The position numbers were made by a program, and so were the translations under genes. 64,000 nucleotides of DNA from Sediminicoccus rosea (GTDB taxonomy: Bacteria > Pseudomonadota > Alphaproteobacteria > Acetobacterales > Acetobacteraceae): positions 3,651,501 to 3,715,500 of the forward strand of contig NZ_CP137852.1 of NCBI RefSeq assembly GCF_033547095.1. The letters are read 5' to 3'. The notes below the pieces were generated by a model that saw nothing but the letters and a program-made list of their open reading frames with translations, did not search any database and was not told the DNA's origin. Within the stretch, counting starts at the first letter, position 1. Each line of letters opens with the position of its first letter. Below are positions 1 to 64,000 of this stretch, one piece after another.

Positions 1-238
1 GGCCTCGGCCATCCTGCTGGAGAGCGCGCTTTCGTTCCTCGGGCTCGGCGATCCGAACCTCATGACCTGGGGCTTCCTGATCGGCTCGGGGCGCAGCGTC
101 ATCCGCATCGCCTGGTGGATGAGCGTCTTCCCCGGCATTGCCATCTTCCTGACCGTGCTGTCGCTGAACCTCGTGGGCGAAGGGCTGTCGGACGCGCTCA
201 ACCCGCGCCTCGCGCGCAGCCGGAGGGGCACGGCGTGA
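1..238 (+). CDS. Peptide ABC transporter permease, C-terminal part (DppC/OppC family)
   Basis: Only the last 78 codons are in the window, in the frame beginning at base 2. They encode the end of an inner-membrane permease: the stretch SALSFLGLGDPN is the usual conserved loop of DppC/OppC-type permeases, followed by a hydrophobic segment (FPGIAIFLTVLSLNLVGEGL) and the typical DALNPRL ending. The stop codon overlaps the GTG start of the ATPase gene (GTGA), so the two are translationally coupled parts of one di/oligopeptide importer. The substrate cannot be read from this fragment; glutathione, peptides or nickel chelates are all possible for the family. Confidence 0.9.
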   Translation, partial: ASAILLESALSFLGLGDPNLMTWGFLIGSGRSVIRIAWWMSVFPGIAIFLTVLSLNLVGEGLSDALNPRLARSRRGTA

Positions 239-1836
239 GCCTGTTGCGGGTCGAGGGCCTGACGGTCGCGCTGCCGCCCGGGGCCGACCGGCCCCATGCG
301 GTGGAGGACATCACCCTCGCCGTCGAGCCAGGCGAGATCCTCTGCGTGGTGGGCGAAAGCGGCTCGGGGAAGTCCATCACCGCCAATGCCGTGATGGGCC
401 TGCTGCCGCATGGACTGCCGGTGCGCCAGGGCCGCATCCTCCTGGACGGTGAGGATCTTCTGTCGCTCCCGCCCGAGGGCATGCGGCGGCTGCGCGGCCG
501 CCGCCTGGCCATGATCTTCCAGGAGCCGATGACGGCGCTGAACCCCCTGATGCGCGTGGGCGAGCAGATCGCGGAGGCGATGCGCGTGCATGGCGCAGGG
601 CGTGAGGCCGCGCGCCGGGTGCCGGAGCTGCTGGCCGCCGTGAACCTGCCCGACCCGGAGGCCACCGCGCGCGCCTATCCCTTCCGCCTCTCGGGTGGGC
701 AGCGCCAGCGCGTGATGATCGCCATGGCGCTCGCCCTGGAGCCGCGCCTGCTGATCGCGGATGAGCCCACCACCGCCCTCGACGTGACCACGCAGATGCA
801 GATCCTCCGCCTGATCCGTGAGATCCAGTCGCGGCGCGGCACGGGCGTGATGTTCATCACCCATGATTTCGGCGTGGTGGCGGAGATCGCCGATCGCGTC
901 GCGGTGATGCAGCATGGCCGCATCGTCGAGCAGGGTCCGGTGGACGAGGTGCTGAACCGGCCCCGCCACGCCTATACCCAGGCGCTGATCGCGGCCGTCC
1001 CACATGGCGCGCCGCCGTCCCGCCCGGTGCGGGAGGCGGCGCCGGTCGCGCTGACGGCGCGCGGCGTCGAGAAGACCTACCGCCGCGCGGGCGGATGGTT
1101 CGGGCGGGGGCCGGCGGTGCGCGCCGTGCATGAGGCCGACTTCGAGCTGCGCCGGGGCGAGACGCTCGGCCTGGTCGGCGAAAGCGGGTCCGGCAAGTCC
1201 ACCCTGGCCCGCTGCCTCGTGCGGCTGGTGCAGCCGGAGCGCGGCGAAATCAACTTCGAGGGGCAGGATCTCCGCGGCCTGTCGCGCTCGGCCTGGAAGC
1301 CGTATCGCAAGCGGATCCAGATGGTCTTCCAGGACCCCTTCGCCTCGCTCAATCCGCGCCGGCGCGTGGGCGACATCATCGCGGAAGGCCCCGTCACGCA
1401 TGGGCTCGCACGACCCGCGGCCCTGGCGCGCGCGCGGGAGCTGCTGCGCCTGGTTCAACTCGATCCCTCCGCGATGGACCGGTATCCGCACGAATTCTCC
1501 GGCGGCCAGCGCCAGCGGATCGGCATCGCCCGCGCGCTGGCGATGGAGCCCGAGTTGCTGATCGCGGACGAGCCCGTCTCCGCCCTCGACGTCAGCGTGC
1601 AGGCGCAGGTGCTGGCCCTGCTGGCCGATCTCCGTGCCCGGCTCGGCCTCACCATGCTGTTCATCACGCATGACCTGCGCGTGGCGGCCCAGGTCTGCGA
1701 CCGCATCGCGGTGATGCAGCGCGGCGCCATCGTCGAGCAGGGCGCGACGGCGGAGGTCTTCGGCCAGCCCCGCCATCCCTATACGCGCCAGCTGCTCGAC
1801 AGCATCCCGGGGCGCGGCTGGACCCCGCCCGCATGA
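235..1836 (+). CDS. Fused double ATP-binding subunit of a peptide ABC importer (DppD-DppF / GsiA-like)
   Basis: This 533-residue protein carries two complete ABC ATPase domains that energise peptide import at the inner membrane. The first half has Walker A GESGSGKS (about residues 40-47), signature LSGGQRQR and Walker [13 protein letters not shown]. The second half repeats these as [16 protein letters not shown] and [12 protein letters not shown]. Each half ends with the oligopeptide-transporter C-terminal extension (RHAYTQALI and [13 protein letters not shown]). The GTG start at 235 overlaps the permease stop; an ATG at 115 would lie inside the permease gene and adds an unrelated leader, so it was not used. 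Family members such as GsiA and YejF have this fused arrangement. Confidence 0.93.
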
Positions 1837-3428
1837 TGGTGGACCACATCGTGCTGGGCGCCGGCAGCGCGGGCTGCGTTCTGGCCAACCGCCTCTCCGC
1901 CGGCGGCGCCAGCGTCGCGGTCATCGAGGCAGGCGGGCCGGACCGCCACCCCTATATCCACATCCCCGCCGGCTATGCGCGGTTGTTGGACCACAAGCGC
2001 CTGACCTGGGGCTATCGCACCGCGCCGGACGCCGCGACCGGCGGCCGCGCGCTCGACTATCCGCGTGGGCGGGTCTGGGGCGGCTCCTCCTCCATCAACG
2101 GCCTCGGCCATGTGCGGGGCGACCCGTCCGACTATGACCTCTGGGCGCAGAAGGGCTGCACGGGATGGAGCTGGGCGGATCTGCTGCCCTATTTCCAGCG
2201 CCATGAGAGCTTCGCCGAGGGTGGCGAGGGCCGTGGCACGGCGGGGCCGCAGCCCGTCTCGCATCTCGCGGAGCGGCCCGCCCTGCTTGACGGCTTCGCG
2301 GCCGCCGCCGAGGCGATCGGCCTGCCAGTGAACGCCGACATGAACGGCCCGCGCCGCGAAGGCTTCGCGACCTTCCAGCAGACGCGACGGGGGGCGCGCC
2401 GCGTCTCGGCGGCGCGCGCCTATCTCGTCCCGGCGCTGCGCCGCCCCCAGGTTACCCTGCTGGACCACGCGCTGGCGCTGCGCCTCGTGATCGAGCAGGG
2501 GCGCTGCACCGGCGTGCTAATCAGGCGCGGTGGCGAGGAGCGCCTGATTCGCGCGCGGGCCGGGGTGGTGCTCTCAGCGGGCGCGATCGGCTCGCCACAG
2601 CTTCTCCTGCTCTCGGGCATCGGGCCGGCGGAGGAGCTTGCGGCACTCGGCATCGCCCCGGTGCTCGATGCGCCGGGCATCGGCCGCAACCTGCAGGATC
2701 ACTACATCACGCGCCTCACCTACCGGCTGGCCTCGCACCGCTACAGCGCCAACCGCCGCATCACCTGGCCACGGCTTGGCTGGGAGGTGCTGCGCTGGGC
2801 CACGCGCGGCACGGGCGTGCTGACCTGGTCACCGGGGATGATGAGCCTTTTCGCGCGCACCGAGGCTGGGTTGGAAGCGCCTGACATCCAGGTGAATGGT
2901 GGCCCGATCTCCTGGGCCGAGGGCCGCATCGGCGAGCCGGAGCAGGAGCCGGGCTGCACGCTGGGCGTCTGGCAATGCCGCCCGCAGAGCCGCGGCAGCG
3001 TGACACTGGCAAGCGCAAGGCCAGAGGATTCGCCCATCATCGCGCCGCGCTTCCTGACCGCCCCGGCAGATGCGGCGGCCGTGCTGCGGGGCATTGCGCT
3101 GGTCCGGCGATGGATGGCCGCACCGCCCCTTGCAGGGATCGTCGCGGGCGAGGTGCGGCCAGGGCCTGCCATCCAGGATGAGGCGGAGTTGCTCGACTTC
3201 GCCCGGCGCACGGGCGGCACGGTGTATCACCCCTGCGGCACGGTGCGGATGGGAAGCGATCCGGAAGCACCACTCGACGCGCGGCTTCGCCTCCGCGGGA
3301 TCGAGGGCCTTCGCGTGGTGGACGCCTCGGTGTTCCCTGACATCCCCATCTGCAACATCAACGCCACCGTGCTGTCGGTGGCAGAGAAGGCCGCCGACAT
3401 GATCCTGGAGGACCAGCGGGCGGCCTGA
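1833..3428 (+). CDS. GMC-family FAD-dependent oxidoreductase (choline dehydrogenase-like)
   Basis: A 531-residue flavoprotein of the glucose-methanol-choline family, which oxidises alcohol groups. It begins with the FAD dinucleotide motif VLGAGSAGCVLANRL (residues about 7-21) followed by an acidic strand end (VIEAGG). The GMC signatures PRGRVWGGSSSINGL (about residue 75) and GAIGSPQLLLLSGIGP (about 249) are present. The C-terminal catalytic region has YHPCGT with the active-site His, and NINATV with the second conserved Asn. The start overlaps the upstream ATPase stop (ATGA), so it belongs to the peptide-transporter operon. The substrate is unknown; choline dehydrogenase is only the nearest named relative. 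Confidence 0.88.
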   Translation: MMVDHIVLGAGSAGCVLANRLSAGGASVAVIEAGGPDRHPYIHIPAGYARLLDHKRLTWGYRTAPDAATGGRALDYPRGRVWGGSSSINGLGHVRGDPSDYDLWAQKGCTGWSWADLLPYFQRHESFAEGGEGRGTAGPQPVSHLAERPALLDGFAAAAEAIGLPVNADMNGPRREGFATFQQTRRGARRVSAARAYLVPALRRPQVTLLDHALALRLVIEQGRCTGVLIRRGGEERLIRARAGVVLSAGAIGSPQLLLLSGIGPAEELAALGIAPVLDAPGIGRNLQDHYITRLTYRLASHRYSANRRITWPRLGWEVLRWATRGTGVLTWSPGMMSLFARTEAGLEAPDIQVNGGPISWAEGRIGEPEQEPGCTLGVWQCRPQSRGSVTLASARPEDSPIIAPRFLTAPADAAAVLRGIALVRRWMAAPPLAGIVAGEVRPGPAIQDEAELLDFARRTGGTVYHPCGTVRMGSDPEAPLDARLRLRGIEGLRVVDASVFPDIPICNINATVLSVAEKAADMILEDQRAA

Positions 3429-3759
3429 GGCGCGCCAGGCCGGAGGTGCCCGGACCGATCATGGGCGTGACAATGGTGTCTGGCCATCGCGTGACTGAGC
3501 TGGCGCGTGACGTGCTCGCTGGCGGCAGGACCGGCCTGGTGGGTTCGGCTTATGATGAAAGCGACGGGCGTGCGGAGGGACGAACCTTCCTGCTCGCATG
3601 TCAGCTGCATGCCCCAGACCATCCCAGGCACCGCGCGCGCTCTCCGGTTCGACCCTTGCCAGCCGAAACAGCGTCTCGCCGCGCGTCAGCCCTGGCTGGA
3701 TCGTCGCGGCGAAGGCGGCTTCACCCCCGCCGCGCCGAGCCTAAGGCGCACAGCCAGAC

Positions 3760-3975
3760 CGGCCATCACCCCGGGCACGCCGCCCCCAGGCGCTGGAGCG
3801 CGGCATCCGACAAGCCGCGCGGGCCCCAGAGACCCCACCGTGATTGCGCATCCACGCTCGGAAAGCCCGTCTCGGCCGTGCGCGGGATATCGGGTGCGGC
3901 CGCGTCGCCCACACCGTGCCGATCACGGCGCCGATGTGCCGGGCCAGCAGATCCGCCAGCACCGGGGTCATCCCA
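3760..3975 (-). pseudogene. Decayed fragment of a Bug/TctC-family solute receptor
   Basis: On the minus strand, one frame reads PVLADLLARHIGAVIGTVWA, matching the lobe-2 segment of Bug receptors (usual form ALTDLLAGHIDAVIGTV). A neighbouring frame then reads PDIPRTAETGFPSVDAQS followed by WGLWGPRGLSDAALQRLG, the usual PDVPTVAETGFPGF..GLWGPAGLPD region. The frame shift and the missing Arg-Ala-Leu-Ala-Val segment between them show that it is broken, and no N-terminal half is present. The rest of the gap 3429-4061 holds nothing else I can support. Identification rests on motif memory, not an alignment. Confidence 0.55.
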
Positions 3976-4061
3976 CAGGGCCGGCGTGATGTCAGCGCCG
4001 ATCAGGCGCAGGCGAGAGCCGGGCCGGTATCCGGCCCTAGCGGATGGGGCGCCGAGGCGGG

Positions 4062-7000
4062 TTACAGCCAGATGTTGGCGCCAGCCAGAGCGAGCACGCC
4101 TGCGACCTCGATCTGGAAATCCGCCTCGCCCTCACCAGTCACGTCGCCCTGCAGGAAGCCGCCAAAAAATCTCAGTTGCCCTGCGACTGCGCCAAACACC
4201 GATGAGCCGATAAAGGTAAAAGCCTGATCTCCATCGAGGCCCGTGTTGGCATCCACAGATCGCAGATCAATGCGGTCGGCCTCGAGCGCGCTGAAGTCAA
4301 GGATCACATCCCCGTCGGCCTCCGAAGCGCTCCGGAAGATGAAGCGATCGCCGCCCAATCCGCCCGTCAGTTCATCGGCACCTGCGCCGCCGTCCAGGCT
4401 ATCGGCCCCCTCGCCACCCAGCAGGGAGTCGGTGCCGCCAAGACCGAACAAGGCGTCGCGATTTCCCAGCCCGTCGAGCCGATTTGCCCCGGCATTCCCG
4501 TCAAGCCGATTTGACCCGCCATTGCCCGTGCCATCGAGATCAGCCATGCCGTCCAGGCTGAGGCGCTCGACCTGGGCTTCGAGCACCCAGTCGAGCGTGG
4601 CAACGACGCGATCGTAACCCCCGCCCGACTGCTCGACCACTTCGTCACCGGCGTCGTCGACGCGATAGATGTCGTCGCCGGCGCCGCCCTCGAGCAGATC
4701 TGCCCCGGTGCCGCCGTCAAGCCCATCGGCGCCCGAGCCGCCGCTCAGGCTATCGTCGCCGGCGCCGCCCCAGAGAATATCCGCTCCATCGCCGCCATCG
4801 ATCAGGTTCGCCCCGGCGTTCCCGGTGATACGGTTGGCGAGCGTGTTGCCCGTGCCGTTCACATCGTTGCTGCCGACAAGGCTGAGCCACTCGACATGAT
4901 CGCCCAGAACCCAGCTGACCGAGGCGATCACCCGGTCGGACCCGCCCGCCGCCAGTTCCAGGACGGTGTCCGCCGCGTCATCGACCTCATAGATGTCGTT
5001 GTCGGCACCGCCGACCATATGGTCGGCTCCCAGCCCGCCCGATAGGCTGTCAGCGCCGCCGCCCCCGATCAGCGTGTCGGCCCCCGCCAGCCCGTAGAGG
5101 CGATCGGCGCCAGCCCCGCCATCCAGGACATTCGCATTTGCATTGCCATCGAGGCGATTGCTCAGCGCATTGCCGGTCCCGTTCACCGCCGAACCGGCAG
5201 CCAGGCTCAGCCGCTCGATATTCTCACCCAGGACCCAGTCGAGCGACGCGATGATCCGGTCATAGCCACCGCCAGCGGCCTCAACCGTCACATCCGACAA
5301 CTGATCCACGTTGAAGCGATCATCGCCCAGGCCGCCCTCGAGATGATCGGCTCCCAGGCCACCCCTGAGGACGTCATTGCCCGCCCCTCCGACCAGGCTG
5401 TCATTCCCGGCGGAAGCGGTCACGCTGAGGCCGACCCCCGCGCCCAAGGCAGAGCCATCCAGGCTCAACGCGGTCGCCGCCGAGGCGACCACCTCGAGAA
5501 GCGGGCCGAAGGCGAGCGACGCCTGCGCCCCGAGGACAAGGCTATGGCTTCCGGCCGTGCCCAGGGTGATCCTCTCGAGGTTGTGCAGGTCGCTGAAGGA
5601 CGCGTCGTCCAGGTTCACCGCGAAGTTCAGGGCCAGGGTGTCACGCTCGCCCAGGCCGTCGATCCAGCGCACGGGGTCCGTGAAATCCGCGGCGCTGGTG
5701 AAGGTGAAGACATCGCGCGCCGCGGTGCCCGTCCGCAGCCGCAGGTCGATGGTCAAGTCGAAGGTGGCCGCAGCCGAGGTGAGGCCGCCACTCGCCTGCG
5801 TCACGTCCAGCGCATAAGCGCCGGCCCCGAGAACGGGCAGCACGAAGCTCCAGTCTCCCGCCCCATCGGCGTTGGTGGTGCCCAGAACCATGCCGCCGTC
5901 GCGCACCGTGATCACGGCCCCGGCTTCCGCCGTGCCAACGAGTTCAGGCGCGGTGATGCCGGTCACGCCGTCATTCGTGTCGGGGCCGTTGTCGGAGCCC
6001 AGGCCGAGTTGGACCGTGGGCGGCGGCAGAACGGTGCTGACGGTGTAGATCACCGCCCCGCTGCTGCCGACATTGCCGGCCAGGTCGGTGCTGACGGCGA
6101 CCAAGCTGTGCTCGCCCTCGTCACCCAGGTCCACGCTGACCGACCACAGACCGCCCACGCCGATCGCGACCGTGGCGATGGGCGTGCCGCCGCCATTGTC
6201 GAACAGCTGCACCTGCGTGCCCGGATTGGCATCCGCCACCGTGCCGCTGATGGTCTGCGTCGCCACGCCCACGATGCCGCCGCCGGAGGTGATCGCCACC
6301 ACGGGGTCGGCGCTGTCCACCTTCACGGTCAGCGTCGCGGAAGAAGGGGAGGTGTTGAGCGACGCATTCAGCGCCGTCGCCGTGAAGTGATGCGTGCCAT
6401 CGGCGAGCGCCGCCGGCGTGATGCTCCAGGCGCCGGTCACGGCATCGGAGCGCGCCTGACCGACGACGGTGGCGCCATCCCGCAGCGTCACCAGCACATC
6501 CGCGGCGGCGAGGCCCGTGATGGTGAGGGCCGCGGTGCTGGTGATGTTGTCGGTGTCGGAGGGCCCGGTGTCGAGGATCGCCGCGATATCGAGGCCGGTC
6601 GGCGCATCGGAGGCGATGTTCTCCGGCAGCAGGAAGAGCGATTGCGCTTCGGCACTGCCCGTGGCGGTGGCGAGGATGTCCTTCAGCAGCACGGTCCCCG
6701 CCTCGGTGCCGTCGCTGATCCAGAGCTCGGGGCCGGTGCTGCCGTCATTCGCCGAAAAGACGACCCGGCCATCGCCGAGGGAGGTCAAGTCGAACAAGCT
6801 GACGATGCTGCCGGTCGCGCCCAGCCAGATGTCCTTGACGAGCGTGGTGCCGCCGGCGGTCCCATCCGTGCGCCACAACTCATAGCCGTGCACGCCGTCA
6901 TCGGCGATGAACAGCGCCGTGCCATCGCCCAGCGCGATAGGCCCGTAGGGCCGGCTTCCATCGGCACCGACGCGGATGTCCTTCAGCAGGCTGGTCCCGA

Positions 7001-9293
7001 CCTCGGTGCCGTCGGTCACCCAGAGTTCGATGCCGCTCGTACCATCATCGGCGGCGAAGACAGCGAGGCCGTTGCCCAGCGCGGTGATGGCACCGCTGTT
7101 GCCGAGGCCGTGGCCGCCGCCGGCCTGGATGTCCTTGACCAGTGTGGTGCCGGCCTCGGTGCCGTCGGTCGTCCAGAGTTCGAAGCCGTTCACGCCGTCA
7201 TCGGCCTTGAACAGCGTCTGGCCATTGCCGAGGGCCTCGAAGGCCTGAGGCGTGGCGCTCGCCGCGCCGGGGCTGATGTCCTTCACCTTGACCGTGCCGA
7301 CGGCGGTGCCGTCCGTCACCCAGAGTTCGGAGCCATCGCCGTCGGTCGCGTTGAACAGCGCCCGGTTCCCGGAGATCACCTTGAACAGGAAGGGATTGCC
7401 GGCGGCCGCGCCGGCGTTGATGTCCTTCAGCAGGACCGTCCCATCCGCCGTGCCGTCGGTGACCCACAGCTCGGCGTTGTCGGTCTCGCCGGCGGCGGCG
7501 AAGACGATGAGCCCATTGCCGAGCGCGGTCAGCGCGTAGGCGTAGCTGCTGCCGCTGCCGGGGTTGATGTCCTTGAGGAGGGTGGTTCCGTCCGTCGTGC
7601 CGTCGGTGATCCAGAGTTCGAAGCCGTTCGCGCCGTCATCCGCCGAGAACAGGGCGGTCCCGTCGCCAAGGCCCAGGAAGCCCCCGGGATAGGAGGGAGC
7701 CGTGCCCAGGTTGATGTCCTTGAGCAGGCTGGTGCCGGCGGCGGTGCCGTCGGTGACCCATAACTCGTGGCCCGACGCCCCGGTGCTGGCGGCGAACAGC
7801 ATCACCCCGGCGTTGAGCTGGAAGGCGGCGGTGTCATAGCCACCATCCACGCCATCGAGCAGGCGCCGCGTGCCGCCCGTCGTGCCATCGGTGATCCAGG
7901 CGCCGATGCCGTCGCCGTCCACGGCGAGGAACACCGCCTCTCCTGTCCCCGTGGCCCTGAAGAAGGCAGGGGCGCCACCGATGTAAGGGTTGGCCTGGGC
8001 ATTCACGTCCACGACGAGATGCGTGCCGCCGACGGTGCCATCCGTCACCCAGACCTCGGCGCCCACAACCGGATCGTCCACGACGAAGAAGGCCGTGCCG
8101 TCCCCATTGGCCACGAAGTCGCCTGGGGAGCCGCTCAGGCCGCCGGGCATGAAGTCCCGCAGCAGGCTGGTGCCGCCGGTGGTGCCGTCGGTCACCCATA
8201 ATTCGAGGCCGTTGACCCCGTCATCGCCCGCGAAGACGGCCGTGCCATTGCCGAGCGAGACGATCTCCCGCACGGAGGGTTGGTAGGCGGTCTGGTCACC
8301 CGGCTGCAGATCGAACACCAGGGCCGTGCCGGCTTCCGTCCCGTCGGTGACCCAGAGCTCCGGCCCATGGACGCCGTCATTGGCCTGGAACAGGGCGCGA
8401 CCATCACCCAGCGGCGTGATGAGGTCGATGCTGGAGGCCGACGCGCCGGGGGTAATGTCCCGCACCAGGACCGTGCCCGCGGTGGTGCCGTCGGTGATCC
8501 ACAGCTCTCTCCCGATTGTCCCGTCATTGGCGCCGAAGAGTGCCCGGCCATCACCCAGGTCCGTGATATCCGAAATGAAGGCCGAATTGCTTCCGGGCCG
8601 GATCTCCCGGAGGAGGGTGGTGCCCTCGGCCGTGCCGTCGCTGATCCAAAGTTCCTGGCCCTGCGCCGCGCTGCCACTGGCCCGGAAGAGGATGAGGCCG
8701 TCGCCCAGCGCGGTGAAGCTGTTCGGCGAACTGCCCACCCCCCCGGTCCTGATGTCCGTCAGCAAGCTGGTGCCGGCCAGGGTCCCATCGGTCACCCAAA
8801 GCTCGGTGCCATTGGTGTCGTCCGTCCCGGCGAACAGCACGCGTCCGTCACCGAGCACTTCGAAGGTCGTGCTGAGGCCGTTGCCCGCACCGGTCACCAT
8901 GTCCGCCAGCTGGATGGTGCCGGCCTCGGTGCCATCCGTCACCCAGAGCTCCCGGCCCGTCGTTCCGTCATTGGCCTGGAACACTGCCAGGCCATTGCCC
9001 AGCGCGGTGATGTTGGTGATGGCGGATGGCTCGGCGCCCGGCCGGATATCCTTGACCAGGAAGGTCCCGGCCGGGCCGCCGTCGGTGATCCAGAGCTCCG
9101 CGCCGGCCGTTCCGTCATCGGCGCTGAACAGCGCACGGCCGCCGCCGAGAATCGTGAGATTGCCGATCTCGGGCGAGTCGGTCCCGGGACCGATGTCGGC
9201 CACGAGGCTGGTGCCCGGCACGGTGCCGTCGGAGATCCAGAGCGCATCACCATCAATGCCGTCATCGGCGCTGAACAGGATCCGGTTGGCCAT
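4062..9293 (-). CDS. Giant secreted protein with 18 ELWVTDGT repeats, Ig-like domains and RTX calcium-binding C-terminus
   Basis: The protein has 1743 residues. About residues 10-900 are 18 tandem repeats of roughly 48-50 residues with the core ELW(V/I)TDGT.GT.L..DI.PG and an ending such as LGDG.ALF.ADDG.NG; this is a beta-propeller-like repeat family found in exported bacterial proteins. Then come bacterial Ig-like modules (about 910-1150), a linker, and three RTX blocks with GGAGADRLYG/GGLGADHL nonapeptides. The end is an M10/serralysin-type C-terminal domain (DRFIFRS.SEADGDVILDF ... GQLRFF.G.LQGDVTGEG) finishing in NIWL. No Sec signal is seen, consistent with type I secretion, but no type I exporter is in the window. 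ATG at 9293 was chosen because it follows a TTGAGGG ribosome site and opens the repeat array directly; the frame extends further to 9431. Confidence 0.88.
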   Translation of the reverse strand: MANRILFSADDGIDGDALWISDGTVPGTSLVADIGPGTDSPEIGNLTILGGGRALFSADDGTAGAELWITDGGPAGTFLVKDIRPGAEPSAITNITALGNGLAVFQANDGTTGRELWVTDGTEAGTIQLADMVTGAGNGLSTTFEVLGDGRVLFAGTDDTNGTELWVTDGTLAGTSLLTDIRTGGVGSSPNSFTALGDGLILFRASGSAAQGQELWISDGTAEGTTLLREIRPGSNSAFISDITDLGDGRALFGANDGTIGRELWITDGTTAGTVLVRDITPGASASSIDLITPLGDGRALFQANDGVHGPELWVTDGTEAGTALVFDLQPGDQTAYQPSVREIVSLGNGTAVFAGDDGVNGLELWVTDGTTGGTSLLRDFMPGGLSGSPGDFVANGDGTAFFVVDDPVVGAEVWVTDGTVGGTHLVVDVNAQANPYIGGAPAFFRATGTGEAVFLAVDGDGIGAWITDGTTGGTRRLLDGVDGGYDTAAFQLNAGVMLFAASTGASGHELWVTDGTAAGTSLLKDINLGTAPSYPGGFLGLGDGTALFSADDGANGFELWITDGTTDGTTLLKDINPGSGSSYAYALTALGNGLIVFAAAGETDNAELWVTDGTADGTVLLKDINAGAAAGNPFLFKVISGNRALFNATDGDGSELWVTDGTAVGTVKVKDISPGAASATPQAFEALGNGQTLFKADDGVNGFELWTTDGTEAGTTLVKDIQAGGGHGLGNSGAITALGNGLAVFAADDGTSGIELWVTDGTEVGTSLLKDIRVGADGSRPYGPIALGDGTALFIADDGVHGYELWRTDGTAGGTTLVKDIWLGATGSIVSLFDLTSLGDGRVVFSANDGSTGPELWISDGTEAGTVLLKDILATATGSAEAQSLFLLPENIASDAPTGLDIAAILDTGPSDTDNITSTAALTITGLAAADVLVTLRDGATVVGQARSDAVTGAWSITPAALADGTHHFTATALNASLNTSPSSATLTVKVDSADPVVAITSGGGIVGVATQTISGTVADANPGTQVQLFDNGGGTPIATVAIGVGGLWSVSVDLGDEGEHSLVAVSTDLAGNVGSSGAVIYTVSTVLPPPTVQLGLGSDNGPDTNDGVTGITAPELVGTAEAGAVITVRDGGMVLGTTNADGAGDWSFVLPVLGAGAYALDVTQASGGLTSAAATFDLTIDLRLRTGTAARDVFTFTSAADFTDPVRWIDGLGERDTLALNFAVNLDDASFSDLHNLERITLGTAGSHSLVLGAQASLAFGPLLEVVASAATALSLDGSALGAGVGLSVTASAGNDSLVGGAGNDVLRGGLGADHLEGGLGDDRFNVDQLSDVTVEAAGGGYDRIIASLDWVLGENIERLSLAAGSAVNGTGNALSNRLDGNANANVLDGGAGADRLYGLAGADTLIGGGGADSLSGGLGADHMVGGADNDIYEVDDAADTVLELAAGGSDRVIASVSWVLGDHVEWLSLVGSNDVNGTGNTLANRITGNAGANLIDGGDGADILWGGAGDDSLSGGSGADGLDGGTGADLLEGGAGDDIYRVDDAGDEVVEQSGGGYDRVVATLDWVLEAQVERLSLDGMADLDGTGNGGSNRLDGNAGANRLDGLGNRDALFGLGGTDSLLGGEGADSLDGGAGADELTGGLGGDRFIFRSASEADGDVILDFSALEADRIDLRSVDANTGLDGDQAFTFIGSSVFGAVAGQLRFFGGFLQGDVTGEGEADFQIEVAGVLALAGANIWL

Positions 9294-9487
9294 GGAAGCC
9301 CTCAACCTTGCATGCCGAATAACCTGCGTTGTTCGACAAATTCGTTTCGAAAAAGAAGTTAAACATTCAAAACTTAGGTTGAAAACCCGCCCCTTTCGCA
9401 TTTTTCGAGATTGCCGGCGGTTGCCCGGCACGGACTGGCGGGTGATCGTTGCGCTGCCATGCCTGGCTAAGGAGCGCGCTGCATCCC
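9294..9487. promoter_or_regulatory. Divergent intergenic region, locally AT-rich
   Basis: The bases between the two divergent genes include an AT-rich block (about 9317-9380) that stands out from the high-GC surroundings and probably carries promoters for one or both. No clear -35/-10 pair was identified. The AAGGAG at 9470-9475 may serve the plus-strand gene starting at 9488. Confidence 0.4.
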
Positions 9488-10582
9488 ATGTCGTCCGGAG
9501 CCGTCAACATCCAGTCCCATGGGGACAGTGCGCCGCCCTATCGCGTGGACGCGTCTCCTGGCATGGCCACGTGGCTGCGACAGCATGACGTCGCTCTCGC
9601 CCTCACCACCTATCAGATCGGGAAGCTCTTCCTCGTCGGCGCCCCGGACGAGACACGTCTCAACGTGACGGAGCGCACCTTCGAGCGCTGCCTCGGTGTG
9701 GCCGTGAAGGGAGACAGCCTCTACCTTGCCGGGCTGAACGCGATCTATCGCTTTGCCAATGTCGTTCCCAAGGGGCAGGAACTCGAAGGGCATGACGCCG
9801 TCTATGTCCCGCAGGTGGCCTGGTATACGGGCGACGTCTTCGCCCATGACGTGGGCGTACGGCCGGATGGGCGGCCGCTTTTCGTCAACACGCTGTTCGG
9901 CTGCCTGGCCACGGTGGACGAGGCGACGAGCTTCCGCCCGGTCTGGACTCCTCCCTTCATCAGCCAGTTGGCGCCACAGGACCGCTGCCACCTGAACGGG
10001 CTGGCGATGGACGAAGCAACGGGGCGCCCGGCCTATATGACTGCAGTGGCGGAAACCGACACGCCGCGCGGCTGGGCCGACAAGCGGGATGGCCATGGCG
10101 TCGTGCTCGACCTCGCCAGCAACGCCGTGATCTGCCGGGGGTTGAGCATGCCGCACTCGCCGCGACTCCATGGCGGGACGCTCCATGTGCTGAATGCGGG
10201 GACCGGCGAGCTCGGCATCGTGGATCGTGGGGCGGAGCGCTTCGAGCCGATCGCCTTTGTGCCGGGTTTCGCGCGTGGGCTCGCCCTTGTTGGCGGCTAC
10301 GCACTGGTCGGGACGTCGCTGCCGCGGGCGAATCAGGTGTTCACCGGCCTGCCGCTCGAGGATCGGCTCAAGGCTGCGGGGCGGGAGCCGGAATGCGCCA
10401 TGCTGGTGGTGGAGTTGGCGACGGGCGCGGTCGTCCACTGGCTGCGCCTCGGCGGGGTGGTGCGGGAGCTTTATGACATCGCGCTGCTGCCCGGCCACAA
10501 GAGCCCGATGCTGGTGGGCTTTGCCCAGGGCCAGATCAACCGGCTCATCAGCAGGGGCAAGCCAATGCCGATCGAGGCGTGA
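9488..10582 (+). CDS. TIGR03032-family protein of unknown function
   Basis: This 364-residue protein has no signal peptide or membrane segment. It matches from memory the TIGR03032 family: the N-terminal part TWLRQHDVALALTTYQIGKL (from about residue 27), the central HLNGLAM and MPHSPRLH stretches and FARGLAL are typical. The family is presumed to form a propeller-like fold with no established activity. The ATG at 9488 was preferred over the one at 9449 because AAGGAG lies 12 bases upstream and the family normally begins near here. It is transcribed away from the giant ELWVTDGT protein, so the two share a regulatory region; whether they work together is unknown. Confidence 0.8.
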   Translation: MSSGAVNIQSHGDSAPPYRVDASPGMATWLRQHDVALALTTYQIGKLFLVGAPDETRLNVTERTFERCLGVAVKGDSLYLAGLNAIYRFANVVPKGQELEGHDAVYVPQVAWYTGDVFAHDVGVRPDGRPLFVNTLFGCLATVDEATSFRPVWTPPFISQLAPQDRCHLNGLAMDEATGRPAYMTAVAETDTPRGWADKRDGHGVVLDLASNAVICRGLSMPHSPRLHGGTLHVLNAGTGELGIVDRGAERFEPIAFVPGFARGLALVGGYALVGTSLPRANQVFTGLPLEDRLKAAGREPECAMLVVELATGAVVHWLRLGGVVRELYDIALLPGHKSPMLVGFAQGQINRLISRGKPMPIEA

Positions 10583-10951
10583 ATTCGACCCGGGCTGGGA
10601 ATGACGGTCTGAGTTGCAGTGCGACCGGAGCTCATGCCGTTTTGCTTCCACCGCGCCTGCTGAATGTGGTTCGCTTTCGGGGCCTAAACGCACGAAGACC
10701 GCCAACCGTGCGAGGTGACGGGCTTTTGGGATGCGAGGACCGCGTTCGGGTTACGCAGAACCAGCCTGAGATTTGCCTTGGCCAAGATTCCAGAGCGATC
10801 AGGTTCCAAGCACGCCGCGAGGCGGTTGAAAGCGATCTGCGCGGAGGGACGCCGCGGACGTAAGTCCGACCATCGGTATCCTCGCAGCAGCGTGTGCCTG
10901 CCTGCTCGGGCATCACGGCTTTCGGCTGACCGAGCACGCTCGGTCACGGCG

Positions 10952-11220
10952 ATGCGTGCCGAGCCGGTGGCGACCTTCGTGAGGGAGTTGACAGGGGAGT
11001 GGCATCGGCTCTCGGGTGACCGCTCAACCGAGCGGGCCAATCTCAGCGTAAGCTGGGTAAAGTGGAGCGTAAGCTCTCCGATCTCATCGGCGTGATCGCC
11101 GATCAACTGCATGCGCCGGCTCTCCAGAAGCGGCTTCATGGGCTGACGAACCGCAGCGCGGAGCTTGAGCACCGGCTGGCTGGCGCCGACACCACGGTCT
11201 TCACCACTCGCCTGGAGCGT
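10952..11220 (+). pseudogene. Decayed serine recombinase (resolvase family), coiled-coil region
   Basis: One frame reads EPVATFVRELTGEWHRLSGD then RSTERAN; the next frame continues RKLGKVERKLSDLIGVIADQ and LHAPALQKRLHGLTNRSAEL. This is the coiled-coil segment that follows the zinc-ribbon of large serine recombinases. The two frames join cleanly if one C is restored in the CTCAG at about 11042-11046 (expected CTCCAG), so a single-base deletion plausibly broke it. The catalytic N-terminus is absent. The remainder of the gap 10583-11314 shows no supportable gene; GGGATGCG..GGAC at about 10727-10742 resembles bases near 37249. Confidence 0.6.
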
Positions 11221-11314
11221 GATCCGCTGGGGTGGGATCACCGAAGCGGTGGATCAGCCTCCCGGAATAGCTGGATCGTGATCCCGTGAGGGCGGATGAC
11301 ACCCTCGCCGGCCC

Positions 11315-12061
11315 CTAACTGCGCAATGCCGGTTGGCGCAGCGCCGCGAGCAGCCGGTCAAGCTGCTCCGCGCCGCCATTCTCGGCCAGCAGGCGCCGCG
11401 CCGGCCCCTGGTCGCCCATCATCGCCTCGGCGATCGCGAGATTGACGCCGACCCGCGCCGGCGCGTCCTGCCAGCGCGAGAGCGTGCGCAGGATGGCCGC
11501 CGCCTCCGCCGCGCGGCCGGTCAGCAGCAGGGAGATCGCCAGGTTGTTGCCCGCCGGCACGCTGCCGGGATTGACCAGCAGCGCCTGCCGGTAGCTGCGC
11601 TGCGCCTCCTCATGCCGGCCAAGCAGGTCGAGCGCCACGCCGCGCCCGGTCAGCGCGCCGACATCGCGCGAGGATCCGGCGAGGATCTGGTCGAACAGCG
11701 GCAGTGCCTGCTCCACTTGGCCGGCGGCCAGGCGGATCCGCCCGAGCTGCACGAGCAGCGTGGCATCCGAGGGGCGGCGCTCCAGCGCCTGCCGCAGCAC
11801 CGCCTCGGCCTGGGGGGTGCCGCCCTGGCGCTGCAGCGCGGCGGCGAAGCGGGCCTGGACCGTGGCGTTGCCAGGGTCCGCCGCCGCGGCCGCCCCCAGC
11901 ATGGAGAGCGCGATGTCGCTGTGTCCGGACGCGTCCGCCGCCGCCGCGACCCGCAGGCGGGAGGCATTGTCGGCATGGCGCGTGGGACCGTCGGAGGAGC
12001 CGCCGCAAGCAGTGAGCGGGAGGCTGGCGAGAAGGGCAAGCAGCGGGCGGGGAAGACGCAT
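11315..12061 (-). CDS. tadD: TadD-like TPR lipoprotein of the Tad pilus system
   Basis: A 248-residue lipoprotein whose lipobox LPLTACGG gives a mature protein starting at Cys19. The rest is a run of tetratricopeptide repeats, for example ALERRPSDATLLVQLGRIRL, ALLVNPGSVPAGNNLAISLL and EEAQRSYRQAL. TadD is needed for assembly or stability of the secretin complex in Tad systems. It is the last gene of the minus-strand pilus operon and its start overlaps the TadC stop by one base, so it is translated with the inner-membrane platform genes. Confidence 0.85.
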   Translation of the reverse strand: MRLPRPLLALLASLPLTACGGSSDGPTRHADNASRLRVAAAADASGHSDIALSMLGAAAAADPGNATVQARFAAALQRQGGTPQAEAVLRQALERRPSDATLLVQLGRIRLAAGQVEQALPLFDQILAGSSRDVGALTGRGVALDLLGRHEEAQRSYRQALLVNPGSVPAGNNLAISLLLTGRAAEAAAILRTLSRWQDAPARVGVNLAIAEAMMGDQGPARRLLAENGGAEQLDRLLAALRQPALRS

Positions 12062-13020
12062 CAGGGGCCTCCGAAGGTGCGGCCCATCTCCAGGACGGAG
12101 GGGCCGATCAGGGCGATGAACAGGGCGGGCAGGATGAACAGGATCAGCGGCCCGATCAGCAGCGCCGGCAGGCGGATGGCTTTCTCCTCCAGGCGGAGCT
12201 GGCGGTCGGCACGCATCTCGGCCGCCAGCACCCGCAGCGCCTGGGTCAGCGGCGTGCCGTAGCGCAAGGTCTGGGACAACGTGCCGGCCAGCTGCTTGAA
12301 GCCATCCACGCCGGTGCGGTCGGCCATCCGTTGCAGCGCGAGCCGGCGGTCGGGCAGCATGCGCATTTCCTGCACCAGCACATTCAGCTCGACCGCGATG
12401 GCACGGTTGGACCGCTCCATCTCCCGCGCCACGCGCTCCAGCGCGCTTTCCAGGCCGAGCCCGGCCTCGGCCGCCACCACCATGAGGTCGATGGCGTCGG
12501 GCAAGCCGCGACGGAGCTGCTTCTGGAAGGGGCGCTGCAGGCGGGTGACGATCCAGTTCGGCCCCGTCACCGAGAGCACCAGCGCCCCCGCCAGCAGCAG
12601 CCCCGCCTGTGGAAGATCGTAATCATGCATCCAGGCCAGCGTGATCGCGAGCAGCGGCAGCAACACCACCAGCGCCGCCTTGGCACCCAGCAGCACCGGC
12701 ACGGCCTGGCGCGGGTTCAACCCCGCCGCCGCGACCGCCATCTGGAACTCCGCGAGATCCTTGGCCGAGGTGAAGGCGCTGTCGCGCAGCAATTCGCCCA
12801 GGCGCAGGATCGGCCGCAGCACGGCCAGGCCGATGCTGGCGCGCGCCTCGTCCCCGGCGGCGCGGTCCACCGGCCGCGCCAGGCCCTTCAGGCGCCCGCC
12901 CAGGTCGCGCTCCTCCGCGCTGCGGGCAAGCAACGCCGCGGCGAGGACCGCCAAGCCGATGGCGCCGGCCGAGGCGGCCGTCGCCAGCAGCAGCACGCCG
13001 AAATCGGACGGCACCGCCAT
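12061..13020 (-). CDS. tadC: TadC, type II secretion F-domain inner-membrane platform protein
   Basis: This 319-residue protein has an N-terminal membrane segment (about 10-30), a pair in the middle (about 105-155) and two at the C-terminus (LLIGPLILFILPALFIALIGP). Between them is a T2SSF domain with the usual GLPDAIDLMVVAAEAGLGLE segment near residue 180 and TLSQTLRYGTPLTQALRVLA. With TadB it forms the inner-membrane platform on which the CpaF ATPase acts. The ATG overlaps the TadB stop. Confidence 0.92.
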   Translation of the reverse strand: MAVPSDFGVLLLATAASAGAIGLAVLAAALLARSAEERDLGGRLKGLARPVDRAAGDEARASIGLAVLRPILRLGELLRDSAFTSAKDLAEFQMAVAAAGLNPRQAVPVLLGAKAALVVLLPLLAITLAWMHDYDLPQAGLLLAGALVLSVTGPNWIVTRLQRPFQKQLRRGLPDAIDLMVVAAEAGLGLESALERVAREMERSNRAIAVELNVLVQEMRMLPDRRLALQRMADRTGVDGFKQLAGTLSQTLRYGTPLTQALRVLAAEMRADRQLRLEEKAIRLPALLIGPLILFILPALFIALIGPSVLEMGRTFGGP

Positions 13021-13982
13021 CAGTCCTCCCCCGCCTTGCGGATCAGCCAGCGGATCGTCACGACACCGAGCGCCATCAGGCCGAGGCCCGCCATCAGCAG
13101 CTTCTGGCCGGTCGGGTTCTCGGTGAAGGCGCTGACGTAGAAGGGCTGGCTGAAGGACATGGCGAGGGCGGCGATGAACGGCAGGACGATCAGCAGCCCC
13201 GCCTGCACCTTCGCCTCGCCCGCCAAGGCCTGGGCCCGCTTGGCGAGGCTGACCCGCTTGCGCACCGTGTCGGCCAGGTTGTCGAGCGTCTCGGCCAGGC
13301 TGCCGCCGGTCTGCGACTGAAGGCCGAGCGTGACCGCGAGGAAGGCGAACTCGGTCAGGCCCGTGCGCTCGTAGACGCGCATCAGGGCCACGTCCACGCT
13401 GCGGCCGATGGTCATGTCGCCCAGCACGCGCGTGAACTCATCGCGGGTGGGCGAGGCGAGCTCGCGCGTGACGCTGCGCAGCGCCTCGGCCAGCGGCAGG
13501 CCAGCGCGGATGGCGCGCACCATGAGGCCCAGCGCCTCCGGAATCTGCTGGAACACCGCATCGCAGTAGCGCCGGTGCTGCCAGCCGAACATCGCGCGCG
13601 CGACCAGCAGGCCAGCCAGCAGCGCAACCGGCACCGCAAGAAGGCCGCCCATGAGATCGGCCGCGCGGAAGCCGGCGAAGGCCGCCACCACGAGGCTGGC
13701 CAACAGCACCACCACCCAGGGGATCACATGCTCCTGCGGGATGTCGGGGTGGTAGCGCAGCACCCGGAAGATGCGGCCGACGAGCGGGCTGGTCTCCCGC
13801 CGGCCGACGCGGATGCTGGGCAGGTCGGCGATCGCGGCCAGGCTCGCGCCGCGCGTCGTCTGGGCCGAGATCCGCTCCCGCAGGCGCTGGTTGCGTCGGC
13901 TGCCGACCAGGATCGCCGCACCCGCGCTCATCGCCGCGAGCAGCAGCGGCGCCAGGATGAGGAAGATGCCGGTCCGCGTCAC
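13020..13982 (-). CDS. tadB: TadB, type II secretion F-domain inner-membrane platform protein
   Basis: This 320-residue protein starts with a hydrophobic segment, has a central transmembrane pair (about 88-130), and a T2SSF domain containing QIPEALGLMVRAIRAGLPLA, FLAVTLGLQSQTGGSLAETL and DNLADTVRKR. A C-terminal pair of membrane segments follows. The GTG start overlaps the CpaF stop (GTGA). It is the partner of TadC in the Tad pilus platform. Confidence 0.92.
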   Translation of the reverse strand: MTRTGIFLILAPLLLAAMSAGAAILVGSRRNQRLRERISAQTTRGASLAAIADLPSIRVGRRETSPLVGRIFRVLRYHPDIPQEHVIPWVVVLLASLVVAAFAGFRAADLMGGLLAVPVALLAGLLVARAMFGWQHRRYCDAVFQQIPEALGLMVRAIRAGLPLAEALRSVTRELASPTRDEFTRVLGDMTIGRSVDVALMRVYERTGLTEFAFLAVTLGLQSQTGGSLAETLDNLADTVRKRVSLAKRAQALAGEAKVQAGLLIVLPFIAALAMSFSQPFYVSAFTENPTGQKLLMAGLGLMALGVVTIRWLIRKAGED

Positions 13983-15358
13983 GCCGTGTCGCCCTGCAAG
14001 GCGCGCATCCAGGCCTCGCCGAGGCCGAAATACTCCAGCCGCTCGTAGAAGCCGGGGCGGATCGCCGGGCTGTTCCAGCGCCCGCGGATGCGCCCGGTGG
14101 AATCCTCTCCCTGGTACTCGAAGGCGAAGATGTCGTTCATCGTGATCACCTCCCCCTCCAGCCCGCGCACCTCCGACACCTGGGAGACGCGGCGCCCACC
14201 GTCGCGCATGCGCTCGACCTGGATGATGATGTCCACCGCGCTCGCGATCTGCGTCCGGATGGCCCGCGCGGGCAGCGCGGCCTGCCCCATCAGCACCATG
14301 TTCTCGATGCGGGTCACGGCATCGCGGGCGGTGTTGGCGTGCACCGTGCAGTAGGAGCCGTCATGGCCGGTGTTCATCGCCTGGAGCATGTCGAAGGCCT
14401 CGGCGCCCCGCACCTCGCCCACGATGATGCGATCGGGCCGCATGCGCAGCGCGTTGCGCATCAGGTCGCGCTGGGTGATCTCGCCCCGGCCTTCGAGGTT
14501 GGGCGGGCGCGTCTCCAGGCGGACGACATGGGGCTGCTGCAGTTGCAGCTCGGCCGCGTCCTCGATGGTGACGATCCGCTCGCGGCCGTCGATCAGCCGG
14601 CTCATCGCGTTCATCATCGTCGTCTTGCCCGAGCCCGTGCCGCCCGAGATGACGACGTTGAGGCGGCAGCGCGCGGCGATCTCCAGGATGCGGGCGACCG
14701 GCGCGGACATTGAGCCGCCCTCGACCATGCCCTGGAAGTCCACCTTGCGCTTGGCGAACTTGCGGATGGAGATGCAGGCGCCGTCGATAGCCAGCGGCGG
14801 GAAGATGACGTTGACGCGACTGCCATCGGCCAGCCGGCAATCCACCAGCGGGCTCGATTCATCCACCCGGCGGCCGACGGTCGATGCCATCTTCTGCGCG
14901 ATGGCCGCGACCTGCGCGCCATCGCGGAAGCGCACCGGCGATTTCCGCAGCTGGCCCCGCACCTCGATGAAAACGTTGTAGGGCCCGTTGATCATGATGT
15001 CGGAGATGCTGTCATCGGCCAGCAGCGGCTCCAGCGGGCCGTAGCCCACCATGTCATGGGCGAGTTCCTCGGCGATCTGCGCCTGTTCGCGTCCCGAGAT
15101 CTCGATGCGGTCCTGGTTGGCCACCTCGTTCACCAGCGCTTCGAGCTGCTGGCGCAGCGCCGGCTGCGGCAGGTCCGAGGCGATGACAGGATCCACTCGG
15201 TCCAGCACCTTGAGGCGCAGCCGCTCCACCGCCGCCTCATGGCCCGGCGAGAACGGGCGCACCGCCTGGACGCGCGGGGAGGCCACGTCCTCGGCCGGCG
15301 TGAGCGGCTCGGTGGGGGCCTCCTCGATGACGAGCGGGCGCCGGCCGAAGGTCTTCAT
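13979..15358 (-). CDS. cpaF: CpaF/TadA pilus-assembly ATPase
   Basis: This 459-residue hexameric secretion ATPase powers Flp pilin polymerisation. It has Walker A GGTGSGKTTMM, the Asp-box IVTIEDAAELQL, Walker B MRPDRIIVGEVRGAEAFDML, and the HxD-type GHDGSYCTVHANTARDA of CpaF proteins. The N-terminal third (about 40-130) is the CpaF-specific helical region containing the MVGYGPLEPLL and SDIMINGPYNVFIE segments. ATG at 15358 overlaps the CpaE stop (ATGA). The same frame runs open upstream to 16114, but only as a shadow of cpaE. Confidence 0.95.
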   Translation of the reverse strand: MKTFGRRPLVIEEAPTEPLTPAEDVASPRVQAVRPFSPGHEAAVERLRLKVLDRVDPVIASDLPQPALRQQLEALVNEVANQDRIEISGREQAQIAEELAHDMVGYGPLEPLLADDSISDIMINGPYNVFIEVRGQLRKSPVRFRDGAQVAAIAQKMASTVGRRVDESSPLVDCRLADGSRVNVIFPPLAIDGACISIRKFAKRKVDFQGMVEGGSMSAPVARILEIAARCRLNVVISGGTGSGKTTMMNAMSRLIDGRERIVTIEDAAELQLQQPHVVRLETRPPNLEGRGEITQRDLMRNALRMRPDRIIVGEVRGAEAFDMLQAMNTGHDGSYCTVHANTARDAVTRIENMVLMGQAALPARAIRTQIASAVDIIIQVERMRDGGRRVSQVSEVRGLEGEVITMNDIFAFEYQGEDSTGRIRGRWNSPAIRPGFYERLEYFGLGEAWMRALQGDTA

Positions 15359-16611
15359 GCGGCCCTCCAGCGCGCAAACTGGCGCGCCAGCCAGGAGCCC
15401 GCCCCCTCGGCGGGGGCGCGCACGGCCGTGATCTCGCGCGTCAGCGGCGCCAGCGCGCGCCGCAGCTGAACGCTCTGGCGCAGCGCCGGCTGGCCCAGAT
15501 TGGCGGCGCGGGGCAGCAGCTGCGGCAGGTCGGGGATGACGAGGTCGGGCGCCGCGCCGAGCCCCTGCTCCACCAGCTTCAGCGTCAGCCCTCCGGGCAG
15601 CCCGGCGCGGTTGAGCACCGTCATCGCGCGCAGGGCGCCCTCGGCCGGGAGCAGCTTGCGCGCCGCGATCGCATCTCGGATGCCCGCGACATCGGGGCTC
15701 ATCACCAGCACCACGTGGCGCGCCATGTCGAGCGCCGCGCGTTCCGCCTTGCCGGGCGGCATCGGCATGTCGATCACCACCTGGTTGAAGCGCTGCTGCA
15801 GCATCTCGACCAGCCGGCGCACGCCCTCCTCGGTCGGCGCGGGGGCGGATTCCAGGGGCTCGTCCGCCGCGATGAGGCGCAGCCGCTCTTCGATCGGGAT
15901 CACGACGCGGTCCAGGAACAGCGAGTCGACCCGCTCCGGATCCTCCAGCGCCACGCGCAGCCCGGTGCTGGCCTGCACGCCCAGCATCAGCCCGGCCGTT
16001 CCGCCGCGCAGATGCAGGTCCAGCAGGGCGACGTGGCCGCGCGCCACATCGGCCATCTGCAGGGCGAGGTTCACCGCAACGGTGGTGGCGCCGGACCCGC
16101 CCCGCACACCGCACACCGCCACCACCTGCCCGCTGCGGCGGGCCGCCGCCACTTGGCCCGCATCGCGCAGCAGATGCGGCGCGACCAGCCGCGCCGCCAG
16201 GTCCCGCGTGATCGGCTTGGCCAGGTATTCGGCGATCATCAGGTCGCGCGTCAGCTGGCGATAGAAGCCGATATCCGTCCGCTCGCCGATGACGATCACG
16301 CCGACATCGGGCGTGCAGACATGCGCCAGCGCCTCCAGCGCACCCAGCGGGTCGGCCAGCCCGCTGATGTCCACCAGCAGCGTCTCGGGCGCTGGCTCGC
16401 GTTCGAGCATGGCCGCCGCGACCAATGCATGGCCACGGCGAAGCTGCAGCTGGCCGGACGGCAGGTTGAGGCCTCCACGCAGCGCCGCCTCGCTCTCCTC
16501 ATCCGTGACGAAGGCCAGCAGCTGCGCGCGGCGGCCGGCGCCGCGCCCCTCGGCAGCGCCGCCGCGGGCGATATCGGGGGCTTCGTGGACCGGGCGCTGC
16601 TCAGTTCGCAT
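15355..16611 (-). CDS. cpaE: CpaE/TadZ-like MinD-family ATPase for pilus localisation
   Basis: A 418-residue protein with an N-terminal receiver-like domain (about 45-165) that lacks a clear phosphorylation site, followed by a MinD/ParA-like ATPase. The deviant Walker A reads GVRGGSGATTVAVNLALQ (about 170-190), and LALLDLHLRGGTAGLMLG and VVIDMPMP fit the switch regions. CpaE/TadZ proteins place the Tad machine at a cell pole. The gene overlaps cpaD upstream and cpaF downstream in the operon. Confidence 0.9.
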   Translation of the reverse strand: MRTEQRPVHEAPDIARGGAAEGRGAGRRAQLLAFVTDEESEAALRGGLNLPSGQLQLRRGHALVAAAMLEREPAPETLLVDISGLADPLGALEALAHVCTPDVGVIVIGERTDIGFYRQLTRDLMIAEYLAKPITRDLAARLVAPHLLRDAGQVAAARRSGQVVAVCGVRGGSGATTVAVNLALQMADVARGHVALLDLHLRGGTAGLMLGVQASTGLRVALEDPERVDSLFLDRVVIPIEERLRLIAADEPLESAPAPTEEGVRRLVEMLQQRFNQVVIDMPMPPGKAERAALDMARHVVLVMSPDVAGIRDAIAARKLLPAEGALRAMTVLNRAGLPGGLTLKLVEQGLGAAPDLVIPDLPQLLPRAANLGQPALRQSVQLRRALAPLTREITAVRAPAEGAGSWLARQFARWRAA

Positions 16612-16909
16612 CCATTCCTCCCGCGGGCGGCGCCGCGACGGGCGCGCTGCCCGCCGCCCCCACCTGCGCGGCGCGGCTGTCGGGCAGCGGCCGCCGGCGG
16701 TCCTCGTTCAACCGCTGGATGGCATCGACCCCGGGCCGGGCCCGGTCGGTCGCGGCGGCCACGCCGCTCACCGCATGGCGCGGATCGGCCAGCATGGCGC
16801 GCAGGTTCACGTCGTTAACCCCGGTGGCGTGCCAGGTGTAGGGCCGGTCGAAATCGGTCGGCGCGCAGGCCGGCAGCGCCAGGCAGAGAAGGGCGGCAAG
16901 GGCGCGCAT
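16601..16909 (-). CDS. cpaD: Short CpaD-like pilus lipoprotein
   Basis: A small lipoprotein of 102 residues: MRALAALLCLALPACAP gives a lipobox with Cys15, and the mature part has the NDVNLRAMLADPRHAVSG stretch found in CpaD proteins. It is shorter than typical CpaD (about 200), so it may be a reduced form. ATG at 16909 is preferred over the GTG at 16918 because GGAG lies 8 bases upstream, inside the end of cpaC. Position between cpaC and cpaE matches the standard cpa order and is the main support. Confidence 0.75.
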   Translation of the reverse strand: MRALAALLCLALPACAPTDFDRPYTWHATGVNDVNLRAMLADPRHAVSGVAAATDRARPGVDAIQRLNEDRRRPLPDSRAAQVGAAGSAPVAAPPAGGMDAN

Positions 16910-16914
16910 GGTGT

Positions 16915-18474
16915 TCACTCCAGGATGAAGCCGGCGTCGAGCCGGCTCTGGAATTGCGGCAGCGGGCTGCCGCGATCGAGCTGCCTTCGCAGCAGGATGC
17001 GGTCGAGGTCGGTCGCGGGCCGCATGCTGTCATTGGGCGTGCCAAGCGCGCGCGGGTCGGAGACGGGGCGCACCAGATACGGCGTGATGATGATCACCAG
17101 CTCCGTCTCGTTGCGGCGGTATCGGTCGGAGCGGAACAGCGCGCCGAGCACCGGGATGTCGCCGAGGCCGGCGAGGCCCTGGTTGCTGGTCGTCGTGCTG
17201 CGCTGCAGGAGCCCCGCGATCGCGAAGCTCTGCCCGCTGCCGAGCTCGATGGTGGTCTCGGCGCGGCGGACGGTGAGCGCCGGCACGCGCACGACGCCAC
17301 CGGCCACCGGCAGGTTGATGGCGCCATTGTCCGACAGCTCGCTCACCTCCGGCCTGACCCGCAGGTTGAGGCGCTCAGGCCCCAGCACGGTCGGCACGAA
17401 GGCGAGGCTGACACCGAACTGCTTGAACTCGATGGTGATGTTGTTGGTCAGCGAACTGGCGGCGACGGGCACCGGGAATTCGCCGCCGGCGAGGAAGCTC
17501 GCCACCTCGCCCGACTGCGCGGTCAGGTTGGGCTCGGCCAGGATGGTGATCAGCTGGTCCGCCGCCAGCGCGTCGATGACACCATTGATGTCGAAGCGCG
17601 AGGAGCTGTAGCGCACCCCGTAGCGCGCGACCTGGCCGTTGGTCGCCGCGCTGCTGATGGCACCCGCGATGGCGCCCGCAATGCCGCCGGCCGTGCCCGT
17701 GCGCAGCCCGATCGCCCAGTTCGCGCCGTCATGCGCCAGGGCCTGCCAGTTGAAGCCCAGCTCACGCGTCACCTGGCGGGAGATCTCCGCCACGCGGACA
17801 CGAAGATTCACCTGGATCGAGGAGAGCAGGTTCAGGTTGTTCGTCACCTCGCGCCCCTCCCCGCCATAGGCGCGGGCGATCGCCTCTGCGCGGGTGGCGG
17901 CCTCGGCCGTGGGCAGCGTGCCGGACAGCGCGAGCCCGCCCGAGCCCAACGGCGTCACCGTCAGCCCCTCCGCGCCCGGGACCAACCGGCGGATCATGTT
18001 CTGCACCGCGGGCGCGCCCGGGCCACCGCCGCCGCCGCCACCACCACCGCCGCCGAAGCGCTGCGCCTGCCGCTGCACCGTCTCCAGCGCGGCTCGGCCC
18101 GGCTGCACCACCACGTCATACTCGGCCACCGGCACGCCACCCTCGCCGGTTGCGATCACCGTGGTGCGGCCTGGCCCCACGGCCATGAGGAAGATGCTGT
18201 CGGGCGAGGCCGGCTGCACCCGCGCGATCCGCGGATCGGCCGCCAGCACAGCGACGGCCGGGGCCGGCAGGCGCAGCAGGCGGCCCGCGCCGGCCTCGAG
18301 AACGAGCGGCACCGCAGCGGCGGGGGCCGCGGCCGGCGCCGGCCGGGCGGGGGCGCCGGGCGGCGTGAGCGGCGTCTGCCGCGCGGCCGCAGGTGCGCGG
18401 GGCAGCTGCGGGATGTTGGTCTGGGCCTGGGCCACACCGCACAGCAGGACGGCCAGGAGGGGCAGATGCTTCAA
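16915..18474 (-). CDS. cpaC: CpaC/RcpA outer-membrane secretin of the Tad pilus
   Basis: A 519-residue secretin. A Sec signal (residues 1-17, ending VAQA) is followed by the pilus N-domain (LLRLPAPAVAVLAADPRIAR, about 68-90), a BON-like region, and the secretin channel domain: VNLRVRVAEISRQVTRELGF, EPNLTAQSGEVASFLAGGEFP and VVRVPALTVRRAETTIELGS, ending with the ELVIIITPYLVRPV lip. An 11-glycine run precedes the PGAPAVQN segment near residue 150. The probable start is TTG at 18474, overlapping the CpaB stop (TTGA). It forms the outer-membrane pore for the Flp pilus. Confidence 0.93.
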   Translation of the reverse strand: MKHLPLLAVLLCGVAQAQTNIPQLPRAPAAARQTPLTPPGAPARPAPAAAPAAAVPLVLEAGAGRLLRLPAPAVAVLAADPRIARVQPASPDSIFLMAVGPGRTTVIATGEGGVPVAEYDVVVQPGRAALETVQRQAQRFGGGGGGGGGGGPGAPAVQNMIRRLVPGAEGLTVTPLGSGGLALSGTLPTAEAATRAEAIARAYGGEGREVTNNLNLLSSIQVNLRVRVAEISRQVTRELGFNWQALAHDGANWAIGLRTGTAGGIAGAIAGAISSAATNGQVARYGVRYSSSRFDINGVIDALAADQLITILAEPNLTAQSGEVASFLAGGEFPVPVAASSLTNNITIEFKQFGVSLAFVPTVLGPERLNLRVRPEVSELSDNGAINLPVAGGVVRVPALTVRRAETTIELGSGQSFAIAGLLQRSTTTSNQGLAGLGDIPVLGALFRSDRYRRNETELVIIITPYLVRPVSDPRALGTPNDSMRPATDLDRILLRRQLDRGSPLPQFQSRLDAGFILE

Positions 18475-19325
18475 CGGAAGGTGACCTCGACCCGCTCATC
18501 CCCCTGGATGACCTGCATGCGGGCGCCCTGCGTGTGGGAGGACGCCGAGAGCGCCTGGGAGACATCGGCGCCGAAGATGGATCGCGCGGGGCTGGCGGCC
18601 TCGGCCTCGGGCGTTTCGCTCGACCGCACAGTGAGGGCGATGCGGCCCAGGCGGCTCGCCACCGCGACGCGCTCAGCCTGCTCGGCGCGGACTTCCAGGG
18701 TGATCGTCCGCGCCACGCGCGAGGGTGCGCCCTCCGCCCCGGCGCCCTGGGTCAGCTGCTGATCCACCGCGACGACGCGCGCATCCGCGAGCACCGTCTC
18801 GCCGATGACGCGCCGGCCGAGCGGCGCATCGCCCGGCTGAAGCTCCTGCGTCAGGATCAGGTCCACATGGTCGCCCGGCCAGATGAGCCCCGCCGTGCCC
18901 GTCACCAGATCGACGCCGACCGAGATGGCCCGCATGCCGGGCCGCAGCACCGAGGCCAGGAATCCGCGATCCCGCGCGCGAAGCACGTCATCGCGCTCCA
19001 GCACCGCGCCGGAGTCGAGGTAGCGCCGCAGCAGGGCGCCGCGAACGTCATTCCGGCTTTCGGCCGTGGCCGGCACGGGTGCGAGGGATGCGGCCTCGGG
19101 CGGCAATTCGCGTGCGACGAAATCCTCGTCCCTCAACAGGCTGCCGGCAGCCAGCGCGCGCGCGGCGACCAGGACGCGCGCGCGGGGCGCGAGGGCCGGA
19201 ACCTCCGCCGTGCTCGCCACGGGCACGGGGCGCGGCTCGGCGGGCACGAGGAGAAACCAGGTGAGCGAGCCGAAGGCCACCGCCAGCAGCACCATGGAGA
19301 GGATCACGAGGCTGCGCAGGTACAT
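18471..19325 (-). CDS. cpaB: CpaB/RcpC periplasmic pilus-assembly protein
   Basis: This 284-residue protein has one N-terminal membrane anchor (residues 5-27) and a SAF domain (PRARVLVAARALAAGSLLRD ... DFVARELP). A CpaB C-terminal domain follows with PGMRAISVGVDLVTGTAGLI, WPGDHVDLILTQ and the VLADARVVAVDQ strand. CpaB supports secretin assembly, possibly by binding peptidoglycan. It is separated from cpaA by 3 bases and overlaps cpaC. Confidence 0.92.
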   Translation of the reverse strand: MYLRSLVILSMVLLAVAFGSLTWFLLVPAEPRPVPVASTAEVPALAPRARVLVAARALAAGSLLRDEDFVARELPPEAASLAPVPATAESRNDVRGALLRRYLDSGAVLERDDVLRARDRGFLASVLRPGMRAISVGVDLVTGTAGLIWPGDHVDLILTQELQPGDAPLGRRVIGETVLADARVVAVDQQLTQGAGAEGAPSRVARTITLEVRAEQAERVAVASRLGRIALTVRSSETPEAEAASPARSIFGADVSQALSASSHTQGARMQVIQGDERVEVTFR

Positions 19326-19328
19326 GGC

Positions 19329-19844
19329 CTAGGCCACCCGGTCCCGCAGCAGCACCAGGATCGCGCCGGCGACGATGGCCACCGCATAGGGCACAGGCCC
19401 CCCACGGCGGAGCCGCCAAGCCTCGATCGCGAGCACACGGCCTGGCAGGACGAGGCGCGGCCGCGCCATGTAGCCGAGGCCGAGCAGGCCGCCGACCACG
19501 GTCGTGGCGAAGATGAAGTCCCAGGTTGCGGCAGGGGGCAAGCCGCAGGCGACCGCCGCGGCGAGCTTCACGTCGCCGCCACCGAGAAAGCCGCGCATCG
19601 CCAGGACCAGCAGCACGACAAACACCAGGACCGCGACCAGCACCGAAGCCAGCACCGCGCTCCAGCCCTCCGGCAGGCGCAGCATCAGGCCAAGGATGAC
19701 CAGGCCCACGGGAATACCATCCGGGATCATGCGGGTCGCGAGGTCACGCCAGGCCGCAAGCAGCAGCAGGGCGGCGATACCCAGGACGGGCAGCAGGTTC
19801 AGCAAGACCTTCCATCTTCCGTGATTGGGGTAACCCGAAGACAT
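19329..19844 (-). CDS. cpaA: CpaA/TadV prepilin peptidase (A24 family)
   Basis: This 171-residue integral membrane aspartyl protease cleaves Flp prepilin leaders. Both catalytic aspartates are visible: WRDLATRMIPD and the GGGDVKLAAA motif of A24 peptidases. Several hydrophobic segments span the protein. ATG at 19844 (MSSGYPNHGRWKVLLNLL) is preferred over 19919 because family members begin just before the first membrane segment; the longer start would add a basic 25-residue leader. It is the first cpa gene after the pilin genes. Confidence 0.88.
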   Translation of the reverse strand: MSSGYPNHGRWKVLLNLLPVLGIAALLLLAAWRDLATRMIPDGIPVGLVILGLMLRLPEGWSAVLASVLVAVLVFVVLLVLAMRGFLGGGDVKLAAAVACGLPPAATWDFIFATTVVGGLLGLGYMARPRLVLPGRVLAIEAWRLRRGGPVPYAVAIVAGAILVLLRDRVA

Positions 19845-19925
19845 GCCCGAAATCAGCGACAGCCGGCGCCGCAAGGACACCGGCCAACGCTGTTGGCGCT
19901 GCGTGACAGTCTTGACCAACGGAAA

Positions 19926-20093
19926 TCAGGGCAGCAGGCCCGTGAAGGCGGCCAGCAGCTTCGGCGCGAAGGCGGCGACGGCAGCGCCCACCGCCGCGAC
20001 GAGGGCGACGGCCATGACGGCGTATTCAGCGGCGGTCACGCCCCGGCGGTCGGCGACGGCGCGGGACACGGATTGGATCACGAAAGAAGCCAT
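19926..20093 (-). CDS. flp: Flp-family type IVb pilin, copy 1
   Basis: A 55-residue pilin too short for most ORF cut-offs. The leader MASFVIQSVSRAVADRRG is followed by VTAAEYAVM, giving the Flp cleavage pattern (Gly, then hydrophobic residues and Glu at +5 or so with EY). A hydrophobic helix (AVALVAAVGAAVAAF) and the short tail APKLLAAFTGLLP complete it. AGGAGA lies 6 bases before the ATG. It lies 81 bases upstream of cpaA and is the pilin copy nearest the assembly genes. Confidence 0.93.
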   Translation of the reverse strand: MASFVIQSVSRAVADRRGVTAAEYAVMAVALVAAVGAAVAAFAPKLLAAFTGLLP

Positions 20094-20424
20094 GATGATT
20101 CTCCTGGACGTTCAGGAAATTGGACCAGCCGCGAAAGCCCAATGCTACGGGTCTGGCTGCCGCTGACGCTCTGCTTGTCGCCCTGGGTAGCCCGGACGGG
20201 GAGGCGGAGATCGGCGGAGGACAAAGGCTAACTCCTGGTTTTCTGAAGCGCTCTGAACGACCCCTAAACTGCAGCAGATACAGTCGGAATACCTGTCCGG
20301 ATAAGTTTGCCTTTATTCACGACACTTGCCGAATTCTGGCGACCTTCATCGACATTCGGCGAATGTCAGGATTTGTCGGAGAGAGGGCTTCGTGGGTCTC
20401 TGTGCAGTTGATTGAGTGACGGGC
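20094..20424. other. Intergenic stretch with a short palindrome
   Basis: About 330 bases between flp copy 1 and the decayed tadE copy hold no gene I can support. GC content drops, especially around 20250-20400. A perfect inverted repeat, GACATTC-GGC-GAATGTC, lies at 20351-20367 and could be an operator or protein-binding site. Confidence 0.4.
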
Positions 20425-20797
20425 CTGGCAGTTCACGGATCGGCCGGCGCGGTATCGCCACAGCAGAACGCGCGCTGGTCACGCCGGTCCTGATGACCCT
20501 GATGCTTCGCGTGCATGACCTTGCAGACGGCTAACAGGCTTCCATTCGCCTGGAGCGCGCGGGCGTCCAGATGGCCATGAGCGGCACGGCCGACCTCGCC
20601 GCAATGCAGGGCGCCGTCATCAGCGCGCGGCCGGCCTTGAGCACGAGCGACTTGCCGCTCACGGCGCTGCGCTGCGAATGCAGCACCAGCGCAGCGAGTT
20701 GCCCATGTCGTCGCCCGCCTCAACCAGGCGCCCTGGCCGCCGCGGTAGGACCAGCTTCGAATTCGCGCTGGCCGGGGCCGTCGGTGACCACCGCTTG
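20425..20797 (+). pseudogene. Decayed fused copy of the two downstream TadE-like genes
   Basis: The stretch aligns by eye with 22821-23290. It begins with the equivalent of the first TadE gene (start codon now CTG; CGGCCGGCGCG, then the CGCGCTGGT..CGCCGGTCCTGATGACC.TGATG segment). It carries an in-frame TAA at the GACGGCTAACAG and continues through ATGGCCATGAGCGGCACG. It then jumps by a deletion to GTCGTCGCCCGCCTCAACCA and the TTCGAATTCGCGCTG segment of the second TadE gene. It cannot encode a working protein. Its position between flp copies 1 and 2 shows that pilin and TadE genes were duplicated or shuffled together. Confidence 0.85.
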
Positions 20798-20817
20798 ACT
20801 GCCTTGACCAACGGAGA

Positions 20818-20985
20818 TCAGGGCAGCAGGCCCGTGAAGGCGGCCAGCAGCTTCGGCGCGAAGGCGGCGACGGCAGCGCCCACCGCCGCGACGAGAGCAA
20901 CGGCCATGACGGCGTATTCAGCGGCGGTCACACCCCGGCGGTCGGCGATGGCGCGGGACACGGACTGGATCAAGCTAGAAGCCAT
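20818..20985 (-). CDS. flp: Flp-family type IVb pilin, copy 2
   Basis: A 55-residue pilin nearly identical to copy 1: it starts MASSLIQSVSRAIADRRG and the part from VTAAEYAVM to the end is the same. The same AGGAGAATCATC leader precedes the ATG. Only 41 bases separate it from copy 3 upstream, so both are probably on one transcript. Confidence 0.92.
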   Translation of the reverse strand: MASSLIQSVSRAIADRRGVTAAEYAVMAVALVAAVGAAVAAFAPKLLAAFTGLLP

Positions 20986-21026
20986 GATGATTCTCCTGGA
21001 CGTTCGAGAAATTTGACCAACGGAAA

Positions 21027-21194
21027 TCAGGGCAGCAGGCCCGTGAAGGCGGCCAGCAGCTTCGGCGCGAAGGCGGCGACGGCAGCGCCCACCGCCGCGA
21101 CAAGGGCGACGGCCATGACGGCGTATTCAGCGGCGGTCACGCCCCGACGGTCGGTAACGGCGCTGGAAACCGACTGGATCAAGACAGAAAGCAT
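21027..21194 (-). CDS. flp: Flp-family type IVb pilin, copy 3 (promoter-proximal)
   Basis: A 55-residue pilin whose leader is the most diverged of the three (MLSVLIQSVSSAVTDRRG), while the mature part is identical to copies 1 and 2. TAGGAGA precedes the ATG by 6 bases. It lies next to the AT-rich divergent control region, so transcription of the whole pilin-cpa series may begin here. Confidence 0.92.
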   Translation of the reverse strand: MLSVLIQSVSSAVTDRRGVTAAEYAVMAVALVAAVGAAVAAFAPKLLAAFTGLLP

Positions 21195-21527
21195 GATGAT
21201 TCTCCTAAACGCTCAAGGATTGTGAAAAAAAATACTTTGCACCACCGAAGGTAGCGCATTGCCCTCTAGCGACTTAAGTAAAAACTCAGGTCACCCGAAG
21301 GATAAAAATCCGATACGGTCTTTTTTTCAACACGACAAACGAAAACGTTCCGTGTTTTCGTCGATTTTTGTCGTTCTGTAGAATTTTGTGTAGTTTTCTA
21401 TTGAGCGCGATCGGGATATTGCGAAGCCACTGCGCAAAATGTGATGCATTCAAGCCGCGGGCGAGCCCGGCGAGAAAACCCCGCTTCCTGGCTGGCGCTT
21501 CATCGCCCCCGATCGGAGCGAATCTTG
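21195..21527. promoter_or_regulatory. AT-rich divergent control region between the pilin and TadG/TadE operons
   Basis: These 333 bases contain the lowest-GC DNA seen in the window (about 21215-21400, with A and T runs). They separate the minus-strand flp-cpa operon from the plus-strand TadG/TadE operon and probably hold promoters for both. A perfect 8-bp stem, ACGAAAAC-7-GTTTTCGT, lies at 21339-21361 and is followed on the plus strand by CGATTTTTGTCG. I could not assign -35/-10 boxes with confidence. Confidence 0.5.
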
Positions 21528-22817
21528 ATGCACCACCCCCGGCTATCCCTCTGGCAAAGAATAGCGCGCGCTGGCCGCGACCGGCGTGGCGTGACCACCG
21601 TCGTGATCGCCACCAGCGGCAGCATCATCATCGGCATGGCCGCACTCGCGACGGAGGGCGCCTCCTGGTATCTCGCCGCGCGCAACGCCTCCACCGCGGC
21701 CGACCTCGCCGCCCTCGCCGGGGCGGGCGCCCTGACGCGTGGCGCCCAGCCCTCTCCTGTGGCGCTTGATACCGCCAGCCGCAACGGCTTCAGCGCCGCC
21801 AGCCCCGTTCAGGTGTACAGCCCTCCCGTCACCGGCGCTTATGCTGGCAATGCGGCCGCGGTCGAGGTGAGCATCGCGCAGACGCCGCGCCTCGGCCTGG
21901 CCGGGATGTTCCTGGCCTCCGCCCCGGTGGTGCGGGCGCGCGCCGTGGCCTTGGCCAATGCCGATGAGGAGGTCTGCATCCTCGCGCTCAACCAGCTCGA
22001 CCTCGGCGGCAACAGCACCACCCAGGCAACGCGCTGCGCGCTCGCCGCCGGCGCGGGCGGCATCAATGTGCTCAGCAACGCAACGGTGCGCGCGGCGACG
22101 CTGGTGACGACCGGGGCGTGCCAAAACTGCACGACCGGCAATGTCTGGGCCGACAACAGCCGGTCGGCGCGCCCGGTCATCATCACCAACCGCGCGACGC
22201 CGGTCACCGATCCCTTCGAAAGCCTGGCCAGCTGGACGCCGACCCCGACCACCTGCCGGACCGTGCCGATCGGCAAGGGCAACGTCTCGATCACGCCGGC
22301 CCAGGGCGCGATCTGCACCGACCTGTCGGTCGGCGTGAACGACACGCTGACCATGGCGCCCGGGCTCTACTACTTCAGGAATGCCAACTTCACGCTGCAG
22401 GGCCGCATCAACGCGCCGGGCGTCACCATGGTCTTCACCGGCGATCCGGACCGCGTCGGCACGCTGCGCATCAGCGACAAGACCGGCGGCACCCTGACCG
22501 GGCCGACCTCCTCGCTGATCCCGGGCCATAGCGCGGCCCAGGGCGTCGTGGTCTACCGCGACGCGCGTTCGACCGCGAACGGCTCGACCCGTGAGCTGCA
22601 GCTCAATGGCGGCTCGACCATGACGCTGCGCGGCGCCGTCTATGCGCCCACTTCCGACGTCATCGTGAATGGCAACACCAGCCTGACGACGAACTGCCTC
22701 TCGCTCGTCGCGTGGAACATGTCGTTCTCGGGCCAGGAAAGCACCACGGTCGATGTCGCGGGTTGTGCCGGCTACACGAATTACGGCCTGCTGCGCACCG
22801 TAAGGCTGGTGGAGTAG
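21528..22817 (+). CDS. TadG-like pilus-associated protein
   Basis: A 429-residue protein with a TadE/TadG-type N-terminus: a basic leader ending DRRGVTTVV, then a hydrophobic helix (GSIIIGMAALATEGASWYLA) and AARNASTAADLAALAGAGAL, the usual TadG start. The remainder (about 140-429) is an extracytoplasmic domain rich in small residues and beta structure, for example TNRATPVTDPFESLASW and LYYFRNANFTLQGRI, resembling the DUF-type passenger of TadG proteins. ATG at 21528 has GGAG 10 bases upstream; the frame extends to 21441 without support. It begins the plus-strand half of the pilus locus. Confidence 0.85.
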   Translation: MHHPRLSLWQRIARAGRDRRGVTTVVIATSGSIIIGMAALATEGASWYLAARNASTAADLAALAGAGALTRGAQPSPVALDTASRNGFSAASPVQVYSPPVTGAYAGNAAAVEVSIAQTPRLGLAGMFLASAPVVRARAVALANADEEVCILALNQLDLGGNSTTQATRCALAAGAGGINVLSNATVRAATLVTTGACQNCTTGNVWADNSRSARPVIITNRATPVTDPFESLASWTPTPTTCRTVPIGKGNVSITPAQGAICTDLSVGVNDTLTMAPGLYYFRNANFTLQGRINAPGVTMVFTGDPDRVGTLRISDKTGGTLTGPTSSLIPGHSAAQGVVVYRDARSTANGSTRELQLNGGSTMTLRGAVYAPTSDVIVNGNTSLTTNCLSLVAWNMSFSGQESTTVDVAGCAGYTNYGLLRTVRLVE

Positions 22818-22822
22818 CGAGC

Positions 22823-23233
22823 ATGGCAGTTCCCCGCCTCGGCCGGCGCGCCATCGCCGCCACGGAACTCGCGCTGGTTGCGCCGGTCCTCATCACGCTG
22901 ATGCTCTGCGTGCATGACCTGGCGGACGGCTTCCAGGTCTCGATCCGCCTGGAGCGGGCGGCGCGCGCCGGCGCGCAGGTGGCCATGAGCGGCACGACCG
23001 ACCTCACCGCCGTGCAGAGCGCCGTCATCAGCGCCTGGCCCGCCCTGAGCGCGAGCGACGTGCCGCTGCCGGTGCTGAGCTGCGAATGCGGCACGACGAG
23101 CGTGAGCTGCACCGCCACCTGCGCCTCCGGCCTGATCCGTACGGTGACGGTGCGCGCGACACGGCAGCTCTCGCCGCTGCTGCTCCGCAGCTATGCCCAG
23201 GGGGTTGGCCATGCCGTCGCCCGGCTCAACTAG
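22823..23233 (+). CDS. TadE-like minor pilin, first copy
   Basis: A 136-residue protein with the leader LGRRAIAATELALVAPVLIT, matching the TadE motif (basic, then A-T-E-x-A-L) processed by CpaA-type peptidases. The mature part has cysteines in CECGTTSVSCTATC that may form disulphides. ATG at 22823 lies 5 bases after the TadG-like stop. TadE proteins are minor pseudopilins needed for Flp pilus assembly. A decayed copy of this gene lies at 20425. Confidence 0.85.
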   Translation: MAVPRLGRRAIAATELALVAPVLITLMLCVHDLADGFQVSIRLERAARAGAQVAMSGTTDLTAVQSAVISAWPALSASDVPLPVLSCECGTTSVSCTATCASGLIRTVTVRATRQLSPLLLRSYAQGVGHAVARLN

Positions 23234-23642
23234 GCGGCTCGGCCGACGCGGCGCGACCAGCCTCGAATTCGCGCTGACGGGGGCGATCCTCATGGCGTTC
23301 CTGGTCGGTGCGGCGGATTTCTGCCGCTACATGGTCACCCTCAGTTCCGTCCGCGTGGCGAGCGCGGAGGCGGCGCGGATGGTGACGCTGGCTGGCGGCG
23401 CCAACCTCAATGCCGGGCGTCCGGCGTGCCAGGGCCTGACCGGCACGCTGGCCTTCCCGGCGACGCGGGTGCGGTTCCTCAGCGCGGCTCTGGTCCGGAT
23501 CAGCATGAGCGGCTGCCAGACCAACCTGCTGGGCGTCACCTCCGTGACGGTCACGCTGACCTATCCGTTCAGCTTCCTCCTGAACGTCTTCGGTGCGCAG
23601 CAGCGCGACATCACGGAAGTCTCCACGGCGGTCTTCAACTGA
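23211..23642 (+). CDS. TadE-like minor pilin, second copy
   Basis: A 143-residue protein with the TadE leader LGRRGATSLEFALTGAILMA (Glu in SLEFAL) and a mature domain ending in FLLNVFGAQQRDITEVSTAV. It overlaps the first TadE gene by 23 bases. ATG at 23211 was chosen because it puts the leader at the usual length; ATG at 23193 is possible. It has a single helix, then a periplasmic part with two cysteines (ACQG, SGCQTN). Confidence 0.85.
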   Translation: MPSPGSTRRLGRRGATSLEFALTGAILMAFLVGAADFCRYMVTLSSVRVASAEAARMVTLAGGANLNAGRPACQGLTGTLAFPATRVRFLSAALVRISMSGCQTNLLGVTSVTVTLTYPFSFLLNVFGAQQRDITEVSTAVFN

Positions 23643-23644
23643 AC

Positions 23645-25201
23645 ATGCCCTTCCCCCTCCCCGATCCGCATTCGCGCAGGCCCGTCGCAGCGGCGCTCTG
23701 CCTGGCACTCAGCCTGCTGCGGCCCGAGGGCGCGGCGGCGCAGTCTCCCCCCGCCGCCTCGCCCGCCATGTTGCAGATCCCGCTCAGCCAGAGCCCGACC
23801 GCGGCACTGGCCGAACCTGGCGGGCGCGAGATCGTGCTGATCTTTCCCGGGGCGGTCCCCCGCGCCGATGCGGCGGCCCTGGAGCGCGCCGCCGCCTCCG
23901 GGCTGATCGAGGGACTGAACATCGCGCGCGGCGCGGCGCGACTGCGCCTGGCGCGCCCGGCCCAGCCGCGCCTTGTGCCGCAAGGCGAAGGCAGCCTTCT
24001 GGTGCTGCAATCGGTCGGCCGCAGCATGGTCAGCCCGCAGGATCCGCCCGTGCCGGTGGCCGCGCCCGAACCAGCCCCCCCCGAGCCGGCTACCCCCGAG
24101 CCGGCCCCGCCCGCGATGGATCTGCCCGTGTTGCGGGAATCCCCGCGTGAGGCGCCACCCATCACGCGCTTCGCCGCCGCGGAAGCCCCTTCGCCAGGTG
24201 CCCGGGCCGAGGCCGAGGTCTATCAAAGGGCGCTTGCGATCGAGCCTGGTGCCTCGCCACTTGTTGCGGCGCGCGGCTTCCTGACCGGCGGCGCGGCCGA
24301 CACGCTCCGCAGCGATGGCTTCTGGGCCGCAGGGCCCGGCGGCGAGCGCATCGTCTCGCTGCAATTCGCTGGCTCGGCCAGGCTTGCGGAGGGTTGGGTC
24401 GCGGATTTTCGCCTGGAGGGTCGCAAGGGGGAGTCGCGCAGCCTGCGCCAGACCGGCCAGGATGTGGCGGCGCCTTGGTCGGGCGAGGCCATGCGCGGCG
24501 AATTCGGCATCGAGCGCCAGTGGGACGGCATGGGGCGCACGCGGCTGGCCGTGCTGGGCAGCCCGCGCGCGGTGGGCGTCTCCGCCCGGCACAGCCAGCG
24601 GCTGGGCGAGGCGGACATCGCCGCCTCGGGCGCCTGGAACCAGCCCTATTGGGAAACAATGATGGCCTTCGCGGGCTACGCGGTCCGTGACCATGCGGTG
24701 CTCGATCTCGGGACGGTCACCGGCCAGGGCATCGGCCTGCGCGTCGGCGGCGGCTTCGTGCGCTACGGCCTGCCCACGCGAGCCGATGTGGCGCAGGGCG
24801 GCACGGTGAACGCCACGCTCAACTGGACCGCGCCGGAGGCGTGGATGCCGGTGGAGCAATGGCGCGCGCGCCTCGGCTATCACCTCTTCGCCGAGTATCT
24901 CTCGGGCGTCGCGCAGGCCCCGACCGCGCAGGGGCCCTCCATGCCGCTGCTCGATGTCCGCACGCGTGAGGTGCATCGGCTGGAGGGCGCGCTCTCGGGT
25001 CCGGCTGGGCCCGCCCAGGTCACGCTGCTCGGCGGCTATGCCTGGGATCGCTATGGCGGCTCCGGCCCGGTCGCGTTGCTGCGCGCCACCAACCGGGATG
25101 AGGCCCGGCTCTCCTTCGGCATCGAGGCCGGCGTCGGCCCCTCGCTCGCCGAGAATGCGCGCGCGGTGTGGCGCGCGGGCGGCTTCCTGGTCTGGCGCTG
25201 A
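23645..25201 (+). CDS. Exported, probably outer-membrane beta-barrel protein of unknown function
   Basis: A 518-residue protein with a Sec signal (LALSLLRPEGAAAQ, cleavage near residue 33), a small N-terminal globular part (EIVLIFPGAVPRADAAALER) and a Pro-rich hinge (about 139-165: PEPAPPEPATPEP). The rest, from about 215, consists of alternating amphipathic strands with frequent aromatic ends (LGYHLFAEYL, VTLLGGYAWD) and a final ARAVWRAGGFLVWR strand. The pattern fits an outer-membrane barrel. It starts 2 bases after the second TadE stop, so it is cotranscribed with the pilus genes. I do not recognise a named family. Confidence 0.7.
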   Translation: MPFPLPDPHSRRPVAAALCLALSLLRPEGAAAQSPPAASPAMLQIPLSQSPTAALAEPGGREIVLIFPGAVPRADAAALERAAASGLIEGLNIARGAARLRLARPAQPRLVPQGEGSLLVLQSVGRSMVSPQDPPVPVAAPEPAPPEPATPEPAPPAMDLPVLRESPREAPPITRFAAAEAPSPGARAEAEVYQRALAIEPGASPLVAARGFLTGGAADTLRSDGFWAAGPGGERIVSLQFAGSARLAEGWVADFRLEGRKGESRSLRQTGQDVAAPWSGEAMRGEFGIERQWDGMGRTRLAVLGSPRAVGVSARHSQRLGEADIAASGAWNQPYWETMMAFAGYAVRDHAVLDLGTVTGQGIGLRVGGGFVRYGLPTRADVAQGGTVNATLNWTAPEAWMPVEQWRARLGYHLFAEYLSGVAQAPTAQGPSMPLLDVRTREVHRLEGALSGPAGPAQVTLLGGYAWDRYGGSGPVALLRATNRDEARLSFGIEAGVGPSLAENARAVWRAGGFLVWR

Positions 25202-25387
25202 CCCTGCCTCGCCAGGGGCTGCATCCCTGGCATGAGGAAAGCCGCTGCGCCGCTGCCGGCGATGCGGGGATGCGCCCCTCCCCGCAGGCCAAGGGCCGAC
25301 CGGAACGGGGGATGGAGCGGTTCGTGGCGGCCCGGCTCAGGACTTGGTCCTTGGGCTGGTTGCGGTGATCCGCCTGGTTCCTGGGGC

Positions 25388-25576
25388 GAAGATCTTCAGA
25401 TTGAAGTCCGTGGTGCCTTGGGCGCGATCATCGCGTTGGCGGCGGGTGCTCGTTCTGTGTCGGGGCCCTTAAGCGCAAAACGTCTCAGCTGTGTGGCTGA
25501 GGCGTTGTGTGTGTCGATCAAGATGGATGCGGCGACGCGCAAGCGACGATCCCAACCCACCATCGTCTGCATCTGA
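25388..25576 (+). pseudogene. 3' tail of a serine recombinase, copy A
   Basis: The frame reads EDLQIEVRGALGAIIALAAG, then VAEALCVSIKMDAATRKR, matching the C-terminal tail of large serine recombinases (usual form RIEVRGDLAGILAL..). It aligns with 31009-31188 over about 150 bases with many substitutions, then diverges after KRR and stops at 25576. No catalytic part is present. The flanks 25202-25387 and 25577-25742 show nothing recognisable. Confidence 0.6.
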
Positions 25577-25742
25577 ACGGGGCACAGACTAACGGGGCAA
25601 CCGCGATAGCGGCGCGTGCCGCCTCAGCCCGGCTCGATCGACAGCACGCGGCGGATTTCCGCGCCCCAGATCCCGATGGCGGAAGGGTTGCGCCCCCCCG
25701 GCAGGGCCGCCACGTCGAACAGCTCGTCGATACTTCCCCGCC

Positions 25743-26215
25743 CGGAACCTCGCCGAGTTCATTGCGGTGGCGAAGGCGCGGCCGAACACGATCAGTGTCG
25801 GGACGCCGCCAGCGGCCGGCATGGCGCATCTGGCGCTCGCCGCCTTCGAGCAGAAGGCCGGCATCCGCCTCGTGCATGCGCCTTACCGCGGAGGCGCGGA
25901 TGCGGCGCGCGACATCATGGCCGGCAGCATCGAGGCGGCGCTGATCACCACCTCCTCCATCCGGCCACCCGTGCAGGCCGGGCGCGCGCGAATCCTGGCG
26001 GTAACGAGCCTGGAGCGCATCGCCTCCCTGCCCGATGTGCCAACCATCGCGGAATCGGGGTTCCCTGGCTTCGAGATGAACGACTGGAACGGCCTCTTCA
26101 CCGCGACCGGCACGCCTGCAGCGGGCATCACGCGGTGGGCGGCGGTGGCCGCGGTCTCGGCCCGCGCCCCTGCCGTCCGCGCACGCATGGACCCAGCCGG
26201 GGCGATCATGGCTGG
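25743..26215 (+). pseudogene. Truncated near-copy of the Bug/TctC receptor gene at 49547
   Basis: These 473 bases match 49954-50427 with only about 20 mismatches by eye. They encode the middle and C-terminal lobes of the receptor (PNTISVGTPPAAGMAHLALA, HAPYRGGADAARDIMAGSI, PDVPTIAESGFPGFEMNDW). The N-terminal third and signal peptide are missing, and the homology stops just after AGAIMAG, so the fragment has no proper end. An ATG at 25767 lies in frame but a lone C-terminal piece would not be exported. It is best read as a recent, truncated duplication. The remaining bases to 26374 hold the upstream region of the next gene. Confidence 0.85.
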
Positions 26216-26374
26216 ACATCGTCACCCCACGGGGGTGCCAGAACATGATTGCCGCAGCGGGGTCTGCTCCGAACCGAGGGTTCAGGTTCCAGGCATGGGA
26301 ATGGACAGCCCAGGGACCGCAGCTATAATTTGAATATTATCATTTTCCGTTAACCCCGACGCAGGGCGAAAGCC

Positions 26375-29300
26375 ATGGCTGGTTCGCAACTTACCGGCCT
26401 GACCGGGGCCATCAACTTCCGCGAGAGCGACACCAACGCCGCCCCGCGGCTGCTGGATTCGGACGTCACGTTCACGCTGGGCGCTTCCCTGGCTGGCGGA
26501 CGGCTGGTGGTCTCTGGCCTGCTCGCGGAGGATCGCATCTCGATCCTCGAAGAGGGCGGCGGCGGGCAGATCAGCCTGTTCGGTCAGGACGTGCTCCATG
26601 ACGGTCTCACCATCGGTCGCCTCGCCGGCGGCGTCGGCGCCGATTTCACCGTCACCTTCAACGCCGACGCGACCGAATTGGCAGTGGATGCGATCATCCA
26701 ACGCCTCGCCTATGCCAATGTCAGCGACACGCCGACCGCCACGCGCACCCTTACCGTGAACCTGTTCGATGCCGCGGGCCGGGGCCTGAACGCGATCGGC
26801 CCCCTGACATCACTGACGGGCGGTGATAATCCGCTTGCCGGCCGAGGTGGCGGGGATGCGAGCCGGCCGGCCTTCGTGGACCTCGACGGTGACGGCGATG
26901 CCGACCTCGTCTCGGGCAACGCTACCGGCGAGTTCCTCGCCTGGCGCAACACCGGCAGCGCCACCGCGCCCGAGTTCACCCCTCTCACCGGCAGCGACAA
27001 TCCCTTCAACGGCCTGGATGCGGGTCAACGCAGTGCGCCTAGCTTCGTCGACTTCGACGGCGATGGCGATCTCGACCTCGTCTCGGGCAATGCCGCCGGC
27101 GCGTTCCTCGCCTGGCGCAACACCGGCAGCGCCACCGCGCCCGTCTTCACTCCCCTCACCGACAGCGACAACCCCTTCGCCCGTCTCCAGATGGTGATCG
27201 GATACACCGCACCGGAGTTCGTGGACCTCGATGCCGATGGCGACCTCGACCTCGTCTCGGGCAGCCTGTTCGGGGACCTGGGCCTCTGGCGCAACACCGG
27301 CAGCCATGCGGCGCCGGTCTTCACCCCGCTGGTCGGCAGCGCAAATCCCCTCTCCGGCCTGTCCGCCGGCATCTTCGCCGGGCCTCGCTTCCTGGACCTC
27401 GACGGCGATCTCGACCTCGACCTCGTCTCGGGCGACTACTTCGCAGGCATCCGGGCCTGGCAAAACATCGGCGACAGCGCGACACCCGTCTTCATCGAGC
27501 TTACCGGCAGCGACAATCCCTTCAACGGATTCACCACCGGGGAATTCAGCGCGGCAACCTTCGCCGACCTCGACGGCGATGACGACCTCGACCTCGTCGC
27601 AGCCATGTTCGACGGGACCCTCCTCACATGGCGCAACGGTGCAACGCCGGTCCCCCGCATCACCGTCACCGTCACCGCGGAGAATGATGGGCCCATCATC
27701 ACCTCTGCCACGACGGCCAGCTGGGCCGAGAACGCCACCGGCCCCGTCTATCAGGCGGCCGCCACGGACGCCGACGGGGGCGGCAGCTTCACCTGGTCGC
27801 TCGGTGGCCCGGATGCACTTCTGTTCGCCATCAGCGCCACCGGTGAGGTGACCTTCCGCGCAGCGCCGGATTTCGAGGCGCCAGGCGATGCGGATGGCGA
27901 CAACGTCTACGAGATCACCATCACCGCCCGTGACGGCACGACCGACGGACTGCCGCAGGCCGTGGCGATCACAGTGACGAATGTGATCGAACGCTCCGCG
28001 CTGACGGGCCTCGGCCCCGCCGCGGCCTTTGCCGAGAACACGGTGAACGGTGCGCCGCAACTGCTGGACGCGGACGTCATCACCACGCTCGACCTCCCGC
28101 TGGCTGGCGGACGGCTGGTGGTCTCAGGTCTGCTCGCGGAAGATCGCATCTCGATCCTGGAAGAGAGCGGTGGCGGGCAGATCAGCCTGCGCGGCCAGGA
28201 TGTGCTCCATGGCGGCCTCACCATCGGTCGCTTCGCCGGCGGGGTCGGCGCCGATTTCACCGTCACCTTCAACACCGATGCGACCGGGGCGGCGGTGGAT
28301 GCGCTGATCCAGCGCCTCGCCTATGCCAATGTCAGCGACACGCCGACCACCACACGCGACCTGACGATCAACGTCGTGGACGGCGCCGGGCGAGAGCTGG
28401 GCCGAGGCATCGGCGTCCTGACGTCGCTCACGGGCGGTGACAATCCGCTTGTCGGCCTGGATGGCGGCGGTGCGAGCCGGCCGGTCTTCGCGGACCTGGA
28501 CGGCGACGGCGATCTCGACCTGGTCGCTGGCCATGCGAGCGGCGAGTTCCGCGCCTGGCGCAACACGGGCAGCGCCAGCGCGCCCGAGTTCACCCCTCTC
28601 ACCGGCAGCGACAATCCCTTCAACGGCCTGGATGCGGGTCAATTCAGCGCGCCAAGCTTCGTCGACCTCGACGGCGATGGCGATCTCGACCTCGTCTCGG
28701 GCAATGCCGCCGGCGAGTTCCTCGCCTGGCGCAACACGGGCAGCACCACCGCGCCCGTCTTCAACCCCCTCACCGACAGCGACAACCCCTTCGCCCGTCT
28801 CCAGATGGTGATCGGATACACCGCACCGGAGTTCGTGGACCTCGATGCCGATGGCGACCTCGACCTCGCCTCGGGCAGCCTGTTCGGGGAGCTGGGCTTC
28901 TGGCGCAACACCGGCAGCCATGCGGCGCCGGTCTTCACCCCGCTGGCCGGCAGCGCGAATCCCCTCGCCGGCCTGTCCGGCGGCATCTTCGCCGGGCCCC
29001 GCTTCCTGGACCTCGACGGCGATCTCGACCTCGACCTCGTCTCGGGCAACTACTTCGAAGGGATCCGGGCCTGGCAAAACACCGGCGACAGCGAGGCACC
29101 TGTCTTCATCGAACTCACCGGCAGCGACAATCCCTTCAACGGACTCACCAGCGGGGAGTTCAGCGCGGCAACCTTCGCCGACCTCGACGGCGATGACGAC
29201 CTCGACCTCGTCTCGGGCATGTTCGATGGAACCTTCCTCACATGGCGGAACACGTCGCAACTGCCGAGGATCACGGTCACCGTCACCGCGGAGAATGATG

Positions 29301-31000
29301 CGCCCACCATCACCTCCGCCGCCCGCGTCAGCGTCCGCGAGGATGCAGGGGGCGTCATTCATCAGGCCTCCGCCCACGATCGCGACGGCACCACGGAGTT
29401 CACCTGGTCCCTCTCCGGCGCCGACGCGGCAAGGTTCAGGATCAACCCGACCAACGGGGCGATCAGCTTCGCCACTCCTCCCGATTTCGAAGCGCCCGGC
29501 GATGCCGATCGCGACAACGACTATGACGTCACGCTCATCGCCAACGACGGGACGGTGGGAACCACGCAGGCGTTGACCATCACCGTCACGGATGTTCCCG
29601 ACGGTGTGATCCGCCTGGGTGGCCCCGGCAAAGACAGGCTGGTCGGAACGAACGCGAATGACACCCTGTTCGGCGGCGGGGGCGATGACTTGCTCAATGG
29701 CGTGCTGGGTGCCGACAGCATGGAAGGCGGTACAGGGAACGACACCTATGTCGTGGACCATTTGGCCGACGCCACGGTCGAGCTGACCGCCGGCGGCTTT
29801 GACCGCGTCGTGAGTTCACTCGGCTGGACGCTGGCGGCCGAGGTGGAGCGGCTGAGCCTGACGGGCACGGGCGACATCAACGGCACTGGGAATGCCCTGG
29901 CCAATCGGCTGGAAGGCAATGGCGGCGCCAATATCCTCGATGGCAGAGAGGACAACGACTCGCTGTATGGCGGCGCCGGCAATGACACGCTGCTCGGCGG
30001 CAACGGCGCCGACCGGCTGGACGGGGGCCTGGGCGCCGACCGGATGGCAGGTGGCGCCAATGATGACACCTACATCGTGGACGACCCGGGCGATCAGACG
30101 GTCGAGGCGGCGGGTGAAGGCCGTGACCGCGTCGTGAGTTCGCTCAGTTGGACACTTGCCGCCGAAGTGGAGCGGCTGAGTCTGAAGGGCACGGGCGACA
30201 TCAACGGTACCGGCAACGCGCGGGCCAATCGCTTGGACGGCAATGCAGGCGCCAACATGCTCGATGGCAGAGAGGGCAACGACTCGCTCTATGGCGGCGC
30301 AGGGACCGACTCCCTGTTGGGCGGCGAAGGCCATGACCTGATGGATGGCGGGCTGGGCGCCGACCGGATGCTAGGTGGCGCCAATGATGACACTTACATC
30401 GTGGACGACCCGGGCGATCAGACGGTCGAGGCTGCGGGTGGGGGCCTTGACCGCGTCATGAGTTCGCTCAGCTGGACGTTGGCCGCCGAAATGGAGCGGC
30501 TAAGTCTGACGGGCACGGGCGACACGAACGGCACCGCCAACGCACTGGCCAATCGCTTGGACGGCAATGCAGGCGGCAACATCCTCGATGGCAGAGAAGG
30601 CAACGACTCGCTTTATGGTGGCGCCGGCAGCGACACGCTGCTCGGCGGCGAAGGAGCAGACCGGCTGGATGGCGGCCTGGGATGGGATCGCTTGACGGGT
30701 GGCACTGGCGCTGACGTCTTCGTCTTCCGCAGCATAGCCGAAGCAGACGGAGACGTGGTGACCGACTTTGGCCGGGCGGACGGCGATCGGTATGATCTTC
30801 GCGCCATTGACGCGGACACGCTTCTGGCCGGGAACCAAGCTTTCGCCTGGATTGGCGGCGCGCGGTTCGGCGGTGTCGCGGGACAGCTACGCTTCGCCGA
30901 TGGTGCCCTTCAGGGTGACGTGAATGGCGATGGCGTGGCCGATTTCGGCATCATGCTTCTGGGCGTCGCCACGCTGACCACGAGTAGCATCTGGCTGTAG
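26375..31000 (+). CDS. Giant secreted RTX protein with duplicated FG-GAP/VCBS and cadherin-like modules
   Basis: A 1541-residue protein with no Sec signal. Two large units of about 537 residues each comprise a beta domain (LAGGRLVVSGLLAEDRISIL, QRLAYANVSDTPT), five to six FG-GAP/VCBS repeats of the form FVDLDGDGDLDLVSGN.AGEFLAWRNTG, and a cadherin-like module (WSL.G.DA..F.I, PDFEAPGDAD). From about residue 1080 there are RTX nonapeptides (GGAGNDTLLGGNGADRLDGG) in three blocks of roughly 100 residues. An M10-type C-terminal domain ending TTSSIWL resembles the end of the protein at 4062-9293. Expected role: calcium-stabilised, type I-secreted surface protein or adhesin. No exporter genes are near. 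ATG at 26375 is the first in frame. Confidence 0.88.
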   Translation: MAGSQLTGLTGAINFRESDTNAAPRLLDSDVTFTLGASLAGGRLVVSGLLAEDRISILEEGGGGQISLFGQDVLHDGLTIGRLAGGVGADFTVTFNADATELAVDAIIQRLAYANVSDTPTATRTLTVNLFDAAGRGLNAIGPLTSLTGGDNPLAGRGGGDASRPAFVDLDGDGDADLVSGNATGEFLAWRNTGSATAPEFTPLTGSDNPFNGLDAGQRSAPSFVDFDGDGDLDLVSGNAAGAFLAWRNTGSATAPVFTPLTDSDNPFARLQMVIGYTAPEFVDLDADGDLDLVSGSLFGDLGLWRNTGSHAAPVFTPLVGSANPLSGLSAGIFAGPRFLDLDGDLDLDLVSGDYFAGIRAWQNIGDSATPVFIELTGSDNPFNGFTTGEFSAATFADLDGDDDLDLVAAMFDGTLLTWRNGATPVPRITVTVTAENDGPIITSATTASWAENATGPVYQAAATDADGGGSFTWSLGGPDALLFAISATGEVTFRAAPDFEAPGDADGDNVYEITITARDGTTDGLPQAVAITVTNVIERSALTGLGPAAAFAENTVNGAPQLLDADVITTLDLPLAGGRLVVSGLLAEDRISILEESGGGQISLRGQDVLHGGLTIGRFAGGVGADFTVTFNTDATGAAVDALIQRLAYANVSDTPTTTRDLTINVVDGAGRELGRGIGVLTSLTGGDNPLVGLDGGGASRPVFADLDGDGDLDLVAGHASGEFRAWRNTGSASAPEFTPLTGSDNPFNGLDAGQFSAPSFVDLDGDGDLDLVSGNAAGEFLAWRNTGSTTAPVFNPLTDSDNPFARLQMVIGYTAPEFVDLDADGDLDLASGSLFGELGFWRNTGSHAAPVFTPLAGSANPLAGLSGGIFAGPRFLDLDGDLDLDLVSGNYFEGIRAWQNTGDSEAPVFIELTGSDNPFNGLTSGEFSAATFADLDGDDDLDLVSGMFDGTFLTWRNTSQLPRITVTVTAENDAPTITSAARVSVREDAGGVIHQASAHDRDGTTEFTWSLSGADAARFRINPTNGAISFATPPDFEAPGDADRDNDYDVTLIANDGTVGTTQALTITVTDVPDGVIRLGGPGKDRLVGTNANDTLFGGGGDDLLNGVLGADSMEGGTGNDTYVVDHLADATVELTAGGFDRVVSSLGWTLAAEVERLSLTGTGDINGTGNALANRLEGNGGANILDGREDNDSLYGGAGNDTLLGGNGADRLDGGLGADRMAGGANDDTYIVDDPGDQTVEAAGEGRDRVVSSLSWTLAAEVERLSLKGTGDINGTGNARANRLDGNAGANMLDGREGNDSLYGGAGTDSLLGGEGHDLMDGGLGADRMLGGANDDTYIVDDPGDQTVEAAGGGLDRVMSSLSWTLAAEMERLSLTGTGDTNGTANALANRLDGNAGGNILDGREGNDSLYGGAGSDTLLGGEGADRLDGGLGWDRLTGGTGADVFVFRSIAEADGDVVTDFGRADGDRYDLRAIDADTLLAGNQAFAWIGGARFGGVAGQLRFADGALQGDVNGDGVADFGIMLLGVATLTTSSIWL
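26390..29601 (+). repeat. Two tandem 1.6-kb coding repeats inside the RTX gene
   Basis: The first unit (about 26390-27990) and second (about 28001-29601) carry the same module order, offset by roughly 1.61 kb. Long runs are identical at base level, for example the stretch around 27180-27290 and 28790-28905. The identity at the DNA level, including third codon positions, points to a recent duplication or gene conversion. Confidence 0.85.
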
Positions 31001-31008
31001 GCCCGGGC

Positions 31009-31188
31009 GAGCTTCGGATTGAGGTGCGCGGTGCCTTGGGAGCGATCCTCGCCTTGGCGGAGGGCGCTCCTTCTGTTTCGGGTGCTGGAAATGCAAAGCG
31101 CTTCAGCTGTTTGGCTGAGGCGTTGTGTGTGCAGATCAAGATGGATGCGGAGACACGCAGACGGCTTGATTTGCGGCTGGCCGCTTAG
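31009..31188 (+). pseudogene. 3' tail of a serine recombinase, copy B
   Basis: Beginning 8 bases after the RTX gene stop, the frame reads ELRIEVRGALGAILALAEG, then KRFSCLAEALCVQIKMDAET and RRRLDLRLAA before TAG at 31186. It is the same recombinase C-terminal tail as at 25388 but a different, less decayed copy. No recombinase body precedes it; the RTX gene occupies that place. The stop abuts the transposase gene read from the other strand. Confidence 0.6.
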
Positions 31189-31767
31189 GTCGTGGACTCG
31201 TCGGCCCGCACCCAGAGGCGAGCGGCGGCGAGGTCGTTGCGGGCGAGCTTGTCGAAGCGGATAGCGATACGTCGGAAGTGCTTCCGCTTGTTGAAGAAGC
31301 GCTCGACGAGGTCGGACACGGTAGCCTTGTCGGAGGGCTGGCCCGGGGCGATGGAGAGCGCGATGGGTAGCCCAGACCCGTCGACCACGGCGTTGGTCTT
31401 CGTGCTCAGTCCCCCACGGGAGCGACCAATGGCGTGATCCGCCCCCCTTTTTTCCGCCTGCCGCACGCTGGTGGGCGCGTACAATCGAGCTGTCGATCAG
31501 ATGTAGGGACTGCGGCGAACGAGCCGCAAGCGCCTCGAAGATGCGAAGCCGCACGCCCGCCTTGGCCCAGCGGTTGTCGCGGTTTTGGGCCGTCGTGTAG
31601 GGGCCGTAGCGCTCCGGCCGGTCCCGCCTGGGCGAGCCGGTACGCGGCACGTAGAAGATCGCGTTCAGCACGCGCCGGTCGTCCACTCGCACGACGCCGC
31701 GTGGTTTGTTCGGCCGCAGGGGCGAGATGATCGCCCATTCCCCATCTGTCAGGTCGAACCGCGCCAT
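31185..31767 (-). mobile_element. IS5-family insertion element, two-frame transposase
   Basis: The transposase is split into two frames. OrfA starts at 31767 (MARFDLTDGEWAIISPLRP) and runs through FYVPRTGSPRRDRPERYGPY and LIDSSIVRAHQRAAGGKKGG. The second frame continues with GADHAIGRSRGGLSTKTNAV, VDGSGLPIALSIAPGQPSD and ends RKHFRRIAIRFDKLARND..ADESTT. The frames meet at an A6G6 run on the minus strand (31442-31453), the usual programmed -1 frameshift signal of IS427-group IS5 elements, so the gene may be functional rather than broken. The DDE residues Asp (LIDSS) and Asp (VVDGSG) are visible; the last Glu lies near the end. I could not define the terminal inverted repeats. Confidence 0.8.
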
Positions 31768-32040
31768 CCCAGGGCTCCCAACATTCAGAAGCGTTGAATC
31801 AATCCGGCACGCGCGACACAAGGTTTGAGAGTGCGGAACCTAGCCGTCCCTCGGAGCGGAAATCCCCTCATCGTGTTGGCTGAACGGCTCGGGCGGATGA
31901 TGCCCCGCGCGTGTCGATCACCTTTCATGAAACCGGTGCGGCCGGTCATCCGGTGTTTACAGGTCTGAGCGTACCCGAAGGTGCGAACTGGTTGAGGCCC
32001 GAGTCTCGGGCCATCGCCAGCGCATGTTTCGGAGAATCCG

Positions 32041-35000
32041 ATGAAGCGCCTGCCTGCCGCTCTGCTCGCCACCACCGCGCTGGTGGCCGTGATGTCCCTG
32101 GCACAACCGGCATGGAGCACCGGCGGCGCGGGCGGCAATGGCGGCGCCGGCGGGACGAACAGCGCCACGGCAACCGGGGGCGCCGGCGGCAACCGGACTG
32201 GAACCGCTGGTGGTGGTGGCGGCGGGGCCGGCGCCACGGGCGGCGCCGGTGGCTCGGCAGGCGCGGGCGCGGGCGGGGCTGGCGGCGCCACCGCCGGTGC
32301 AGCCGGCGCGGCCGGCCAGGATGGGGCCGGCGTTGGCGCTTCGGGCGGCGGCGGCGGCGCCCATGGCGCCGTGGGCATGCTCCTGCCCAGCGCGCCGACC
32401 ACGGGTGGTCAGGGCGGTCAGGGCGGCCAAGGCAGCGCGGGTGGCAGCGGCGGCGGCGGCGGCGCGGGCGGCTGGGGGGCCGCCGTGACATCCAATCCCG
32501 GCACCGCAACCCTGAACGCGACCCTCACCGGCGGCGATGGCGGCAATGGTGGCAGCGGCGGCGGGGGCGGGCTGAATGGCGGTGGCGGCGCGGGCGGCAC
32601 CGGCCTCCATCTCGGATCCGCCGTGACAAGGGTGACGATCAATGCCGCGGTCACCGGCGGCAATGGCGGCAATGCCACCTCGCCGGCCGCGGCCGGCGCC
32701 GGCGGCGCGGGCATCGCCATCGGCACCATCTTCACGACGAACCTGGTCATCGGCGCGGCCGTCTCGGGCGGATTGGCGGGCAATGGCGGAGCGCAGGGCT
32801 TCGCGCTCAGCACCGGCACCACCGGCGCGCATCGCCTGACCATCGCGCCGGGCGGCTCCCTGAACGGCGGCATCAGCATCGGCACCGGCTCCAGCCTCAC
32901 CCTCGCCCAGGCCACGGATGTGACGATCTCCAACGTCATTTCCGGTGGGGGCAGCTTGGAAATCGATGGCACGGGCATGGTGACGCTGAGCGGGGCGAAC
33001 ACCTATTCGGGCGGCACGATCCTCCTCTCGGGCGCCGTCTCGGTGGCAGCGGATGCGGCGCTCGGCCAGGTCAATAGCGGGGTGGGGCTGCGGGTGACGG
33101 GCAACAGCCGGTTGATCACCACGGCGAGCTTCTCCAGCAGCCGCGTCATCACCCTCAGCGCCCTCAACGGCGGCGTCTTCGCCCCCGCGCTCGGCACGGT
33201 GCTGACCCTGACCGGGAGCATCACCCAGAGTGGCACCCCGATCGCCGGCTTCACGGTGGCGGGCCAGGGCACGCTGATCTACACGGGCACCGGCGCGCCC
33301 CGCATGACGGCCATCAACACGGGCGCCACGCTGCAGATCGGCGCCGGCGGCACGACGGGCAGCCTGGGCACCGGCCCGATCACCAATGATGGCACGCTCA
33401 TCCTCAACCGCTCCAACACGCTCACGATGAACAATGCGATCTCGGGCACGGGCGGCCTCATCCACAACGGCACCGGCACCACCACGCTGGGCGGCACGCT
33501 CAGCTACACCGGCCCGACCCGGGTGCAGGCGGGGACGCTGGTGCTCACCACCGCCGGGCTGTTCTCGGGCGGCACCGCGCGCTTCGAGGTGGCCAGCGGC
33601 GCGACACTGAACCTCACCGGGCTGAGCGGCGTGCTGGCGGCCGCCACGCTCGATGGCGGCGGCGCGGTCCAGTTGCCGGGCAGTGGGCGGTTGAGCCTGA
33701 ACGGCGACAGCAGCTTCTCGGGCGTGATCTCGGGCGGCGCCGCGCTGCGGCTCGCGGGTGGCGCCACCATCCTCTCAGGCAGCAATACCTTCAGCGGCGG
33801 CACCACGATCGAGGCCGGCGCCACACTGCAACTGGGCCAGGGCGGCACCACGGGCTCCGTGCCCGGCGCCGTCGAGAACAATGGCACGCTGGCCTTCCAC
33901 CGCAGTGACGCCGTCAGCATGGCGGAGGCGATCAGCGGCACGGGCAGCCTCGTCCAGATGGGACCGGGCACGCTGACCCTGACCGGCGCCAACACTTATG
34001 CGGGCACCACGACCATCGCGGGCGGCACATTGCGGGTCGGCGATGGCGCGGCCAGCGGGACGCTCGGCGCCGGCGCGATCGTGAACAACGGCACGCTGGG
34101 CTTCGCCCGGCCCGATGCGATCAGCCTTCCGAACAACATGACCGGCACCGGCGCGCTCAGCCTGGCCTCGGGCACGGTGACCGCGACAGGCAGCCTCGGC
34201 CATGGCGGCGGCACCACGATCGGCAGCGGGGCACGGCTGAACATCGGCAATGGCGGCACAACCGGCAGCCTCGCGGGGAATGTCGTGAACAACGGCACGC
34301 TGAGCTTCGCCCGCAGTGACAACGTGACCTTCGCCGGCGCGATCTCCGGCCCTGGCGGCTTGCAGCAGAACGGCACCGGCAACCTGATCCTGACCGGGGC
34401 GAACACCTATACCGGCCCGACCGTGGTGAATTCCGGCACGCTCTCGGTGAACGGCTCCATCTCCAGCGCCTCGGTCATCACCGTGGCTGCCGGCGCCACG
34501 CTTGGGGGCTCGGGCCAGATGGGCGCGGTCACCGTACCGGCAGGCGGGACCATGGCGCCGGGGAATTCCATCGGCACGATCAACCTGGCCGGGCTTACCC
34601 TGGACAGCGGCTCCACCACCGCCATCGAGATCGAGGGCAGCGCGATCGACCGGATCAACGTGACGGGCAACGCGTCCCTCGGCGGCACGCTGCGCTTGCT
34701 GCCGCTCGGCGGGAGCTACAGGTTCGATACCACCTACGTCATCATCCAGGCCGGCAGCATCACCGGGAGCTTCGCGACGGTCACGACGGCCGGCAGTTTC
34801 GGCGCAGGTGTCACGCCGACGGTGAGCGTCACCGCGACCCAGGTCCAGCTGGCCCTGACGCCAGCAATCCTGCTGGCCACGCCAGAGCTCACCCCTGGGC
34901 CCACAGCCACAGACCCGGCTGCGCCCACCGTCGCGCGGGCGCCCGGCATCCCCGGCTTCCTGACCCATAATCTGCGCGCCACGGCAGCCGCGCTGGATGC

Positions 35001-36093
35001 CGCCAACCGCGCCGGCGGCAACCTCAATCCGCTCTTCCCCGTCTACAGCCAGCCGGCCGCCACCATCGGCTTCGCGGTGAACCAACTCTCGGGCGAGGTC
35101 GCGACCAGCATCGGCGCCATGGGCTTCGCCGCGGGTGAGCAGTTCCTCGCCGCGCTGCTGGACCCGCTTGGCCATGGGCGTGCGAGCCAGCTTGGCGGAA
35201 GGCTGAGTGCCGGCAGCGATGGGTCCGATGCCCTCCCTTCAGACGGCAAGCGATACGCCGTCTGGGGCAGCGCGATGGGCGCCTACAACCGCACGACGGG
35301 CGACGCGCAGGATGGCTCGGCCAGCCGCACCACGCGGATGACAGGCTTCGTGCTCGGCATGGACCATCTGATCGGCGCGCAGGGCATGCTGGGTCTGGCC
35401 ATCGCGGTGGGTGAGAGCAGCGCCGCGCTGGCGAGCGGCCAGGGTAGCGCCTCGGCCAATCTGGGCCAGATCGGCGCCTATGGCAGCACGCGCCTTGGCA
35501 GCTTCACGCTGGCCGGCGCGGGCGCCGTCACGCTCATGGATGTTGACAGCAGCCGCACGCAATATGCCCTTGGCAGCGATCAGCAGCGGGCGGGGTTCAG
35601 CGCGCGCGTCACCTCGTTGCGGGCCGAGGCGCGGCAGGATGGCTTGGTGGCGGGCGGCTTCCGGCTCCAGCCGCTGGTGGCGATCCAGTGGCAGCAGGTC
35701 AACAACCAGGGCTACACCGAAAGCGGCCTCGTGGCCGGCACCGCGACGGGCCTCACGGTGGCCGGGCAAAGCCAGACCTCGCTGCGGACGGAGCTGGGTG
35801 GGCAGTTGCGGGGCTCGGTGCAGCTCGGCACGCTGCCGGTGCAGAGTTTCCTGCGGGCGGCCTGGGCCAGCTACCTGGTGCGCGATGCGGCGATGACGGT
35901 GACCTTCGCGAGCCTGCCGGATGCAGGCTTCGTGGTGCGGGGCGCCCGGGCGGATGCCAATGCGGCGCTCGTCTCGGCAGGGGTGGAGATGCCCCTCACG
36001 CGAGGCTGGACGCTGGGGGCGCGGGTGGATGGCGAATTCTCCGGCAATGTCACCCAGCTCGCCGGGACGGCCAGGCTCCGATACACCTTCTGA
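32041..36093 (+). CDS. Type V autotransporter with Gly-rich N-terminus
   Basis: A 1350-residue protein. A Sec signal (MKRLPAALLATTALVAVMSL, cleavage after AWS near residue 26) precedes a Gly/Ala-rich stretch (about 27-200: GGAGGNGGAGGT-like repeats). A beta-helix passenger follows with autotransporter-associated repeats such as LSGANTYSGGTILLSG, LTGANTYAGTTTIAGGTLRV and NNGTLSFARSDNVTFAGAIS. The last 270 or so residues are an autotransporter beta-barrel (GKRYAVWGSAMGAYNRTTGD ... LRTELGGQLRGSVQLG) ending in the typical strand RLRYTF. GGAGA lies 5 bases before the ATG. It is self-sufficient for secretion and likely acts in adhesion or aggregation. The 273 bases upstream hold only IS flank. Confidence 0.93.
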   Translation: MKRLPAALLATTALVAVMSLAQPAWSTGGAGGNGGAGGTNSATATGGAGGNRTGTAGGGGGGAGATGGAGGSAGAGAGGAGGATAGAAGAAGQDGAGVGASGGGGGAHGAVGMLLPSAPTTGGQGGQGGQGSAGGSGGGGGAGGWGAAVTSNPGTATLNATLTGGDGGNGGSGGGGGLNGGGGAGGTGLHLGSAVTRVTINAAVTGGNGGNATSPAAAGAGGAGIAIGTIFTTNLVIGAAVSGGLAGNGGAQGFALSTGTTGAHRLTIAPGGSLNGGISIGTGSSLTLAQATDVTISNVISGGGSLEIDGTGMVTLSGANTYSGGTILLSGAVSVAADAALGQVNSGVGLRVTGNSRLITTASFSSSRVITLSALNGGVFAPALGTVLTLTGSITQSGTPIAGFTVAGQGTLIYTGTGAPRMTAINTGATLQIGAGGTTGSLGTGPITNDGTLILNRSNTLTMNNAISGTGGLIHNGTGTTTLGGTLSYTGPTRVQAGTLVLTTAGLFSGGTARFEVASGATLNLTGLSGVLAAATLDGGGAVQLPGSGRLSLNGDSSFSGVISGGAALRLAGGATILSGSNTFSGGTTIEAGATLQLGQGGTTGSVPGAVENNGTLAFHRSDAVSMAEAISGTGSLVQMGPGTLTLTGANTYAGTTTIAGGTLRVGDGAASGTLGAGAIVNNGTLGFARPDAISLPNNMTGTGALSLASGTVTATGSLGHGGGTTIGSGARLNIGNGGTTGSLAGNVVNNGTLSFARSDNVTFAGAISGPGGLQQNGTGNLILTGANTYTGPTVVNSGTLSVNGSISSASVITVAAGATLGGSGQMGAVTVPAGGTMAPGNSIGTINLAGLTLDSGSTTAIEIEGSAIDRINVTGNASLGGTLRLLPLGGSYRFDTTYVIIQAGSITGSFATVTTAGSFGAGVTPTVSVTATQVQLALTPAILLATPELTPGPTATDPAAPTVARAPGIPGFLTHNLRATAAALDAANRAGGNLNPLFPVYSQPAATIGFAVNQLSGEVATSIGAMGFAAGEQFLAALLDPLGHGRASQLGGRLSAGSDGSDALPSDGKRYAVWGSAMGAYNRTTGDAQDGSASRTTRMTGFVLGMDHLIGAQGMLGLAIAVGESSAALASGQGSASANLGQIGAYGSTRLGSFTLAGAGAVTLMDVDSSRTQYALGSDQQRAGFSARVTSLRAEARQDGLVAGGFRLQPLVAIQWQQVNNQGYTESGLVAGTATGLTVAGQSQTSLRTELGGQLRGSVQLGTLPVQSFLRAAWASYLVRDAAMTVTFASLPDAGFVVRGARADANAALVSAGVEMPLTRGWTLGARVDGEFSGNVTQLAGTARLRYTF

Positions 36094-36254
36094 GCCTCGT
36101 CTTCCTCAAGGGCGGGCTGCTTGCTTGCGTCGCGGTGGTGAGCCTCTTGCCCAACGGAAGCAAGCCGATCCGCTTCCTCCTCGGGAGAGAGGGCATGCTG
36201 CGACAGTCTTTGTCTTGGCGTCCGATCGATCGGTCCCTCGATCCGGAGGTGGAG

Positions 36255-37013
36255 CGTCACGCAACGCCACGATCCGGTTGAGTTCTCGTGCGGCCCGCGG
36301 TCCCGACAGCGACGTGTCGGCCACAAGCGCCAGGCGCTCCCGCGTGAAGTCGTCCACCACGCCCAGGATCCGGAACCGGTGCCTGCAACCCGGCGCGTCG
36401 GAGACGAAGTCCGGAGACCAGCGCTGATGCGTCCCCTGCGGCAAGGCCATTGGCACGCGCTTGCCCAGGGCGCGCTTTCGGCATCCTCGCTTGCGCACGC
36501 CGAGCCGCTCCGACCAACATAGCCGGAACAGCTTTTTCTGGTTCACACTGGCCCTCTCGAGCGAGCAAATGTGAGGGCGGCGATAGCCGAACCGTCGCCG
36601 CTCTCCTGCCAGAGCTCGCAGCCGGGGACCGCCGCGACGCATAGCGGTAGATCCGTTGCGCTATGCCCACCGAGCTGCAGGCGCGACGCTGCGCATCGTT
36701 TTTTTCCCGGATCGTCCAGGTTACGGCTGCACGCCGCGAGCGGGGCGTCAGAAGCTTCTGCCAACATCACCCGCAGCGTCGACACGTCGAGGATGGACTG
36801 AGCCAGCAGCTTCTTCAGCAGGGCGTTCTCTTCCTCCAACCCCTTCGGCTTGCGGGCGTCCGACACTGCCATGCCGCCGCAGTTCGGACGCCACATGTAG
36901 AACGTCGCATCGCTGACGCCGTGCTTGCGGCACAAATCCACTACTGTGGTGCCAGCCTGATGCTCCTTGAACAACCCGATGATCTGTTCCTGCGTGAGCC
37001 TTGACCGCTTCAT
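36255..37013 (-). mobile_element. Decayed IS3-family element (IS407-like), truncated orfB
   Basis: OrfA starts at 37013 with MKRSRLTQEQIIGLFKEHQA, VVDLCRKHGVSDATFYMW and the leucine-zipper part LEEENALLKKLLAQSILD. OrfB then appears in another frame with ALAGERRRFGYRRPHICSL, RKRGCRKRALGKRVPMALPQ, HQRWSPDFVSDA and RILGVVDDFTRERLALVADT, but ends at ARELNRIVALR before the second Asp and the Glu of the integrase core. Its N-terminus has frameshifts. It cannot transpose by itself. The piece 36094-36254, just downstream of the autotransporter, shows no gene. Confidence 0.8.
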
Positions 37014-37839
37014 CGTCCGTCTCCTGTCGACGAACTGTATTTCCGACCGGGAACATCAGGGGGCAGGGTCACCCTGTCCGCCATCGAGGGTGTGGAGACG
37101 CAGGCGGCCTGACCGAGCTGCTCGGCGGCCATCCGCACCAGACGTGCATATAGGCGCGCAGGGCGAGACCCTGCCCGGGCAGTCGGGATACCAAGCGTTG
37201 ATTTGGTAGCACGAAACTCGACAATCTTTTGATTTGACGGATTTGTTGGGATGCGGGGACAGGGTTCGGCTTATGGAGAAGGCGGTTCCGCCCCGTGTCG
37301 TGTCGGTTCAGCTTCTCTTCTCATCCACCACCAGCGCGGGATTTCTGTGGTCTGCATGAGCCCTCGCCGGATCGCGGACGGTCAGGAGAGCGCCCAGCCC
37401 GGCTGTCCGGCCCGGCCATCAGCGATCCGCGGATGCGTCCTCCTCAAGGAACACACCCCTAAGGCGGCAGACGCCATGCGCGGGTCTCCCGAGCCCTCGA
37501 TCGAGGAGGTCGATACACGTCCGAGGTGCCGCAACACCGAGGGCTCCAGGCGCTTGATGTCGCCACAGACAGCCGCATCCGCCGCGCCATCCCTGGACAG
37601 AGCAACCCCGCGTTGATTGATCGCTTACAGCAGCTTCGCGGGAAGGCGCGGCGCAGAACCCGTGATCCGCTCGCACCTTCCCGGCGCCCGGCCATCCCGT
37701 CCTGGAGCGCGACAACGTCGAGGCCAACCCCGACGAGCTTCAGCGTGTCCGATCGGGCGCGATGCCCGGCACGGAGCCGCGGCGACCCGAAGCGCGCCCT
37801 GCCGTTGGCGCGCGGGACCCCCAGCCGCTGACGCGGCGC
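37014..37839. other. Gene-poor stretch between IS3 remnant and LysR gene
   Basis: No reading frame here has recognisable protein motifs or gene-like context. A GGGATGCGGGGACAGGGTTC segment at about 37248 resembles the bases near 10727 and may be a leftover of the same mobile DNA as the recombinase fragments. Otherwise I see nothing. Confidence 0.5.
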
Positions 37840-38712
37840 TCACCCCGTCACGCCCATCTCGCGCAGCAGCCAGTCGCGAAACAGCAGTGTATCGGCCCGC
37901 TGCGCTCCGGTCGGCAGCAGCAGCCAGTAGTGGTCCCCTGTCTGGACGGCGCGCGGCGTGATGGCCATGAGGCGACGGCGGCGCACATCCTCGGCCACCA
38001 AGTCGGGCGAGGCGATGACCGCGCCCAGCCCCTCGAGTGCGGCCTGGATCGCGAGCGAGGTGCTGGCGAAGAGCAGTGGCGTGGCCGAGAGCGGCGTGCC
38101 GGTCGCATCCGCCCAGACGCGCCAATCCTCAGGGCGCACCACGCTGCCGAAGAGCGAAAGCCCGCCGAGGCCCTGGCGCTTCGCCTGGCGCGCCAGGGCC
38201 GGCACGGCGAAGGGTGCCACGCTGAGGGATTGCAGCAGGATCGCGCCGGGCGGCCGGTGCTCCGCGGTGCGGATCGCGGCATCCACCGCATCCCGCGCGA
38301 AATCCACCGGCGCGGTCGAGGCGCTGACCTCGATCTGCAGTCCCGGATGCAGCGCCCGCAGCCTGGGCAGGCGGGGGATCAGCCAGCGCATAGCCCAGGT
38401 GGTATAGGCCCGCACGCGCAAGGGCGCCCCGCCCGCGGTCAGTTCCGCCGTCGCCGCCTGCATCGCCGCGAAGGCGCTGCGCAGCGCCTCGGCATAGCGC
38501 GCACCCTCCTCGGTCAGCGTCGCGCTGTTGGCGCCGCGATGCAGCAGCGTCTGGCCCAGCAGCGCCTCCAGCACGCGGATGCGCTTGCTGATGGCCGGCT
38601 GCGTCACATTGAGCCGCAGCGCCGCGGCCGAGAGGCTGCCCGTCTCGCCGATCAGCGCGAGGGCATGGAGCGCGTTCAGCGGCGGGAGCGGGACGGCCAT
38701 TTGCACAGCCAT
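37840..38712 (-). CDS. LysR-family transcriptional regulator of the adjacent catabolic operon
   Basis: A 290-residue regulator. The N-terminal winged helix-turn-helix (about 10-70) reads LNALHALALIGETGSLSAAA, LRLNVTQPAISKRIRVLEAL, LGQTLLHRG, typical of LysR. The substrate-binding domain spans about 95-290. It resembles the GcvA-type subgroup (LRVRAYTTWAMRWLIPRLPR). ATG at 38712 was chosen; the ATG at 38700 is a close alternative. It is transcribed divergently from the thiolase-DUF35-hydratase operon across 114 bases and most likely responds to that pathway's substrate or product. Confidence 0.9.
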   Translation of the reverse strand: MAVQMAVPLPPLNALHALALIGETGSLSAAALRLNVTQPAISKRIRVLEALLGQTLLHRGANSATLTEEGARYAEALRSAFAAMQAATAELTAGGAPLRVRAYTTWAMRWLIPRLPRLRALHPGLQIEVSASTAPVDFARDAVDAAIRTAEHRPPGAILLQSLSVAPFAVPALARQAKRQGLGGLSLFGSVVRPEDWRVWADATGTPLSATPLLFASTSLAIQAALEGLGAVIASPDLVAEDVRRRRLMAITPRAVQTGDHYWLLLPTGAQRADTLLFRDWLLREMGVTG

Positions 38713-38826
38713 ACCTGAGGTTTGGGTAGGGTGCCAATCCCGCGCTTGGGTTCCTGGCCGAAGGCGTCCAGGCTCCGTGCCAAGCGGGACGGACACAGCC
38801 CGCCACGATGAGGAACATCCAGGAAC

Positions 38827-39987
38827 ATGACCGGCCGAGACACCCTCGCCGCGCCCGCGCTCAGCGATGCATGGCCCATGCGGGACAAGATCGCCTTTGC
38901 GGGCATCGGCACCACGCGCTACGGCAACTTCCCCGACACCGACAGCTACGGCCTGGGCTGCGAGGCGCTGAACGCGGCACTCGACGACGCCGGCCTCACG
39001 CCGGGCGACATTGATGGCCTGATCGTCAGCCGCATCCCCTCCTACGAGCGCTTCGCGGAGATGATGGGCATCAACCCGCAATATTGCCTTCTGACCGAGA
39101 CTCCCGGGCGCTTCTCCGGCGTCTCGCTGGCCCTCGCGGCGCAGGCCATCGCGACGGGGGCGGCCAAGACCGTGGCACTGGTCTACGGCAACAATGGCCG
39201 CAGCGTGCGCATGAACTATGGCGGCGGCGACAGCCTCTGGAGCCCCTGGGGCATGACCAGCCCGGGCGCCATCCACAGCATGATGTGGCGCCGGCACATG
39301 CATGATTTCGGCACGACGCATGCCGATCTCGGCCATGTCTCGCTGGCCTTCCGCAACCACGCCTGCCTGAACCCCGACGCGGTGATGCATGGCAAGCCGA
39401 TCACGCTCGAGGAACACGCCACCGCGCGGCCGATCTGCGAACCGCTGAAGCTGCTCGACTACTGCCTGATCAATGATGGCGGCGTCGCCTGGATCATGAC
39501 GAGCGCAGAGCGTGCGCGCGACATGAAGCGCCCGCCCGTCCTACTTTCGGGCTATGCCCGGCAGGACCGCTTCTCCTATGGCGGCGCGCCGGCCGACGAC
39601 TACTGGTACCCCACCCTCTCCGCCTGCCGCAGCGTCTATGACCGCGCGGGCTTCGGCCGCGAGGATGTGCAGGGCCTCGGCATCTACGACAATTTCACGC
39701 CCACCGTGATGTTCAGCCTGGAGGGCCTGGGCTTCTGCGGCCAGGGCGAGAGCGGGGATTTCGTGAAGGACGGCACGCTGCAGCTCGGCACCGGGCGCTG
39801 GCCGACCAACACCTCGGGCGGGCATCTCTCCGACAGCTACATGCAGGGCTGGGGCGTCATCGCCGAATGCATCCGCCAGCTGCGCGGCGATTGCGGCGCG
39901 CGGCAGATCCCGGACGCCAAGGCGATGCAATACATCTGCGCCACCCACATCGCGCAAAGCATCCTCTTCCGGAGGGACGACGCATGA
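38827..39987 (+). CDS. Thiolase-superfamily protein (SCP-x/Ltp2-like, probably not a classical thiolase)
   Basis: A 386-residue protein with the thiolase fold: KIAFAGIGTTRYGNFPDTD near the start, ALNAALDDAGLTPGDIDGL, and a C-terminal half with LGIYDNFTPTVMFSLEGLGF and GRWPTNTSGGHLSDSYMQGW. At the position of the thiolase nucleophile Cys the sequence reads GRFSGVSLALAAQAIATGAA, with no Cys, so ordinary thiolysis is unlikely. The next gene encodes a DUF35 protein; such pairs (Ltp2 with ChsH2-type DUF35) act as retro-aldolases on 3-hydroxyacyl-CoA in steroid side-chain breakdown. I infer a similar carbon-carbon cleavage here. First gene of the operon. Confidence 0.85.
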   Translation: MTGRDTLAAPALSDAWPMRDKIAFAGIGTTRYGNFPDTDSYGLGCEALNAALDDAGLTPGDIDGLIVSRIPSYERFAEMMGINPQYCLLTETPGRFSGVSLALAAQAIATGAAKTVALVYGNNGRSVRMNYGGGDSLWSPWGMTSPGAIHSMMWRRHMHDFGTTHADLGHVSLAFRNHACLNPDAVMHGKPITLEEHATARPICEPLKLLDYCLINDGGVAWIMTSAERARDMKRPPVLLSGYARQDRFSYGGAPADDYWYPTLSACRSVYDRAGFGREDVQGLGIYDNFTPTVMFSLEGLGFCGQGESGDFVKDGTLQLGTGRWPTNTSGGHLSDSYMQGWGVIAECIRQLRGDCGARQIPDAKAMQYICATHIAQSILFRRDDA

Positions 39988-40394
39988 GCCTGCAGACGCG
40001 CCCCAAGCCGCTGGTGGACAACTGGAACCGCCCCTTCTGGGAGGCCTGCAAGGAGGGTCGCCTGATCCTGCAGCGCTGCACCAGCACCGGCCAGTGCTTC
40101 TTCCCGCCCGGCCCCGTCTCGCCCTTCACCGGGCGGCCGGAATGGGAATGGATCATCGCCTCCGGCCGCGGCGAGCTCTGGTCCTTCGTCGTCTTCCACC
40201 AGAACTACTTCCCCGGGATGCGCGACGAGCTGCCCTATCCCGTCGCCATGGTGAAGCTGGACGAGGGCCCCTTCCTGCTCACGAATCTCGACGGCATGAG
40301 CGCCGCCGACGCGAAGATCGGCCAGCGCCTTTCCGTGCGCTTTCCCGGCGGGCCGGAGGGCTTCGTCCTGCCGCAATTCGGGCCAGAGGCATGA
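39984..40394 (+). CDS. DUF35 OB-fold/rubredoxin-like protein, partner of the thiolase-like protein
   Basis: This 136-residue protein has the DUF35 plan: an N-terminal helix (DNWNRPFWEACKEGRLILQR), a rubredoxin-like segment in which one Cys pair is incomplete (RCTSTGQCFFPPGPVSP), and an OB-fold acyl-CoA-binding part (GRGELWSFVVFHQNYFPG, PYPVAMVKLDEGPFLLTNL). Its ATG overlaps the upstream stop (ATGA). DUF35 proteins bind acyl-CoA and complete the active complex of thiolase-like enzymes. Confidence 0.88.
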   Translation: MSLQTRPKPLVDNWNRPFWEACKEGRLILQRCTSTGQCFFPPGPVSPFTGRPEWEWIIASGRGELWSFVVFHQNYFPGMRDELPYPVAMVKLDEGPFLLTNLDGMSAADAKIGQRLSVRFPGGPEGFVLPQFGPEA

Positions 40395-41176
40395 GCATGA
40401 CCGACGAGCTCATCATCACCCGCGGCGAAGGCTGGGCGCAGATCCAGGTGAACCGTGAGCGCCAGCGCAACGCCATGAACCGCGCCACGCGCCAGGGCCT
40501 GCTCCGCGCCTTCGAGGAGCTGCGCGGCGCGGCCAAGGCCATCATCCTGACGGGCACGGGCGTGGCCTTCTGCGCGGGCATGGACCTGAAGGAGCGCGAG
40601 GCCGACCGTGCCCAGGGCATCGAGGGCGCGGGCGAGGAGTGGATCGCCGTGAACATGGCGATCAAGGCACATCCCGCCATCTTCATCGCCGCCGTGAACG
40701 GCCTGGCGCTGGGCGGCGGCGCCACGATGATCAATTGCTGCGACCTTGCCATCGCCAGCACGGAGGCCAGCATCGGCTGCCCGGAGATGGGCTTCTCCAC
40801 CTATCCCGGCATGGCCGGCCCCGCCATTCAGCTCTCCGGCGTGACGCGCAAGCAGGCGGCCTGGCTGGTGCTGACCACCAACCGCATTGATGGTGCGACG
40901 GCCGAGCGCTGGGGCATGGTGAACCAATGCGTGGAACCCGCAGCACTGCTGCCCACGGCGCAGGCCCTGGCGCAGAAGATCGCGCAGTTCGACGCGGTCG
41001 CGCTCAGCGAGAGCAAGAAGGCGCTGGAGCGCATCCCCGCCTTCATCACCGATTGGCAGGAGGCGATGGATCATGGGCAGATGGTGAACCTCACCATCCG
41101 CTCGAAGACCACCGCCCAGGCCGAGGGCAATGCGCGCTTCGCCGCCGGGGTGAAGAACCCCGGCCAGGGCGTCTGA
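40391..41176 (+). CDS. Enoyl-CoA hydratase/isomerase (crotonase family)
   Basis: This 261-residue protein has the crotonase features: oxyanion-hole segments AFCAGMDLKER and NGLALGGGATM, and both catalytic-type glutamates in the region ASTEASIGCPEMGFSTYPGM. The C-terminal helices follow (TAERWGMVNQCVEP). With those glutamates a hydratase reaction is plausible, giving the 3-hydroxyacyl-CoA that the thiolase-like/DUF35 pair could cleave. Start ATG at 40391 overlaps the DUF35 stop (ATGA). Confidence 0.9.
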   Translation: MSMTDELIITRGEGWAQIQVNRERQRNAMNRATRQGLLRAFEELRGAAKAIILTGTGVAFCAGMDLKEREADRAQGIEGAGEEWIAVNMAIKAHPAIFIAAVNGLALGGGATMINCCDLAIASTEASIGCPEMGFSTYPGMAGPAIQLSGVTRKQAAWLVLTTNRIDGATAERWGMVNQCVEPAALLPTAQALAQKIAQFDAVALSESKKALERIPAFITDWQEAMDHGQMVNLTIRSKTTAQAEGNARFAAGVKNPGQGV

Positions 41177-41201
41177 GCTGAACCGGCCGGGGAAAGGCGC
41201 G

Positions 41202-42152
41202 ATGGCCCGATCCATCTCCCGCCGCGTGATCCCCCTGGTGGGCTTCGCCGGCGCCGCCGCCGCACAGGGCTTCCCGGACCGCTCGATGCGCATGGTGGTG
41301 GGCTATGCGCCCGGCGGCACGACGGATCTGGTGGCGCGCCTCGCGGCCGAATTCATGGGCCAGGATCTTGGCCAGCAGATCGTGGTGGAGAATCGCGGCG
41401 GCGCGGGCGGCGTCCCAGGCGCCTTGGCCGTGCTCCAGGCGCCGGCCGATGGCCATGTGCTGATGCTGCAATCGGGCGGCCTGAACCAGGCCGAGGCGCT
41501 GGGCACGCCGCTGCCCTTCGACGCGGTGGCCGCCTGGGCGCCGGTCGGCCTCATCGGCACCAGCGCCATCGCGCTCGTCGTGCATCCCGGCGTACCGGCC
41601 CGCAACCTGCGCGAATTGCAGGCTTACGTCCGCGCCTCGGGCCAGCCACTGCGGTTGGGCTCGCCCGGCACCAACCTCTCCGGCGCGCTCTACGCGCAGG
41701 AGATGGGCATCGAGATCGAGGAGATCCGCTATCGCGGCACCGGCCTCGTCGTGAATGACCTGCTGGCGGGGCGCGTGCAGTCCTACGCCATCGCCCTGCC
41801 CGGCATCCTCGGGCATGTCCGCTCGGGTGGGATCCGGGCGCTCGCCATCGCCTCCACCACCCGCAGCCCGGTGATGCCCGAATTGCCGACGACGGTGGAG
41901 CAGGGCTTCCCCGGCATCATCACCGCCAGCTGGTTCGGCGTGGTCGCGCGCGCCGGCACGCCGCCCGAGCGCCTGGCGCGGCTCAGCCAGTCGGTGGCGC
42001 GCATGGTGGCCGACCCCGTGATGCGCTCGCGGCTCAGCGAGGCGGGGGTGGATGTCACGCCCGATCCCGGCCCCGCCTATTTCGACACGCTGATCCGCGA
42101 GGATCGCGCGCGATGCGAGCTCGTCGTGCGGCGCGGGAATCTGCGCCAGTGA
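41202..42152 (+). CDS. Bug/TctC-family periplasmic carboxylate receptor
   Basis: A 316-residue receptor with a signal peptide (cleavage after AAAAQG near residue 23) and Bug motifs: RMVVGYAPGGTTDLVARLAA, VVENRGGAGGVPGALAVLQA, YRGTGLVVNDLLAGRVQSYA and PTTVEQGFPGIITASWFG. These proteins bind carboxylates for tripartite tricarboxylate transporters; no TctA/TctB membrane subunits are in the window, so it may pair with components elsewhere. GGAAAGG precedes the ATG. Position inside the CoA-acid operon suggests its ligand is the pathway substrate. Confidence 0.92.
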   Translation: MARSISRRVIPLVGFAGAAAAQGFPDRSMRMVVGYAPGGTTDLVARLAAEFMGQDLGQQIVVENRGGAGGVPGALAVLQAPADGHVLMLQSGGLNQAEALGTPLPFDAVAAWAPVGLIGTSAIALVVHPGVPARNLRELQAYVRASGQPLRLGSPGTNLSGALYAQEMGIEIEEIRYRGTGLVVNDLLAGRVQSYAIALPGILGHVRSGGIRALAIASTTRSPVMPELPTTVEQGFPGIITASWFGVVARAGTPPERLARLSQSVARMVADPVMRSRLSEAGVDVTPDPGPAYFDTLIREDRARCELVVRRGNLRQ

Positions 42153-44227
42153 CGCAAGCCACTCCCAGCCCGCATCCCCTCGCCGGCCGCCGCATCCTGG
42201 ACCTGGGCGCCTTCTGCGCGCATCGCCCGCATGCGCTGGCCGCCTCCATGGCGGCGCGGCTTTGCGCGGCCTATGGGGCCGAGGTGATCCGCCCCCTGCC
42301 ACCCGGCGGCGAACCCTTCGCGCAGGACGCGCCGCTGCTGCCCGATGGCCGTTCCGCGCTCGATCGCTTCCTCTCCGCCGGCAAGTCGTGCGGTGCGGCC
42401 ACGGGCACCTTCGATGCGGCGATCGGCGACCGCCACGCGCTCGTCGCGCACGCGCATGGCGTGCCGGTGCAGGCGCGCATCTCGCTGCATGGCCCGGAGC
42501 AGGAGGACCCGCCCGTCACCGAGCTCGGCATCGCCGCCCTGGCCGGTCTGCTCGGCATTGTGGGCGAGGCGATGCCCGCGCCACCCTCGCGCCTCGCCGG
42601 GCATCAGGTGGCCTATGCGGCCGGCCTCGCCGCCTGCACCGCCCTGCTCGCCGCCCTGCATGGCGGTGGCGAGGAGGTGGCGGATGTCTCCCTGCTCGAC
42701 GTCGCAGCCTGGCTGAACTGGAAGGTCGCCGCCGGAGTGATGGTGATGGGGCGCGCACCCACCCGCAGCGCCGCGCGCGTCACCTGGTTCACCCTGCCCT
42801 GCCGCGACGGCCACATGGCCCTGGTCTATCAGGAGAAGGACTGGCCGCCGCTGCGCGACCTGATCGGCGATGCGCGCCTGAAGGATGACGCGCTGTTCGG
42901 CGACAATGCGCGGCGCGGCGCGAACCGTGCCGCCATGCTGGAGGTGCTCGGCCCCTGGTTCGCCGCGCGCACGCGGCGCGAGATCACCCAGGCCGTGCAG
43001 GCGCACCGCATCCCGACCGGCCCCGTCCTCTGGCCCATCGAGCTGCTGGAGGATGCGCAGTTCCGCGCGCGCGATTTCCTGGGCGCCGACGGGATGCCGG
43101 CGCTGCCTCTTGCGTGGGACGGCCAGCGCCTCGCTCCCGCGCCGGGCAGGGCCACCGCCGCGCCGCCCGGGCGCCGCGTGGCCGGACGCCCGCTCAGCGG
43201 GTTGCGCGTGGTGGATCTGGGCTGGATCACCGCCGGGGCCGCCACCTCCACCCTGCTGCTCGACCTCGGCGCCGATGTCGTGAAGGTCGAGGGCCCCGGC
43301 GCGCCCGACCCTTTCCGCAACTGGGAGGGCGCCAAGCCCGGCACGGATTGGTGGAACCACTGCCCCTTCTTCAACTTCACCAATCGCGGCAAGCGCTCGC
43401 TCTGCCTCGACCTGAAGGATGAGCGCGGCCGCGCGGTGCTGCTGCGCCTGCTGGAAGATGCCGATGTGCTGGTGGAGAATTTCCGACGCGGCGTCATGGC
43501 CGCGCTCGGGCTCGACGTCGCGATGCTGCGGCAGCGCTTCCCGCGCCTCGTCATCGCCAGCATCTCGAGCCAAGGCGAGACCGGGCCGGACCGCGCCATG
43601 GTCTCCTACGGCTCCACGCTGGAAGCGAGCTCCGGCCTCGCCGCCCTCACCGGCGCCGGGGAGGCGCCCATGATCACCGGGCGCGACGTGAACTACCCCG
43701 ATCAGGTGGTCTGCCTCTTCGCCGCGGGCGCCGTCATCGCGGCGCTGGAGGAACGCCGGCGCAGCGGCCAGGGCGCGCATCTGGATCTCTCGCAGCGCGA
43801 GCTCACCGCCTTCCTGCTGGGCGAGGAGTTGCTCGCCGCCGCCGCCGGCGCCCCCTCACCCCGGCGCGGCAACACGGACCCGGCGGAGCCCGGCGAACGC
43901 CTCGAGAACGACGGTATGGGCGGCTGGGAGGTGCTGCACGGCCATGGTGGCCCGGCCAGCCGCCTGCGTGTGCGCGACGGCGCGGACCTCGCCGCCGCCG
44001 CGGATTTCGCGCGCGGTACCGCCGTGCTGCGCTGCCCCGATGGCAGCCCGGCCAAGGGCATTCCCTTCCGCTTCGCGCAGCAGCGCCTGGCAGTCGAGGA
44101 TGGCTGCCATCCGCTCGGCGCCGACAACCGCGCCGTGCTGCGGGAGATCGGCCTGACGGAAGACGAGGTGACCGCGCTGGAGCAGGACGGCGTGCTGGCC
44201 ACGCGGCCGCGCCGCGCGGCGGAATGA
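42149..44227 (+). CDS. Fused double CaiB/BaiF (class III) CoA-transferase
   Basis: A 692-residue protein made of two CaiB/BaiF-type halves. The first (about 10-340) is degenerate: ILDLGAFCAHRPHALAASMA, LDVAAWLNWKVAAGVMVMGR. The second (about 350-692) is standard: GLRVVDLGWITAGAATSTLL, LGADVVKVEGPG, NRGKRSLCLDLKDERGRAVL, VLVENFRRGVMAALGL, and GRDVNYPDQ with the probable nucleophile Asp. It would transfer CoA from a donor thioester to a carboxylic acid. GTG at 42149 overlaps the preceding stop (GTGA); ATG at 42113, with GAGG upstream, is the alternative. Confidence 0.87.
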   Translation: MTQATPSPHPLAGRRILDLGAFCAHRPHALAASMAARLCAAYGAEVIRPLPPGGEPFAQDAPLLPDGRSALDRFLSAGKSCGAATGTFDAAIGDRHALVAHAHGVPVQARISLHGPEQEDPPVTELGIAALAGLLGIVGEAMPAPPSRLAGHQVAYAAGLAACTALLAALHGGGEEVADVSLLDVAAWLNWKVAAGVMVMGRAPTRSAARVTWFTLPCRDGHMALVYQEKDWPPLRDLIGDARLKDDALFGDNARRGANRAAMLEVLGPWFAARTRREITQAVQAHRIPTGPVLWPIELLEDAQFRARDFLGADGMPALPLAWDGQRLAPAPGRATAAPPGRRVAGRPLSGLRVVDLGWITAGAATSTLLLDLGADVVKVEGPGAPDPFRNWEGAKPGTDWWNHCPFFNFTNRGKRSLCLDLKDERGRAVLLRLLEDADVLVENFRRGVMAALGLDVAMLRQRFPRLVIASISSQGETGPDRAMVSYGSTLEASSGLAALTGAGEAPMITGRDVNYPDQVVCLFAAGAVIAALEERRRSGQGAHLDLSQRELTAFLLGEELLAAAAGAPSPRRGNTDPAEPGERLENDGMGGWEVLHGHGGPASRLRVRDGADLAAAADFARGTAVLRCPDGSPAKGIPFRFAQQRLAVEDGCHPLGADNRAVLREIGLTEDEVTALEQDGVLATRPRRAAE

Positions 44228-44274
44228 CTGAAAAAGGGGGGCGCCAATGCCCCCCGGCGAAGGGAGGACGCAGG

Positions 44275-45261
44275 ATGGATGCGACAAGATGGCGGCTTCC
44301 GGTCTCGCGCCGGGCAGGCCTCGTGCTCGGAGCGGTGCTGGCCGCACCCCGGCTCGCGCGTGCGCAGGCCTTTCCGTCGCGCCCCATTCGCATGGTCGTG
44401 CCCTATCCGCCCGGCGGCGGCACCGACAATCTCGGGCGCCTCGTCGCGCGCGCGCTCTCCGACCGGCTCGGCCAGCCCGTGGTGGTGGAGAATCGCGGCG
44501 GCGCGGGCGGCAACATCGGCGCGGCGCTGGTCGCAACCTCGCCGCCGGATGGCTACACGCTGCTCTTCACGGGCAACGGCATCGCGATCAGCGACATCCT
44601 CTTCCGCAATCCCGGCTTCGACTGGAAGCGGGATTTCGTGCACATCACGCGCATCGCCTCCACGCCGATGCTGCTGGTGGTGCAGCCATCGCTGCCTGTG
44701 CGGAACCTCACGGAGTTCGTGGCCTATGCGCGGGCGCATCCGGGCCAGTTGAACCACGGCACGCCCGGCGCGGGCACCTCGCAGCACCTGGCCGCCGCGC
44801 TGTTCGACGACATGGCGGGAACCCGCATCGTGCATGTGCCGTATCGCGGCACCGGCCCCTCCGTTGCCGGCCTGCTCTCGGGCGAGGTGCAGGTCATGTA
44901 TGCCTCCGTCAGCGCCGTCGAGTCGCTGATCCGCGATGGCCGCATCCGCGCGCTGGCCACCACCTCCGGACGCCGCGCCCGCGCCTGGCCGGAGCTGCCC
45001 GCCATCGCCGAGGTGCTGCCCGGCTACGCGGCCGAGCTCTGGTACACGCTGGCCGCGCCCGCCCGCACGCCGGAAGCCGCCATCACCGCCATCGAGACCG
45101 CCGCGCGCGAGATCATGGCGGACCAGACCTTCCTCTCGCTGATCATGGAGCGCGGCTTCGATCCGGAATTCCTCGACCGCGCGCAGCTCGGCCCGGCGCT
45201 GGATGCGGATGCCCAGCGCTGGGGCCCGGCGCTGCGGCGCGCCGGCATCACGGCGGAGTGA
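44275..45261 (+). CDS. Bug/TctC-family periplasmic carboxylate receptor
   Basis: A 328-residue receptor with an arginine-containing signal region (RRAGLVLGAVLAAPRLARAQ), then IRMVVPYPPGGGTDNLGRLV, VVVENRGGAGGNIGAALVAT, HGTPGAGTSQHLAAALFDDM and VPYRGTGPSVAGLLSGEVQV. ATG at 44275 has GGAGG 7 bases upstream; the frame is open back to 44224, overlapping the CoA-transferase stop, but without a ribosome site. Second receptor of the operon, diverged from the others, so probably a different ligand range. Confidence 0.92.
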   Translation: MDATRWRLPVSRRAGLVLGAVLAAPRLARAQAFPSRPIRMVVPYPPGGGTDNLGRLVARALSDRLGQPVVVENRGGAGGNIGAALVATSPPDGYTLLFTGNGIAISDILFRNPGFDWKRDFVHITRIASTPMLLVVQPSLPVRNLTEFVAYARAHPGQLNHGTPGAGTSQHLAAALFDDMAGTRIVHVPYRGTGPSVAGLLSGEVQVMYASVSAVESLIRDGRIRALATTSGRRARAWPELPAIAEVLPGYAAELWYTLAAPARTPEAAITAIETAAREIMADQTFLSLIMERGFDPEFLDRAQLGPALDADAQRWGPALRRAGITAE

Positions 45262-45265
45262 CGCC

Positions 45266-46402
45266 TTGGCCCTGATGGTCCTGCTGAACCGCATCCAGTT
45301 CGCGTCCGGCGCGATCGTGGAGACGGCCGGAGAACTGGCGCTGGCCGGGATCACGCGCCCGCTCATCGTCACCGATGCGGGCGTGATCGCGGCGGGCCTT
45401 TGGGACCAGCTGCGCGCGGCGTTACCCGCCGGAATGCCGCTCACGGTCTTCTCCGCGGTGCCGCCCAATCCGACCGAAGCCGCGGTGCGCGAAGCGGTCG
45501 CCGCCTATCATGCGCATGGCGCCGATGGCGTTCTGGCGCTGGGCGGTGGTTCGCCCATGGATCTCGCCAAGGCGGTCGCGCTGCTGGCGACGCATGATGA
45601 CGCGAGCCTCGCGCCATATGCCGTGGTCGAGGGTGGACTCGCGCGCATCACCGCCCGCGCGGCGCCCATCGTCGCGGTGCCCACCACCGCCGGCACGGGC
45701 AGCGAGGTCTCGCGCGGCGCGCTCATCGTGATGCGGGATGGCCGGAAGCTCTCCATCGGCAGTCCGTACCTCATCCCACGCGCCGCCATCTGCGACCCGG
45801 ACCTCACCCTCGGCCTGCCGGCCGGCCTGACGGCGGGCACCGGCATGGATGCGCTGACCCATGGCGTGGAGACGCTCTGCTCGCCGCGCGAAAACCCGAT
45901 CGCCGACGCCATCGCGCGTGACGGGCTGCGGCGCGCCTGGGCGAACCTGCCGCGCGCGGTGGCCGATGGCGCGGATCGCGCGGCGCGGCAGCAGATGATG
46001 CTGGCCTCGGTCGAGGTGGCACTCGCCTTCCAGAAGGGGCTGGGCGCGGTGCATGCCCTCTCGCATCCGCTGGGCGGTCTCGCCGTCTCGCCGCATCACG
46101 GCACGCTGAACGGCCTGCTGCTGCCCCATGTGCTGCGCTTCAACGCACCCAGCCTCACAGCGGTGCTGCCGCTGCTGGGCGATGCGATGGGGCTCGACGA
46201 CCACCGCGCGGAAGCGATCGCCGATGCGATCGCCGCACTCCATGAACAGATCGGCCTGCACCGGCGCCTCGCCGCGCTGGGTGTCACGGCTGACGATCTT
46301 CCCGCCCTTGCCGCCGCGGCGACGCGGGATCACCATCATCTGACAAATCCGCGCCGCGCCAGCGAGGCCGAGTATCTCGCCCTGCTGCAAGCGGCGTTCT
46401 GA
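45266..46402 (+). CDS. Iron-containing alcohol dehydrogenase (maleylacetate reductase-like)
   Basis: A 378-residue group III dehydrogenase. The NAD(P)-binding part includes [20 protein letters not shown] and [20 protein letters not shown]. The metal site is marked by [50 protein letters not shown] and [10 protein letters not shown] with the conserved Asp and His residues. TTG at 45266 has GGAG at a 7-base spacing; ATG at 45275 would be 16 bases away, so TTG is preferred. It could reduce an aldehyde or keto-acid, or oxidise a hydroxy-acid made in the operon. Confidence 0.88.
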
Positions 46403-46413
46403 CCGGGGGAAAC

Positions 46414-47826
46414 ATGGCCAGCGATCCGCGAACGATGTTCGAGAAGATCTGGGCGCGGCACCGCGTGCTGGAGCGCGAGGACGGGCAGACCCTGCTCTAT
46501 GTGGACCGCCACCTGGTGCATGACGGCTCGGCCCCCGCTTTCGAGATGCTGCGCAAGCGCGGCATCGCGCCCCGCGCGCCGGACCGCATCTTCGCCACCC
46601 CGGACCACTACGTGCCGACCGACACGCGCGATGTGGACGCGATCGCCAACACCGAGCACCGCGGCATGGTGGAGGCGCTGGAGCGCAACGCGGCGGAAAG
46701 CGGCTTCCGCCTCTTTGGGCTGAAGGATGGCGGCCAGGGCATCGTGCATGTCGTCGGCCCCGAGACGGGGCTCAGCCAGCCCGGCATGCTGATCGTCTGC
46801 GGCGACAGCCATACCTCAACCCATGGCGCGCTGGGCGCGCTCGCCTTCGGCATCGGCTCGACCGAGGTGGCGCATGTGCTGGGCACGCAGACGCTGTGGC
46901 AGCGCAAGCCGCGCACCATGCGGATCACGGTGAACGGCACGCTCGGCTTCGGCGTCACGGCGAAGGATGTGATCCTCGCCATCATCGCCGAGATCGGCGC
47001 GGCGGGCGCGACCGGCCATGTCATCGAATATGCCGGTAGCGCCATCACGGGCCTCTCCATGGAAGGCCGGCTGACCTTGTGCAACATGTCCATCGAGGCC
47101 GGCGGCCGCGCGGGCATGGTGGCGCCGGACGAGACGACCTTCGCCTACCTGAAAGGCCGCGAATACGCCCCCGCCGACTGGGACCTGGCCGTGGCCCGCT
47201 GGCGCGAATTGCCGAGCGATCCGGGCGCCGTCTTCGACCGCGAGGTGGTGCTGGATGGCAACGCCATCGCGCCCATGGTGACCTGGGGCAACAGCCCTGA
47301 GGATGCGCTGCCCATCACCGCCAGCCTGCCCGATCCGGAGCGCGAGGCGGATGCCGAGCGCGCCGCCACGATCCGCGCCAACTTCGCCTATATGGGCCTC
47401 GCCCCCGGCATGCCGCTCACCGACATCAAGGTGGATCGCGTCTTCATCGGCTCCTGCACGAATGGCCGCATCGAGGATCTGCGCGCGGCGGCGGAGGTCG
47501 CGCGCGGCCGCCGCGTGGCGCCGGGCGTCACCGCCTGGGTGGTGCCGGGCTCCGCGCCCGTGAAGCGCCAGGCGGAGGCGGAGGGCCTGGACCGCGTCTT
47601 CACCGAGGCGGGCTTTGCCTGGCGCGAGGCTGGCTGTTCCATGTGCCTCGGGACCAATGGCGAGATCGCAGCCCCGGGCGAGCGCGTCGCCTCCACCTCC
47701 AACCGCAATTTCCGCGGGCGGCAGGGGCCGGGCGCCCGGACGCATCTGCTGGGGCCCGCCATGGCAGCGGCCGCGGCCGTGACCGGGCATCTCGCCGATG
47801 TCCGCCAGATCATGGCGGGGGGCTGA
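46414..47826 (+). CDS. leuC: LeuC-type dehydratase large subunit (3-isopropylmalate dehydratase family)
   Basis: A 470-residue aconitase-family subunit. It has [20 protein letters not shown] and the three iron-sulfur ligands in [13 protein letters not shown] and [12 protein letters not shown]. The start [19 protein letters not shown] and the [18 protein letters not shown] segment are typical of LeuC. It pairs with the small subunit starting at 47831. No leuA is in the window and the neighbours are catabolic, so the physiological substrate may be another alkylmalate (citraconate/methylmalate type) rather than isopropylmalate. Confidence 0.9.
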
Positions 47827-47830
47827 GGCG

Positions 47831-48430
47831 ATGGAGCCTTTCCGCACCCTGCGTTCCGCCGCCGTGCCCTTTGCGCGCTCCAACATCGACACGGACCAGA
47901 TCCTCCCCGCGCGCTTCCTCTCCCGCCCGCGGGACGACAATCACGGCGCCTATCTCTTCCGCGACCTGCGCCTCGATCCCGACGGCAATGAGATCGCGGA
48001 TTTCCCGCTCAACCAGCCACATTGGCGCGAGGCGCGCATCGCCCTCGGCGGCCGCAACTTCGCCTGCGGCTCCTCGCGCGAGAATGCCGTCTGGGCGCTC
48101 TACGACCACGGCGTGCGGGCGGTGATCGCGCCTTCCTTTGGCGACATCTTCGCCAATAATTCCGTGAAGAACGGCATGCTGGCCGTGACGCTGCCGGAGG
48201 AGGTGGTGGCCTCTCTCATCGCGCAGAGCATCGCCGATCCGGCGGCCGAGATCGCGATTGACCTGCCAGCGCAGACCGTCACGGGCCCGGATGGCGCGGT
48301 CCACCATTTCGAGATCGACCCCTTCGCCAAGAAGAGCCTGCTCGAGGGCCTCGACGAACTGGGCTTCACCCTGACCCATGCCGAGGAGATCGCCGCCTTC
48401 GAGCGGCGCCTCGGCCGTGACAATTTCTGA
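47831..48430 (+). CDS. leuD: LeuD-type dehydratase small subunit
   Basis: This 199-residue swivel-domain subunit has NIDTDQILPARFL near the start, GRNFACGSSRENAVWALYDH with the substrate-binding loop and VIAPSFGDIFANNSVKNGML, all standard for LeuD. The start follows the LeuC stop by 4 bases. Together with LeuC it forms the isomerase or hydratase. The same reservation about substrate applies. Confidence 0.92.
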   Translation: MEPFRTLRSAAVPFARSNIDTDQILPARFLSRPRDDNHGAYLFRDLRLDPDGNEIADFPLNQPHWREARIALGGRNFACGSSRENAVWALYDHGVRAVIAPSFGDIFANNSVKNGMLAVTLPEEVVASLIAQSIADPAAEIAIDLPAQTVTGPDGAVHHFEIDPFAKKSLLEGLDELGFTLTHAEEIAAFERRLGRDNF

Positions 48431-48442
48431 TCGGAGAACCTC

Positions 48443-49519
48443 ATGCACATCGCGGTACTGGGTGGGGACGGCATCGGCCCGGAGGTCACGGCGCAGGCGG
48501 TGAAGGCCCTGCGCGCCGTGGCCGCCAATGGCCCGCAATTCGAGATGACCGAGGCGAAGATCGGCGATGCCGCCTTCGACGCGGAGGGCGACCCGCTGCC
48601 GGAGCGGACGGCGCAGCTGGCCGAACGCGCGGACGCCATCCTCTTCGGCGCGGCCGGCACCTTCGACAGCGACCTGCGCCCGCCCGAGCAGCGCGGCGGC
48701 CATGCGCTGCTGCGGCTGCGCAAGCGCATGGACCTCTTCGCCAATTTCCGCCCCGTCTTCGCCATCCCCGAATTGGCCGGCGCCTCCACGCTGCGCCGCG
48801 ACGTGCTGAAGAACGTGGACCTCGTCGTGCTGCGGGAGCTGACGGGCGACATCTATTTCGGCCAGCCGCGCGGGATCCATGTCGAGGGTGGCGAGCGTGT
48901 TGGCATCAACACCATGCGCTACACGGAGAGCGAGATCCGCCGTGTGGCGCATGCGGGCTTCCAGGCGGCACGCGCGCGCAAGAAGAAGCTCTGCTCCGTG
49001 GACAAGGCCAATGTGCTGGAGACGATGGTGCTCTGGCGCGAGGTCGTCACCGAAGTCGGCCGTGAGTATCCGGATGTGGAGCTGTCGCATCTCTACGTGG
49101 ATGCGGCGGCGATGCTGCTGATCCGCAAGCCGGCCGATTTCGACGTGATCGTCACCGGCAATATCTTCGGCGACATCCTGTCTGACGCCGCAGCCATGCT
49201 GACCGGCTCGCTCGGCATGCTGCCTTCCGCCTCCATCAACGCCGAGGGCAAAGGCCTCTACGAGCCGGTGCATGGCTCAGCGCCTGACATCGCGGGCCGG
49301 GACATCGCCAATCCGCTGGCCTCCATCCTGTCGGCCGCCATGATGCTGCGCCAGTCGCTGGGCCAGCCCGAGGGTGCGGCACGCATCGAGCGCGCGGTGC
49401 GCCGCGTGCTGGCGGAAGGCTATCGCACCGCCGACATCATGGAGGATGGCGCCCATCTGCTCGGCACCGAGGCGATGGGCGATGCCGTCGCCAAGGAGAT
49501 ACTGCGCCTCGCCGACTGA
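48443..49519 (+). CDS. leuB: LeuB-type 3-isopropylmalate dehydrogenase family enzyme
   Basis: A 358-residue beta-decarboxylating dehydrogenase. [16 protein letters not shown] carries the substrate arginines, [14 protein letters not shown] is LeuB-specific, and [12 protein letters not shown] and [15 protein letters not shown] follow with the catalytic Lys and metal Asp. The NAD loop [15 protein letters not shown] completes it. GGAGA precedes the ATG. It oxidises and decarboxylates the LeuCD product to a 2-oxo acid. Its substrate preference among alkylmalates cannot be read by eye. Confidence 0.92.
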
Positions 49520-49546
49520 CGGCGAACCAACACGGGAGGAACGAAG

Positions 49547-50518
49547 ATGCACCAGAGGATTTCGCGTCGCGCCCTGTTCGCGGCCACCTTGGCCACGCCT
49601 TCCCTGGCGCTGGCCCAGTCGGAATGGCCCAACCGGCCCATCCGGTTCATCGTCGCCTTCGCGGCCGGCGGCGCAGCTGACACGGCGGCGCGCGCCATGG
49701 CCGCGGACATGCAGGAGGCGCTGGGCCAGAGCATCGTGATCGAGAACCGCACCGGCGGAAACGCCGTGATCGCCGCCAGCGCCACGCTGCAGGCGCCGCG
49801 GGACGGCTACACCTTCCTGGTGGATGCGGCGAACCAGCTCACCAACCCGATCCTGATGCGCGACCTGCCCTTCGACTACGCGCAATCCTTCGTGCCGGTG
49901 ACGCAGATCTCCTCCTTCCCGCAGGTGATCGCGGTGCGACATGACTTCCCAGCGCGGAACCTGGCCGAGTTCATCGCCGTGGCGAAGGCGCGGCCGAACA
50001 CGATCAGTGTCGGCACGCCGCCGGCGGCCGGCATGGCGCATCTGGCGCTCGCTGCCTTCGAGCAGAAGGCCGGCATCCGCCTCGTGCATGCGCCTTACCG
50101 CGGAGGCGCGGATGCGGCGCGCGACATCATGGCCGGCAGCATCGAGGCGGCGCTGATCACCACCTCCTCCATCCGCCCGCCCGTGCAGGCCGGGCGGGCG
50201 CGAGTCCTGGCGGTGACGAGCCTGGAGCGCATCGCCTCGCTGCCCGATGTGCCGACCATCGCGGAATCGGGATTCCCCGGCTTCGACATGAACGACTGGA
50301 ACGGCCTCTTCGCCGCGACCGGCACGCCTGCGGCGGCCATCACGCGGTTGGCGGCGGTGGCAGCGGTCTCGGCCCGCGCCCCTGCCGTCCGCGCGCGCAT
50401 GGACCCAGCCGGGGCGATCATGGTCGGCAATACGCCGGAGGCCTTCGCAAACTGGCTCACCATCCAGCGCCGGACAGCGGCGGAGGTGATCCGTGCCTCC
50501 GGGATCACCCTGGGTTAG
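49547..50518 (+). CDS. Bug/TctC-family periplasmic carboxylate receptor
   Basis: A 323-residue receptor with signal RRALFAATLATPSLALAQ, then IRFIVAFAAGGAADTAARAM, IVIENRTGGNAVIAASATLQ, NTISVGTPPAAGMAHLALA, APYRGGADAARDIMAGSI and PDVPTIAESGFPGFDMND. GGGAGGA lies 6 bases before the ATG. Last gene of the operon. A truncated near-copy of its 3' half lies at 25743-26215. Confidence 0.93.
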   Translation: MHQRISRRALFAATLATPSLALAQSEWPNRPIRFIVAFAAGGAADTAARAMAADMQEALGQSIVIENRTGGNAVIAASATLQAPRDGYTFLVDAANQLTNPILMRDLPFDYAQSFVPVTQISSFPQVIAVRHDFPARNLAEFIAVAKARPNTISVGTPPAAGMAHLALAAFEQKAGIRLVHAPYRGGADAARDIMAGSIEAALITTSSIRPPVQAGRARVLAVTSLERIASLPDVPTIAESGFPGFDMNDWNGLFAATGTPAAAITRLAAVAAVSARAPAVRARMDPAGAIMVGNTPEAFANWLTIQRRTAAEVIRASGITLG

Positions 50519-50954
50519 AGGCGAGGCGCGCGGGTCGCTGCCCTGGACGCAGGCCGCTGGCGGCTGGGGTGGCGGGCCTGCCGAGACCGTCACGGATCAC
50601 CAAGGGCAGGCTGCGGCGGGGCTCCGCACGGTCACCGCGGTTGGAACATGGGGAGTGCGCCCAGCCCGACGAAAGACTGCCAAGCCCAAGGGCCAGGCAT
50701 GTCGGCACGAACGCGCGGAATGGGAATGGCACGCGTTTCGTCCTCCATGGCGCAAAGGCAAGTGCGGTGTGGACATTGCTCTGCCATGCCAACGACGAAA
50801 CCGGCCGCGCGTTGCGTGCCGAGGCTCCGGCTGGAGGCCCATGTATGGGAACGGCAGGCCATCCGGACTCTGCGGCCACGCTGATTGACACGCCGGCTGA
50901 CCGACACCTAGGCTTCCGCGCCAACGTCATTAAAACAAAAGCAGGAACGCCGAC
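50519..50954. other. Intergenic region with a candidate promoter
   Basis: No gene is supportable in these 436 bases. Near the end, TTGACA at 50885-50890 is followed after 18 bases by TAGGCT (50909-50914), a possible sigma-70 promoter for the HisD-like gene starting at 50955. The rest shows nothing recognisable. Confidence 0.35.
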
Positions 50955-52238
50955 TTGGCCAGATACCACCTGAAGCAGGCAAAGCCCGTCCTTCCCGCCG
51001 ACCGCCGCGCGCTGGAAGATCGCGTGCGCGCGATCCTGGATGACATCGCCACAGGCGGCGACGACGCGGTGCGCCGCTACGCCCGCGAGTTCGACCGCTG
51101 GACCGCGCCCGATTTCCGCGTGACGCCCGATCAGATCCGCCGCGTGGAGCGCGCCCTGCCGGAAACCTTCAAGGAGGATTTCGCCTGGTGCCACGCCCGC
51201 GTGACCGACTTCGCCAAGGCGCAGCGCGATTCCATCGGCGAATTCGAGACGGAGGTGGAGCCCGGCATCGTGCTGGGCCAGAAGCTCATCCCCGTGGCGC
51301 GGGCCGGCTGCTACATCCCCGGCGGCAAGTATCCGCTCATCTCGGCCGCCATCATGTCGGTGGCGACCGCCAAGGTGGCGGGCGTGGGCCATGTGATCGG
51401 CGCGGCACCGCCGCGCGATGCCGATGGAATCTATCCGCAGACGCTCTACGCGCTGCATGCCTCGGGCGCGGATGAGATCTACTGCATCGGCGGTGTGCAG
51501 GCGCTGGCCTCCATGGCCTATGGCCGCGTGGGCATGACGCCGCGCGACATCATCACCGGCCCCGGCAACGCCTTCGTCGCCGAGGCCAAGCGGCAATTGT
51601 TCGGCACCGTCGGCATCGACCTGCTGGCCGGCCCGACCGAGATCATGGTCATCGCGGATGAAACCGCCGACCCCGCGCTGGTGGCGACCGACCTGCTGGG
51701 CCAGGCCGAGCATGGGCCGGACAGCCCGGCCTGGCTCGTCACCACCTCGCGCGACTTCGGCGAGAAGGTGCTGGCCGAGATCGCGCTGCAGCTCGAGACG
51801 CTGCCCACGGCCGCCGTCGCCGGCAAGGCGTGGGAGGTGTTCGGCGAGGTCATCGTCGTGGACAGCGACGAGGAAGCGGCGGCCGTCAGCGACGAATACG
51901 CGCCCGAGCACCTGGAGGTGCAGACCGCGCGCGACGACTGGTACCTCCAGCGCCTCACCAACTACGGCAGCCTCTTCCTGGGTGAGCAATCCACCGTCGC
52001 CTATGGCGACAAGGGCGTGGGCACCAACCACACACTGCCGACGGGCAGGGCTGGTCGCTACACGGGCGGGCTCTGGGTCGGCAAGTTCATCAAGACCGTC
52101 ACCTGGCAGCGCCTGACAGACGAAGCCTCGCGCCGGATCGCGCCCATCATGGGCCGCATCTGCCACGAGGAGGGGATGCTGGCCCATGAAAAGACGGCCG
52201 ATGTCCGCTTCGCGCGCTACGCGCCCAAGAACGTGTAG
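50955..52238 (+). CDS. HisD-family NAD-dependent dehydrogenase, possibly sulfopropanediol dehydrogenase (HpsN-like)
   Basis: A 427-residue protein of the histidinol dehydrogenase family: VARAGCYIPGGKYPLISAAI, ITGPGNAFVAEAKRQLFG, DLLAGPTEIMVIADE, QAEHGPDSPAWLVTT (metal-site Gln/His), EYAPEHLEVQT (catalytic-type Glu/His) and GVGTNHTLPT. No other his genes are near, and it precedes a sugar/polyol-type ABC importer, which suggests a catabolic paralogue. The HpsN group, acting on 2,3-dihydroxypropane-1-sulfonate, has this plan, but that assignment is inference. Start is TTG at 50955 with AGGAAC upstream. Confidence 0.8.
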   Translation: MARYHLKQAKPVLPADRRALEDRVRAILDDIATGGDDAVRRYAREFDRWTAPDFRVTPDQIRRVERALPETFKEDFAWCHARVTDFAKAQRDSIGEFETEVEPGIVLGQKLIPVARAGCYIPGGKYPLISAAIMSVATAKVAGVGHVIGAAPPRDADGIYPQTLYALHASGADEIYCIGGVQALASMAYGRVGMTPRDIITGPGNAFVAEAKRQLFGTVGIDLLAGPTEIMVIADETADPALVATDLLGQAEHGPDSPAWLVTTSRDFGEKVLAEIALQLETLPTAAVAGKAWEVFGEVIVVDSDEEAAAVSDEYAPEHLEVQTARDDWYLQRLTNYGSLFLGEQSTVAYGDKGVGTNHTLPTGRAGRYTGGLWVGKFIKTVTWQRLTDEASRRIAPIMGRICHEEGMLAHEKTADVRFARYAPKNV

Positions 52239-52340
52239 CGACACGGGTCTTCCGCTGGCCCGGCGGCTTCCGGCGGAAACTGGTTCCGACAACGACGCAG
52301 CTAGCCCGACAGAGGCTCGCGCAAAGGGAGAGACGGTCCA

Positions 52341-53696
52341 ATGAGCACTTCCCGCAGACATCTCATGCAGGGCGTGGGCGGCATCGCCCTGACCAGTGGC
52401 CTTGCAGCGCCCGCCCTGGCGCAGGGCGGCGTGCGCGTCGCACGCGTCTGGGGCGAACCCGGCCCCTATGGCGGCGTCTTCGTCCAGGGCATGAACGAAT
52501 GGGCGCAGCGCAACAACGCCAATATCCGCTTCGAGGTGGAGCAGATCCCCTGGGACGGCGTCACGGTGAAGCTGACCACAGACCTCGCCGCCCGCCGCCC
52601 GCCCGCGCTGATCAGCGTGGAAAGCCCCATCGCCTACCAGCTTGCCGCCGAGGAGCTGCTGGAGCCGGTGGAGGATGTGAACCGCGCGATCCGCGCACAG
52701 GAACGCCTGGTGGATGGCTTCACACTGGAGCAGTTCGGCGCCTGGAAGGGCGTGCAATATGCCGTGCCCGTGCATCACCAACCCTGCCTCCTGGTCGTGC
52801 AGAAGGATGTGATCGACGAGCTGGGCCTGGGTGACCCCGCCACCTGGAACTGGGACCAGTTCGCCAATGCCGCGCGCACCATCGCCGAGCGCAAGCCCGG
52901 CATGTCCGGCTACACCATGGCACTGGGACGCAACCTCTGCGCCGATTATCACATCACGCAGTTTATCTGGCAGGCCGGCGGCCTGACCTGGGACGCGCGG
53001 GACAATTTCCGGACGGTGTTCGACAGCGCCGGCACGCTCGAGGCCTTCGAGATGATCCGGCGCCTGCAGCCCGCCATGCCGCGCTCGGCGGTCGAGTTCA
53101 GCTTCCTGCAGGTGGTGGACCAGCACGTCGCCGGCCGCACCGCCATGTCGGCCTATTGGGGCCGCACCATGGGCCGCGCGGCGGAGGAGACGCCCGCGCT
53201 GTTCAACAACATGGAATACTACCTCAACCCGGCGCACCCGCGCACCGGCGGGCGCTGGTCCTGGACGGACATCAATGGCTGGATCATTCCCCGCCGCGAC
53301 AACCCCTTCATCCGCGAGACGAAGGAGGCGGTGGCCTACGTCTCCAACAGCGTGGACTGGATGGTGCGCTACAGTCAGAGCCTGATGCCCAATGTGGGCC
53401 CGGTCTTCAAGGATGTGGCGAGCGCGCCGGCGATGCTGGCGCACCCCTTCTACCAGTCGAAGCGGCGCTCGCTGGATGTCATCTTCAAGGACAGCGTGCC
53501 GCATGCCTGCAACACGGGCCTCGAACAGAAGCGCGGCGTGAACCCGCTGGCGGGTGTCGCGCATGGCCGGAGCGTCTGGGCGCAGGCGGTGCAGCGCATG
53601 CTGCTGAACAACGAGGCGCCCAAGACCGCGATCGAGTGGGGCCAGCGCCAGTTCGAGGGCATCCGCCGCGACAACGCCCGCATGCTCGCGCGCTGA
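52341..53696 (+). CDS. ABC importer periplasmic solute-binding protein (family 1, sugar/polyol type)
   Basis: A 451-residue protein with a twin-arginine-like signal (SRRHLMQGVGGIALTSGLAA, cleavage after ALAQ near residue 28). The mature part is a family-1 binding protein: FVQGMNEWAQRNNANIRFEV, VTVKLTTDLAARRPPALISV, WNWDQFANAARTIAERKPGM and GRTAMSAYWGRTMGRAAEE. It delivers substrate to the permease pair encoded downstream. Aromatic residues such as the many Trp in the ligand region (SWTDINGWIIP) fit polyol or sugar-like ligands, but the substrate is unknown. Confidence 0.9.
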   Translation: MSTSRRHLMQGVGGIALTSGLAAPALAQGGVRVARVWGEPGPYGGVFVQGMNEWAQRNNANIRFEVEQIPWDGVTVKLTTDLAARRPPALISVESPIAYQLAAEELLEPVEDVNRAIRAQERLVDGFTLEQFGAWKGVQYAVPVHHQPCLLVVQKDVIDELGLGDPATWNWDQFANAARTIAERKPGMSGYTMALGRNLCADYHITQFIWQAGGLTWDARDNFRTVFDSAGTLEAFEMIRRLQPAMPRSAVEFSFLQVVDQHVAGRTAMSAYWGRTMGRAAEETPALFNNMEYYLNPAHPRTGGRWSWTDINGWIIPRRDNPFIRETKEAVAYVSNSVDWMVRYSQSLMPNVGPVFKDVASAPAMLAHPFYQSKRRSLDVIFKDSVPHACNTGLEQKRGVNPLAGVAHGRSVWAQAVQRMLLNNEAPKTAIEWGQRQFEGIRRDNARMLAR

Positions 53697-53699
53697 CGC

Positions 53700-54626
53700 A
53701 TGGCAGGAACCCGGCCCGCGGCGCCCGAAAGGCGCCGCTTCACTCTCTCCGACCGCCAGGTCGGGATCCTGTTCATGCTGCCCTTCATCGTCACGGCCGC
53801 GCTCTTCATGGTGTGGCCGGTGGTCGAAGCGGTGCGGATGGCGTTCTACGCCTATAACCCGCTCCGCCCCGACGACATCTACTGGGTGGGCCTGGAGAAC
53901 TTCGAGCGCATCTTCGACGACCCGCTGTTCTGGGACAGCTTCCGCCAGGCTCTGATCTGGACCGGATGGTCCATCCTGTTCCAGACCGTGCTGGGCGTAG
54001 CCCTCGCGCTGCTGCTGAACCTGACGCTGCCCGGCATGGCCATCTATCGCGGCCTGCTGCTGTTTCCCTACATCGTACCCACGGTGGTCATTGCGCTCAA
54101 CTGGCGCTGGATCTTCAATTCCGAGATCGGCATCGTGAACCACGCCCTGCTGAGCATGGGCCTCATCTCGGAGAACATCGCCTGGCTCTCCACGCCGGAC
54201 ATGGCAATGCTCTCGGCCATCCTGCTGAACGTCTGGAAGTACACGCCCTTCGTCGTCATCTGCGTGCTGGCGCGGCTGCAGACCATCCCGACCGAGCTCT
54301 ATGACGCGGCCAAGGTGGATGGCGCGGGCGCCTGGCGCCGCTTCATGGACATCACGCTGCCCATGCTGAAGGAGGTGCTGGTGGTGGTGATCGTCTTCCG
54401 CACCATCTGGACCTTCAACAAGTTTGAGGAAATCTACCTGCTGACGCGTGGCGGGCCCGGCACCTCCACCTTCAACCTCGCCGTCTACGCCTTCGAGGAA
54501 GGCATGGCGAACCTGCGCCTGGGCGTCGCCGCGGCCACGGGGGTGGTCATGATCGGCCTGCTGTTGGTGGGCACCATCATCTATGTGCGCGTCTCGGGCT
54601 TCGGGCGCGAGGAGAAGACCGCATGA
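53700..54626 (+). CDS. ABC importer permease (MalF/UgpA type)
   Basis: A 308-residue inner-membrane permease with six hydrophobic segments. The EAA-loop that contacts the ATPase reads ELYDAAKVDGAGAWRRFMDI with TLPMLKEV. It has the WIFNSEIGIVN and TRGGPGTSTFNLAVY segments typical of UgpA/MalF. It starts 3 bases after the binding-protein stop and its stop overlaps the next permease (ATGA). Confidence 0.92.
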   Translation: MAGTRPAAPERRRFTLSDRQVGILFMLPFIVTAALFMVWPVVEAVRMAFYAYNPLRPDDIYWVGLENFERIFDDPLFWDSFRQALIWTGWSILFQTVLGVALALLLNLTLPGMAIYRGLLLFPYIVPTVVIALNWRWIFNSEIGIVNHALLSMGLISENIAWLSTPDMAMLSAILLNVWKYTPFVVICVLARLQTIPTELYDAAKVDGAGAWRRFMDITLPMLKEVLVVVIVFRTIWTFNKFEEIYLLTRGGPGTSTFNLAVYAFEEGMANLRLGVAAATGVVMIGLLLVGTIIYVRVSGFGREEKTA

Positions 54627-55510
54627 CCCCGCGCGACGTGACGCTGCGCCTCTTCCTCTACGCGGCGCTGACGGCGGTGACCTTCCTGGTCTGCTTCCCG
54701 CTGATCTGGGCCTTCTTCACCAGCATGAAGCCCAAGGAGGAGATCTTCCTCTGGCCGCCCACCCTTTGGCCCAGCACCTGGACGCTGGAAAACTACCGCG
54801 CCCTGCTGGTCGGCCGCGACGCCTATTTCCAGGCCGGCGGCAGCAGCGGCGCCACGCCGCCACCCTCGGCCTTCTTCCTCGACTGGTTCTGGAACAGCGT
54901 GATCGTCACACTCTGTACCACGCTGATCACCACCATCGTCTCCACCCTCGCCGCCTATTCGCTGACACGCTTCACCTTCCCGGGCCAGCGCTCCGTGCCC
55001 TACCTCGCGCTGGTGGGCTACATGGTGCCCTCCATCATCTTCGTCTTCCCGATGTTCCTCGTGATGGTGGACCTGCGCCTGACCGATACGCTGTTCTCCC
55101 TGATCCTGGGTTATGTCTGCATCACCCTGCCCTTCTCCATGTGGCTGATGTGGGCCTTCTTCCGCGGTGTCCCGGTCGAGATCGAGGAAGCGGCCCTGGT
55201 GGATGGCGCCTCACGCCTGCGCGTCTTCTGGGAGATCGTGCTGCCCACGGCCTGGCCCGGCATCGTGGCGGCCGCTATCTTCACACTCATCGTGTCCTGG
55301 AACGACTACCTGTTCGGCCGCGTCTTCATGAACAGCATGGAGAAGCTGCCGCTCACGGTCGGCGTCATGCATTTCTTCGACGGCACGCATGTGGACTGGG
55401 GGCTGATGATGGCCTCCTCCGTCCTCATGACGGTGCCGATGGCGATCCTGTTCATGGCGTTCCAGCGGCACCTCGTCGCCGGCTTCGGCGCCGGCGCGGT
55501 GAAGGGCTGA
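54623..55510 (+). CDS. ABC importer permease (MalG/UgpE type)
   Basis: A 295-residue inner-membrane permease. The N-terminus has the FPLIWAFFTSMKPKEEIF motif of MalG-type proteins, and the EAA-loop reads EIEEAALVDGASRLRVFWEI with VLPTAWPGI. Six hydrophobic segments are visible. It forms the heterodimeric channel with the product of the preceding gene. Confidence 0.92.
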   Translation: MTPRDVTLRLFLYAALTAVTFLVCFPLIWAFFTSMKPKEEIFLWPPTLWPSTWTLENYRALLVGRDAYFQAGGSSGATPPPSAFFLDWFWNSVIVTLCTTLITTIVSTLAAYSLTRFTFPGQRSVPYLALVGYMVPSIIFVFPMFLVMVDLRLTDTLFSLILGYVCITLPFSMWLMWAFFRGVPVEIEEAALVDGASRLRVFWEIVLPTAWPGIVAAAIFTLIVSWNDYLFGRVFMNSMEKLPLTVGVMHFFDGTHVDWGLMMASSVLMTVPMAILFMAFQRHLVAGFGAGAVKG

Positions 55511-55515
55511 GATCC

Positions 55516-56601
55516 ATGGATGTCCGCATCGAACGACTCTCCAAGTCCTTCGGCACGAACCAGGTGCTGAAGTCGCTCGACATGACCTTCCCCGAGCGGC
55601 AGTTCGTCACCCTGCTGGGGCCCTCGGGCTGCGGCAAGACCACGTTGCTGCGGATGATCGCGGGGCTGGAGCGCGCGACGGAGGGGCAGATCTACTTCGG
55701 CGGGCGACGCGTGGACCACCTCTCGCCGGCCGACCGCAACATCGCCATGGTGTTCCAGTCCTACGCGCTCTACCCGACCATGGATGTGGCGGCGAATATC
55801 GGCTACGGCCTGAAGGTGCGGGGTACGCCGAAGGCCGAACGCGCCGAGAAGGTGGGCGTCGTCGCCCGCGTGCTGGAGATCGCGCAACTGCTCACGCGCA
55901 AGCCGCGGGCGCTTTCGGGTGGGCAACGGCAGCGCGTGGCACTGGGCCGCGCGATGGTGCGCCGGCCAGACATTTTCCTGATGGACGAGCCGCTCTCCAA
56001 CCTGGATGCCAAGCTGCGCGCCACCATGCGTGGCGAGCTGAAGCGGTTCCACCTCGACCTCGAGACCACCTCGATCTACGTCACGCATGACCAGCTGGAA
56101 GCGATGACCATGTCGGACCTCGTCGCCGTCATGAACCAGGGGGTGGTGCAGCAATTCGGCACGCCTGAGGAGGTCTATGACCGCCCGGCCAATCTCTTCG
56201 TCGCCGGCTTCATCGGCAGCCCGCCGATGAACTTCGCCGAAGTGGAGTTGGACGGGCTGGATGGCGCGCCCGTGCTCCGCCTGGCGGGCCGCGCCCTGCC
56301 GGCGCCGCTGCAATTCGACCTCAGCCGCGCGCCGCGCAGCCTCGTGCTGGGTGTCAGGCCCCAGGATGTGACGATGGCCGCGCTGGACGACCCACATGCC
56401 GTGCCGGGAAAGGTCTGGATCACCGAGCTGATCGGCTCCGAGCGCCTGATCGAGGTTGAGATCGCGCCCCGGCTGCGGATCACCGCGGAGGTCCGCAGCG
56501 ACATCCGCGCGGCGCTCAACGCCCCCGCCGCCCTCGCCTTCGATCCGGCAAGGCTGCACCTCTTCGATCCCGCCACCGGCCTGGCCTTGCCGCGCCTGTA
56601 G
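55516..56601 (+). CDS. ABC importer ATPase (MalK/UgpC type)
   Basis: A 361-residue ATPase with Walker A GPSGCGKTT (about residues 35-43), Q-loop VFQSYALYPTMDV, signature [16 protein letters not shown], Walker B IFLMDEPLSNLDAKLR and switch His in VTHDQLEAM. A TOBE regulatory domain follows (about 290-361: VLGVRPQDVTM, LIGSERLIEVEIAPRLRI). Start ATG at 55516 is 5 bases after the permease stop. It completes a full importer (binding protein, two permeases, ATPase) next to the HisD-like gene. Confidence 0.94.
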   Translation: MDVRIERLSKSFGTNQVLKSLDMTFPERQFVTLLGPSGCGKTTLLRMIAGLERATEGQIYFGGRRVDHLSPADRNIAMVFQSYALYPTMDVAANIGYGLKVRGTPKAERAEKVGVVARVLEIAQLLTRKPRALSGGQRQRVALGRAMVRRPDIFLMDEPLSNLDAKLRATMRGELKRFHLDLETTSIYVTHDQLEAMTMSDLVAVMNQGVVQQFGTPEEVYDRPANLFVAGFIGSPPMNFAEVELDGLDGAPVLRLAGRALPAPLQFDLSRAPRSLVLGVRPQDVTMAALDDPHAVPGKVWITELIGSERLIEVEIAPRLRITAEVRSDIRAALNAPAALAFDPARLHLFDPATGLALPRL

Positions 56602-56639
56602 ACTCCCCCCCATCAATTCGCACTTCGACGCGGCGGTGT

Positions 56640-56935
56640 GTGATCCGCCGCAGGCAGCGATGCAGCGAAGAGCGGGTAAGGTCCGGGATGGTGGCCTGCA
56701 GAGCGAAGAGGCAATCGTCGAGCGGTAGCAAGGTGTGACGGCGGAAGGTGACGACCACTGCCTCCTCCTTCATGGTCAGCATCGTCGATGCTGGGCTCCT
56801 GGGCCCGTTGGCAAGTCCCTGGCCGAGGCTCGTGCCCGCCACTTGGCGACAATCCTCGGGTTGATCCCGTGGCGCCGCGCCAGAACCCTCATGCTTTCAT
56901 GACTAAGCTGTATCGCTGGAAGGCCCGCCTCTGTC
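56640..56935 (-). mobile_element. IS481-family transposase remnant, N-terminal fragment
   Basis: On the minus strand one frame reads SHESMRVLARRHGINPRIVA, then KWRARASARDLPTGP; the next frame continues RSPASTMLTMKEEAVVVTF, RRHTLLPLDDCLFALQATIP and DLTRSSLHRCLRRI before decay. This is the helix-turn-helix half of an IS481 transposase. The frames change near 56808, and the catalytic DDE domain is missing. It lies between the ABC operon and the next cassette. Confidence 0.8.
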
Positions 56936-56962
56936 GCTGCGCTCCGGTAGGGGCGGAAATGC

Positions 56963-56993
56963 AAAAAGCCCACCGACGATTGCCGGTGGGCTT
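56963..56993 (-). terminator. Rho-independent terminator, minus strand
   Basis: A perfect 10-bp stem (AAGCCCACCG with CGGTGGGCTT) encloses an 8-base loop at 56966-56993. On the minus strand it is followed by a T run (56963-56967). It is placed to end transcription of the minus-strand VWA cassette, 430 bases beyond its last gene, with the recombinase fragment in between. Confidence 0.75.
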
Positions 56994-57021
56994 GATGTGT
57001 TCTCGCGTTCTGTATCAGTGG

Positions 57022-57056
57022 ATGCGGGGACACGCAACCGACGGCGCCATTACATC
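57022..57056 (+). repeat. 35-bp direct repeat, left copy
   Basis: These 35 bases (starting ATGCGGGGACACGC, ending GCCATTACATC) match 63616-63650 at 32 of 35 positions in the same orientation. The two copies enclose the recombinase fragment and the three-gene VWA cassette. They may be attachment-site-like or remnants of the same mobile DNA. Confidence 0.7.
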
Positions 57057-57221
57057 GCCCTCGCAATCTAAGGCTGAGCTCAGACGAATTTCGGTGAAGC
57101 CTAGGCCTCTCCCCCGGAGAACATGCAGCAGAACCGGCATGCTCTCGACGCCGGGGCGCAAAGTGGCCTCAGCCTAGTAAGGTCTAACCTGGCTCGGCCA
57201 GCGCCAAACAAGGGGTCACGC

Positions 57222-57425
57222 GAGGGCTGGGAGGTGGGCGAGGTCTACGCCGACTATGCCATCAGCGGGGCGACTGCCGCGCGGCCGCGCTTCCAGCAGT
57301 TGGTCACGGACGCGCGGTTGGGGCGATTCGGATTGGTGCTGGCCGAGGCCTTGGACCGGATCAGCCGGGACCGGGAGGGGCATGACGCGCCTGCACCCGC
57401 CGCCCTCAATCTCCGTCAGCTGGGC
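57222..57425 (+). pseudogene. Serine recombinase N-terminal (resolvase) fragment
   Basis: The frame reads EGWEVGEVYADYAISGATAA, RPRFQQLVTDARLGRFGLVL and AEALDRISRDRE, the middle of a resolvase catalytic domain (usual GA..RP.....L..A..G..D.VV.EALDRLSRD). The initial strand with the catalytic Ser is absent, and after SRDREG the homology passes into another frame (MTRLH..). It is cut off at the cassette boundary. The bases 57057-57221 upstream show nothing clear. Confidence 0.75.
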
Positions 57426-59429
57426 CTATCGCACCACGATGGGACGGCGCGCGATCACCGCCTTCTCCGGTTCGGCCGAGGCCATTACATATCGCAGCTG
57501 GTAGATTCCGGCAGTGGCCGGCATCGGCAATTCCCCTTCCGACGCCTCGGCGGAGACGCTGAAATAATCGAGATACTGGTCGCCCGGCGCATCCGGGCTA
57601 ACGATGGCGACATAGTCGCCAATGCCACGCGGCCCGCTGAAGCGCACCGTCACGCGGGCGCCGGCCGCCACGGCGCCGGGCGCGTCGAGTGTGGCCATGG
57701 GCGGCGTGGCGGTGATCGGCCGACGGGCGACGACCTCGGCATCGCCGGGCGCGACAAGAACGTAGCGTAACTCATACGTGCCCGCCGCCGGCGGCAGTTG
57801 GATCGTCACCTCCCCGCCATCGGCATAGGCCCAGGAGCCCTGGACATAGGCCGAGGCCTCGGCATCGGGGGCGGTGATCGCGATGAAGCTGCCCTGGGGC
57901 GCCCGGTCCGGCGTGAAGCGGATGGCGACGGGGCTGCCCGCCATACCCCCATCCGGCCCGACGAGGGTCGCGGCGGCCGCCGTCACCGCGATCGGCCGCG
58001 CGGCGAGCGGCGTGCCGTCCACCCCCTCGACGAAGCGGATCTCATAGGCGCCAGGCGCGGCTGGCGCGGTCAGCGGCAGCGGGTTCGCGGCATCCTCCAC
58101 ATAGACGAAGCCACCGCTGACATAGGCGCCGGGTGCCGCACCGGCCGGCACGATGCCAACCCAAGACCCCGGGGCGCGCGGCCCGGTCCAGCGCACCAAG
58201 ACCTCGCTGCCCGCCGGCGCGTCCGCGGCCGCCTCCAGCGTGGCCGTGACCGGCGTGACGGTCAGCGGCGCCCGTCCGATGGGCCGCGCCGCCCGCGCCA
58301 GGATGTAGCGGACCTCATAGGCACCTGCCGCGGCCGGCAGGCGCAGCGTCGCGGGGCTGCCGACGCGCGTCCAGGCATAGTGGCGTGTCTCCGGCTCCTC
58401 CTGCCCCTGGCCCGTCGGCACGATCACCAGGTAGTCGCCCGGCTCGTTCGGACCGGTCCAGGCCACGCCGACGGTGCCGGTCGCGGCGGCGCTGGGCTGC
58501 GCGGGCGTGACCGTCGCGCGCGGCAGCGCATCGGCGAGCGGGACGACAATCTCGTCGGGCGGCGTGGCGGTGATCTGGGCCGTGACGCTGCCGATGCGCT
58601 CCGCGGTGGAGGCGGTCACGACATAGCGACCGGGCGGCAGCGGCAGGCGCAGCGCGCCGCCTTCATGCAGCGGCGTCTCTTCGCCTTCGCGCAGGACGGT
58701 GAAGGTCGCATCGCCGAGCGTGGGCCCGCCCGGGCCCTGCGTCGCGCGCAGGCCGATGCCGCGTGGTGGCGCCGCGGCGGGTGGAGGCGCGGGGCGCGCC
58801 TCGGTGGCGCGGGTCAGGGCGTCGGCCAGTTCCTCGGGATTGGCGGCGGGCACGAACAGGCCCCCCGTCCGCTCGGCGATGCAGGCGACGCGCGCGCGCT
58901 CGGAGGGCGTGCGCAGGTCGAAGCCGATGACATGGGCGGTGAAGCCGGCATTGGCGGCCTCGAGCTCCGCGGCCAGAGCGCAGGGATCGCCGCCGCAGGT
59001 CTCGATGCCGTCGGTGACGAGGATGATGGTGCCGCCCCGCTCCGCGACGCGCAGCGCGGCCGCCGCCTGGCGGACGGAGTCGGTCAGCGGGGTACGGCCG
59101 CGCGCGGTCAGCCGGTCGAGCGCGGCGCCCGCCGCGGCGACATCCACCGGGCCGGGCAGGAACAGCATCTGGATGTCGCTGCACTGCCCCGCCCGGCGAT
59201 GGCCATAGGCCATCAGCCCGACGCGACTGCCGGCCGGGAAACGGGCGAACATGCCCCGCACCGCCTCCCGCGCGATCTCGAGCTTCGGCTGGTCGCCGAT
59301 GCGGCCCCACATGGAGGCGGACATGTCGAGGATGACGATGGTCTCGCCCTGGGGCGGCGCGGGCTGGGCGCGGGCGGGCGGCGCCACCAGCCCGGCCAGG
59401 GCGACGGCAAGGCTCAGGAGGAGGCGCAT
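57426..59429 (-). CDS. Exported VWA-domain protein with four Ig-like repeats
   Basis: A 667-residue protein. Signal peptide MRLLLSLAVALAGLVAPP with cleavage near ARAQ (about residue 21); a von Willebrand A domain at about 28-205 has the full metal site: ILDMSASMWG (DxSxS), RGRTPLTDSV (Thr) and ILVTDGIETCGG (Asp). After a Pro-rich linker and a PEGA-like strand-rich domain (LPLPPGRYVVTAST), four repeats of about 85-90 residues follow, each with a core like VRFSGPRGIGDYVAIVSPDA and ending TAGIYQLRYVMA.... ATG at 59429 overlaps the upstream stop. Last gene of the cassette. VWA proteins usually bind protein ligands through a metal ion; the ligand is unknown. Confidence 0.87.
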   Translation of the reverse strand: MRLLLSLAVALAGLVAPPARAQPAPPQGETIVILDMSASMWGRIGDQPKLEIAREAVRGMFARFPAGSRVGLMAYGHRRAGQCSDIQMLFLPGPVDVAAAGAALDRLTARGRTPLTDSVRQAAAALRVAERGGTIILVTDGIETCGGDPCALAAELEAANAGFTAHVIGFDLRTPSERARVACIAERTGGLFVPAANPEELADALTRATEARPAPPPAAAPPRGIGLRATQGPGGPTLGDATFTVLREGEETPLHEGGALRLPLPPGRYVVTASTAERIGSVTAQITATPPDEIVVPLADALPRATVTPAQPSAAATGTVGVAWTGPNEPGDYLVIVPTGQGQEEPETRHYAWTRVGSPATLRLPAAAGAYEVRYILARAARPIGRAPLTVTPVTATLEAAADAPAGSEVLVRWTGPRAPGSWVGIVPAGAAPGAYVSGGFVYVEDAANPLPLTAPAAPGAYEIRFVEGVDGTPLAARPIAVTAAAATLVGPDGGMAGSPVAIRFTPDRAPQGSFIAITAPDAEASAYVQGSWAYADGGEVTIQLPPAAGTYELRYVLVAPGDAEVVARRPITATPPMATLDAPGAVAAGARVTVRFSGPRGIGDYVAIVSPDAPGDQYLDYFSVSAEASEGELPMPATAGIYQLRYVMASAEPEKAVIARRPIVVR

Positions 59430-60598
59430 CAGAAGACCGTCCCATTCGCGATGGATTGGCTGAGATTGTCGCGCAGCGCGGGCTGGCACATCTGGACCCG
59501 GATGAGGGTCAGCGCCTGGGGATCGGCGCCAAAGGCCTGCGTCATCTCGGCCGCCGCGGCGGCGGCCTGGTCGTAGGCGCGCGCGGCGTCCTGGGGCGTG
59601 AAGCCCAGCCGTTCATGCGTCTGCAAGCCGAAGGCGGCCTTGAACCCGGCTTCCTGCTCGGCCCAGCCGCAGAGACGCAGCATCATGACCATCTGCCCGA
59701 TCTGCGCGCTGATCGCCTCGCCCGCCTCGGCGGCGGTGACGTTGGGGGGCAGGCTGCCGCGGCTGCGGGCGGGGCGCGGGTAGCGGGCGAAATCCGCGGG
59801 ATTTGAGGCGGCACGGGCCACGGAGGCGGCCGGCGGAGCGGCCGGCGGGGCGGCGGGGGCCGGGCTGGCCATGCCGGGGATGGACATGCCGGGTGGCATG
59901 CCCGGGATCGTCATGCCGGATGGCATGCCCGGGATCGTCATGCCAGGTGGCATGCCCGGGATCGTCATGCCGGGTGGCATGCCGGGCATCGCGGCACCGG
60001 CCGGCGCGGCGGGCATGGCCGGGCCTTGCGGCAGCGAGGCCATGTCGAACAGCGCCGGCGCCTGCGGGCGCCGCATGACGCGCACCGCCTCGAACATCGT
60101 CTCCATCGGGCGCGGCCCGGGTGGGCGGCGATCGAAGTGCTGCGCATCGCCCCCCATGCCCGGCGTGGCGGGCTGCTGGTAGCGCAGCGGCACGCCATCC
60201 GCCGTCAGGCACAGCACGCCGGGTGAGGTCTCCTCCACGCGCCAGAGGGTGCAGCTCTCGCCGGCGATCCGCGCCTCGCCCTCGCGGCGGGCGCGCAGGC
60301 CCGCCCAAGGCAACATGGCCTCGGCGCTCGGCAGGGCCATGCGCTGGCCGCCCTCCTCGAGGACGCCGCGTACTTCGCCGCTGGCGAGGTTCTGCAGCAG
60401 CAGCATGCGACCGCCATCAGCGGCCCCTTCGAAGCGCAGCACGCCGCCGCGGTGGCGGAGAGTGACCGCGCCGTCCATCTCCGGCACGCGGGCCTCCAGC
60501 TCGAACTCGACGCGCGGCAACGGGAGCGCCTGCTGGGCGAGGGCCGGCAGCGCCGTGCCAAGGGTCAGCAGCAGGGCCAGGTGATGGCAACGTGTCAT
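59429..60598 (-). CDS. Exported DUF4412-like protein with Met-rich 9-residue repeats
   Basis: A 389-residue protein with a Sec signal (LALLLTLGTALPALAQ, cleavage near residue 22). Its first part (about 28-150) resembles DUF4412: VEFELEARVPEMDGAVTLRH, ESCTLWRVEETSPGVLCLTA and DGVPLRYQ. At about 200-240 there are four copies of GMPPGMTIP. A helical C-terminal part (about 275-389) contains MMLRLCGWAEQEAGFKAAFG and ALTLIRVQMCQPALRDNL with Cys pairs. Its stop overlaps the VWA start. The repeat could bind copper or other soft metals, which is only a guess from the Met spacing. Confidence 0.75.
   Translation of the reverse strand: MTRCHHLALLLTLGTALPALAQQALPLPRVEFELEARVPEMDGAVTLRHRGGVLRFEGAADGGRMLLLQNLASGEVRGVLEEGGQRMALPSAEAMLPWAGLRARREGEARIAGESCTLWRVEETSPGVLCLTADGVPLRYQQPATPGMGGDAQHFDRRPPGPRPMETMFEAVRVMRRPQAPALFDMASLPQGPAMPAAPAGAAMPGMPPGMTIPGMPPGMTIPGMPSGMTIPGMPPGMSIPGMASPAPAAPPAAPPAASVARAASNPADFARYPRPARSRGSLPPNVTAAEAGEAISAQIGQMVMMLRLCGWAEQEAGFKAAFGLQTHERLGFTPQDAARAYDQAAAAAAEMTQAFGADPQALTLIRVQMCQPALRDNLSQSIANGTVF
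59872..59992 (-). repeat. 27-bp tandem repeat inside the DUF4412-like gene
   Basis: A 27-base unit (such as GGCATGCCCGGGATCGTCATG plus six bases) is repeated about 4.5 times with few changes and encodes the GMPPGMTIP peptide. Copy number could vary between strains by slippage. Confidence 0.85.
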
Positions 60599-60623
60599 GC
60601 GCGCATCCGCTTCGATCAGGGGT

Positions 60624-63371
60624 TCAAGGGGTGCCGCAGCCAGCCCAGGCCGCGCGGCATTCGGGCAGGCAGGCGAGGCGGCGGATCGCTGGCGTGGTGG
60701 CACGTGCGCCGCAGCTACAATCGCAGCCCGGGCCAAGCGGCAGGGCTGCGCCCCCGCCCGTGCTGGCCGGTGCCGGGGCCGATGCCGGGGGCGGGCCGCC
60801 ACCGGCCGACTGGCCCCAGCCCGCCGCGGCCGCCATCGGGCGCATGTGACGCGGCATCGTCTCCCACCAGCGCGGCCAGGCGCGGAAGAAATGCTCGTCC
60901 GGATCGGTCTTGTCGGTCTCGTCGCGCACGGTCGCGGGGATGGCGCCGAAGCGGCCGGCGATGCGCGCCACCTCGGTCAAGGGTGGCATCGCGGCGGCGG
61001 CGCCGGCCGACCCTTCTGGATTGCGGTCCTCGAACAGCGGGGCCTCGAACCGCCCAGCGAGGCCCGCTTCGGGAGAATTCGCCGTGATCTCCAGCCGGCC
61101 GCGCGGCGGATAGAGGCCAAGCGCCAGCACCCCAAGCGGACCGCGGCTTTCCAGCACGCCCTCGCGCGTGCCGTCGCTCCATTCCAGCGCGACCACCACC
61201 GGCTCGACCACGCCGGTGAAGCCCGGCGGCAGGCGCGGCATTTCAATATTGATCGCGATGCTCTCCGGCGCGGCACCCCCCGGCTGACGCAGCATGGCGG
61301 CTTGTGCCGCCGCGCTGAACGCCTGCATCGCCGCCCGCTGGGCGGCCAGGCGGGGGCCATCCATCGGGTCGGGTGTGAGCCCGTCCAGCTGCAGGGTGCC
61401 GAGATCACCCACCGTCGAAGCCAATGCCCCGCCGAGGGAGGACGCCCCGGCGGCGGCCAGCAGCTCCCCGAGCCGGCCGCCGACAAGGCGGATGCGCGTG
61501 AGCGGCCCGCAGGCGATCGCGGCCCGGCGGGGGGCGTCGCAGGCGCCGGCCTCGGCAGGATCCTCATGCGTGACCGGGGTTGGCTGCGGGATCGGCGGGG
61601 CTTCGCGCGGGCGGCCGGGCGGCAGGCGGCGCGGCGCGGGCCGGGAAGCCTCCTCCGGCCGCTGGCCCGGCGTCGCCGTGCCGCTGGCCGAGATGCTGGA
61701 GAATTGCAGGGAGAAGAAGAGCTCCACCTCCACCGGGCCGGTCTCGGCGGGGTTGCGGGGGTCCACATTGCTCAGCAGCACGGTCTGCCAGCCGCCTGTC
61801 GCCTGGCCGCCGCCCGGAAGGGTCAGGGGCGCATACATCACGTTCCAGCGGCGATCGCAGACTCGGCCGGCCTCGGGCCCGCTGCCGGGGGTTGGCCGCG
61901 GGAAGGAGAGCAGATGCGTGCCCCGCGAGCCCAGGCCAAGCTGCGCGGCGGCATCGCAGCGATCGCGCTCGCCGTTGATGACGCGCGCGGTGATGCCCAC
62001 CAGGGGCGGTGGCGGCGGCAGGGACTGCGCGGCCAGGACATCCGGCGCGGCGACCGTCTGCGGCAGCAGCACACTGTTGCGGCCGGCGATATCGGGCGCG
62101 GTGGGGCCGAAACCCTCGACCTTCACATGGATGCAGCGCGCGGCGATGGGATCCACGCGCAGGCGGTGCGTCGCCGTGCTTTCCCCGTATTCGGCGCGCA
62201 AGAGAACCCTGGTGCAGCCCTCCTGCCAGAGCAATGCTTCCCAGAGTGGGAAGGCGAGGTGGCCGGACCGCGAATGGACGTAGCGTTCCGGCAGGTCCGC
62301 CATTTCGGCGATGAAATGGCCATAGGCCTCGGCCACGCCGCCGGGCCAGCCGCCGCTGGCGCGCAGCCCGCGGTCGAGCCAGGTGACCCAGTCGGCCTCC
62401 GTGGTGCCGGCGGGCGGGGTGGTCATGACGCTGTTCATGACCGTGTTGCCACCGCGCTGCCGCACCAGCCAATGCCAGAAGGACTGGGTGAGATAGCCGC
62501 TGCGCCAGGCCATGCCGCGTTGGAACACCGGACGGTCCGGCACGGCGCCGCCGTGGGGGGCGAGCCAATAGGCCGGAACCCAGATCGGCAGCCTGACGGA
62601 GGGATAGGCGAAGTCGGTCAGCTCGTTGGGGTAGCGCGCCGGATCCATGTCAATCGCCAGCGTGCGGTCGTAGCGCCGGGCGCCGGCGAAGCGGACGAAG
62701 CTGTTGAGTTCGCCCGGTTGCCGCGCCAGTCGCCGCAGCCGCGCGGGATGGTTGATCAGCCCCGCGCGCTCCATGGCGCGAATCGCCATGGCGTCCGCCT
62801 GGCCCTCGAGCATCCAGTGCGGCAGATAGGTGGCGGGGAACATCGCGCCCTGCACGGCATGCCAGGCCTCATGCACGACGGTGTGCTGCACCTGTTCATC
62901 AATCGTGGGGAAGGCCGCCGCGTTCAGGGCGATCGCGCCAAAGCCGGGACGCATGAAGCCCAGTGCGAAATAGCCGCGGCCGCCGCGATCGTCATTGCCG
63001 AAGTCGAACCAGAACATCGCCGGCGCGCCGCCCGGCCCCGCCGTGTTCCGATCGATACGCAGGGCGAGTTCGCAGACATAGGCGCGCTCCGCGGCGGTGG
63101 CCGCATCGAGCAGGGTCTGCCGATCCCGTGCGGTGAGCGGGCGCCCCGGGCGGCCTCGACCACCGGAATAGGTGTCCATGTCGCCGAGCCCGCTGATTCC
63201 GCCGGCCAGATGCAGCACGCGTTCCTCGATCACCCAGGGGGCGGGGGTGCAGGCCGCAGCGACGCGCGGCGCAAACGGCGCGTACGCCAACGCGGCGGCG
63301 AGGAGCCAGAAGCAGAATGGCCGCGTGCTCCGGAACAAGGACTCTTCCAACGATTTCTTCCCTGCCGCCAT
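60624..63371 (-). CDS. Large exported protein with HEAWH zinc-protease-like motif
   Basis: A 915-residue protein. A hydrophobic N-terminal segment (residues 18-40, FCFWLLAAALAYAPFAPRVA) looks like a signal. HTVVHEAWHAVQGAMF at about 163-178 carries an HExxH motif (167-171), followed 18 residues later by Glu in WMLEGQADAMA (Glu189); this fits a gluzincin-type zinc site. Downstream are a long strand-rich middle, a Pro/Arg linker (about 565-600), another domain (about 615-800) and a Cys-rich C-terminus (PGCDCSCGA.., LACLPECRAAWAGCG). No named family is recognised. First gene of the three-gene cassette, 25 bases before the DUF4412-like gene. Confidence 0.82.
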   Translation of the reverse strand: MAAGKKSLEESLFRSTRPFCFWLLAAALAYAPFAPRVAAACTPAPWVIEERVLHLAGGISGLGDMDTYSGGRGRPGRPLTARDRQTLLDAATAAERAYVCELALRIDRNTAGPGGAPAMFWFDFGNDDRGGRGYFALGFMRPGFGAIALNAAAFPTIDEQVQHTVVHEAWHAVQGAMFPATYLPHWMLEGQADAMAIRAMERAGLINHPARLRRLARQPGELNSFVRFAGARRYDRTLAIDMDPARYPNELTDFAYPSVRLPIWVPAYWLAPHGGAVPDRPVFQRGMAWRSGYLTQSFWHWLVRQRGGNTVMNSVMTTPPAGTTEADWVTWLDRGLRASGGWPGGVAEAYGHFIAEMADLPERYVHSRSGHLAFPLWEALLWQEGCTRVLLRAEYGESTATHRLRVDPIAARCIHVKVEGFGPTAPDIAGRNSVLLPQTVAAPDVLAAQSLPPPPPLVGITARVINGERDRCDAAAQLGLGSRGTHLLSFPRPTPGSGPEAGRVCDRRWNVMYAPLTLPGGGQATGGWQTVLLSNVDPRNPAETGPVEVELFFSLQFSSISASGTATPGQRPEEASRPAPRRLPPGRPREAPPIPQPTPVTHEDPAEAGACDAPRRAAIACGPLTRIRLVGGRLGELLAAAGASSLGGALASTVGDLGTLQLDGLTPDPMDGPRLAAQRAAMQAFSAAAQAAMLRQPGGAAPESIAINIEMPRLPPGFTGVVEPVVVALEWSDGTREGVLESRGPLGVLALGLYPPRGRLEITANSPEAGLAGRFEAPLFEDRNPEGSAGAAAAMPPLTEVARIAGRFGAIPATVRDETDKTDPDEHFFRAWPRWWETMPRHMRPMAAAAGWGQSAGGGPPPASAPAPASTGGGAALPLGPGCDCSCGARATTPAIRRLACLPECRAAWAGCGTP

Positions 63372-63791
63372 AGGGCTGCGACGTCCATGCTGTCGGCGTG
63401 GGCGGACGTGTCAATCACGTTCTTCTGAAAATCCGTCGGCGACGGGGAGCTGCGGGACAATGTTCGGACCTGTCTTGCCCTGGTGGATGAGTTGGCGGCC
63501 TTCCTCCAGGTTGGGGGAGCGGCTGGTTCCTCGGCTGTTCTCGTGGCTCACAACGGCGAAACGTCCGTCATCTGTTTGGCTTGCGGGCGTTTTGGTCGTG
63601 TATCGGAATTGTTGTATGCCGGGACCCGCAACCGACGACGCCATTACATCAACGTCTCCCTTTGACGCGTCCAGCTACGATCTCTCCCCGAAGGTCAGGA
63701 GCGGACCTCGCGATCCGACATACTTTGTCACGTACCGGAGGAGCCCTGTCGCAGACCCACAGCTAGACGAGGGACTCTCCGGAGTTCCCTG
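63372..63791. other. Intergenic region carrying the right direct repeat
   Basis: No gene is supportable here. GC drops modestly around 63560-63670. It includes the right copy of the 35-bp repeat, and must carry promoters for both the minus-strand cassette and the plus-strand efflux gene; no clear boxes were assigned. Confidence 0.4.
63616..63650 (+). repeat. 35-bp direct repeat, right copy
   Basis: Matches 57022-57056 at 32 of 35 positions, same orientation. It lies in the control region upstream of the HEAWH gene, 142 bases before the efflux adaptor start. Confidence 0.7.
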
Positions 63792-64000
63792 ATGCGTCTT
63801 CTCCTGTTGCTCTCCCTCTCCCTTGGCCTCGCCGCGCCTCTCCAGGCCCATCCGGGCCATGATGAGGAAACACCGCCTGTTGCCGCCGCCCTACCCCGCA
63901 CCGAGGCGCACAGCGAGGCCTTCGAAATCGTTGCCGTCCTTGGGCCAGGCGGCGTGCTGACCCTCTGGCTCGATCGCTGGGCGGACAATGCGCCGGTGGA
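63792..64000 (+). CDS. RND efflux periplasmic adaptor (CzcB/CusB-like), 5' part
   Basis: The first 69 codons are in the window and the gene continues beyond it. A signal peptide (MRLLLLLSLSLGLAAPLQA) is followed by a short His/acid-rich segment (HPGHDEETP) and then EAFEIVAVLGPGGVLTLWLD, the start of the N-terminal domain seen in heavy-metal RND adaptor proteins of alphaproteobacteria. The His-rich start suggests cation efflux. The identification rests on this short stretch. Confidence 0.65.
   Translation, partial: MRLLLLLSLSLGLAAPLQAHPGHDEETPPVAAALPRTEAHSEAFEIVAVLGPGGVLTLWLDRWADNAPV

Follow-up and report, generated by a model that had tools for sequence, protein, structure and literature searches.

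In the window, by which we mean the whole 64-kb stretch of DNA analysed here, three minus-strand open reading frames (ORFs) form a tight operon in the order HEA, MET and VWA, as we call their products. The HEA gene is separated from the likely MET start by 25 nt, and the MET stop and the VWA start overlap by 1 nt as TGATG, in agreement with the first-pass annotation, which had described an overlapping or closely spaced three-gene operon on this strand. Judged by eye, all three products have signal-like N-termini, and the cargo of the region is probably an operon of exported proteins. No σ70-like promoter was found in the operon region. A terminator scan of the same region returned two hairpins compared with 1.9 in shuffled sequences, and this count is therefore without meaning.

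The VWA protein is encoded at 57426..59429 (minus strand; the ORF reaches 59489, with the likely start at 59429). It scores 41.6 bits for VWA_2 (PF13519), where the cut-off is 27, and contains, as a motif, a complete DxSxS...T...D (ORF residues 55, 133, and 160), which we take to be the metal-site motif of the VWA domain. The four Ig-like repeats of 77-79 amino acids noticed in the first pass were confirmed, and one of them models as a beta sandwich. SKICH, a fold neighbour, was considered as a possible identity of this repeat: its fold scores stand out slightly, but the sequence does not support it and no pertinent paper was found. The repeat represents a type without a library model. VWA proteins of the PF13519 type with Ig-like repeats occur in Alphaproteobacteria and Deinococcus with the same domain order (two to nine repeats in 10 of 13 loci) and with 29-45% identity in the longer matches. 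The neighbours of these genes differ.

The MET protein (59429..60598, minus strand; ORF 60802-59429, likely start 60598) consists of an N-terminal half related to DUF4412, a Met/Pro/Gly repeat region and a further C-terminal region. Its earlier designation as DUF4412-like holds at the level of the family only: the N-terminal half is related to proteins of 196-213 amino acids (trimmed) within the genus, including a paralog in the same genome, and the one member tested passes the DUF4412 model (PF14371) at 21.9 against a cut-off of 21.6, whereas the MET N-terminal half itself does not match this model at E values up to 10. Compared with these relatives, MET has a longer Met/Pro/Gly region and the additional C-terminal region. 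No paper on DUF4412 was found in the open-licence literature searched.

The largest product, HEA (60624..63371, minus strand), has 915 amino acids and, by eye, a cysteine-rich C-terminus. The HEAWH motif seen in the first pass is located at residues 167-171 and is followed, with 17 residues between, by Glu189. An HExxH motif with a downstream Glu ligand is a feature of gluzincin peptidases, which HEA shares at the level of the motif. The region around HEAWH weakly resembles the DUF6782 putative metallopeptidases (PF20573; domain E value 0.007), but with 16 bits, where 27 are required, HEA does not qualify as a member by this test. No close relative of HEA was found in the genome_contigs and viral_contigs collections, nor in plasmids, phages or PDB sequences. 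In three genome sets, each counted with our own genome, the latter was the only one to match (1/60, 1/115, and 1/21, the last within the genus). In a set of 100 genomes there were two, our own and G069; these four sets overlap, and the counts are not additive. The G069 match (E 5.8e-5, 97 amino acids, one internal stop) was rejected after inspection of its ORFs. An AlphaFold model of HEA from the single sequence was useless, with a mean pLDDT of 37.5. Through HEA, the cargo contributes a protein for which no convincing relative was found.

The operon is flanked by two direct repeats, 57022-57056 and 63616-63650, which are identical at 32 of 35 bases, as had been reported in the first pass. A repeat search widened the pair to 57019-57056 and 63613-63650 (89% over 38 nt). 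Allowing up to three mismatches, the 35-bp pattern occurs in the 5.14-Mb genome at these two places only, both on the plus strand, whereas the reversed control pattern has no match there under the same threshold. The 60 bases upstream of the left and the right copy agree at only 18 positions. The left copy (57019..57056, plus strand) appears to be an attachment-site scar composed of a 14-bp core, TGGATGCGGGGACA, and an arm, CGCAACCGACGGCGCCATTACATC. This core is the 3′ end of a tRNA-Met gene in antisense orientation, with 14 of 14 bases identical; we read the tRNA as tRNA-fMet. The right scar (63613..63650, plus strand) consists of a decayed core, TGTATGCCGGGACC, with three mismatches relative to the left one, and the arm CGCAACCGACGACGCCATTACATC. 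Some transposase-like debris lies close by, in an ORF at 56776-57066 whose helix-turn-helix matches stay under the Pfam cut-offs.

Both repeats are preceded by 3′ ends of large serine recombinase genes, and these come from two different genes. Upstream of the left scar, the region 56952..57032 (plus strand) encodes 27 amino acids up to the core, all 27 of which are identical to the recombinase at G000:C1:739554 in the same genome. A second 3′ end, at 63432..63626 (plus strand), runs into the right scar and shows 54% amino acid identity to the L011 recombinase, the product of an intact gene ∼27 kb downstream of 57210-57377. Neither of these two tails had been noticed in the first pass. The resolvase fragment that had been placed just inside the left repeat is real: 57210..57377 (plus strand) covers 56 internal residues of a large serine recombinase, within its N-terminal half. 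Identity to the L011 recombinase is 86% here, and the ORF that holds the fragment has a PF00239 match at 3.5e-8. Within 57019-63650, the recombinase is present as the fragments 57210-57377 and 63432-63626 only, and we therefore regard the unit as a remnant rather than a self-mobile island. The two fragments could stem from one source gene or from two. Since the left one is cut on both sides and the identities to the L011 recombinase are so different (86% vs 54%), they may derive from two islands.

Two tRNA-Met genes with the matching 3′ end are intact in the genome, one (C1:3737484) closing an rRNA operon and the other at C1:739554. Each of them is entered by the ORF of a serine recombinase. 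The arrangement seen at the scars recurs, ending in an intact tRNA, 22 kb downstream and at the second tRNA locus. Within the window, the core is found five times with up to two mismatches, always on the plus strand, compared with 1.12 matches expected; only 1 of 100 shuffled sequences reached five. Three further candidate scars in the same orientation lie in the window. The core match at 10191 lacks the context of a scar and probably arose by chance. Those at 25524 and 31142 we assume to follow recombinase tails, from their shared context; one of these tails, used as a search query, gave no match. Because of the three additional same-orientation candidates, 57019-63650 probably belongs to a tandem array, as one of its islands in a decayed state. 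In the adjoining island, two ORFs appear by eye to be tyrosine-recombinase-like (L011 2725-5765).

Taken together, 57019-63650 is likely what is left of a decayed genomic island, one of a series that accreted in tandem at a tRNA-fMet gene. According to this model, a large serine recombinase would join a circular element to the tRNA gene at its 3′ end. The recombinase gene would end at the attachment site, so that the antisense strand of the tRNA would supply its last codons. Each following island would again enter at the tRNA and push the old junction outward, leaving it as a scar in which the recombinase 3′ end is followed by the duplicated 3′ end of the tRNA and then by the element-derived arm. 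The arm would thus correspond to the half-site contributed by the element, the two 35-bp repeats would be two scars of the same arm type, and the integration events would have followed one another in this order. The first-pass annotation had proposed a transferred unit bracketed by direct repeats beside a recombinase fragment; this proposal is supported and can be sharpened to serine recombinase scars at tRNA-fMet in a tandem array, but an empty site for the cassette was not found.

A possible variant, compatible with the island model and to be held with some reserve, is a later insertion of the cassette into the recombinase gene of the island, whose central part it would have replaced. The two fragments are co-directional, and the space between them is taken up by the three genes except for 48 bp at the left and 60 bp at the right. 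However, the left fragment lacks both of its ends, its similarity to the L011 recombinase is far higher than that of the right tail, and terminal repeats of an inserting element were not identified. It is improbable that the tyrosine recombinases of the same array carried out the integration and that the serine recombinase genes are mere passengers. Such an explanation could draw on the two ORFs in the adjoining island and on tRNA sites being typical of tyrosine integrases, as described in excerpts of PMC4383910. Yet at both tRNA loci examined it is a serine recombinase gene whose end lies in the attachment site, and the scars carry serine recombinase tails. Finally, the debris at 56776-57066 notwithstanding, the repeats can hardly be target-site duplications or debris of ordinary transposons. 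Such an origin does not fit a 35-38-bp repeat that has a tRNA 3′ end as its first part, lies behind two recombinase tails unrelated to each other and is found again in two further genera of the family.

This recurrence was seen with a 30-base pattern of core and arm, which was found with up to three mismatches in 2 of 99 other genomes (G035 and G080). In G035, core and arm form the end of a recombinase ORF, DAGTRNRRCQYIEVAI. A 22-base pattern of the arm was not found by exact matching in genome_contigs, the recombinase tails used as short queries had none in plasmids, and no relative of the L011 recombinase was detected in viral_contigs. An independent IMG/VR contig, L082, encodes a recombinase of 34% identity whose ORF ends antisense inside a tRNA-Met. 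Among 11 IMG/VR recombinase relatives, L082 was the only one with a tRNA-Met on the fetched stretch, and of the seven tails inspected its tail alone ends in a tRNA. Contig L093, the one contig found by the tRNA pattern, has the tRNA and no recombinase match beyond the tRNA-encoded residues. The recombinases of three named phages (RR1-A, Mae-JY29, and Mae-JY30) do not end in tRNA sequence. In a congener (G009), the neighbouring efflux operon lies behind a different scar, and VWA and HEA have no match there.

The closest parallel that we are aware of are the tandem genomic islands of Dehalococcoides, which are specific for ssrA (tmRNA) and use the serine recombinase DsiB; according to the excerpts of PMC3146451 considered, they are likewise marked by direct repeats of the RNA gene 3′ end, the 3′ end of the recombinase gene there always overlaps the attachment site, and some members of the array lack an integration module. 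The target differs (tmRNA there, tRNA-Met here), and so do the bacteria. The tDNA islands of the Islander database, as presented in excerpts of PMC4383910, also consist of an RNA gene, a displaced 3′ fragment and cargo between them, and are known in tandem arrays; they use tyrosine integrases, which sets them apart from the island proposed here. Two traits of such RNA-gene islands are found here: repeats from the RNA gene 3′ end (complete in the left core, decayed in the right one) and a recombinase 3′ end overlapping the attachment site (the two scars described here, the two intact tRNA sites, and L082). According to a 2014 survey, tRNA genes were not known as a target of serine integrases. 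No report of serine recombinases at tRNA-fMet was found in the portions of the open-licence literature covered, including PMC3146451, PMC4383910, PMC12424338, PMC12884075, PMC12765450, PMC10654092, and PMC11476347.

With regard to the cargo, we favour, though with considerable doubt, a unit of the envelope or the extracellular space: its VWA/Ig protein would attach to a partner or surface in a metal-dependent manner, and the HEAWH protein would be a zinc peptidase. That the three genes form a conserved mobile extracytoplasmic system combining VWA-dependent binding with a zinc peptidase, as the first-pass annotation had suggested with its metal-dependent adhesion or protease system, is unlikely. 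The operon structure, with its 25-nt spacing and 1-nt overlap, would fit such a system, as would the complete DxSxS...T...D of the VWA domain and the HEAWH with its downstream Glu. In addition, HExxH-type neighbours were found at 2 of the 13 VWA loci: on a Roseovarius plasmid, the VWA/Ig gene lies ∼2.7 kb from a gene for an 824-aa HELLH protein with a signal-like start, and in G050 ∼3.4 kb from one for a 1260-aa HEIGH protein. However, the Roseovarius HELLH protein is unlike HEA (best E 0.64). When each of the three proteins was searched in 59 other genomes (E up to 0.001), no genome matched two of them, and conservation thus gives the one-system reading no support. No relative of HEA or MET was found beside the VWA genes at 8 genome loci, nor in any plasmid record. 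Among relatives, the VWA and MET genes are separate and scattered, and HEA has no convincing relative. Toxin, defence, and adhesin readings were unsupported in the libraries searched; the anti-phage defence models of PADLOC 2.0.0 returned no family for any of the three proteins at E values up to 1.

Combining the island model with its cargo, we tentatively propose a class of alphaproteobacterial large serine recombinases that would be specific for the initiator tRNA gene and would have their C-terminal codons on the antisense strand of tRNA-fMet. One type may bring a T-tailed hairpin, a possible terminator, to the tRNA that it enters, and the cargo here would include an undescribed exported unit in which a VWA/Ig protein is joined by an orphan zinc peptidase and by a Met-rich protein related to DUF4412. 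Read as an island remnant, the unexplained cassette would document how islands accreted at a methionine tRNA gene. Should the signature of recombinase tails prove general, it could be used for mapping such islands and for finding integrases with a widely present target. In the recombinase tail at 56952-57032, an inverted repeat with a T tail can be read on the minus strand (56993-56966).

The window corresponds to G000:C1:3651501–3715500 of the host's own 5.14-Mb, two-contig assembly; judged by its relatives, the host is probably an alphaproteobacterium. The first-pass annotation had described a minus-strand cassette of three genes between 35-bp direct repeats, and this observation holds: the repeats (left, 57022–57056; right, 63616–63650; in extended form 57019–57056 and 63613–63650) are identical at 32 of 35 bases, with no further copy in the host genome at up to three mismatches, and the genes are real, tightly packed minus-strand ORFs. 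They encode HEA (915 aa, with a HEAWH motif), MET (Met-rich, related to DUF4412) and VWA (a VWA protein with Ig-like repeats). HEA is spaced 25 nt from the likely MET start, the MET/VWA junction is a TGATG overlap, and all three N-termini are signal-like as judged by eye. This anatomy makes it likely that the three genes are co-transcribed and their products exported.

The left repeat opens with 14 bases, TGGATGCGGGGACA, that read as the antisense of a tRNA 3′ end; ARAGORN calls this tRNA-Met (CAT). An unpaired C1 and A72 in the gene, a hallmark of initiator tRNAs, and its place at the end of an rRNA operon (23S, 5S, tRNA) lead us to read it as tRNA-fMet, the initiator. An intact copy of this tRNA is found at C1:3737484, 22 kb further right; an intact serine recombinase ORF enters it there and ends DAGTGFEPVTFRL; a second copy at C1:739554 shows the same anatomy. 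This apparent tRNA-fMet target of serine recombinases would be new.

With two intact recombinases of the host genome as tblastn queries, remnants were located at both ends of the unit. A recombinase 3′ end (27 residues, 100% identical) directly precedes the left repeat and continues into it. An internal piece from the N-terminal half (86%) is found at 57210–57377, and the 3′ end of another recombinase (54%) at 63432–63626 runs into the right repeat; upstream of the two repeats, 18 of 60 bases agree. HEA, MET and VWA take up nearly all the space between the two latter pieces, leaving 48 bp on the left and 60 bp on the right, and may either have replaced the middle of one recombinase gene or sit between pieces of two. 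Elsewhere in the window, at 10952–11214, two pieces (47–57% amino acid identity) are left of a serine recombinase's C-terminal half.

The Dehalococcoides ssrA islands are described as tandem; the 3′ end of the RNA gene recurs in them as direct repeats, and the gene for a serine recombinase overlaps the attachment site at its own 3′ end (PMC3146451). The window scars are alike in these respects, so the best reading of 57019–63650 is that it is what remains of one tandem RNA-gene island. The earlier proposal of a mobile unit is supported, with tRNA-fMet scars as its explanation; movement of the unit by itself is unlikely because its recombinase is broken.

The core sequence has five matches in the window (up to two mismatches, all on the plus strand; 1.12 expected, at least five in 1 of 100 shuffles), a count for which the right repeat at 63613 is too decayed. 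One is the left repeat at 57019, and the match at 10191 was dropped for want of scar context. The remaining three, at 25524, 31142 and 37248, are candidate scars carrying the tRNA 3′ end in the same orientation; the first two have a common upstream context, and 37248 shares its arm with a scar at 757398, ∼18 kb from the tRNA at C1:739554. This reading places five same-orientation scars in the stretch from 25.5 kb to the tRNA: the two repeats, which are well supported, and three candidates. Given these three extra candidates, much of the right-hand 38 kb looks like accreted islands. By eye, this part contains leucine-biosynthesis-like and ABC-transporter-like genes. At 56966–56993, the strand opposite the recombinase 3′ end carries a hairpin of 12 pairs and a T tail, and the same sequence sits directly downstream of the tRNA at C1:739554; an operon invaded by the island may in this way gain a terminator.

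Two of 99 other genomes carry the core plus arm: G035, in which a recombinase ORF ends with it, LDAGTRNRRCQYIEVAI, and G080, in which it lies in debris. The exact 22-base arm pattern had no match in genome_contigs. On an IMG/VR contig (L082), a 34%-identical recombinase ends AGAGFEPAAFRL antisense inside tRNA-Met, the only such case among seven IMG/VR relatives read; the related recombinase ORFs of three named phages do not end in tRNA-Met. A congener (G009) has the neighbouring efflux operon at 88% identity from 63714 onward, preceded by a scar whose arm differs; VWA and HEA have no match there, and the MET match is a separate DUF4412-type gene. To the right of the window, the stretch that separates the right scar from the intact recombinase at the tRNA contains metal-efflux-like genes (L012, 1293–13558), by eye HlyD-like, RND-like, two-component, P-type ATPase-like and MerR-like ORFs.

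The cargo includes an orphan protein, the other novelty here. For the cassette, one would naturally guess a zinc peptidase and a metal-dependent binding protein, yet conservation gives it no backing and we consider it doubtful; the suggestion of a single adhesion or protease system is likewise not borne out by conservation. Suggestive for the peptidase/binding guess is a Roseovarius sp. THAF9 plasmid (L048, 3772–11127), where a VWA/Ig gene, split over two annotated CDS and close to a 242-aa protein that has a single Ig-like repeat, lies ∼2.7 kb from a HELLH protein of 824 aa whose start is signal-like; HEA and this HELLH protein are not similar. Another locus (L034, G050:C7) has a VWA gene without Ig-like repeats (7419–8744) ∼3.4 kb from a 1260-aa protein (12102–15884) with a signal-like start and HEIGHGFGLGH. 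Beside or near VWA/Ig genes at three of 13 loci is a protein of ∼325 aa, hydrophobic by eye, beginning MWDF (L048, 11260–12255; L050, 6911–7897; L051, 6952–7923), with 56–58% identity to the Agrobacterium copy.

The window also contains very long ORFs at 4062–9431 (1789 aa), 26375–31000 (1541 aa) and 32041–36093 (1350 aa). The first two have like ends, ADF...GVLALAGANIWL and ADFGIMLLGVATLTTSSIWL, and inside the third ARAGORN calls a possibly spurious tRNA-Cys (32262–32363).
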